From Bacillota bacterium (GTDB lineage: Bacteria; Bacillota; Dethiobacteria; DTU022), in assembly GCA_012800855.1 (NCBI GenBank), contig JAAZIN010000001.1, forward strand, positions 1-39,048: a stretch of DNA of 39,048 nt, written 5' to 3'. The translations under genes were made by a program, and so were the position numbers. This document shows positions 1 to 39,048 of this stretch, piece after piece. The first letter of the stretch is position 1, and each line of letters begins with the position of its first letter. The notes under the pieces are model-generated. The model made no database searches. It was not told the DNA's origin and worked only from the letters and a program-made list of their open reading frames with translations.

Positions 1-54
1 AGGCCTGTCCTGCAGCTATTGACAACCCCGCATTCCTGTGGTATGTTATCGGAA

Positions 55-357
55 ATTAATATTGACAGCCGGTGATGGGGAGTAGTAGGCAGGAAGCAGT
101 GAGCCCCAGAGAGCCGGGCGGAGAGTTCTCTCCTGCTGCGAGCCCGGCGCTCATTGCCCTGTTGAATGGACCCCGGAGGTTCTACCCGAAATCCACGGGG
201 AGAGTAGGCGTAGACGGAGCTTTTACCGTTATCCAAAAGCGGGTATAAGGGCTGCTTTTGCGCTCCGTACCCGGCTGAGCGGCCTGCTTGGCAGGCAACA
301 TGGGTGGCACCGCGGGCAATTCCCCCCCCGTCCCATATGGGCGGGGGGATTAATTTT
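55..357 (+). promoter_or_regulatory. T-box riboswitch leader, Trp specifier (UGG at 167-169), with terminator hairpin 322-349
   Basis: T-box sequence TGGGTGGCACCGCGG at 301-315; specifier-loop context GTTGAATGGACCCCGGAG at 161-178; AGAGAGCCGGG..GCGAGCCCGG stem region; GC-rich hairpin CCCCCCGTCCCATATGGGCGGGGGG followed by ATTAATTTTT; directly upstream of trpB. Confidence 0.9.
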
Positions 358-375
358 TATAGGGAGGTATGGACC

Positions 376-1749
376 ATGAGCAAAAAGGTAACCAAGGTAG
401 TTCTGTCCGAAAGGGATCTGCCGAAGCAGTGGTACAACATCCAGGCAGATCTGCCCAAACCTCTCCATCCGCCACTGCATCCGGGCACCGGCCAGCCGAT
501 CAAGCCCGAGGACCTGGAGCAAATCTTCCCCTTGAACCTGGTGGAACAGGAGTTGAGCACCGAAAGATGGATTGACATCCCGGATGAGGTTCTGGATAAA
601 CTGCTCCTCTGGCGGCCCACCCCGCTGCAGAGGGCGCGCAACCTGGAAAAATACCTGCAGACGCCGGCAAAAATATATTACAAGAACGAGGGGGTCAGCC
701 CCGCCGGGAGCCACAAGCCCAATACCGCCATCGCCCAGGCCTACTACAACAAGCAGTTTGGCATCAAGCGGCTCACCACTGAAACGGGAGCGGGACAGTG
801 GGGCTCGGCCCTCGCCCTGAGCTGCCGCCTCTTTGGCCTGGAATGCAAGGTCTACATGGTGCGGGTGAGCTACGAGCAGAAGCCGTACCGCCGCCTGATG
901 ATGCAGACCTGGGGCGCCGAATGCGTGCCCAGCCCCAGCCCGGACACCGAGTTCGGCCGGCAGGTGCTGAAGGAAAATCCCGCCAGCAGCGGCAGCCTGG
1001 GCATCGCCATCAGCGAGGCCATCGAGGACTGCCTCAACTCGGAGAACACCCGCTACTCGCTGGGCAGCGTGCTCAATCACGTGCTGCTGCACCAGACGAT
1101 AATCGGCCTGGAGGCGCAGAAGCAGCTGGCCGCTATCGGGGAATACCCCGACATTATCGCCGGCTGCGTCGGCGGCGGCAGCAACTTCGGCGGGCTGGCC
1201 TTCCCCTTCATCAGGGATAAGATCTACGGCCGCGAGATTGAAATCTACGCCGTCGAACCCGCCGCCTGCCCCACCATGACCAAGGGTTCTTTTGTTTACG
1301 ACTTCGGGGATACCGCCGCCAAGACCCCGCTGCTGCCCATGTTCAGCCTGGGGCACGGCTTCATCCCCGCCCCCATCCACGCCGGCGGGCTGCGCTACCA
1401 CGGGACGGCCCCGCTCATCAGCCGGCTGCTGCTCGATGGCCTGATCACTCCCCGCAGCTACAACCAGCTGGAAACATACGAGGCAGGCCTCATCTGGGCG
1501 CGCACCGAGGGATATATACCCGCCCCGGAAACCAACCACGCCATCGCCCTGGCCATCGACGAGGCACGCAAGGCCAAGGAAGAGGGCAAGGAGAAGACAA
1601 TCCTTATCAGCTGGAGCGGGCACGGCCTCCTGGACCTTCCCGGCTACGACGCCTACATGCAGGGGAAGCTCACCGGCTATGCCATGTCCGACCAGGAGAT
1701 CACCGCATCGCTGAAATCCCTGGAAGGCCTGCCCAAGCCGCAGGTATAG
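376..1749 (+). CDS. trpB: TrpB-like pyridoxal-phosphate-dependent enzyme (TrpB2-type tryptophan synthase beta)
   Basis: ORF 304-1749; likely ATG at 376 after AGGGAGGT. Contains [22 protein letters not shown] (PLP Lys region) and [11 protein letters not shown]; long TrpB2 form. Confidence 0.93.
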
Positions 1750-1772
1750 GATTGGGAAAAGATACTGTGTTG

Positions 1773-1804
1773 AAAAAGAGGAGCAGCCTTGCTCCTCTTT
1801 TTCC
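1773..1804 (+). terminator. Rho-independent terminator of trpB
   Basis: AAAAAGAGGAGCAGCCTTGCTCCTCTTTTT hairpin with T-tract just after the stop. Confidence 0.85.
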
Positions 1805-1875
1805 TTTGGAGAAAAATCCTTGATACGGTCAGCAGCCGGCCTACCACTGCCGAGCCAGACCGCCATCATGCGATT

Positions 1876-1911
1876 AAAAATGGGACAAACAGGTACGTCC
1901 CCAATGTCCCA
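1876..1911 (-). terminator. Inverted-repeat hairpin plus T-tract, probable selC terminator
   Basis: Minus strand reads TGGGACATTGGGGACGTACCTGTTTGTCCCATTTTTAAT, about 24 bp after the tRNA 3' end. Confidence 0.6.
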
Positions 1912-1934
1912 CGGGTTTGCATGGCGGGCATGCC

Positions 1935-2030
1935 TGGCGGGAGTAGATGGGAATCGAACCCACCGTGGACTTGTTAGGCCCACCACTGGATTTGAAGTCC
2001 AGGAGCGCCACCAGGCCGCCAGCTACTCCC
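1935..2030 (-). tRNA. selC: tRNA-Sec (anticodon UCA)
   Basis: Minus strand GGGAGTAG...CTGGACTTCAAATCCAG...GTGGGCCTAACAAGTCCAC...GTGGGTTCGATTCCCATCTACTCCCGCCA: 8-bp acceptor stem, TCA anticodon in a 5-bp stem, long variable arm, encoded CCA, 96 nt. Confidence 0.93.
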
Positions 2031-2346
2031 GCGTGACGAAAAATGCTCAATTATCCGGGTTTCACGCCCTATTTTATCAAGAGAGCAGCCAAAAAACAAG
2101 GTTGCTCCCGCAGTTTACCGGCATAATTGCACAACACCTGGCCGCCTTTTCAGCCACATCTTTTTGTCGAATTATCCCGGAGGTTCTATTGCATCCAGTA
2201 GTGCCTTCCGAAAAGATCTATATATGCTATACATTTCCGAAAATTCAAGGTATAATAAGATGCCCTCCTAAACATTGTCCAACGGCGCCGGCAATCCCGT
2301 AAACAGGTTTAGGAGAGAGGCATATTGATCCTTAACCGGGAGGCGA

Positions 2347-4200
2347 ATGGACATGCAGGATGAGTTGCGAAAGCTGCAGGAAGAGGTAAGAGCCCTAAAG
2401 GAAGAGCAGCAAAAGATGGGCGAGCGGTTGAAAGTTGTCTACGAGTGGCTGGCTTTCATGGAAAAGAAACTGCCCCCGCATGAAGCGGCGTCTCTCCCGA
2501 GAAGGGCTGATCTGCCTGCCGCTGCCGCCCCCTCCGCGGCGCCGGAGACTTTGCGAGCTGCCACTCCTGCAGCGCCGCCTCACACGCCCCCTCCTCCGCC
2601 TTCGCGTAAAGCGTCCAGGGACCTGGAGGCGAGAATCGGCGGAATCTGGCTGAACCGGATCGGCGTGATTGTATTTCTCCTGGGGGCGGTATTTTTCATA
2701 AAGCTGGCTTACGACTGGGGCTGGATCAACGAGACAGTGAGGATCGCTATCGGCGCCGCAACGGCGCTCATACTGCTATGGCTCGGCGAAAGAAACCGGC
2801 GGCGAGGCTTTGAAGCCTATAGCCAAGGACTGACCGGAGGCGGCATTGCCCTGCTTTACTTCACCATTTTTGCTTCCTTTTACTACTACGATCTCCTGTC
2901 ATCGACCACGGGCATGGGCCTGCTGATCCTGGTTACAATTGGAGCCGTATCCCTTGCCCTCTATCAAAATGCGCGAGCGGTAGCCGTGGTGGGCCTGCTC
3001 ACCGGTTTTTTAAACCCCGCTCTTTTCGTGGCTGAAGAGCCGCGTTTCGCCCTCATGCTGGTCTATCTGGTTTTGCTTAACCTCGGCATTCTCACCATAA
3101 CCTACTTTAAACGATGGCATTTTATGGGGATTATCTCTTTTATCCTGACCAGCATCTTTCTTGCCTGGGTCCCCATCTACCGCTTTCAGCAACCCACCCT
3201 CGCCCTACCCGCGGTGACCACGCAGGTCTATTTCAGCATTTTCCTACTGCTGTTCCTGGCGCTGCCGCTGCTTGCCCTTGCCCTGGGGCGCCGCTCCCTG
3301 GACTCACCTGATCTTTTCTTGCTGATTGCGAGTGCAGCCGTCTACTACATTCTGAGCTGGGTCAACTTGTACCCCCAGTTCCCCGGCATAATGGGCTGGT
3401 TTACCCTGGGCCTGGCCGGATTTTACCTGCTGGCCGGCCTCGCCCTGCTGCCGGCGGCACGGCGCGACCCCCGGGCCTATTTTGCCGCCTTCGCCATCGC
3501 CGCAGTGCTCCTGGTTCTCTTTGTGCCGCTGCAGCTGCGGGGCGCCTGGATCTTGGCCGGCTGGACCCTGGAAGCCGTCCTGCTCTGTTACCTTGGCCTG
3601 CGCCTTGGGGACCATAGAATACGCGGCGCGTTCTGGATCGTCCTTTTCCTGGCCCTGTTCCAACTGCTCTACGCCGAGTGGACGGTGCCTGTCGATCCCG
3701 TAAACTATCGTTTCCTGCATGGCAGAAGCGCCCTGCTCACCTTCGCTTTTATTGCCGTCCTGCTCTTGCTGAGCCGGCTTTATCACCGTTTTCGGAAAGA
3801 AGGCCCGGAGCCGCCGCAGGAGATTTTCATACTGTCCGGGGCGGCCGGGCTGCTGCTGTTAATCTTCGTCAGCATGGACATCTACCGCTACGGCTCTGTC
3901 CTGGCCTGGCGCACCGGCAACGCTGAATACTACCACAACCTGGCCCTGCTGGTAATGTCTCTTTTCTGGGCGCTGTATGCCGCCGCGCTGATCATAGCGG
4001 GATTCATCCGCAGGCAGCCCGCGCTGCGCTATGCGGCCATCGCTCTCTTCAGCCTGACCGTGGCCAAGGTGATCCTGTATGATCTCAGCTTCCTGCAGCT
4101 GGTCTACCGGATTATTTCGCTGGTGGCCCTTGGATTGATCCTGCTGATCGTATCGTACCTTTACCAGCGGCATCGCAACCGCATCGACCCGGCCGCATGA
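2347..4200 (+). CDS. DUF2339 multi-pass membrane protein
   Basis: 617 aa; N-terminal coiled coil and Pro-rich linker, then RDLEARIGGIWLNRIGVIVFLLGAVFFIKLAYDWGWI and many TM helices typical of DUF2339. Confidence 0.85.
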   Translation: MDMQDELRKLQEEVRALKEEQQKMGERLKVVYEWLAFMEKKLPPHEAASLPRRADLPAAAAPSAAPETLRAATPAAPPHTPPPPPSRKASRDLEARIGGIWLNRIGVIVFLLGAVFFIKLAYDWGWINETVRIAIGAATALILLWLGERNRRRGFEAYSQGLTGGGIALLYFTIFASFYYYDLLSSTTGMGLLILVTIGAVSLALYQNARAVAVVGLLTGFLNPALFVAEEPRFALMLVYLVLLNLGILTITYFKRWHFMGIISFILTSIFLAWVPIYRFQQPTLALPAVTTQVYFSIFLLLFLALPLLALALGRRSLDSPDLFLLIASAAVYYILSWVNLYPQFPGIMGWFTLGLAGFYLLAGLALLPAARRDPRAYFAAFAIAAVLLVLFVPLQLRGAWILAGWTLEAVLLCYLGLRLGDHRIRGAFWIVLFLALFQLLYAEWTVPVDPVNYRFLHGRSALLTFAFIAVLLLLSRLYHRFRKEGPEPPQEIFILSGAAGLLLLIFVSMDIYRYGSVLAWRTGNAEYYHNLALLVMSLFWALYAAALIIAGFIRRQPALRYAAIALFSLTVAKVILYDLSFLQLVYRIISLVALGLILLIVSYLYQRHRNRIDPAA

Positions 4201-4238
4201 TTGCAAGGTGGAATGCTCGCAGCGAGCCGTGACAGATT

Positions 4239-4260
4239 GGGGCTGGGCATGCCCAGCCCC
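4239..4260 (+). terminator. Perfect 22-bp palindrome downstream of the DUF2339 gene, probable terminator
   Basis: GGGGCTGGGCATGCCCAGCCCC followed by TAATTTTGG. Confidence 0.55.
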
Positions 4261-4461
4261 TAATTTTGGTAAACATGGCTTCTTCCTGTGAGCCTGTATC
4301 GATGACACAGCCATCTATCTTTTAAAGCAAGGCATGTTTAGGCTGCCTCTTGCTAAATGTTTCCTCCTTTTCTTGCGAGTGCCGCTAAAGCAGGGAAATG
4401 TTAATAATAGATAGAAAAATAAACATTAATTTAAAACGCAGGAAGTCATGGTCAAAGGAGG

Positions 4462-5511
4462 ATGTATATGCAAAAGGAAATCACCCGCGGAACAAACTTG
4501 TTCGATGACCGGGGCAATCTGACTCAGACAGGGTGGGCGCGCCAGCTGATCATGAACTATAACCGGGAGAAGATGCGGGCGAGCCTGCTCCGGCTCAAGG
4601 AATGGGATTGCTACTGCATCCTCAACCCTCAGCATCAGCTCAACTTAATCGTGGCCGACGTGGGCTATTTCGGAATGGGTCATGTGGACTGGTTTGATTA
4701 CAGGGCGGGGAAAAATAAAAGCAGCCAGGTGTTAAAGCTCTTTACCAGGGGCAAGCTCAATCTCCCCCGCACCGCCGATCGCGGCGACGTGGAGTTTAGG
4801 AAGGGAAACAGCTGGATTAAATTTAAACATCTCCCCGGGCCCATGTCGCAGCGGGAACTGACCTTTGACTTCCCCGACTACGAATTCGAAGGGCGCAAAG
4901 GCATATCCGGCCGCATCGTCCTAACCCGCGACCCCAAGGACGACACCATGGTCAACGTGATCCCCTTTAAAAACCCGCGCCACTTTGTCTACGTGCAGAA
5001 GATTGTCTGCATGCCCGCGGTGGGAGAGGTCAACCTTGGCGGTGAGATTTACAAATTCGAGGGCGAAGCCAACGACAGCTACGCGGCGCTGGACTGGAGC
5101 CGCGGCGTATTTCCCTATCACACCGAGTGGTGGTGGTCCTACGCCTCGGGAAAGGTGAACGGGAAATTTTTTGGCTTTAACATAGACTACGGCTTCGGCA
5201 CCGAATCGAGCAAAAACATGATCTTCTACGATGGCAAAGGCCATCACCTGGACGAAGTCACCTACACTTTTGATCCAAAGGACCCGATGAAGCCATGGAT
5301 CTACCGCAGCAACGACGGGCGGGTTGAGCTGCAGCTGGAGCCTATCTACAGCAACAGGGATCATGTGAGCCTGCTCGTATTGGAAACCAACGGAATTCAT
5401 GCCTACGGCTTCATTACCGGCACGGTAGTCCTGGATGACGGGACAAAACTTCACATAGAGCGCAAGGACCGGGTTTTCGGTTCAGCGGAATACTGCAAGC
5501 ACCGCTGGTAG
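4462..5511 (+). CDS. DUF2804 family protein
   Basis: 349 aa; start preceded by AAAGGAGG; N-terminus ITRGTNLFDDRGNLTQTGWAR and C-terminal FGSAEYCKHRW resemble DUF2804. Confidence 0.8.
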   Translation: MYMQKEITRGTNLFDDRGNLTQTGWARQLIMNYNREKMRASLLRLKEWDCYCILNPQHQLNLIVADVGYFGMGHVDWFDYRAGKNKSSQVLKLFTRGKLNLPRTADRGDVEFRKGNSWIKFKHLPGPMSQRELTFDFPDYEFEGRKGISGRIVLTRDPKDDTMVNVIPFKNPRHFVYVQKIVCMPAVGEVNLGGEIYKFEGEANDSYAALDWSRGVFPYHTEWWWSYASGKVNGKFFGFNIDYGFGTESSKNMIFYDGKGHHLDEVTYTFDPKDPMKPWIYRSNDGRVELQLEPIYSNRDHVSLLVLETNGIHAYGFITGTVVLDDGTKLHIERKDRVFGSAEYCKHRW

Positions 5512-5626
5512 GAAGCCTTCGGCTGATGGCGGGACGCAGTCCAGCGGTTCGGCCAATGCTTGAGGCTGAGCCGCTGAAGCGTTTTCCCATGGGCCTCCCG
5601 CTCCAGCGGAAGCGAGGTGAATAGAC

Positions 5627-6217
5627 ATGGCTACCGAAAAAGCAAGCACCAGAACAAGAATCATGAAAGCCGCCGTGGAGATAATCGGCAAGGAAGGAAA
5701 CCTTGGCGCAACCGTCAGGGAGATAGCCGAAAAAGCAGGAGTTAACATTGCCGCGATCAACTACCACTTCAGTTCCAAGGAAAAGCTCATTGAGGAAGTG
5801 GAGCGGGTGGCCATGGAGCAGGTTACGTTGATTTACGACTCCCTGCTCGATGGCCGCGGAAGCCTCCGGGAGCGCCTGATGAGATGGGCTGACAAACTGA
5901 TGAGCTACCTCATCGATTACCCGGGTATCATCTACATGTTAGGCGCCAAGGTTCTGCAGGGCGAGAATAAAGGCGCCGGCATGGAGGATTACCTCAGCAT
6001 ATCCGATGTCAGGCTGAAACCGGTGGTGGAGGAACTGACCGGGATTAGCGATGAGAAAATGCTCTCCTTCAAGGCGCTGCAATTGATTTCCGGCGTAGTC
6101 TACCCCGCCCTGATCTACTCGGGGGCGAAGAAGGCATTCGGGAAGATCATCAGCAGCGAACGGGCCCGACGGGAATACCTGGCCTCGCTTATCGACAGCC
6201 TGGTAAGGCCTGGGTAA
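5627..6217 (+). CDS. TetR/AcrR family transcriptional regulator
   Basis: 196 aa; RTRIMKAAVEIIGKEGNLGATVREIAEKAGVNIAAINYHFSSKEKL TetR helix-turn-helix. Confidence 0.92.
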   Translation: MATEKASTRTRIMKAAVEIIGKEGNLGATVREIAEKAGVNIAAINYHFSSKEKLIEEVERVAMEQVTLIYDSLLDGRGSLRERLMRWADKLMSYLIDYPGIIYMLGAKVLQGENKGAGMEDYLSISDVRLKPVVEELTGISDEKMLSFKALQLISGVVYPALIYSGAKKAFGKIISSERARREYLASLIDSLVRPG

Positions 6218-6236
6218 GTAGCTCCCGCTTTTCTTG

Positions 6237-6360
6237 TTAAATCCCCCCGGCCCCCCTTTGGCAAAGGGGGGAGTTTTTTTAGTTCTTTTTCCAAAGGTGG
6301 GAGTTTATTTAGATCATTTGCAAAGGGGAAAGCATCTGAAGCTCTTTTGCAAAAATAAGC
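6237..6360 (+). repeat. Degenerating tandem repeat array (copy A)
   Basis: Seed AAATCCCCCCGGCCCCCCTTTGGCAAAGGGGGGAG, then progressively decayed units CTTTTTCCAAAGGTGGGAG, CATTTGCAAAGGGGAAAG, CTTTTGCAAAAA. Confidence 0.7.
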
Positions 6361-6429
6361 TGCTTGATTGTATGGCCTTTCTTCTGCGACGCCGGGCTAC
6401 TCAACGAACATCCCAGCAGCAAACAAATA

Positions 6430-8271
6430 TCAATGCTCATTTTCTTTTATTTCCATTATCTTTTCTGCATCCTTCATTAACTCCTCCAACAACTCTGTCT
6501 GTGATTTCTTGTTCTGAACGACTTCAAAAATGCGTTCATCTATGGTGTTTTCTGCCTGAATAAAAATATATGTACATTTATTTATTTGACCTTTACGATA
6601 AATGCGATCATGACTCTGATAATATTCTTCGTAGCTGTATGACATGGAGTAGTATATCGCGTAACTACAATTTGTTAAGGTAACGCCATATTTTAAAGTT
6701 CTTGGATGAGCAATGATATAGTCAGCAACGCCATTTTTAAACTTAAGTATACTGTCATCAACATCCTTCGTATTGCCAAAAGCTGTCACAACACTTTTGT
6801 CTTTATTTTTTAGCAAATTATATATCCGATTAATTTCATATTGAAATTGACACCAAATTATAGCTTGATGACTTCCTATTTCATCTAACACATTCAATAA
6901 TTCTTTTTCTTTTTTATCATGTAAAAAGAGTTCCTGGCCATCTTTAATAATAAACCCAGAAGTTATTTGTCTTAATTTCATTAGAGATGCAAGTTTTGTA
7001 GCAACATTTACCTCATGTTCTTTATCTTGCTCCATAAATTTTGTATAGTAATTGGTAAGCATTTCATAATATTTTTCTCTTGCTTTAGTAGGTAAGACTA
7101 ATTTGCGAATCTGGTATATTTTTTCGGGAAGTTCTAGGCATTCTTCTTTGGAAAGCGTTATAGACCTGCTGCCCACAAGTTCAGCAGCTTCTCTCTTACC
7201 CTCTTTTGTATTAAAAAAATAATCCGTCCCGTATGTTCCAACCTTTTTGATTAATTTGCTACACATTGGGTTTGACGTTGAAAAAGTTTTAGGATCTATT
7301 AATTTCATTTGCGGAAAATATTCTAATATATGATTCGGTGCAGGTTTTCCTGATAACAAGTACAGGTATTTCAAATGTTTGCTAAAGTCCCTAACAGCTT
7401 TATAGATTTTTCTAGAAGGATCTTTTAACATTGAGCTTTCATCTACTATAAGCCCTGTGACGTTAAGATTTTTGTAGAACTCAACTTTTTGCCTAAATAA
7501 CTCAGGGTTAACTATGTAATGTGTCGCCCTTTGAATTAATTGCCTTTCAATCATTGCCAAACTTTCACGAACATTTCCCGCATCCCAAGTATCGCTACCA
7601 ATAAACCTGTCCTCAATTGGAATATCTTCATCAATTTTGTTCCAGTGAAGATATATTTTCTTGTAATCTTCAATTGTAATATTTTTGCTTAAAGGCAATA
7701 ATTTCATTTTGGGATAAAACCTAAAGCAATCACTCATCCATGCGGTTTTAATAATTGTCTTAGGACACAATATTAAGAATCTAGCATTCTCTTTTCGCTC
7801 TTTTTGAGCAATAATCTCCAAGGCAAGGACTGTTTTCCCTGTTCCAGTGTCATAGTAAAAAGCAAACCGATCAAAGATATCAGCTATGATTGCACCAGCT
7901 TTTTGATGCGGCAGCAGTTCATCGCTTATACCTAAATAATCATCAAATGGATCTTTGTTCCGCAACCGCCTCTTAACTAGATTTAATTTTTCATTAAGTC
8001 TCTTAAACTCTCGATTTCTTTTATCTGCAATTTTTAAAGCCTGCTTAAGAAATTTGTTGGTATTTTCATCAACCAAAACATTGTTTTCTTGAAATACCTT
8101 ACATATAAATATAACTTCATCTAAATTTTCTATATTTAACCTTATGGCAGCTATGCCGTTCTCTTTAATAGTGGCGTTTAATTGGAAAGCAAGTTGTTTA
8201 TCTTTAGAGTTCTCAATTTTTAAGTATATAACGTTATTGTTTTTTGTTCTTTTATCTCTATAAGCTTTCAT
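6430..8271 (-). CDS. SNF2-family (SF2) DEAD/DEAH-box helicase
   Basis: About 613 aa; Walker A DTGTGKT, DExx box VDESSMLKD, motif III LSGKPAPN, motif VI QSHDRIYRKGQ. Likely ATG at 8271 preceded by GAGGTAG; markedly AT-rich. Confidence 0.88.
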   Translation of the reverse strand: MKAYRDKRTKNNNVIYLKIENSKDKQLAFQLNATIKENGIAAIRLNIENLDEVIFICKVFQENNVLVDENTNKFLKQALKIADKRNREFKRLNEKLNLVKRRLRNKDPFDDYLGISDELLPHQKAGAIIADIFDRFAFYYDTGTGKTVLALEIIAQKERKENARFLILCPKTIIKTAWMSDCFRFYPKMKLLPLSKNITIEDYKKIYLHWNKIDEDIPIEDRFIGSDTWDAGNVRESLAMIERQLIQRATHYIVNPELFRQKVEFYKNLNVTGLIVDESSMLKDPSRKIYKAVRDFSKHLKYLYLLSGKPAPNHILEYFPQMKLIDPKTFSTSNPMCSKLIKKVGTYGTDYFFNTKEGKREAAELVGSRSITLSKEECLELPEKIYQIRKLVLPTKAREKYYEMLTNYYTKFMEQDKEHEVNVATKLASLMKLRQITSGFIIKDGQELFLHDKKEKELLNVLDEIGSHQAIIWCQFQYEINRIYNLLKNKDKSVVTAFGNTKDVDDSILKFKNGVADYIIAHPRTLKYGVTLTNCSYAIYYSMSYSYEEYYQSHDRIYRKGQINKCTYIFIQAENTIDERIFEVVQNKKSQTELLEELMKDAEKIMEIKENEH

Positions 8272-8494
8272 CAATAATCTACCTCAATTTAGTAGCTCAA
8301 GAAATTAAGCCACTTTTACTTCTTTCTCCTTTTTTAGGGTTTATTCCAAGGCAAGGCTCTGATTCCAAAAAAGACAATTCCCAAAGAATTACCAGTAAGG
8401 GATACAAGGGTATTGTCAATGCTTTAGACATTAAGAACATTCAATATGCTCAAATTTTTTCCTGCAGCAAGTGTCCCTTTTTTGTCTCGAGTGT

Positions 8495-9229
8495 TCAGGC
8501 CTGGCCTTTGAGGAATTGTTCGCGCAAAGGGGGGTCGAATTTTTCTATGGCGTAGCGGAGCATGGTCCGCGGCATCCGCCGGTAATGCTTTTTAAGAAAG
8601 GCGATTTCTGCATCCTGGTCCCGCTTTCCGATCTCCCTAAGCATCCAGCCCGTGGCCTTGTGGATGAGGTCATGGGGATGATCCAGGAATTTCTCCGCCA
8701 GGTACAGGGTTTCCCCATAGCGGCCCTGGCGGATGAAATAAAACGTGGCCATGATGGCGATCCGCTGCTTCCACAATTCCCCGGAAGAGGCCAGCTTGCA
8801 GAGCAGGTCGCTCTCCCTCTCCGCCAGGTATGGTCCCAGGATATAAGGTGCCGAGGAGTCCACCAGGTCCCAGTTGTTGATGCCATCTAGGTTCCGGAGA
8901 AAGATTTCGACGATGGTTTCTTTCTCTGCCGCGTCGCGCGCCCTTTCAGAACGCAGGCGCATCATGTAGAGCGCCGTAAGGCGGCACTCGTGGAAGGGAT
9001 CGCGCAGCAGCGTCTCCAGTTCATCCAGGGATATCTCCCGGTAGTATCGCCTGGCAACCTTCCACAGCAGGGGGACGGCTATGCCCAGGAAGCGGTCTCC
9101 CTCGCCGTAGCCCCCGGGAAAGGCCTGGAAGAAGCGCTGTGAATGGCTGGCTTTCTCCGGATCAGCCAGGCGGGCCAGTTCCTCCTTGATGCTCTTGAGA
9201 CAGTCCACGGGATCGCCTCCTTTGGCCAT
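8495..9229 (-). CDS. DNA alkylation repair protein (AlkD-like HEAT-repeat glycosylase)
   Basis: [31 protein letters not shown] and [11 protein letters not shown] motifs; start ATG 9229 or GTG 9235. Confidence 0.88.
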
Positions 9230-9405
9230 CGTCACTCCGTCATCGTGAAAGCAGCAGCATCCTGCTTAGCTTTTGTTCATTATACCAGATGGTTGCGCAT
9301 TTTGCCGCGGGACACACTTTTCTACCGGGAAGATGCCCTCTGCAGCAGGAAGAGGGAGAAGGCGGTAGAATTACCATGAAAAAGGCAAAAGGAGGAAAGA
9401 AAAGC

Positions 9406-9726
9406 ATGATCGTGACCACAACGCCAACCGTGGAGGGAAGGAAGATTATCGCATACAAGGGGATTGTTTTCGGCGAAGTTATTGCCGGGGTCAATGTCAT
9501 TAAAGATATTTCCGCCAGCCTGCGCAACTTCTTCGGGGGGCGTGCCGGTGCTTATGAAGGAGAGCTGGTCGAAGCAAGGCAAGCAGCACTGGCGGAGATG
9601 GCGGAACGGGCCGCTGCTCTCGGGGCCAACGCCATTGTCGGCGTGGATGTTGACTACGAGGTGCTCGGCCAGGGGGGGAGTATGCTCATGGTGACCGCCT
9701 CGGGGACAGCGGTGGTCATTGAGTGA
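9406..9726 (+). CDS. YbjQ/UPF0145 family protein
   Basis: [35 protein letters not shown]...[16 protein letters not shown]; start 9406 after AGGAGGAAAG. Confidence 0.9.
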
Positions 9727-9752
9727 CCCCATCAGGGGTAGAATGGCAGCTT

Positions 9753-10214
9753 TTAATTTGTTTTCTCCCGCGGAAGTTTAATGATGACCAGGCGCTTCTG
9801 CCGCCCGAAGGCGATGGCTTCCTCCTTCGTCGCCACCGCCAGGTCGATGTCATTGGGGCCTATGGCGCCGCCGCGGTCATTGACCCTGCGCCAGCCAATG
9901 CCTTCCACGTATATCTCGGTGCCCAGGGGAATGTTGGGGCCGGCGGCGGCGGTCTTTCCGGGAATCACCCTTTCGCCGCTGTAGGTGATGGAAGGATCGC
10001 CGGAATAATCGTGGCCGCCAATGGCACCGGCGCTTAAAGGGGCATACATGGTCACGTTCATCATCTGCACCGTGTACTGCTCCGACTCGCGGGCCAGTTG
10101 CCGCGCTTCCAGCGCCTCCTGCTTCGCCTGGTGCAGCTGCCCGGTGTAATAAGTATTCATCAGGAAAAAGAGTGCGGCAACGATCATCATCACCAAAAGC
10201 TGCCGCCGTTCCAT
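9753..10214 (-). CDS. 3D (Asp-Asp-Asp) domain protein with N-terminal membrane anchor
   Basis: GTEIYVEGIGWRRVNDRGGAIGPNDIDLAVATKEEAIAFGRQ; hydrophobic N-terminal helix. Likely start 10214 (ORF extends to 10280). Confidence 0.82.
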   Translation of the reverse strand: MERRQLLVMMIVAALFFLMNTYYTGQLHQAKQEALEARQLARESEQYTVQMMNVTMYAPLSAGAIGGHDYSGDPSITYSGERVIPGKTAAAGPNIPLGTEIYVEGIGWRRVNDRGGAIGPNDIDLAVATKEEAIAFGRQKRLVIIKLPREKTN

Positions 10215-10361
10215 GGATCCCTGCACCCCTTTCCCGCTGAAGAAAACTAACTGCTGTACTATTATCTGCAACCCGGGCATCTTTAGACGGGCAAGCAGCG
10301 GGCAGGAGAGAGTGAATTGCGGAAGGGTTTAAAAATGCGGGTAAGGGGCAGGATCTTTTAC

Positions 10362-11168
10362 TTAAGCTCCCGCGGCAAAGCGGCCCGGCGCTTCCACAAA
10401 GCCGGCCATGGCTCCAAAGTATCGCTCCCCGCCGACTAACATGATATCATTGTGCTCCGCCCCGGGGATGGGCAGGAGGCGCTTCGCCGTGCTCCCCAAG
10501 GAGCGGTAGAGCTCTTCCGCCTGGGCGTAGGGAACGAGGCTGTCCGCTTCGCCGTGAATGATCAGGGCGGGAATCCTAATCCCGGCCGCGAGCCGCCCGC
10601 ACTCCTTATCCAGGCCGGCGAGGTCGAGGCCGGCGGCGGGAAGGCCCAGGTGCCGGATTAGCTTGCCTACGCTGATAAAGCCGCTTTCAATAATCAGCCC
10701 GGGGATCATTTCGGCGTAGCGCGCGGCCAGCTCCAGGGCGGAGACGCTCCCCAGGGAGCGCCCCATGACAAAAAGCTTCTCCTCCCGTTTCCGCTCCTCC
10801 AGCCTATCCCTGATCGCTTCGTAGATTGCCGCGGCGTCCTCCACCATGCTCGCAAAGCTGGGCCTGCCGCCGCTTTTCCCGTACCCCCGGTAGTCGGCAA
10901 CAGCCAGGTTGATCCCTATCCGGTGATAGAGGGGGGCGATCTCGTCGTAGTCGGCAGCTATCTCGCCGTTCCCGTGGAAGAGCAGGATCCAGGCGCGGCC
11001 GGCCTCGCCCTCGTAGAGCCGGCAGCCGACGGCAACGCCTTCCTCCACGGGAATGAGAAGATCCTCCGCCCCGGGCGGAGGCGGCTGCTCCCACCTGCGG
11101 GGATAGAACAGAAAGCGCAGCAGCAGGGGATGGTGGTCAATCTCCCGGTAGATGCTCCCACGTTCCAT
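10362..11168 (-). CDS. Alpha/beta hydrolase
   Basis: LLFHGNGEIAADY, VMGRSLGSVSALEL (GxSxG nucleophile), IHGEADSLVP, GAEHND. Confidence 0.88.
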   Translation of the reverse strand: MERGSIYREIDHHPLLLRFLFYPRRWEQPPPPGAEDLLIPVEEGVAVGCRLYEGEAGRAWILLFHGNGEIAADYDEIAPLYHRIGINLAVADYRGYGKSGGRPSFASMVEDAAAIYEAIRDRLEERKREEKLFVMGRSLGSVSALELAARYAEMIPGLIIESGFISVGKLIRHLGLPAAGLDLAGLDKECGRLAAGIRIPALIIHGEADSLVPYAQAEELYRSLGSTAKRLLPIPGAEHNDIMLVGGERYFGAMAGFVEAPGRFAAGA

Positions 11169-11235
11169 GGCACACACCGCCCTTCCACTTGCGGGCACCG
11201 GCAGCAGGTGCCGGCGCGAATGCGTCAGTATGCAA

Positions 11236-11271
11236 CAAAAAAGGTGCCGGGGCGCGTCCCCGCCACCTTTT
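11236..11271 (-). terminator. Rho-independent terminator of serA
   Basis: Minus strand AAAAGGTGGCGGGGACGCGCCCCGGCACCTTTTTTG, at the serA stop codon. Confidence 0.85.
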
Positions 11272-12856
11272 ACCGCCAGGAGGAGAGTTCCACGAAGCGG
11301 GCCGAGCCGATGACATCAAGCTGCCTGAGCTTCTCCATTACTCCATCGGGAATGCGCTGGTCAACCTGCAGCACCATCATGGCTTCGCCGCCCACCGATT
11401 TCCGCCCCAGCTGCATGCTGGCAATATTGACATTCTCCGCCCCCAGGAGGGTACCCACCTTGCCGACGACGCCGGGGCGGTCGTGGTGGGTCGTGATGAG
11501 CATGTAGCGGGCGGGCACCACCTCGATGCGGTAATCGCCAATCTGGGTGATGCGGATATCGTCATGGCCCAGGAGGGTCCCGGCGAGGCGGTGCGCCGCC
11601 GCCCCCTCCCGCACGTTAACCTGCACCAGGCTGCTGTAGCTCTTCACCTCCGCGGTGGAGCTTTCCCGAACCCGGATCCCCCGCCGCTTCGCCACCAGGA
11701 GAGCGTTGACCGGAGTCACCGGCACATCGGTAATCCCCTGCAGCAAGCCGGCCAGGCAGGCCGAGGTCAGCGGGGCCAGCGGCAGGGAGGCCACCTCCCC
11801 GGAGTAGACGATCTCGATTTCATCGATGGAGCCGCCGAAGAGCTGCATGTAAAAGCTGCCCAGCAGCCGCATCAGCGGCAGGTAGGGCTCCAGCGCCGCA
11901 GCCGCCTCCGGCATCAGCGAGGGCACGTTCACCGCCGAGGTAACCGGCTCGCCCGAGAGGGCTTTCAGCACCTGCTCGGCCACCTGCAGGGCCACGTAGG
12001 CCTGGGCTTCACGGGTCAGGGCACCGAGATGGGGCGTGGCGATGACATTGTCCAGCTCCAAGAGAGGGCTGCCGGCAGGGGGCTCTTTTTCAAAGACGTC
12101 CAGCGCCGCCCCCGCTATCTTCTTCTCCACCAGGGCCCGGTAGAGGGCCTCCTCGTCGACGACGCCACCGCGGGCGCAATTGATGAGCATGGCTTCCGGC
12201 TTCATCAGGGCAAGCTGCTCCGCTCCAATGAGATGGCGCGTGGAGGGCATGAGGGGAACGTGAAGCGAGACGAAATCGGACTGCCGCAGCAGTTCGGGCA
12301 GCTCCACCAGCTTCACCCCGATCTTGGCGGCATGCTCCGCCGATATGTGAGGGTCGCAGGCCAGCACCAGCATGCCCAGGGCGCGGGCGCGGCGGCCCAC
12401 TTCGCTTCCCACGTGGCCCAGCCCGATGATGCCCAGGGTCTTCCGGTTCAGTTCCATCCCCATGAAGCGCTCCCTCTCCCAGCCGCCCCGCTTGACGGAG
12501 TAGTTTGCCGCGGGGATATTCCGGGCCAGCGATACCAGGAGGGCCAGGGTGAGCTCCGCAGCCGACACGGTATTGGCTTCCGGGACGTTGACCACGATGA
12601 TCCCCCTCTCGGTAGCCCGGGCCACATCGATGTTGTCCACTCCCACGCCGGCCCGTCCAATCACCTTTAACCGGCGGCCCGCATCGATGATATCGGCGGT
12701 CACGCGGGTGCTGCTGCGCACGATGAGGGCGTCGTAATCGCCGATGCTCTGCCGCAGCTCTTCAGGCGACAGCCTGGGGCGCAAGTCCACCTGCGCCTGC
12801 TGCTGCAGCAGTTCCACCCCCTGCGGGGAAAGAGGATCGCTGACCAGGATCTTCAT
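11270..12856 (-). CDS. serA: D-3-phosphoglycerate dehydrogenase (with ASB and ACT domains)
   Basis: MKILVSDPLSPQGVELL; GRAGVGVDNIDVARATERGI; LGIIGLGHVGSEVGRRA; C-terminal ACT domain HHDRPGVVGKVGTLLG. Confidence 0.95.
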   Translation of the reverse strand: MKILVSDPLSPQGVELLQQQAQVDLRPRLSPEELRQSIGDYDALIVRSSTRVTADIIDAGRRLKVIGRAGVGVDNIDVARATERGIIVVNVPEANTVSAAELTLALLVSLARNIPAANYSVKRGGWERERFMGMELNRKTLGIIGLGHVGSEVGRRARALGMLVLACDPHISAEHAAKIGVKLVELPELLRQSDFVSLHVPLMPSTRHLIGAEQLALMKPEAMLINCARGGVVDEEALYRALVEKKIAGAALDVFEKEPPAGSPLLELDNVIATPHLGALTREAQAYVALQVAEQVLKALSGEPVTSAVNVPSLMPEAAAALEPYLPLMRLLGSFYMQLFGGSIDEIEIVYSGEVASLPLAPLTSACLAGLLQGITDVPVTPVNALLVAKRRGIRVRESSTAEVKSYSSLVQVNVREGAAAHRLAGTLLGHDDIRITQIGDYRIEVVPARYMLITTHHDRPGVVGKVGTLLGAENVNIASMQLGRKSVGGEAMMVLQVDQRIPDGVMEKLRQLDVIGSARFVELSSWR

Positions 12857-12957
12857 ATCAAAGCAACCTCCACTGCGGTGTTTAAGATCGCGGCGCCAAC
12901 CCGGCCGGCCGCCGGGCCAGCCCGTGGACTTTTCTTGCAACAGGCTCGTTTAAATTG

Positions 12958-12963
12958 ATTATA
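12958..12963 (-). promoter_or_regulatory. Possible -10 box (TATAAT) upstream of serA
   Basis: Minus strand AAATTATAATCAATTTAAACG in the lpd-serA spacer; no strong -35. Confidence 0.25.
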
Positions 12964-13019
12964 ATTTACCATATTTCCGCCTATCGGTCCATGTGAACGA
13001 GGAGCGGATGCAGCGGCGG

Positions 13020-14429
13020 CTACCGCGGGCGGCCGGTGGACAGGTGCAGCGGCCTGCCGGAGGCGGCAAGGGCGGCTTCCCAGAAGGCTTCGCTGAGCGT
13101 GGGGTGGGGATGGATGAGCCGCTCCAGTTCAGGCAGCTTTGCCCCGGCAGCCACGGCCAGGGTCCCCTCCTGGATGAGGTCGGAGGCATGGGGGCCCAGG
13201 ATATGCACCCCCAGGACCGTCTCCGTTTCGGCATCGGCGACGATCTTGACAACTCCCTCCCCCTCACCCTGGAGGAAGGCTTTCCCGTTGGCGCTGAAGG
13301 GGAACTTGCCCACCTTGACGGCGTATCCTGCGGCACGGGCCTCTTCCTCGGTCATGCCGGCGCGGGCCAGCTCGGGATGGGTAAAGATGCATACCGGCAC
13401 CGCTTTCCCGGAAAAGGAGGCGCTTCCGCCGGCGGCATTTTCCGCGGCCACCATCCCCTGGTGTATGGCGGTGTGCGCCAGGAAGTAGCCCGGGTTGGCC
13501 ACATCGCCGATGGCATAGATCCCGGGAACACTCGTGGCCATATGCTCATCCACGTCAATCCCCCGTTCGCTGCAGCTGATGCCGACAGCCTGCAGGTCCA
13601 GCCCGCCGAAGCTGGGCTTGCGCCCCACCGCCAGGAGCACCTTCTCCGCGGTGAGCTCCTCCTTCCCGCGCGGACCCTCCACGGCCAGGATAAGTTTCCC
13701 GTCGGGGGCGGCGCTAATCCCGCGCAGGGCTGTCTCCGTCAGCACCCGGATCCCCTGCCGGCGGAGGCATGGCGCGAGGCGGCGCACCATCTCGCGATCC
13801 TCGCGGCGCAGCAGGATGCTCCGCTGGACTATGGTCACGTCAACGCCAAAAGCAGCAAAGATGGTAGCCATTTCCAGGGCAATAACACCGCCGCCGATCA
13901 CCGCCAGGCTGGAGGGCAGCTCGGTCAAGGCCAGCGCCTCCCTTGAGAAGATCACCCCGGGCAGATCCGCCCCGGGAACAGGAGGCACGACCTCGCTGCT
14001 GCCCGTGGCGATGATGAGCTTGTCGAATTGCGCGGTGCGCGTCTCCCCGCCGGGGAAGGCTGCCCGGACCTGCCTACCGGGGAGCAGTTCGGCCCGGCCA
14101 GGCCATACCGTCACTCCGGCGGATTTGAGCAGCCTCTCCAGGCCGCGGAGGAGGTTTTCCACCACGGTGTTTTTGTGCCTTTGAACTGCCGCGTAATCAA
14201 AGGCAACCTCGCCGGGAGTGATACCGAATTCCGGGGCCGATTGGAGGCTGCGATAGAGAGAGGCGCAGTGAAGGAGGCTTTTTGTGGGGATGCAGCCGTG
14301 ATTCAGGCAGGTGCCGCCGAGGCGCTCCTGTTCAATAAGGAGGGTTTTCAGACCCAGGGCCGCTCCCCGCAGCGCCGCGCTGTAGCCGCCCGGCCCCCCG
14401 CCGATAATGATGAGCTGGAATTTTTCCAT
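13020..14429 (-). CDS. lpdA: Dihydrolipoyl dehydrogenase
   Basis: MEKFQLIIIGGGPGGYSAALRGA; redox motif GGTCLNHGCIPTKSL; C-terminal HILGPHASDLIQE and HPHPTLSE. Start 14429 preceded by GGAGGTAAT. Confidence 0.95.
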   Translation of the reverse strand: MEKFQLIIIGGGPGGYSAALRGAALGLKTLLIEQERLGGTCLNHGCIPTKSLLHCASLYRSLQSAPEFGITPGEVAFDYAAVQRHKNTVVENLLRGLERLLKSAGVTVWPGRAELLPGRQVRAAFPGGETRTAQFDKLIIATGSSEVVPPVPGADLPGVIFSREALALTELPSSLAVIGGGVIALEMATIFAAFGVDVTIVQRSILLRREDREMVRRLAPCLRRQGIRVLTETALRGISAAPDGKLILAVEGPRGKEELTAEKVLLAVGRKPSFGGLDLQAVGISCSERGIDVDEHMATSVPGIYAIGDVANPGYFLAHTAIHQGMVAAENAAGGSASFSGKAVPVCIFTHPELARAGMTEEEARAAGYAVKVGKFPFSANGKAFLQGEGEGVVKIVADAETETVLGVHILGPHASDLIQEGTLAVAAGAKLPELERLIHPHPTLSEAFWEAALAASGRPLHLSTGRPR

Positions 14430-14492
14430 GAATTGATTACCTCCTGCCTGGAGTATTTCCGCACCAAAAACCGGTTTATTTGCCTGGTTGAT

Positions 14493-14540
14493 ATTAAATC
14501 CCCCCCGGCCCCCTTTTAAAAAGGGGGGCCGGCCGGCGTG
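14493..14540 (+). repeat. AAATCCCCCCCGGCCCCC palindromic repeat, single unit (copy B)
   Basis: TTAAATCCCCCCCGGCCCCCTTTTAAAAAGGGGGGCCGGCCGG; same seed as the arrays at 6.2 kb and 25.9 kb. Confidence 0.65.
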
Positions 14541-14593
14541 CCCCGCCCATACAAATATTCCCAGGCCATAGTCTGAACACAAAAAGGAGATAT

Positions 14594-15367
14594 TTAATGC
14601 TCCCCGCCCTGGGATGTCCTCCTGTTGTCCTGCACGAGCCATTCCACGTGGAAAAGGCGGGCGAAGGCCTCCGCTAGGGCGGCGGCCAGTTTTTCTCTAC
14701 TGATGTTATAGCCCAGGTCCAGGAGGCCGGCGGCTCTACGCCCCAGGTCTTCCAGGTAGGTGCCCTCATCGCTGCCGGGCCGGGGCCGTAGCACCTGCCG
14801 GTAGGCCTCAAGCGGCAGCTCCAGCAGGATGGAGCCATGCTGCAGGATCGCGCCCTTGCGGCGCAGCTGGGCGCTGCCGACCACCTTCTTGCCGCGCACC
14901 TGCAGTTCATGGGCCGAAGGCGTATCGAAGCAGGAGCCGGGGGCCAGGGCCGGCCCGGCGCCCCGCCTGCTTTCGGGGCTGAGCTCCGCCTCAATCCCCA
15001 GGGCGGCAAAGGCCTCCATCAAGGCCCTGCTGATAAACAAATACGATGCCGTTACTCCCGCCGGGACAAGCTCGCGGCAGTCGGGAATGACCAGGCTGTA
15101 GGTGAGCTCGCGGTCGTGCAGCACCGCGCGCCCCCCGGTGGGGCGGCGGACCACGTCTATGCCCAGGCGGCGGCAGGCGGCGAGGTCGGCCACCTCTTCC
15201 GCTTCCTGGAAGCGGCCCAGGGAGAGGGCCGGCGGCGACCAGCTGTAGAGGCGCAGCGCCGGAGGCACCTCCCCGGCGGCCACCTCTTCGAGCAGCTCCA
15301 GGTCCCGCCGCATGTTTGCCGCCCCGGGCAGGGGCGGATCTAATATCAGGCGCCACAATTCTGCCAA
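14594..15367 (-). CDS. LipM/LplA-type lipoyl/octanoyl transferase
   Basis: RRPTGGRAVLHDRELTYSL; GSCFDTPSAHELQVRGKKVVGSAQLRRKGAILQHGSILLEL, with a Cys-Phe at the LipM-type active-site position. TTG start with AGGAGGGT upstream. Confidence 0.88.
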   Translation of the reverse strand: MAELWRLILDPPLPGAANMRRDLELLEEVAAGEVPPALRLYSWSPPALSLGRFQEAEEVADLAACRRLGIDVVRRPTGGRAVLHDRELTYSLVIPDCRELVPAGVTASYLFISRALMEAFAALGIEAELSPESRRGAGPALAPGSCFDTPSAHELQVRGKKVVGSAQLRRKGAILQHGSILLELPLEAYRQVLRPRPGSDEGTYLEDLGRRAAGLLDLGYNISREKLAAALAEAFARLFHVEWLVQDNRRTSQGGEH

Positions 15368-15383
15368 GCAGTTACCCTCCTCT

Positions 15384-16412
15384 CTATGGCTCTCTCCAGG
15401 GAGCGAAGAAACGGCAGCCGTTTATATCATCAAAACCGGGCGGGGGTGAACCCCGCCCCTGCCTGTTCTCCTCTTGCATGAGGCCGAGGGCGGCGGCGGT
15501 TTCGGCTGCGCTGAGGGGGCGCGGGTAGTTGTAGATAAAGCCGCCGGGACGCTCGTTGTAATAGGGGCGGTTGCAGCCGGGGCAGCCGCTGGTTTGAAAG
15601 GCCTCGCCCCCGCCGAGGAGGCGACGCAGCTCCTCCCCGCCAATCCCGAAGGAGACGAGCCGCCCTTCCTTGAAGCGCAGGCCCTCCCAGGCAACATAAC
15701 CAAGCCGCAGCAGGTAGTAGAGTGCCTGCAGGCGGCGGTAGGAGGCCGGCTCGGGCGGGGGATGGTTCTCCAGCGGGGTGCCCTTGAGGGGGGTGAAGGC
15801 AAAGAGGCCCACGGCAATCCCTTCCCGCACCAGCAACTGGAGCAGCCGCGCCGCCTCCTCCTCGCTTTCGCCAAGGCCCAAGATGAGGTGGGTGCTCATC
15901 CGCCCCGGCCAGAGGCGAGCGCACCCCCTAAGCAGTCGCAGGCGCCTTGCAAAGCCGCCGCCCTTGCAGCGGGCGGCGAGCTCCGCCGTGGCCGTGTCGA
16001 GGGCGATGGAGATGCGCTCCGCTCCCGCCTCGAAAAACATGGCCGCCTCGGCAGCGGAATGCACGGGGGCGGATAGGGAAATGGGCAGCCCCACCGCGCC
16101 TCTCAACTGGCGGATCAGCTCCGCCAGGGAGCCAGCGCCGCCCGGTTCGCAGAGGGCCTGCAGGCAGATCCGCTGCAGCCCCCTCCCCGCCTCCCGCTGC
16201 AACGCGGCGATGACCTCCTCCCGCGGGAAGGGGGGCCAGCTCACCCGGCCCAGCCGTCCCGCTTTCCCCTCCGCCCCTCGCGCCTGGGGGCAAAAGGCGC
16301 AGTTCATGCGGCAGCTTTCGCCGTAGAGCAGGTAGGCGGTAGTGGGCAGGGTCTCCGCCCGCAGGTTGATCAAGCCCAGGCGGGCCGCCGTCCCAATGGA
16401 CAGGCGAATCAC
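15384..16412 (-). CDS. Radical SAM protein, LipS2-like candidate lipoyl synthase partner
   Basis: CX3CX2C motif CRMNCAFC; TSGCPGCNRPYYNERPGGFIYNYPRPLS near the C-terminus. GTG start 16412 overlaps the upstream stop as GTGA (ORF extends to 16424). Confidence 0.8.
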   Translation of the reverse strand: MIRLSIGTAARLGLINLRAETLPTTAYLLYGESCRMNCAFCPQARGAEGKAGRLGRVSWPPFPREEVIAALQREAGRGLQRICLQALCEPGGAGSLAELIRQLRGAVGLPISLSAPVHSAAEAAMFFEAGAERISIALDTATAELAARCKGGGFARRLRLLRGCARLWPGRMSTHLILGLGESEEEAARLLQLLVREGIAVGLFAFTPLKGTPLENHPPPEPASYRRLQALYYLLRLGYVAWEGLRFKEGRLVSFGIGGEELRRLLGGGEAFQTSGCPGCNRPYYNERPGGFIYNYPRPLSAAETAAALGLMQEENRQGRGSPPPGFDDINGCRFFAPWREP

Positions 16413-17266
16413 AGCGCGCAGCACTCCTCTCCCGTGGATACCTGGAGGCCCATCTGCGCGGCCAGCCTTCTGGCCGCGGCGGCCGGATGGACAATTTTAT
16501 CAATCCCTGCCTCCAGGGCGAGGCAGTCGAGCTCCTCGCGGTAGCGGCCGCCCGGGCGCATGCAGCCGAGGTAAAGGGGCGTCCGCGGAAAGAGAGCCCG
16601 CGCATGGGCCAGGAGCTCCGCCACCGCGTCGGGCGGCGGCGGGGCGGCACCGGCAAGCCTCGTCCCCGGGGTGGGGCGGAAGACGATAAAGCTAATCGCC
16701 TCCGCCCCCTCCCGGCGCAGCATCTCCAGCGCGCGGCACTCGCTCTCGATGCGCCCGCCCATTATGCCGATGCAGATGTGGGGCACCACGCGGCCATGGC
16801 GCCGCAGGCAGCGGTAGGAGCGGAGGTAATCCTCCGGCGCAGCTTCCAGGCCGTAAACATCCTTGATTACCCTCTCGTCGGCCACGAAATCAAAGGAGAA
16901 GGCGCGAGCAATCATTCCCATGGCCGCCGCCTCCGCCTCGCCAACGAGCCCGGGATGGAAGTTGAGCGAACCCCGACGCGCCAACGCCTCCAGCTCCGCC
17001 CATCTTTCCCCGTGCGGTACGCGCCCCTGCCGGTCGCAGCCGCCGCTGACGAGGAAGCTCCTGTAGCCGACGCCCCGCCGGCCCAGCGCCTCCTCCAGCG
17101 TGGCCATCCCCCGCAGGTAGTGCCCCCCGCAGTGAGCGCAGTTTAAATCGCACGACCGGCCGGTGACGCTAACCGGCAAGGTGAGGCGGGGGTAGACAAA
17201 TTCCACCCGCCCCGTGACAAGGCAACCGCTGCTGCGGCCGCACCGGCCGGCCCTCTCCGGGAACAT
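16409..17266 (-). CDS. Radical SAM protein, LipS1-like candidate lipoyl synthase partner
   Basis: CX3CX2C motif CDLNCAHC; C-terminal STGEECCAL; ATG directly abuts the gcvPB stop (TAGATG). Confidence 0.8.
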   Translation of the reverse strand: MFPERAGRCGRSSGCLVTGRVEFVYPRLTLPVSVTGRSCDLNCAHCGGHYLRGMATLEEALGRRGVGYRSFLVSGGCDRQGRVPHGERWAELEALARRGSLNFHPGLVGEAEAAAMGMIARAFSFDFVADERVIKDVYGLEAAPEDYLRSYRCLRRHGRVVPHICIGIMGGRIESECRALEMLRREGAEAISFIVFRPTPGTRLAGAAPPPPDAVAELLAHARALFPRTPLYLGCMRPGGRYREELDCLALEAGIDKIVHPAAAARRLAAQMGLQVSTGEECCAL

Positions 17267-18739
17267 CTAGCTGCTCCCCCCGTCACCATCCCAGCAGACC
17301 CGGGGATGGCGCGCCGCCCTGACCTCGTCCAGCCGCCCCACGGGGGTAGTGTGGGGAGCGGAAGTGAGGCGTTTCGGATCCTCTTCCGCCAGGCGGGCAA
17401 TCTCCTCCATGGCCTCGGCAAAGCGATCCAGGGTCGCCTTGCTCTCCGTCTCGGTGGGCTCCACCATGAGCGCCTCTTCAACGATGAGAGGAAAGTAGAC
17501 CGTGGGCGGGTGGAAGCCGTAGTCCAGCAGCGCCTTGGCGATATCCCTGGCCGTGACCCCCATCTTCTTCTGCCGGCGGGCCGAGAGCACAAACTCGTGC
17601 TTGCAGCGCCGGTCGTAGGGCAGATCATAGCTCTTCTTCAGCCGCTCCATGAGGTAATTGGCATTGAGAACGGCGTCGGCGGCCGCCTGCCGGAGCCCTT
17701 CCGCCCCCATCATCATGATGTAGGCATAGGCTTTGACGACCACGGCGAAATTGCCGTAGAAGCCGTGCACCCGGCCGATGCTCAGGGGCAGGTCTTCCTT
17801 CCAGTAATATCCCTTTTCGCCCCGCTCCACCAGCGGCACGGGGAGGAAGGGCACCAGGTGTTCCCTCACCCCCACGGGGCCGCTGCCGGGGCCGCCGCCG
17901 CCATGGGGCGTGGCGAAGGTTTTATGCAGGTTCAGATGGACCAGGTCGAAGCCCATGTCGCCGGGACGGGCGTGGCCCATGATGGCGTTGAGGTTGGCCC
18001 CGTCGTAGTAGAGCAGCCCGCCCGCTTCATGGACCGCCTCGGCAATCTCGAGGATGTCCTCCTCGAAGAAACCCAGGGTGTTGGGATTGGTGAGCATGAG
18101 GGCGGCGACATCGCCGTCCAGGGCCGCCCGGAGCGCTTTGAGATCCACCAGCCCGCGTTCATCGGAAGGGATTTCCTTGACCTCGAAGCCGGCCATGGCC
18201 GCCGAAGCGGGATTGGTCCCGTGGGCGGAGTCGGGGACAAGAACCGTTTTGCGATGATCATTCCTGGACCGGTGGTAGGCACGAACGATGAGCATCCCCG
18301 TCAGCTCCCCGTGCGCCCCCGCCGCCGGCTGGAAGGTGACCCGCTTCATCCCTGTTATCTCGGCCAGGCAGGCCTCGGCCCGGTAGAGCAGCTCCAGGGC
18401 CCCCTGGACGCTCTCCTCCGGCTGGCAGGGATGGAGGAAGGCGAAGCCGGGCAGCCGGGCCAGTTCCTCGTTGACCTTGGGGTTGTACTTCATCGTGCAC
18501 GAGCCCAGGGGGTAGAAGCCGGAATCAACGCCGTGGTTGCGGGTGGAGAGGGCGGTGTAGTGGCGCACCAGCTCCCCCTCGGAGAGCTCGGGCAGCGCCA
18601 GGGGGAGGCCTCGCCGCAGCCTTGCCGGCAGGAGTTCCTCCAGCGGCTTAACCGGCACATCGGGCGGCGGCAGGGAGCAGCCGCGCCGACCCGGGGCGCC
18701 CAGTTCAAAAAGCAAAGGCTGTTCTTTTCTCACAACCAT
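17267..18739 (-). CDS. gcvPB: Glycine dehydrogenase (decarboxylating) subunit 2
   Basis: [72 protein letters not shown]. Confidence 0.96.
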
Positions 18740-20088
18740 CCCTCCAGTGCTCTGGCGAGGGCGTCAATTTGCTCCCGCGTTTTTGTTTCAGTGACGCAGA
18801 AGAGCATGGCCGGGCCCAGTTCGGGGTAGTAAGTTTCGAGGTCGAGCCCGCCGATGATCCCGTGCTCCAGCAGGTGGCGGTTGAGGCGACTGCCACTGCC
18901 GGGAAGCTTCACCGCAAACTCCTTGAAATGCACCCCGGGAAAGGCCGGGGCATAGCCTTCCAGGGAGGCAATCTTCTCCCGGGCGTAGGCCGCCTTCTGC
19001 AGGCAGAGCTCCGCCACCTCGCGCAGCCCTTCCGGCCCCATGGCCGCCAGGTAGGCGGCGGCGGCAAGGGCGTTGAGGGCCTGGTTGGAACAGATGTTCG
19101 AGGTGGCCCTTTCACGGCGGATGTGCTGCTCGCGTGTCTGCAGTGTGAGGACGAAGCCGCGCCGGCCCTCGCCATCCACCGTCTCCCCCACGATGCGCCC
19201 GGGGAGGCGCCTCAGCAGCTCCCGGCGGGCTGCAAAGAAGCCCAGCAGCGGGCCGCCGAAGGAGGGCGGGCTGCCCAGGCCCTGCCCTTCGCCGGTGGCG
19301 ATGTCGGCGCCGTACTCTGCCGGCGCCCGGAAGAGGGCCAGGGAGAGGGGATCCACCGAGAGCACCAGCAAAGCGCCGTGACGGTGGGCCATCGCGGCGG
19401 CGCCCTCCAGCTCCTCCTCGAGGAGGCCGAAGAAGTTGGGCTGCTGCAGCAGCAGCGCCGCCGTCTCCCCGTCGAGCATCGCCTCAAGCCGCGAAAAGTC
19501 GGTGGCCCCATCGGCGAGGGGTATTTCCAGCAACAGGCAATCACGCCCCTCCAGGTAGCTCTGCAGGACCCGGCGGTAGTGGGGGTTGACGGAGCGGGAA
19601 ACGAGCACCTTGCGGCGGCGGGTCATGGAGCAGGCCGCCAGTGCCGCCTCGGCCAGGGCGGTGGCCCCGTCGTAGAGGGAGGCGTTGGCCGCCTCCATGC
19701 CGGTAAGGCGGCAGATGAGGGTCTGGTACTCAAAAATCGACTGCAGCAGGCCCTGGCTGATCTCGGCCTGGTAAGGGGTGTAAGCGGTGTAAAACTCGCT
19801 CCGCCCCACCACGTGCTGCACCACGGCGGGGATGAAGTGATCGTAGACGCCGGCGCCGAGGAAGCAGGGATGGTCCTGCAGGTTCATGTTCTTCGCCGCC
19901 AGCGCGCCCAGATGGGCCCGCAGCTCCATCTCCGAGAGAGGCGGCGGCAGCTTAAGCCCGTTTTCTTTCAGGCGGACCTCTGCCGGCAGTTCGTCAAAGA
20001 GCTGCTCCATCGAGGCGGCGCCGATGGCGGCCAGCATCTCCCGCCGCTCCGCGTCAGTTAGGGGCAAGAAATGGCGGCCGCCGCTCAT
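18730..20088 (-). CDS. gcvPA: Glycine dehydrogenase (decarboxylating) subunit 1
   Basis: [78 protein letters not shown]. Confidence 0.96.
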
Positions 20089-20483
20089 TCCTTGACCTCC
20101 TCCTCCAGGAGGACGGCATAGGCCTCCTCGTCCAGCAGGTCGGGATTCTCGTAGCCGGGGGCCACCTTCATCTTCACCACCCAGGCCTCCCCGTAGGGGT
20201 CCTGGTTGAGCAGCTCCGGCTGCTCCAGGAGAGCCTCGTTAACCTCCACCACCTCGCCGTCCACCGGCGCGTAGAGGTCGGAGACCGCCTTCACCGATTC
20301 CAGCACCGCCAGGCTCTCCCCCGCCTGCGCCAGCCGCCCCACTTCCGGCAGCTCCACGTAAACAATATCCTTGAGCATATCCTGGGCGTAGTCGGTAATC
20401 CCCACCGTGGCCAGGTCCCCTTCTAGGCGGACCCACTCGTGGGTGCGGGTATACTTCAAGCCTTTCTGCACTTGCCAGTTCAT
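20085..20483 (-). CDS. gcvH: Glycine cleavage system H protein
   Basis: [39 protein letters not shown]; lipoyl-Lys region [24 protein letters not shown]. Confidence 0.97.
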
Positions 20484-21628
20484 TTCGACTCCCTCCTGTA
20501 GAATGGTAATGTCACCACCTGGGCGCGGTGCGCCCTATCACGGATGACAACCTGCACCGCCCGGCCCGGCACCGCCTCCCCTGTCGCGAGAAAGGCCATC
20601 CCGATGGAGCGGTTCAGCGTGGGGGAGTAGGTTCCGCTGCTGACCACGCCGATCTCCTTCTCGCCGTCAGAGACGGGGTAGCCCTCCCGGATTACGCCCC
20701 GCTCCAGCAGGATAAGGCCGCACAGCCGCCTGGACAGCCCGGCCTCCATTTGCTGCAGCAGTGCCTCCCGGCCAATGAAAGGACCTTTTTTAAAGGAGAT
20801 GAAGCGCTCCAGCCCCGCTTCCAGGGGCGAGATGGACTCGCTCAATTCATGGCCGTAAAGGGGCAGCCCCGCCTCGAGGCGGAGCACGTCGCGCGCTCCC
20901 AGTCCTGCCGGGACCAGGCCGAGATGGCGCAGCTCCCCGGCTTCCAGGAGGGCACCCCAGAGCGCTTCGGCCTTCCCGGCGGGACAGAAGATCTCGAAGC
21001 CGTCCTCCCCGGTATAGCCGGTGCGCGATACCAGGCACTTGATTCCCGCCAGCTCCACCTCAGGGAGAAAATGGTAGTAGCGCAGCTGCTCCAGGGGCGC
21101 CCGCCCCAGGGCCTGCAGCACCGCCAGGCTGTTGGGTCCTTGTAGGGCAAGCAGGGCCGTCTCCGCCGAGATATCGCGCAGGCTCATGCCCGGCTTGGCC
21201 CTCTCGCTGAGCCACTCGTAATCCTTCGCCGTGTTGGCCGCGTTGACCACGACCAGGTATCTCTCGGCACCGCACCTGTAGACGAGGATGTCGTCCACCG
21301 TCCCCCCGTGGGGATAGCACAGCGGGCTGTAGATGATGCGGCCGTCGTAAAGGGCGGAAATATCGTTGGTAAGCACTTCCTGCAGGAAAGCGGCCGCCCC
21401 CGCCCCCTCGACGAGAAATTCGCCCATGTGGGAGACATCGAAGAGGGCCGCCTTCTGCCGCGTCTGCCGCACCTCGGCAATGATCCCCTCGTACTGGATG
21501 GGCATGATCCAGCCGCCGTATTCAGCCAGTGCGGCTTTAAGCGCCCGGTGCCTTTCAAAAAGGGGGGTCTTTTTGAGTTCAGCCACCTCTTTCACCACCT
21601 TGGTCCTAGTATCCCCGGCCGCCTTCAA
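20480..21628 (-). CDS. gcvT: Glycine cleavage system aminomethyltransferase T
   Basis: [61 protein letters not shown] start (a GTG nearer 21587 is possible). Confidence 0.95.
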
Positions 21629-21699
21629 TTAAAGGCGTGCCGGCAAAAGAGGGAAGCATGCTCCTGCCATCCATCACCCCCCGGCTGCCGCTGCAAATA

Positions 21700-21738
21700 G
21701 AAAGGACAGGGGAAAATACGCTGGCTTTCCCCTGTCCT
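21700..21738 (-). terminator. Hairpin of the glycine riboswitch expression platform
   Basis: Minus strand AGGACAGGGGAAAGCCAGCGTATTTTCCCCTGTCCTTTCTATTT. Confidence 0.7.
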
Positions 21739-21930
21739 CTGTCCTTTCACCTGAGAGATTTTCCCCGGCCAGCGCCGGAGAATTTCCCCGTCGGTGTCCC
21801 GCGCGGCGGGATCTCTCCAGAGGGGCGTCCCCTGCCGGTTCTGTTGCCTGAGAGTTTCTCCCCCGGCTGCCAAAACCGGGAGATTGCTCCTTCGGCGGCC
21901 CCCATGCGGCCTCTCCCAGCAGGTTCATGC
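21735..21930 (-). promoter_or_regulatory. Tandem glycine riboswitch controlling gcv operon
   Basis: Minus strand has two aptamers: CTGCTGGGAGAGGCCGC...GAAACTCTCAGGCAACAGAACCG and CTCTGGAGAGATCCCGCC...ACCGACGGGGAAATTCTCCGG...AAATCTCTCAGGTGAAAGGACAGAGG; both CTCTCAGG cores present; upstream of gcvT. Confidence 0.92.
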
Positions 21931-22065
21931 GCGCTTTATGAAAATATTCTCGCTACTATAATATTACCAAAGAAAAGCAAAATGCACAATTGCTGCTTTC
22001 ACGGCACCGCCCTTGCGGCTAAGTTGGGGATTGCCCCTTTCGCGACATGGCCGGGCGACACCCGT

Positions 22066-24117
22066 TCAGCCCCATGGCCGGCCTACAGCAGTGATTTCAA
22101 TGACCGTTTCTATAAACAGCTTATGCTCCAGGCTGCCTTCTTCTCCCGAGCCGTCCAGCCGTCTGAGATTGGCAATGCGGTCCTGCCGCTCCACGAGCAG
22201 CTCCATCTCCGACGCCCCCGCCGCTGCCGCCTGCGCTCGGACATACTCCTTTCCTTCCTGTATGGCCCTGGCGACCGCCTCCTCGAGATGAGAGGCTCTT
22301 TCCCGGCCCCAGGGCGCGTGGACGATAAAGCCCTCTTCGCCGTCGGGCCGGACGAGGATGAAGGCCCGCTCCACTGTCTGCCCGCTCACTGTCCCCACGG
22401 CATTGGCCACTTCCGCCGATGGAGGGATGAGCAGCTCCGCCTGCAGTCTCCTGGCAATTTCAGGAAAGTAGGCCCCGGCCGGGGCGCCCACCACCACCAG
22501 GGGCAGGTTAAGCCGGGCCGAAAATTCCACCGCCTCCCTGCCCTTGTCAGGCCTGAGTATCTCCTGCAGGAAAAAGCAGCCGGTCTCGTCTTTCCTGAAA
22601 TCAATCCGCTCTCCTTCCCCGCCAGACAGCAGCCGCCCAATGATCAGCGCGGCGATTTGAAAGTAGATCTTCTCCAGGACCTCTTCCACAAACTGGCCAA
22701 TCCCCGCATTGTACCTGCGGGCGAGGATTTTTACGCCCAGCCGCGCCGCCTCGCCATCCCAGGGCGCGTAGGCCCCGGTAAGATGAAGTATGTCCGTGGG
22801 CGTCACAGAAGCGGGAAGCACGGCGCCGCTTCGGACCAGCCTCTGCCAGGGCAGCAGGTCAAAGTCGCGCTGCATCTGCAGGCCGATGTGGTGGAGGGTA
22901 TGGGGCTGCTCTTTAACCAGGCTTAATATCTTCTCCTCGTCGTCGCTGAGGGGCACATTGCGGGGCTCCTTAATGTAGACCAGCACCATGGAAGGGAGGA
23001 TCTCCGAAAGGGCATACTCGTACTCCTTGATGCTGGAGAGTTCCGCGAGCAGGTGGGGATGTTGCGCCGCGATGCCGGAGAGGGGAAAAACCCGCTGCGG
23101 CCCGATGGAGAGCCTGCCCTTTCGATCCACGTGGATGAGACTGTCCCCGCCCAGCCCGGTAGTAGTTATGGCCGCGGCCCGCACGCGGGTCAGCCAGCCG
23201 CCAACGCGAGCTCCGGAGCTGCTCATCGCCGGGCGGCCGTTTCGCAGCACGGCCAGGTCGGTGGTCGTCCCGCCCATGTCCACCACGATGGCCTCTTTTG
23301 CCCCGGTCAGGGCAAGGGCCCCGATTATGCTTGCCGCCGGCCCGGAGAGAATGGTCTCTATGGGCCGCTCCCGTGCCTTCCTCTCGCTGATGAGGCTGCC
23401 GTCTCCCTTTACCACCATCAGGGGAGCACCAATCCCCCACCGCTCCAGGCTCTTCTTCACGGCGGCGATGAGGTCGGTGATGAGAGGGATGAGGCGGGCA
23501 TTGAGGACGGCGGTTACCGTGCGCTCGTAAAAGCCCAGATCGGAGCTGAGCTGGTGGGCGCAAACCACCGGGCGCCCGGTGAGCTCCCGGATTAAAGCGG
23601 CTACGGCCAGTTCCTGGGCGGGATTTCTCACGCTAAGGTAGCCGGAGACGGCAAAGGCCTCCACCTGCCCTTTCATGGTCTCGGCCGCCGCCACGGCGGC
23701 TTCCAGGTCTACCTCTTCCCGGTATTCCCCTTTCAAGTCGCAGCCGCCCTTGATGGTCACGTAATGCGCCGTGGGCAGCTCCGGCGGCGGCTCGTTAAAG
23801 CCAATCATGATCAGCCCCACCTCGGCCCCCCGCCCCTCCACGATGGCATTCGTGGCCAGGGTGGTGGAGAGGGCGACCATCTTGATACGGGAGAGGTCAA
23901 GGGCCGGCTCCGCCGCGCCCGCCCCCAGTGCGGGCGCCCTCCCCTTCCCGCTACAGCTTTCCATCAAGTGGGCGAGACATGCCTCTATGGCCGGGGTCAG
24001 GTCGGGCCTGCTGGTGAGGACCTTGCTCTTGGCCAGGATCTCCTTCCGGTCAAGGTCAAAAAGAACGCCGTCGGTGAAGGTGCCCCCTGTGTCTATGCCC
24101 AGGGCCAGGTTGGCCAT
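22066..24117 (-). CDS. Hydantoinase/oxoprolinase family protein (HyuA-like)
   Basis: MANLALGIDTGGTFTDGVLFD; STTLATNAIVEGRGAEVGLI; VVDMGGTTTDLAVL. ATG 24117 preceded by GAGGAGG. Confidence 0.88.
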   Translation of the reverse strand: MANLALGIDTGGTFTDGVLFDLDRKEILAKSKVLTSRPDLTPAIEACLAHLMESCSGKGRAPALGAGAAEPALDLSRIKMVALSTTLATNAIVEGRGAEVGLIMIGFNEPPPELPTAHYVTIKGGCDLKGEYREEVDLEAAVAAAETMKGQVEAFAVSGYLSVRNPAQELAVAALIRELTGRPVVCAHQLSSDLGFYERTVTAVLNARLIPLITDLIAAVKKSLERWGIGAPLMVVKGDGSLISERKARERPIETILSGPAASIIGALALTGAKEAIVVDMGGTTTDLAVLRNGRPAMSSSGARVGGWLTRVRAAAITTTGLGGDSLIHVDRKGRLSIGPQRVFPLSGIAAQHPHLLAELSSIKEYEYALSEILPSMVLVYIKEPRNVPLSDDEEKILSLVKEQPHTLHHIGLQMQRDFDLLPWQRLVRSGAVLPASVTPTDILHLTGAYAPWDGEAARLGVKILARRYNAGIGQFVEEVLEKIYFQIAALIIGRLLSGGEGERIDFRKDETGCFFLQEILRPDKGREAVEFSARLNLPLVVVGAPAGAYFPEIARRLQAELLIPPSAEVANAVGTVSGQTVERAFILVRPDGEEGFIVHAPWGRERASHLEEAVARAIQEGKEYVRAQAAAAGASEMELLVERQDRIANLRRLDGSGEEGSLEHKLFIETVIEITAVGRPWG

Positions 24118-24339
24118 AGCCGCTGCCTCCTCGCTTTGCAGCAATGCCTAATGCCTGCTGCTACTGCCGGCTTCCTCCAATGGGGAATCGGCATTTCCAG
24201 TATAATGTGAGCCGGCAAAGCCGGTCAAGCCGGGGCACCCAGCCAGCCCTTTGTTTAGAATATTGGAAGGAATATTAAAATTATGGATGGAATAACAGTA
24301 CTCGTAACATTTGGCAGGCTGCCGGAAGGAGTGAGGAAG

Positions 24340-25857
24340 ATGGCTTTCTTCCCCTATCATGCTTATGACGCCGTGGGCCTGGCCGGGCTTGTTCAAAAAA
24401 AGGAGGTGGCCGCGGCGGAAATCATCGAGGCCGCCATCGCCAGGCTGGAGCGGCTTAACCCGAAAATCAACGCGGTCATTCACAAAATGTACGAGCAGGC
24501 CAGAGCGGCGGCGGGAAAAATCACCGGCGGGGAACCCTTTGCAGGCGTCCCCATGCTGATGAAGGATATCAGCCAGGAGATCAAGGGAGAGCCCATCACC
24601 TGCGGGGCCAAGGCTCTCCAAGGCTACCGGGCGGAAGAGGATGCCACCTTTGTCAAGCGGGTGCGGGCCACGGGGGCCATTTTCCTGGGGATAACCAACG
24701 TGCCCGAGTTTGCCCTGATGGGGACTACCGAACCCAAATTTTACGGCCCCACGCAGAACCCCTGGAACAGGGATTACAGCCCCGGCGGCTCCAGCGGCGG
24801 CTCCGCTGCCGCCGTCGCCTCGGGAATAGTCCCCCTGGCCGGGGCCAACGACGGCGGGGGCTCCATCCGCATTCCCGCCGCTTACTGCGGCCTCTTCGGA
24901 CTGAAGCCCAGCCGGGGCCGCACCCCGGCGGGTCCCTTTTACGGGCGGCACTGGCAGGGCGCCTCGGTGGACCACGTCCTCACCCGTTCCGTAAGAGACA
25001 GCGCCCTCATGCTGGACCTGGTCAAGGGATACGAAGCAGCAGCCGCCTTCCCGCCGCCGTCCCTTGATCACAACTACCTGGAATGCGCCACCCAGGGGCC
25101 GACAGGCAAGCTGAAGATAGCCTTCTGCCTGAGATCACCCATCGGCACGGAGGTGCACCGGGAATGCCGGGAAGCGGTGCTCAAGGCGGCGCAGCTCCTG
25201 GAATCGCTGGGCCACCACGTGGAGGAAAAGGAAGCTCCCGTTGACGGGAGCAAGATTGCCCAAAGCTACATGACCCTCTACTTCGGGGAGATGGCCGCCG
25301 ACCTGGCCTCCCTGAAAGAAGTCCTCGGCAGAAAGGCGCGCATGAACGACGTGGAGCCGGCCACCTGGATGCTGGGGCTGCTGGGCAAGGTCACTTCCAG
25401 CGAGGAGTGGGTCTTGAGCATGCGCGAATGGGACGTGGCCGCCTTTCAAATGGAGGCTTTCTTTGAAAACTACGATCTCTACATGACCCCGACCACCGCC
25501 GATCCTCCGTCAAGAATCGGGGAGCAGGACCTGGCGCCCGGGGAAGTGGCCCTGATGAAGCTGGTCTCCGCCCTGAAGCTGATCCGGGCCGTAAAGAAGA
25601 GCGGCTACGTGGACAAACTGATCATAAGAAGCCTGAAACGGACCCCCTTCACCCAGCTGGCCAATCTCACGGGGGAGCCGGCCATGTCGGTGCCGCTTCA
25701 TATGACCCTGGAAGGGCTGCCCGTGGGCGTCCAGTTCATCGCCGCCAAGGGGCGGGAAGACATTCTCTTCCGCCTGGCCGGCCAGTTGGAGCAGACCGAG
25801 CACTGGATCAGGGTCGAGGATAACCCCATGTTTAAAAGCGAGGCTGGAGAGGGTTAA
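24340..25857 (+). CDS. Amidase (amidase-signature family)
   Basis: [49 protein letters not shown] amidase signature; [23 protein letters not shown] 24340 preceded by GGAAGGAGTGAGG. Confidence 0.93.
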
Positions 25858-25870
25858 GAGTCAAAAGGCT

Positions 25871-26035
25871 AAAATCCCCCCCGGCCCCCCTTTTTCAAAG
25901 GGGGAGTTTAGAAGAGCTTTTTTCAAAGGGGGGTAGAAGAGCCCTTTTCAAAGGGGAGAGTTAAGAAGACTCTTTTCCAAAAAGGAAGCTAATAAGAGTC
26001 TTTTTCAAAGGGTGGACCTAATAAGAATCTTTCTA
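25871..26035 (+). repeat. Degenerating tandem repeat array (copy C), about 5 units of 26-30 nt
   Basis: Seed AAATCCCCCCCGGCCCCCCTTTTTCAAAGGGGGAG, then TTTTTTCAAAGGGGGGTAGAAGAG / CCCTTTTCAAAGGGGAGAGTTAAGAAGAC / TCTTTTCCAAAAAGGAAGCTAATAAGAG / TCTTTTTCAAAGGGTGGACCTAATAAGAA. Confidence 0.75.
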
Positions 26036-26079
26036 GGCATGATCTTTATAATTGCAACCCCGAGGAGTATTATCGCCGC

Positions 26080-26781
26080 TTATGGGGTGCACAGGGGGCG
26101 GCCCACGTCAGCCATTTTATCGGGATAGCTGAACTGGATGATGTCGTAAAAGTCGGCAAAGGGCACAAAGGGGATGTTATTGGCGGCGCAGTACTCCGCC
26201 AGGCGGTCGCCGGCGCGGGCAAAGATAAAGTCGGCATGGGAGGCGCCATAGCGGTCGTTAAAGCCGTTGCCGATATAAACCACCCTGAAGCCCTTCTCCT
26301 TTAATTTGACCACGTGCATGGCCTTGCAATTGCCGCAGATATCGCAGGTGGGGTTGCCATGGGGTGTTTCTATGGCCACGCTGCCGTTGCTTCCAATAAC
26401 AAGGCTGTTGCAGTAGATGCCGCTGATATATTCCAGGAGGCCCTGCCGCTCCAGTATTGGCTCAATGTAGAAGCCAAAGCCGTCGCTGGCAATATAAACA
26501 GGGCTTCCGCTTTCATGGGCAAATTTAAGAAACTGGGCAAATCCCGGCTTGAAATCTGCCGCAGCGAGGGCAAGGGCGAGCATCTGCTCGTAGTCGCCGG
26601 GAAAATGGCGCACCATCTCCTCCAGCCATCTCCTCATGCCAATCTTGCCTTCCCGGTAGAGGCGGTAAACCTCTGAGGCCGCCTGACCGGCATATGTTTT
26701 AGCCAGTATGGAAGTGATATCCTTGCGAGTAACGGTGCCGTCAAAATCTACAACATAAGCCAGCTTCACGAAGTAAATCAC
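26080..26781 (-). CDS. HAD-IB (MtnX-like) phosphatase
   Basis: YVVDFDGTVTRKDI (HAD motif I DxDGT); YIASDGFGFYIEPIL; VVYIGNGFNDRYGASHADFIFAR. Start uncertain (GTG 26781 or 26769). Confidence 0.82.
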   Translation of the reverse strand: MIYFVKLAYVVDFDGTVTRKDITSILAKTYAGQAASEVYRLYREGKIGMRRWLEEMVRHFPGDYEQMLALALAAADFKPGFAQFLKFAHESGSPVYIASDGFGFYIEPILERQGLLEYISGIYCNSLVIGSNGSVAIETPHGNPTCDICGNCKAMHVVKLKEKGFRVVYIGNGFNDRYGASHADFIFARAGDRLAEYCAANNIPFVPFADFYDIIQFSYPDKMADVGRPLCTP

Positions 26782-26789
26782 CCTATCCG

Positions 26790-28520
26790 TTATTCTCTTT
26801 CCCCCTGCCAAAAGGCAGCGAGCGCCTCCTTCACCTCCGCTGCGCTTTTCATCTGCAGCAGCTTCTCCGCCAGGCCGGCTGCTTCTGCCCTGGCGCATTT
26901 CCCCACCGCTTCCTTGGTAGAAAGAACCGCGGCGGCGGCAACACTGAGCTCGTCAATGCCCACGCCCACCAGGAAGGGGATGAACAGGCTGTCCGCGGCG
27001 GCTTCGCCGCAGACGCCGACGGGAATCCCCCTGGCATGCGCCGCTTTAACGGTCATGTGGATGAGCTTGAGCACGGCCGGGTGGTAATGGCTGGCCAGCC
27101 GGGCTACCCTTTCGTTGGTCCTGTCCACGGCCAGGGTATACTGCACCAGGTCATTGGTGCCAATGCTGAAAAAGTCCATCTCTTCGGCGAGGGCCTCGGC
27201 AATCAGGGCGGCAGAGGGTATTTCAATCATTGCTCCTATCTCGACGGGCTCGGCAAGGCGGTGCCCCTCCTCCAAGAGCTCCCTTTTCACCTCTTCCACG
27301 ATGGCGCGGCCTCTCCTGGCCTCTTCAAGGGAGGAGATCATGGGAAACATGATCTTGAGAGGGCCGCTGCGGGAAGCCCGCAGGAGGGCCCGCAGCTGGG
27401 GCTTGTATATCTCGGGGCGTTCGAAGTAGAGCCGCACGGCCCTGTAGCCCAGGAAGGGGTTCTGCTCAGGCGCAAGATTAAGGTAAGGAATCTCCTTGTC
27501 GCCGCCCACGTCCAGCGTCCGGATGATGACCGCCTGCCCCTTCATCTTCTGGACAGCCTCCTCGTAAACCGCCAACTGCTCCTCCTCCGAGGGGAGCCGC
27601 TCCTGCTCCATGTAGAGAAATTCGGTGCGGAAGAGGCCGATCCCCTCGGCGCCCTGCTCCAGCAGGCGCGCCAGGTCGCCCCGGCAGCCCATGTTGCCCG
27701 CCACAATGATCCTGTGCCCGTCCCGGGTGCGCGCGGGGCAGGTGCGGTAATAGGCGAGACGCTCCCGCCTCTGCTGTTCCATCTCCTGCCGGCGGCGGTA
27801 CGAGTCCAGGACCTCCGGCGTGGGGCGGAGAATGACCAGCCCTTCATCGCCGTCAACAATGACCATGTCTCCCGCGTTGACCTTTTCCAGCATCTCTGCT
27901 CCCGCGCCGACCACCGCCGGGATGCCCAGCGAACGTGCCATGATGGAAGTATGCGAGGTCCGGGAACCCGCCGCTGTAGCGAAAGCTAAAACCATGGCCG
28001 GTTCAAAGAGGGCCGTTTCAGAGGGGGTAAGGTCATGGGCGAAGATGATCACCGGCTTCTCTAAGCGCGGCTTATGTTGCCGGCCGCCCTGGAGCTGGCT
28101 GATGATCTGCACACCCACGTCCTTAAGATCGGCGGCGCGAGCCCGGATATACTCGTCTTCTACGCAGGCAAAAAGGGACCCCAGCTCTCGGACAACCGCG
28201 TCAATTGCCGCGGCGGCGCTCATCTTCTCCTGCTTAATCTTCTCGCGCACCGGAGGGATGAACTCGGGGTCATCAAGGAGCATCATCTGCGCCTGGAAGA
28301 TCTCCGCTTCCTTGGCCCCCACCCTGGCGGCGGTGCAAGCGATTAAAGCCTGCAATTCCTCCCGCACCCCCTCGAGGGCTCGCTCCAGCGCGGCCAGTTC
28401 CGCCTCCACCGCCCCTTCGGCTATGCGCGCCTCGCCGATGTCCAATTCCCGCTGCTCCTGGCGGTAGGCCGGGCCGATGGCGATGCCCGGCGAGGTCCCG
28501 GTAGCGTGAATTATCTCCAT
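26790..28520 (-). CDS. ptsI: PTS enzyme I (phosphoenolpyruvate-protein phosphotransferase)
   Basis: GSRTSHTSIMARSLGIPAVVG phospho-His region; EGIGLFRTEFLYMEQERLPSEEEQ; DFFSIGTNDLVQYTLAVDRTNERVA; GIPVGVCGEAAAD. Confidence 0.96.
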   Translation of the reverse strand: MEIIHATGTSPGIAIGPAYRQEQRELDIGEARIAEGAVEAELAALERALEGVREELQALIACTAARVGAKEAEIFQAQMMLLDDPEFIPPVREKIKQEKMSAAAAIDAVVRELGSLFACVEDEYIRARAADLKDVGVQIISQLQGGRQHKPRLEKPVIIFAHDLTPSETALFEPAMVLAFATAAGSRTSHTSIMARSLGIPAVVGAGAEMLEKVNAGDMVIVDGDEGLVILRPTPEVLDSYRRRQEMEQQRRERLAYYRTCPARTRDGHRIIVAGNMGCRGDLARLLEQGAEGIGLFRTEFLYMEQERLPSEEEQLAVYEEAVQKMKGQAVIIRTLDVGGDKEIPYLNLAPEQNPFLGYRAVRLYFERPEIYKPQLRALLRASRSGPLKIMFPMISSLEEARRGRAIVEEVKRELLEEGHRLAEPVEIGAMIEIPSAALIAEALAEEMDFFSIGTNDLVQYTLAVDRTNERVARLASHYHPAVLKLIHMTVKAAHARGIPVGVCGEAAADSLFIPFLVGVGIDELSVAAAAVLSTKEAVGKCARAEAAGLAEKLLQMKSAAEVKEALAAFWQGERE

Positions 28521-28526
28521 CAGTTC

Positions 28527-28808
28527 TTACTCCTTTGCATCTTCTTCCGGCAGCTCTTCTTCAATGACCCTGGCTAGCTCCGCGGCCGCCGCTTCCGCAT
28601 CCTCGCCCTCGGCTTGAATGGTGACTCTGCTGCCCCGGCCGGCGCCCAGGCTCAGCACGCCAATCATGCTCTTGGCGTTAATTTCCTTGCCATTGAAGAC
28701 AATCTTAATCGCTGACTTAAACTGGTTTGCCCTCTGGACAAAAATCGCCGCCGGCCGGGCGTGGAGGCCTGTTTTATTGCTCACGACCACGTCTCTCTCG
28801 GCATACAT
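28527..28808 (-). CDS. ptsH: Phosphocarrier protein HPr
   Basis: VSNKTGLHARPAAIFVQRANQF (His15 region); NGKEINAKSMIGVLSLGAGRGSRVTI (Ser46 region). Confidence 0.94.
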   Translation of the reverse strand: MYAERDVVVSNKTGLHARPAAIFVQRANQFKSAIKIVFNGKEINAKSMIGVLSLGAGRGSRVTIQAEGEDAEAAAAELARVIEEELPEEDAKE

Positions 28809-28816
28809 TATCCAAC

Positions 28817-29467
28817 CTACCCTTCCATAGATTTTTTTAACAGGGCGTAATTCTCTTCCAGGGATCCCTGCTTGAACAGGCTCCTCCCCACCACTACGAT
28901 ATCGGCGCCGGCGCGAACCACTTCGGCGATGTTCCCGGGAGCGATCCCCCCGTCCACCATCCACTTGACCCCCTCCAGCCCGAGCTGCTGCCGGCCGCGG
29001 GCCACTTTTTCCAGCACCCCGGGGAGGAAAGGGGCATCATCGTACTCCGGTTCGGTGGTCAGTATGAGCACGTAATCGAGGTGAGGCCGGTAAATCTGCA
29101 GCGGAGGCAGCTCCGTTTTGGGATTGAAGGCCAGGCCCGCTTTCATGCCGTGGCGCTTGATCAGGCCCAGGGTGCGCCGGGGATAGGGGCAGGCCTCGTA
29201 ATGCACCGACACCCAGTCGGCGCCCATTTCGGCCAGCGGGCCAATGATCCACTCCGGCTGGCGCATCATGAGATGGACATCGAAGGGCAGCCTGCTCAAG
29301 GGGCGCAGGTCGGAGATGATCTTCACCCCCAGGGTCATCACCGGGACAAAGCTGCCGTCCTCGACGTCAAAGTGGATCATGCCCACGCCAAGCCTGTTCA
29401 GGTCGTCAATTACTTTTTCTAGGTGGTGCAGCGGAGCTGCAGCCAGGGAGGGAGCGATGGTCACCAT
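28817..29467 (-). CDS. Ribulose-phosphate 3-epimerase family protein (SgcE-like)
   Basis: IAPSLAAAPLHHLEK; MIHFDVEDGSFVPVMTLG; FDVHLMM; WMVDGGIAPGNIAEVVRAGADIVVVGRSLF. Confidence 0.9.
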   Translation of the reverse strand: MVTIAPSLAAAPLHHLEKVIDDLNRLGVGMIHFDVEDGSFVPVMTLGVKIISDLRPLSRLPFDVHLMMRQPEWIIGPLAEMGADWVSVHYEACPYPRRTLGLIKRHGMKAGLAFNPKTELPPLQIYRPHLDYVLILTTEPEYDDAPFLPGVLEKVARGRQQLGLEGVKWMVDGGIAPGNIAEVVRAGADIVVVGRSLFKQGSLEENYALLKKSMEG

Positions 29468-29474
29468 GATAAGT

Positions 29475-30290
29475 TTACACCCCTAGGTTGGCCCTGAACT
29501 GGCGGACTTTGTCCATGAACGCTTTGACCCGCTTCACGTCAACAGGATTTTCAAATTTCCCGTCAACCTTGAAGGTGGTGCCGACCACGGCACCGTCGGC
29601 GATGGAGAGTTGCTGCTCCACATTCTCCGGGCGGACACCGGTATTGGCAAATACAAGCGTGCCCGGTACAGCCTGCTTCACCAAGCTGAGAGTCTGGGTG
29701 TCTGTTTCCGCGCCTGCAGTCAAACCGGAGACGCAAAGCGCGTCAGGGCGGGCATTGAAGACAGTGCTCTTGGCGATGGAGACAACATCCCGCTGCGAGA
29801 GGTAGACGGCGCCTTCGGGAACAATGTTGAACAGCAGCTTCACCTCTCCGGCCCCGATGGCATGCTGGTGCCGCACTACTGAGCCGCAGTCGGTGTTCCA
29901 AAGGCCGAAGTCGCTGGCGTAAACGCCGGTAAAAATCTCCCGGACGAACTTGGCCCCGGTAGCCACGGCCAGGTCCAGCGACGCAACGGGATCCCAGAGC
30001 ACGTTTACCCCGAAGGGAACTTCTATTTCAGAAAACAGTTCACCGATGATGCGGGCCATGGAGGCCACCGTTTCCGTTCTCACCCTGGTGAGGTAGGGCA
30101 TGCTGAATTCGTTGGAGAACATGACCGCGTCCACGCCCCCTTCCTGCAGGGCGTCCAGGTCCCTGCGGGCGGCCTCGATGACCTTCCTCATACCACCGGC
30201 CCGGTCATAGCCCGGATCGCCCGGCAGCGGAAGGAGATGACACATGGCAATAATCGGCTTCTCCGTCCCAATAATCTCTTTGGTCCACAT
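29475..30290 (-). CDS. BtpA/SgcQ family protein
   Basis: IIAMCHLLPLPGDPGYD; DALQEGGVDAVMFSNEFSMPYL; SGLTAGAETDTQTLSLVK; ADGAVVGTTFKVDGKFENPVDVKRVKAFM. Start 30290 with GGAAG SD (ORF extends to 30329). Confidence 0.9.
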   Translation of the reverse strand: MWTKEIIGTEKPIIAMCHLLPLPGDPGYDRAGGMRKVIEAARRDLDALQEGGVDAVMFSNEFSMPYLTRVRTETVASMARIIGELFSEIEVPFGVNVLWDPVASLDLAVATGAKFVREIFTGVYASDFGLWNTDCGSVVRHQHAIGAGEVKLLFNIVPEGAVYLSQRDVVSIAKSTVFNARPDALCVSGLTAGAETDTQTLSLVKQAVPGTLVFANTGVRPENVEQQLSIADGAVVGTTFKVDGKFENPVDVKRVKAFMDKVRQFRANLGV

Positions 30291-30329
30291 GTTTATCTTC
30301 CTTTCAATGTTTACATTTTTTGGCGTCAT

Positions 30330-31430
30330 TTAGCGTCCTCGGCTCAAGTCAAGGCTGCCGTCAAAGCGGCTGATAGCTTCATTTATAAGAGAGGCGCACC
30401 ACTGGATGTCTCGCAGGTCCGCCGTCTCAATGGGCGCATGCGTGTAGCGGAGCGGCACGGAGAGATGGGCCATGGCCGTCCCCTCATCGCCCGCCAGCTG
30501 GGTAAAGGCATCGTCGGTGATCACTCCAATGACCACCTCGCGCTGGTAGGGAAGCTGCATCTCCTCGGCGGTCCGCTCCAGGAAGCGCCTCAGGCGGGGA
30601 TTGGGAATAAGCCCGCCGAGAGTGCCGCGGCCGTGGAAATTCATCTGCGTTACCGCGGGGCCCTTGCCCAGGGCGATCTCGTATTTCATCTTCAGGTCAG
30701 GCGTATCGCAGGCCGGCGTGATGTCGAGGCAGATGGCCGCCGCCGGCTGCAGCTTTTGAAATACCGGCAGCAAGCCCCGCACATTGAACTCTTCCTGGAC
30801 CGAGGCCACCAGGTATACGGTCACTGCAGGCCGGTGCCGGTGCAGGTATTCCGCCGCTTGCAGCAGGAGGTATACGCCGATTCGATTGTCCAGCGCCTTG
30901 CCGGCGATGCGGTACTTGCCCAGCCGGGTGAGGCTGGCGCGGTAGGTAACCGGGCTGCCGGCATTAATCCCCGCAGCCAGCACCTCCTCGCGGCTGCCCA
31001 TGCCCACGTCTATATACATCTGCTCCCTGGCGGGGATGGTTCGCTTGGCCTCATCCGGGGTCAGGTGATGGGCATAAGCCCCGATGACGCCGGGGTAGCT
31101 GCGACTGCCGTCAACGGCAAATACCTCCACGAACTGCCCCAGCAACGTCTTTTCAGGCACCCCGCCAATGCGCTCAAAGCGCAGGAAGCCGCTTTCCTCA
31201 ATTTTGCAGACCATGAGGCCCACCTCGTCGAGATGGGCAAAAACCAGCAGTTCCGGCCCCCCGGGATCTTTCCCCTTGAAGATGGCCGTGACATTGCCGA
31301 CGCGATCCACGTCCACTTCGTCGGCATACTGCTCCAGGCGGCGCTTGACTATCGAGATCAAGGGATCTTCAAAACCGGAAGGCGCGGCCACTTCGGTCAA
31401 AGCCTTCAGCTGCTCATATACCTTTTCCAT
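30330..31430 (-). CDS. M42 family metallopeptidase (SgcX-like)
   Basis: APSGFEDPLISIV; ELLVFAHLDEVGLMV (metal ligand HLDE); GKALDNRIGVYLLLQA; ASVQEEFNVRGL. Confidence 0.92.
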   Translation of the reverse strand: MEKVYEQLKALTEVAAPSGFEDPLISIVKRRLEQYADEVDVDRVGNVTAIFKGKDPGGPELLVFAHLDEVGLMVCKIEESGFLRFERIGGVPEKTLLGQFVEVFAVDGSRSYPGVIGAYAHHLTPDEAKRTIPAREQMYIDVGMGSREEVLAAGINAGSPVTYRASLTRLGKYRIAGKALDNRIGVYLLLQAAEYLHRHRPAVTVYLVASVQEEFNVRGLLPVFQKLQPAAAICLDITPACDTPDLKMKYEIALGKGPAVTQMNFHGRGTLGGLIPNPRLRRFLERTAEEMQLPYQREVVIGVITDDAFTQLAGDEGTAMAHLSVPLRYTHAPIETADLRDIQWCASLINEAISRFDGSLDLSRGR

Positions 31431-31453
31431 ATCTCACACCTCCTGCAATTTTA

Positions 31454-32209
31454 TTACCCCACATGCATCCTCCCGCCGTCGGCCACAATAATCTCTCCAC
31501 AGAGGTACGACGAAAGCTCGGAGCAAAGGAAAAGAACAATCCGGGCAATGTCTTCAGGGTAGCCGATGCGGCGGATCGGCATCATCGGCACATAGTGATC
31601 CAGAAGTGCCTGCTCGTCCTTATAGCGAGCCATGAGCATATCGCTTTTGATAACCGCCGGGGCGATGCCGTTAACCAGGATGCCCAGCGGGGCGTAGGTT
31701 CTGGCCAGGTAGCGCGTCAGGCTGCAGGTGCCTCCCTTGGAAACAGCATACTGGGGGATGCCGGTACTCCCTGTAAATGCCGCCGTAGACGATATATTGA
31801 TAATTCGACCGCTGCCCCGCTGCGCCATGTGGTCCTTTACCGCTTCAGCCATGTAGTAAGGGCCCTTGACATGGACGGCCCAGCTTTTATCCCAATCAGC
31901 CACCACGCCGGCATTGTTGATCAGAAAGTCAATCCGGCCGCATTGGTCGAGAACCTGCTCAATGAGAATGCGCGCACCTTCAGGCGTAGAAATATCCTGG
32001 CAGAAATAATGGGGCTCCGCGTCCTTGTTTTCCTTCCTTATTGATTCCAGCACTTCCGTGATCTTTTCGGCTGGAACCAGGTCATCCAGGGCAACCTGCG
32101 CCCCGGCCCGGGCCAGAAGCTGGGCTGTGCTCAGCCCTATGCCCTTGGCCGCTCCGGTAATCAGCGCAACTCGACCGCTTAAATCAATGGTGTAAGGAAT
32201 CTCCGCCAC
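31454..32209 (-). CDS. SDR family oxidoreductase
   Basis: GRVALITGAAKGIGLSTAQLL; LINNAGVV; YAVSKGG (YxxxK); GTG start. Confidence 0.93.
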   Translation of the reverse strand: MAEIPYTIDLSGRVALITGAAKGIGLSTAQLLARAGAQVALDDLVPAEKITEVLESIRKENKDAEPHYFCQDISTPEGARILIEQVLDQCGRIDFLINNAGVVADWDKSWAVHVKGPYYMAEAVKDHMAQRGSGRIINISSTAAFTGSTGIPQYAVSKGGTCSLTRYLARTYAPLGILVNGIAPAVIKSDMLMARYKDEQALLDHYVPMMPIRRIGYPEDIARIVLFLCSELSSYLCGEIIVADGGRMHVG

Positions 32210-32229
32210 CCCCTCGCTCCAGTAAGCAT

Positions 32230-33258
32230 TTAAAGCTCAATGACGCACTTTAAGCTCTCTTTTCTCCCCTGCGTGTGCAAAATGGCATCGGAGAGACGTT
32301 CGAGCGGAAACGTGTGCGTAATAATCGTCCTGGTGTCAATCACCCCTTGAGAAAGCAGCTCCAGTGCCGCCCTCGTGTCAAGGTGATCGGCGGAGTAGCT
32401 GGAAAGCACGGTCTGCTCGTAGAAGAAGATCCGGGAAGGATAAAAATCAACCTTCTCTTCCGGGTGTGTCGTGGCAAAAAGCAATACCGTGCCGCCCCTG
32501 CCGGCCAGGCGCATCCCCATGTTGATGGCGCTGAGATCTTTGGCCACCACTAACACTTTATCCGCACCTTCGGCCGAGAGGAGGTCCTGCAAGCGCTCGG
32601 CTTCTTTATCGGGATCTTCCAGGGGCGTCAGTACCACCGGGGCGCCAAGTCGCCGCGCAATCTCCTGCCTCCAGGGCAGCACTTCATAGACCACCAGCTT
32701 CCTGATCCCGTAGTGCAGGAGCAGCTGGATAAACATCAATCCCATGGCCCCGGTGCCCACAAGAACCACTGATTCTTCGGGCTTTACCGCTGCCAGGCGC
32801 AGGGCATGGATCACGCAGGCCAGCGGCTCGACCAGGGTTCCCTCGACGAAGCTGAGCTGATCGGGAAGAATGAGGGTGTCAACGGCCACGTGATGGGCTG
32901 AAGCAATAAAATACTCCGCAAAACCACCGGGATTATAGTGGGTGGATCGAAAGGTGGCACAACTTGTATATCTGCCCTTCAAACAGTTATTGCAGACCAG
33001 GCAGGGAACATGGTGATGGACAACGACCCGATCCCCTTCGCGGAAATTCTTAACCCCTTTGCCGGTGCGGGCCACTATGCCGGTGGCTTCATGCCCCAGG
33101 ACCAGCGGAGCGCGAGGCGTGAGATACCATTCCATCGTGTCTCCCACGCAGACGCCGCAAGCCTTGGTCTGAACCAGAATCTCTCCTTCGCCGGGCTCTG
33201 GAATGGGCCTTTCCTCAATTTCAATATGTCGATTATTATAATAAACAGCAACTTTCAT
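32230..33258 (-). CDS. Zinc-dependent medium-chain alcohol/polyol dehydrogenase
   Basis: KACGVCVGDT; GHEATGIVARTGKGVKNFREGDRVVVHHHVPCLVCNNCLKGRYTSC (Zn ligands); VLVGTGAMGLMFIQL. Confidence 0.93.
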   Translation of the reverse strand: MKVAVYYNNRHIEIEERPIPEPGEGEILVQTKACGVCVGDTMEWYLTPRAPLVLGHEATGIVARTGKGVKNFREGDRVVVHHHVPCLVCNNCLKGRYTSCATFRSTHYNPGGFAEYFIASAHHVAVDTLILPDQLSFVEGTLVEPLACVIHALRLAAVKPEESVVLVGTGAMGLMFIQLLLHYGIRKLVVYEVLPWRQEIARRLGAPVVLTPLEDPDKEAERLQDLLSAEGADKVLVVAKDLSAINMGMRLAGRGGTVLLFATTHPEEKVDFYPSRIFFYEQTVLSSYSADHLDTRAALELLSQGVIDTRTIITHTFPLERLSDAILHTQGRKESLKCVIEL

Positions 33259-33289
33259 AAGAATGGCCTCCCATTGCTAGTCGGGAACC

Positions 33290-33325
33290 GGGAGGGGCCG
33301 AGAGCGATTTTACCAGGCCCCTCCC
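33290..33325 (-). other. Intercistronic inverted repeat between IIC and dehydrogenase genes
   Basis: GGGAGGGGCC...GGCCCCTCCC, 10-bp arms, 16-nt loop. Confidence 0.6.
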
Positions 33326-33363
33326 TATCCGCCTCATACAAGCGCTCGCTTCAAAAGGCGCTT

Positions 33364-34641
33364 TTAGGCACCAAACAGCTTGCCGATCTGGAAGAGCACC
33401 CAGGTGATCCAGTTGCCAGCGGAGAGTGCAGTGATGTCCACTGCTCCGGAGGGCATTTCATAGCCAATCGAAAGGGCCATCTGGGTAAGCGACGAACCGA
33501 AGGAGGTGCAAACCAGCAGGACTATGCTCATAATCACGATACCGTTAATCACCGAGCGGAAGAGGTTGCCCTTGGAGAGGAAGGGAACCATGGCCACGAA
33601 GTAGAAGAGGGCGGCCAGGTCACCAAAGGGCAGCACCCTGTTGCCAGGCAGGATCAGGGCCAGGCCGAGAACGATGGGAATCAAGATGATCCCCGCGGCA
33701 ACCGTTACCGGGTGGCCGATAAGGATAGCCGAGTCGAGGCCGATGTAGAATTCCCGTCCCTTGAACCTCTTCTGCATGAACTCTTTCGCCGACTCGGAAA
33801 TGGGGGTCAGCGCTTCCATGAACATGCCGATGATCCGCGGAATGAGCACCATCACCGCGCCCATGGTAATGCCGAGGGTAAGCAGGCCGGGGATATCATT
33901 GGCCAGGCCGCCGAAGAGGCCGACGAGGATCCCAAGAATGGTTCCCAGGATAAGCGGGTTGCCGAAAATACCCCATTTTTCACGGATATTTTTCTCATCC
34001 CACTTGATATCCTTGATGAAAGGAATGCGGTCTAGGACCCAGTTCACAGCGGCGATAATAGGCACGCTGGTAATGGCCCAACCGTGCGGGATGGAGATCC
34101 CGGGGATGTTGTAAAACTCCTGGACTCGTTTGGCCGTGCGGTCGGCAACAAACAAGCACGCAGCGGCGTGGATGGCAGCAGCGATTAAGCCAAAAGCCAG
34201 GCTTCCCGAAGCAAGATAAACCACAGACGCCGTAAAGGCATGATTCCAGAAGTTCCAGATGTCCACGTTGAGAGTTTTGGTCAAGCGTAAAGCCAGCATG
34301 AGAATATTGACAGCCAAAGATACCAGGATCACCAGGGCGCCGGCCCGGGTGCCGAAAGCGATGGCTGCTCCAACTCCCCAGCCCACGTCGAGGATCCCCA
34401 GGTCTGCCCCTGTATTCTCGACCATGGTTTCAACTACGGGGGTCAAAGTACCGATAAGCAAGCCAATTACCAGGTTAAGAGAAATGAAGGCGGCACCGAG
34501 GGTAAGGCCTGCACGCAAAGCGGTGCCGAACCTCTGCCCAAATATCAACCCCAGAACCAGGATGATAATGGGAAGCAAAACCGGTACGCCTAGACCCGTT
34601 AAAAAGTTGCCAACCGCTTCAACAATTTCAACAAAGGTCAT
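33364..34641 (-). CDS. PTS galactitol-type transporter subunit IIC
   Basis: 425 aa multi-TM protein; GLGVPVLLPIIILVLGLIFGQRFGTALRAGLTLGAAFISLNLVIGLL is GatC-like. Confidence 0.9.
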   Translation of the reverse strand: MTFVEIVEAVGNFLTGLGVPVLLPIIILVLGLIFGQRFGTALRAGLTLGAAFISLNLVIGLLIGTLTPVVETMVENTGADLGILDVGWGVGAAIAFGTRAGALVILVSLAVNILMLALRLTKTLNVDIWNFWNHAFTASVVYLASGSLAFGLIAAAIHAAACLFVADRTAKRVQEFYNIPGISIPHGWAITSVPIIAAVNWVLDRIPFIKDIKWDEKNIREKWGIFGNPLILGTILGILVGLFGGLANDIPGLLTLGITMGAVMVLIPRIIGMFMEALTPISESAKEFMQKRFKGREFYIGLDSAILIGHPVTVAAGIILIPIVLGLALILPGNRVLPFGDLAALFYFVAMVPFLSKGNLFRSVINGIVIMSIVLLVCTSFGSSLTQMALSIGYEMPSGAVDITALSAGNWITWVLFQIGKLFGA

Positions 34642-34653
34642 GCTTTCAACTCC

Positions 34654-34971
34654 TTATTTGTTATTTGAGTTCTGACCGTCAGTACCGATTTTGCGGACAG
34701 TATCCGCAATCTGCTGAACCAATTCTTTTTCTCCAATTCCGGTTAGCAGGGGCACTGCAGAAAAGACTGGCTTGCCTAGATCAACGGTTACCTGGGCATT
34801 ACTCACAATGATGTCGTAACTTTCGGCGCGATAAGGCAACTCATTATTCCCGCAGCCGTCGATGCTCACGTTGAGGTTTTCCTTTTCCAGGTATTCACGC
34901 AGCTTGTAGGCAGCGTGCATTGACGTGGCTACCCCTGAACCGCAAACAACCAAAATCTTCACTCTTTTCAT
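34654..34971 (-). CDS. PTS galactitol-type transporter subunit IIB
   Basis: MKRVKILVVCGSGVATSMHAAYKL phospho-Cys loop; 105 aa. Confidence 0.9.
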   Translation of the reverse strand: MKRVKILVVCGSGVATSMHAAYKLREYLEKENLNVSIDGCGNNELPYRAESYDIIVSNAQVTVDLGKPVFSAVPLLTGIGEKELVQQIADTVRKIGTDGQNSNNK

Positions 34972-35046
34972 CGCTACACCTCAATACTCCACCTGAAATC
35001 TTAAATACAGATAGCTCGCCTTTTGGCAGAATCACCCCCTTCTCTT

Positions 35047-35574
35047 TTAATGCTTAACCCCTACATCAGAATCACACCCTTCGTCTGCAAAATGTTTTTC
35101 CAATGCCGCCAAAATCTCGCCGGCGTTTTGAGCCTGCCGGATTTTGGACAGCATCTTCTCGTCCTGCAGGATCTCCATGATCTTTTGCAGCGACTTGAGC
35201 TGCATAGAGGGCTCTTTTATGGCCATGACGATGACCAGCTCCACCGGTATCTCTTTCTGCGGGTTATCCATAGCCCGGAAGGGGAGCGGCTCCTTCAGGG
35301 TGGCAATGGCCAGGGCAGGCTTTACCACGTGCTCGGTATCGGTATGGGGAATGGCCACCCCCATGATGCTGGTCTGAAGGCCCGTGGGATAGGCCTTCTC
35401 CCGCTCCAGCAGGGCCTGCAGAAAGCTCTCCTTCACATAGCCCTTTTGGCCCAGCAGCCCCGCCAGCTTCCCCAGCAGCTCTTCCCTTGAGGCTGCTTTT
35501 TCGCCCACCAAAATCAAATCATCGGATAGTCTAAATTTTCCCTGTTCCTGTTCTTTAGGTCCGGTTGATGGCAA
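35047..35574 (-). CDS. PTS EIIA (fructose/Ntr-type EIIA-2) subunit
   Basis: SIMGVAIPHTDTEHVVKPALAIATLKEPLPF phospho-His region. TTG 35574 after GAGGAGG; ORF extends to 35592. Confidence 0.88.
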   Translation of the reverse strand: MPSTGPKEQEQGKFRLSDDLILVGEKAASREELLGKLAGLLGQKGYVKESFLQALLEREKAYPTGLQTSIMGVAIPHTDTEHVVKPALAIATLKEPLPFRAMDNPQKEIPVELVIVMAIKEPSMQLKSLQKIMEILQDEKMLSKIRQAQNAGEILAALEKHFADEGCDSDVGVKH

Positions 35575-38476
35575 TAGTGATCGCCTCCTCAATTTCTCGA
35601 GCCGATTCCGCAGCGCGTATGGCCTGGATCTTGTTGGGATCGTTGATCACCTTGAGAAGTGATGCAAAGAGCTGCCGGTCGGATACGCGCAGGGCCAGCA
35701 AAAAAACGAGGTCAACCTGCAAGCCCCACCACTCCACGGGCTCAGCCAGGGTGGCTATGGCCACTCCCGGCTTATGGACATACTGGGGATCGGCATGGGG
35801 GATGGCTATGCCTCCCTGCAGGCAGGTCGGCCCCATCTCTTCCCGTTCCAGAACGCTTTCCACAAAACCGGGCTTGACATAACCCTGCTGCAGCAGCCTG
35901 CGGCCCAGCTCCCGGATAACCGCAGCCCGATCGGGCCAGTGCTGCTTCACGGCAATCATTTCTGGCACCGTGATCTTATCGCTGCCAGGCGCCAGAATTT
36001 CGCTGCGCCCCAGCAGCATTTTTAAATGCTCCATTCCCTCCCCGTTGACTAAATCGTAGAAGGGGATGAAGGGCAGGCCGCTAATCTCGGGATCAATTGT
36101 CCCCACCGCAGCTATGACCCGCTGCTTCTGCCGCCACCGTTCAATGCGCTGCAGCAGCTCCACCTCGTCCATCAGCCCCACCGTTTTAACGGCCACGTTA
36201 AATTCCTTGAGCCGCGGTTCAAGGTAATCGCGAATCTTTTCCGCAGCGCCGTAGCCCGACAGGCAGACGGCAATAACAACGGCCTCCTTTGAAGAGCGGT
36301 CCGGAGACGCAAAAGACATCCTCTTGGACTGGGCGAGGGCTGAAGCTATCTCGTCCACGGTGGCATTGGAAAACATGGCCCAGCGGGTTGCCTCCAGGAT
36401 CATGACCAGGTCAACCCGGTCTACCGTCCGCACCTTGAAGCCAAGCCGCTGCTCAATGATTTCACCGAAGGTGAGCAGGGAACCCATGTCCACAAGTATC
36501 AGGATCCCCTTGCCCCGGTGAACCTCCTTGCAGAGGACAATGGCGCGCTCCAGGAAGCGGTCCGGGCTTTCTCCAAGCTCCATGTCGAGCCCATGGGCAT
36601 GGTTCACTTTAAGCATGCTGTTGACCACCCTGGCCATCTCCGTGGCCGCCCGGCCATGTGTAAGCACCACCACGGCCACATTGCCTTCGTCATGCACATG
36701 ATCGGAAAGAAAGGCGGAGAGGTAGAGGGTGATGAAGCCGATCTCCTCTTCGGGGAGGGCAATGCGGTAATTCCTTTTGACAACATTGCCCATTTTAAGC
36801 GCCGTGAGATATTCCCGCTGGTGTTCTTGCTTGATTTGCTCCAGGCGGGGATTGTAGATGGGCTTGCCGCTGAGGATGCGCTTAAGGGTGGTGTTCAAAT
36901 GCAGGGCCAGGTAGAAGAACAGCTGATCGCCGTGGACAAGAGGAAGCTCGTTGCTGGCAATATCCACCATCTGGGATACTGTTTCCGCGAGCTCAAGGCC
37001 GACGATCTTTTCCAAATCCTGCCTGCTTAAAGCGTGCTTGATCTTGCGGGTATGAGCGATAAATCGGTTGAACTCTTTTTCCAGCTCCTTGGAGATGCGC
37101 TGGTTGGCCTCCTCCAGGCTGAGCCCCTCCCGGCGGCAGCGGCTTACTTCCCGCTCGATATACTCGTATATCTTCGCCGGCAAGGTATAGATATTTTCAG
37201 CCAGGATGGACCCATCTCCCGAGTCAAAGTCCCGCGGGTAAAAAACGGCATCCTGGGTGACCAGGGCACCCAGTTCCCAGTTCTCCTTCTCCAGGATGAA
37301 GGAGCCTTTCGAACTGGCGCTCAGTTCGTTCAGGGTAATGACCACCTCGTCCGCCTGGGAGAGGGTAAAATGATTCAGGAAACCCCGGGCGCAGGCTACC
37401 TGGATGTCGCTCTTTAGCTGCCCCACGTTTCCGGGTTTGTCGCCGGAGAGGAGGGCCTTGATCACGTTGCCGTGGACCACAATTTTTTTGCCAATGCGGT
37501 TTGCTTCCTGCTTGAAAAAGTGATGGACCAGCTCCAGTCTCTCGGTTAAGGGCCTGCTGTTGAGCGAAGGCATTTCAATGACCATGGGGATGCGGCGCCG
37601 GAAGGGCAAGATGAGGCTTGATTCCAGCTTTTCGCTGGTAGCCGCAATGAGCATGAGGTTAACGCTGTGCTGGTTTTCCGTCTCACCCAGGCGGCGGTAA
37701 ACCCCGCGATCGATAATGGCGTAGAGAATCTCCTGCCCTTCCGGGGGCAGCCGGTGCACCTCGTCGAGGAATAAAATCCCCCCGTCCGCTTTCTGCACCA
37801 GGCCCGTTTTATCTTCGTTGGCCCCGGTAAAGGCGCCCCGGATGTGCCCGAAGAGTTGCGAGATCAACAACTGCGGATTCTCGGCATAGTCAGCGCAATT
37901 AAAGACCACGAAAGGGGATCCCTTTGGGCGCTGCCCCACCTCGATGGAATAGCGGTACATGGCCTCGGCCAGTTCGCTCTTGCCTACACCGCTTTCACCC
38001 AGGATCAAAGTGTGCAGGCCCTTGGGGGGGTAAACCACCGCCGCTTTAGCCTGCTGGATCTGCGTGCGCAGGCTTCCCTGCCAGCCGATGAGATTGGTGA
38101 AGGCCCCCGCCTCCTCTTCCACCTCCAAGCCGCCCGCGGCCCGGCCAGAGAGGGGGCGCACCGCGGACGCATCTCCGCCTTCAGACAACTCATCGAGCAG
38201 ACTTTTCACCACGTGGCGGGAAAGCTTATAACCGCGGGCCTTCAGTTCCTCGGTAAGAGCGCGCACGGAATAATCATGCCGCTTCTTTAACAATTCCCTA
38301 ACCGTTGAGCGCAAATGCTGCTTCAGCCGTTCCCGCGAATTGGGAATGCCAAGTTCATTGCGCAGCAGGGTAACCTCTTCACGCGTCGTCGCCAGCGCAG
38401 CGGCAAGTTCCTGGTCCGTGAGAGGACGGCGCCGGTCTTCCCGGGAGATTAGCTCTTTCAATTTTTCTTTCATCAT
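35555..38476 (-). CDS. LevR-type sigma-54-dependent activator: HTH, AAA+, PRD, EIIA-Man-like, EIIB-Gat-like, EIIA-2 domains
   Basis: Walker A GESGVGKS; sigma-54 contact GAFTGA (GHIRGAFTGANEDKTG); GGILFLDEVHRLP; PRD-like His region; VVVLTHGRAATEMARVV; VIAVCLSGYGAAEKI; C-terminal GGIAIPHADPQYVHKPGVAIATL. Start 38476 or 38473 with AGGTGAG SD. Confidence 0.9.
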   Translation of the reverse strand: MMKEKLKELISREDRRRPLTDQELAAALATTREEVTLLRNELGIPNSRERLKQHLRSTVRELLKKRHDYSVRALTEELKARGYKLSRHVVKSLLDELSEGGDASAVRPLSGRAAGGLEVEEEAGAFTNLIGWQGSLRTQIQQAKAAVVYPPKGLHTLILGESGVGKSELAEAMYRYSIEVGQRPKGSPFVVFNCADYAENPQLLISQLFGHIRGAFTGANEDKTGLVQKADGGILFLDEVHRLPPEGQEILYAIIDRGVYRRLGETENQHSVNLMLIAATSEKLESSLILPFRRRIPMVIEMPSLNSRPLTERLELVHHFFKQEANRIGKKIVVHGNVIKALLSGDKPGNVGQLKSDIQVACARGFLNHFTLSQADEVVITLNELSASSKGSFILEKENWELGALVTQDAVFYPRDFDSGDGSILAENIYTLPAKIYEYIEREVSRCRREGLSLEEANQRISKELEKEFNRFIAHTRKIKHALSRQDLEKIVGLELAETVSQMVDIASNELPLVHGDQLFFYLALHLNTTLKRILSGKPIYNPRLEQIKQEHQREYLTALKMGNVVKRNYRIALPEEEIGFITLYLSAFLSDHVHDEGNVAVVVLTHGRAATEMARVVNSMLKVNHAHGLDMELGESPDRFLERAIVLCKEVHRGKGILILVDMGSLLTFGEIIEQRLGFKVRTVDRVDLVMILEATRWAMFSNATVDEIASALAQSKRMSFASPDRSSKEAVVIAVCLSGYGAAEKIRDYLEPRLKEFNVAVKTVGLMDEVELLQRIERWRQKQRVIAAVGTIDPEISGLPFIPFYDLVNGEGMEHLKMLLGRSEILAPGSDKITVPEMIAVKQHWPDRAAVIRELGRRLLQQGYVKPGFVESVLEREEMGPTCLQGGIAIPHADPQYVHKPGVAIATLAEPVEWWGLQVDLVFLLALRVSDRQLFASLLKVINDPNKIQAIRAAESAREIEEAITIAINRT

Positions 38477-38493
38477 CTCACCTGCTTTTATGC

Positions 38494-38509
38494 TGCAATT
38501 TACATGCCA
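38494..38509 (-). promoter_or_regulatory. Sigma-54 (-24/-12) promoter candidate
   Basis: Minus strand TGGCATGTAAATTGCA, against consensus TGGCACGNNNNTTGCA; exact GG-N10-GC spacing. Confidence 0.7.
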
Positions 38510-38614
38510 TACACAAACAGCCCCCGCCAATGCGCTAAGCATAGGGGGGTAGCGCCCTAACTCATACAAATCCGACATATTTCACACAAATCCTTCAATC
38601 AATTTCTGCCACAC

Positions 38615-38635
38615 GGCTGAATATGTACATAGCCC
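38615..38635. promoter_or_regulatory. Candidate upstream activator (enhancer) site for the sigma-54 regulator
   Basis: GGCTGAATATGTACATAGCCC imperfect palindrome about 110 bp upstream of the -24 element; AATATGTA recurs at 38642-38649. Confidence 0.4.
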
Positions 38636-38910
38636 TTGAAAAATATGTAAGAGGGTGCAATTGGCTAGAAAATGCGGAGGGAAACCGCTAGGGAAGGCAA
38701 GTATAGCTTTAATACCCTCATGCTCCGCCGGGTTTGTAGGGACTGCTCATGAGCAGCCCAAATCCGTACCGGCAAACAATACAACTATTAGAACAGAAAG
38801 GCTTCCTAAACGAACATTTGTACCCCACCGGCGGGCGGAGTCATGTCCCGCATATTAGAAGCCAAACCATAATGGCTCGGGGCTGTCCAAAAACGTGGGT
38901 GGAAGCCGGT

Positions 38911-38932
38911 GGGCGGGCATTGAAGCCCGCCC
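38911..38932. repeat. Hairpin-forming repeat GGGCGGGCATTGAAGCCCGCCC
   Basis: Perfect 8-bp arms; similar to 15438-15458. Confidence 0.55.
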
Positions 38933-39048
38933 CTGATATGGTAGTGCGTGTCAAGACCCCGCATAAAATTTTTTTCATCTCATGTTTTGTCCTAAAACTA
39001 GCCGAGACCAACAAGGTCGGCATAAAATTTAGTAAAGGCAGGTGAGGC

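Follow-up and report, generated by a model that had tools for sequence, protein, structure and literature searches.

Lipoyl synthesis by two radical-SAM proteins has been described in Thermococcus kodakarensis, where LipS2 adds sulfur at C8 and LipS1 adds sulfur at C6 of octanoyl-lysine (Neidhardt et al. 2022, PMC9585515). These proteins have a CX3CX2C motif and no CX4CX5C motif, and the ligands of their auxiliary clusters have been mapped (LipS1 C230, C276, C277, and H159; LipS2 C85, C276, and C279). The same study found GcvH and a gene of the biotin/lipoate ligase family in bacterial LipS1/LipS2 neighbourhoods. The sLpl(AB)-LipS1/S2 pathway (Tanabe et al. 2023, PMC10332631) uses this synthase pair; the target examined experimentally there is LbpA, part of the sHdr system of sulfur oxidation. 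LipM replaces the ligase in some LipS1/S2 bacteria (Schekmanbacteria, Synergistota, and Thermotogota), and sulfur insertion into transferase-octanoylated targets is also inferred there (PMC10332631). In the LipM-LipA system of Bacillus subtilis, the single-domain LplA-family transferase LipM octanoylates GcvH (PMC7253636).

The locus described here lies in a 39,048-nucleotide stretch of DNA (the window) from a Bacillota MAG. It shares the paired radical-SAM proteins, their motif pattern, and the mapped auxiliary-cluster ligands with T. kodakarensis, the synthase pair with the sLpl(AB)-LipS1/S2 pathway, and a single-domain, probable LplA-family transferase with B. subtilis. Unlike the T. kodakarensis system, it sits within a complete gcv operon and is accompanied by a LipM-like candidate transferase. 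The only target found is GcvH, in contrast to LbpA, and LipS1/S2 stand in the place of the B. subtilis LipA. The two-protein route is rarer and has already been described, as have LipS1/S2 with LipM in bacteria (PMC10332631) and LipS1/S2 next to GcvH (PMC9585515); the locus is very probably a clear example of this known kind. It is highly probable that the locus is an operon under glycine control whose products are the glycine cleavage system and the enzymes for lipoylating the H protein of that system.

The genes gcvT, gcvH, gcvPA, gcvPB, lipS1, lipS2, and lipM form an uninterrupted run on the minus strand (21628-14594). The gcvT gene (20480-21628) encodes aminomethyltransferase (TIGR00528, 390 bits, cut-off 236) and overlaps gcvH (20085-20483), which encodes the lipoyl carrier (TIGR00527, 158 bits, cut-off 116), by 4 nucleotides. 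A second 4-nucleotide overlap joins gcvH to gcvPA (18730-20088; glycine dehydrogenase subunit 1; NF001696, 629 bits, cut-off 364), and gcvPA overlaps gcvPB (17267-18739; subunit 2; NF003346, 779 bits, cut-off 441) by 10 nucleotides. The stop codon of gcvPB abuts the ATG of lipS1 at 17266 (16409-17266; NF053742, 263.8 bits, cut-off 230). The start codon of lipS2 (15384-16412; NF053743, 326.5 bits, cut-off 270) is a GTG that overlaps the lipS1 stop in a GTGA sequence, and 16 nucleotides separate lipS2 from the transferase gene (14594-15367; PF21948, 130 bits). All of these junctions had been given in the original prediction and were confirmed in the sequence.

Downstream of lipM, also on the minus strand, are lpd (13020-14435; dihydrolipoyl dehydrogenase, the L protein; TIGR01350, 496 bits, cut-off 409), which starts approximately 160 nucleotides past lipM, and then serA (11270-12940; phosphoglycerate dehydrogenase; TIGR01327, 672 bits, cut-off 454), which is possibly the end of the gene run. 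The T, H, P (as two subunits), and L proteins of the glycine cleavage system are encoded together. Upstream of gcvT, on the same strand, is a tandem glycine riboswitch (21736-21928; Rfam RF00504). Its aptamers are at 21928-21826 and 21823-21736 and score 63.4 and 54.0 bits, respectively, against a gathering threshold of 32. It was the sole glycine riboswitch found in a genome-wide search. The riboswitch, lpd, and serA were absent from the original prediction.

A hairpin at 14508-14528, after lipM and before lpd, resembles a terminator. Its folding is only modestly stronger than that of shuffled sequences (z of -1.6), a terminator scan did not report it, and there are similar palindromes elsewhere in the window. 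For these reasons it was rejected as a terminator, and a dispersed repeat is the probable identity.

This gene order is widely shared among anaerobic relatives: it is present in 48 of 80 related loci, with many loci cut by contig ends. Where the junctions could be scored, gcvPB immediately precedes lipS1 in 68 of 77 related loci, and lipM immediately follows lipS2 in 65 of 70; the gene order is therefore not due to chance. The GcvP and LipS distances of the related loci correlate at 0.90-0.93, uncorrected for shared ancestry. Strong matches to GcvH and LipS1 are both present in 37 of the 71 genomes of the order and both missing from 28, with 6 discordant, again uncorrected for shared ancestry. 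The lpd gene follows lipM in many related loci, and serA follows lpd in two of them (L046 and L051). In Peptoclostridium, lipS1, lipS2, and lipM stand alone behind their own glycine riboswitch, away from any gcv gene, and no lipA match over the cut-off was found in these genomes. No earlier account of this stand-alone arrangement was found in the literature searched.

The radical-SAM pair had been predicted to be LipS1 and LipS2, and both proteins score above the curated equivalog cut-offs with their catalytic ligands conserved. Each contains one CX3CX2C motif, at Cys39/43/46 in LipS1 and Cys34/38/41 in LipS2. The CX4CX5C motif of classical LipA, already reported missing, is indeed absent from both, as is RSSY; both motifs were detected in the LipA of a relative, used as a positive control. 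The pair was rejected as LipA on its scores and on the absence of these motifs. An alignment of 15 LipS1 sequences shows Cys39/43/46, His163, Cys235, Cys282, and Cys283 to be invariant, and an alignment of 21 LipS2 sequences shows the same for Cys34/38/41, Cys83, Cys277, and Cys280. Every mapped T. kodakarensis ligand has an invariant counterpart here, matched by motif and not by alignment to the Thermococcus proteins.

It is extremely unlikely that the pair carries out some other sulfur or radical chemistry, such as that of a biotin synthase, and is merely a neighbour of the gcv genes. BioB is the solved structure that the LipS1 model most resembles, and the LipS2 profile also matches BioB. 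Such a fold is expected, however, because biotin synthase was the initial annotation given to LipS proteins (PMC9585515). The BioB scores are far below the BioB cut-off, and the LipS-specific ligands are all present in both proteins; BioB was rejected on these grounds.

The genome is a draft of 170 contigs and is about 95% complete. A canonical lipA plus lipB/lplA pathway, named beforehand as evidence that would count against a LipA-independent module, was looked for in the genome, and the reading stood. No lipA match exceeded the TIGR00510 cut-off, and LipS1/LipS2 are present. The absence of LipA is a further difference from the pathway of Tanabe et al. 2023. The genome search also found no E2, and a single GcvH, which is the only GCV_H match. 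Its likely lipoyl-lysine, read from the sequence, is Lys65 in ESVKA (codon 20291-20289). The only other protein with a biotin/lipoyl domain (84 bits) is on a different contig and is probably a biotin carrier. Given that neither lipA nor E2 was found and that GcvH and the LplA/LipB-fold protein each occur once, this bacterium probably lipoylates GcvH alone and probably has LipS1/S2 as its sole lipoyl synthase. A missing lipA or E2 could fall in an assembly gap among the 170 contigs.

A canonical lipA in such a gap could do the work and leave the LipS pair redundant. The incomplete, fragmented assembly is consistent with this, and some relatives carry both systems: Sporomusa silvacetica, Pelosinus fermentans, and Desulfotruncus each have LipA plus LipS1/S2, so LipS1/S2 is not always the only lipoyl synthase of a genome. 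This explanation is nevertheless considered very unlikely, as lipA is also lacking in a genome of the same genus and in most of the family, and, where present, is often near E2 or GcvH-like genes, with E2 absent here.

The transferase is a single-domain protein of the PF03099/PF21948 type without a ligase C-terminal domain. It is the only PF21948 match in the genome; B. subtilis, by contrast, has a LipL relay substrate (E2) and a second family member, neither of which was found here. Cys146 (codon 14932-14930) is kept in 97% of 65 homologues and sits in a loop that LplA lacks; it is a candidate catalytic residue. One related locus (L071) was left out of one alignment owing to a stop in it. The AlphaFold model has a pLDDT of 90 and an LplA/LipB fold, and no LipM match was found by NCBIfam.

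The description of this protein as LipM-like is likely to be right. The single domain, the conserved cysteine, and the missing ligase domain agree with it, and a LipM-like octanoyl transferase is the likeliest assignment from these features. The nearest solved structures, by both sequence and fold, are, however, archaeal (Thermoplasma) LplA catalytic subunits, which speaks for a ligase. Bacterial LipS1/S2 are also often paired with Lpl (PMC10332631), and the protein could be an ATP-dependent lipoate/octanoate:protein ligase that uses free octanoate or lipoate to lipoylate GcvH, in the manner of the sLpl(AB)-LipS1/S2 pathway. This is judged unlikely, though with an appreciable chance: the LplB/Lip_prot_lig_C domain (PF10437) was found neither in the protein nor anywhere in the genome, and the cysteine loop is missing from LplA. 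Transferase and ligase assignments from sequence have been called perilous (Cronan 2020, PMC7253636).

With the LipM-like assignment, the proposed working of the operon begins with glycine binding to the tandem riboswitch, upon which the operon would be expressed; this control would extend to the lip genes. The LipM-like protein may then transfer octanoyl to Lys65 of GcvH, probably from acyl carrier protein by way of Cys146. By analogy with the Thermococcus work, LipS2 is predicted to add the first sulfur, at C8, and LipS1 the second, at C6, each presumably sacrificing an auxiliary [4Fe-4S] cluster. We infer by the same analogy that these particular LipS1/LipS2 proteins carry out the insertion. 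Lpd would re-oxidise the dihydrolipoyl arm during glycine cleavage. The identities of the proteins, their ligands, the missing lipA, and GcvH as the sole acceptor found all support the earlier suggestion that GcvH would be lipoylated by its neighbours.

The arrangement links cofactor-building genes to glycine sensing. H-protein lipoylation matters for glycine cleavage and reductive glycine pathways in other hosts, for which the locus may be a self-contained module. It also offers a clear and conserved instance of LipS1/S2 as apparently the sole lipoyl synthase, with GcvH apparently the sole substrate. LipS1/S2-LipM specificity is thereby directly testable in the cultured relatives Peptoclostridium litorale and Propionispira arboris, where no LipA over the cut-off was found. 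Three relatives that have a 2-oxoacid dehydrogenase carry LipA beside the E2 gene (twice with LipB), and their genomes also contain LipS1; no earlier account of this was found in the literature searched. The case is also relevant to a proposal cited by Cronan (PMC7253636), in which GcvH alone was lipoylated in the ancestral state. A speculative reading, less likely than not, is that lipoylation in these anaerobes is organised by substrate, with LipS1/S2-LipM reserved for GcvH under direct glycine control through riboswitches and LipA (with LipB) reserved for 2-oxoacid dehydrogenases. The two synthases could then operate side by side in one cell without cross-talk, and GcvH-only lineages such as this one would be living examples of the proposed ancestral state.

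The operon lies on the minus strand and consists of gcvT (21628-20480), gcvH (20483-20085), gcvPA (20088-18730), gcvPB (18739-17267), lipS1 (17266-16409), lipS2 (16412-15384), and a gene of the LplA/LipM fold (15367-14594), followed downstream by lpd and then serA. The overlaps are 4 nucleotides for gcvT/gcvH, 4 for gcvH/gcvPA, 10 for gcvPA/gcvPB, 0 for gcvPB/lipS1, and 4 for lipS1/lipS2, and a 16-nucleotide gap separates lipS2 from the transferase gene. On re-check against the sequence, the originally predicted coordinates and junctions were exact. A tandem glycine riboswitch is located approximately 110 nucleotides 5’ of gcvT and is the only one found in a genome-wide search. Directly upstream of it, on the same strand, is a gene for a 692-amino-acid hydantoinase/oxoprolinase-family protein (22066-24144). 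Related locus L051 has two more glycine riboswitch aptamers (527-618 and 909-1007), about 4-5 kb upstream of its operon’s own tandem riboswitch.

The radical-SAM genes had been proposed to encode LipS1 and LipS2, and both products exceed the cut-offs of the curated equivalog models (LipS1, 263.8 bits against 230; LipS2, 326.5 bits against 270). As first noted, the CX4CX5C cluster of LipA is in neither protein, nor is RSSY; the same motif search located both in the true LipA of a relative. The auxiliary-cluster ligands of Thermococcus kodakarensis LipS1/LipS2 have been mapped by mutagenesis (PMC9585515). Their counterparts, assigned by motif, are invariant in LipS1 (His163, Cys235, Cys282, and Cys283; 15-sequence alignment) and in LipS2 (Cys83, Cys277, and Cys280; 21-sequence alignment). 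The solved structure nearest to the predicted LipS1 model (pLDDT 88) is biotin synthase, which is expected because the family was first annotated as biotin synthases.

The transferase consists of one LplA/LipB-type domain only and is nearest, by both sequence and fold, to the Thermoplasma LplA catalytic subunit. Unlike that LplA, it contains Cys146, in a loop that LplA lacks. Of 65 homologues, 97% keep this residue, and a genome search for an LplB-type domain gave no match. LipM is the best reading because of the Cys146 loop and the missing LplB-type domain, although assignment from sequence alone can mislead in the LplA/LipM family (Cronan; PMC7253636). Two Chloroflexota-type loci (L104:11924-12643 and L123:11816-12607), ordered lipS1-lipS2-transferase-gcvH, have transferases without the conserved Cys loop that are possibly ligases.

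A profile search of the draft genome (1.97 Mb, 170 contigs, 95% complete) gave no lipA match over the cut-off, in line with the predicted independence from LipA; LipS1/S2 is therefore the sole lipoyl synthase found. One PF21948 protein and one GcvH are present, and the profile search of this 95% complete genome found no E2 acyltransferase. The sole other biotin/lipoyl domain (84 bits, separate contig) is probably a biotin carrier. GcvH is thus the sole lipoyl acceptor found in the genome.

The full gcvT-H-PA-PB-lipS1-lipS2-lipM order is present in 48 of 80 related loci, a set chosen by similarity whose frequencies do not describe all bacteria; many remaining loci end at contig edges. Sporomusa, Pelosinus, Propionispira, Propionispora, and Desulfotruncus are represented. 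With kinship ignored, the correlation between GcvP and LipS distances is 0.90-0.93, which is consistent with the operon travelling as one unit but could also be obtained from shared ancestry alone. Within the window’s taxonomic order, kinship again ignored, strong GcvH and LipS1 matches are both present in 37 genomes, both missing in 28, and discordant in 6.

In three relatives with a 2-oxoacid dehydrogenase, LipA adjoins the E2 gene (L136, E1beta-E2-E3-lipB-lipA; L137, E2-E3-lipB-lipA; L138, E2-SDR-lipA). All three genomes also contain LipS1, and this arrangement suggests a separate lipoylation module for each substrate, on the basis of three genomes. Counter-cases are L140, with LipA near GcvH-like proteins, and L142, with a ligase in the E2 neighbourhood. 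The GcvH-related (LbpA-like) proteins near LipA (L140:7250-7726, with LipA at G064:C41; also G065:C29) are accompanied by URO-D, DGC, and dihydrolipoyl dehydrogenase-like genes. Locus L139 (1177-5412) contains LipA and a LipM-like transferase, then an FeS-domain protein, a SPASM radical-SAM protein, and a metallophosphatase.

Elsewhere in the window, intergenic palindromes of the CCCCCTTTT-N-AAAAGGGGG type (6252-6270, 14509-14527, and 25886-25904) are far more frequent than in shuffled sequence and look like a dispersed repeat. Near the window’s start are a T-box leader (63-338, plus strand) and a selenocysteine tRNA (1939-2030, minus strand). A 585-amino-acid open reading frame (229-1986, minus strand) overlaps the T-box region and the tRNA-Sec end, has zero Pfam or NCBIfam matches, and is possibly spurious. 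A minus-strand cluster of a sugar-alcohol-type PTS and DagR-like regulator (28817-38578) includes EIIC-GAT, alcohol dehydrogenase, epimerase, BtpA/SgcQ, and M42 peptidase, and is accompanied by PTS enzyme I (26790-28520).

In two Peptoclostridium genomes (L093 and L116), lipS1-lipS2-lipM is isolated, with no gcv genes within approximately 10 kb and no lipA over the cut-off in either genome. The neighbouring upstream gene is divergently oriented, and lipS1 is immediately preceded by a glycine riboswitch (L093:9678-9786 and L116:9689-9791). This glycine sensor on the lip genes themselves is the strongest evidence for their role in glycine metabolism. No paper on such a stand-alone arrangement was found in the literature searched, whose coverage was partial.

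The LipS1/S2 pathway is already established (PMC9585515; PMC10332631). Neidhardt et al. described GcvH and a ligase-family gene clustered with bacterial LipS1/LipS2 (PMC9585515), and Tanabe et al. described LipS1/S2 paired with LipM in several phyla, with the same inference on transferase-octanoylated targets as is drawn here (PMC10332631). The window’s system is therefore of an already described type. The parts deserving follow-up are the predicted direct riboswitch control of the lip genes and the suggested synthase-substrate pairing.
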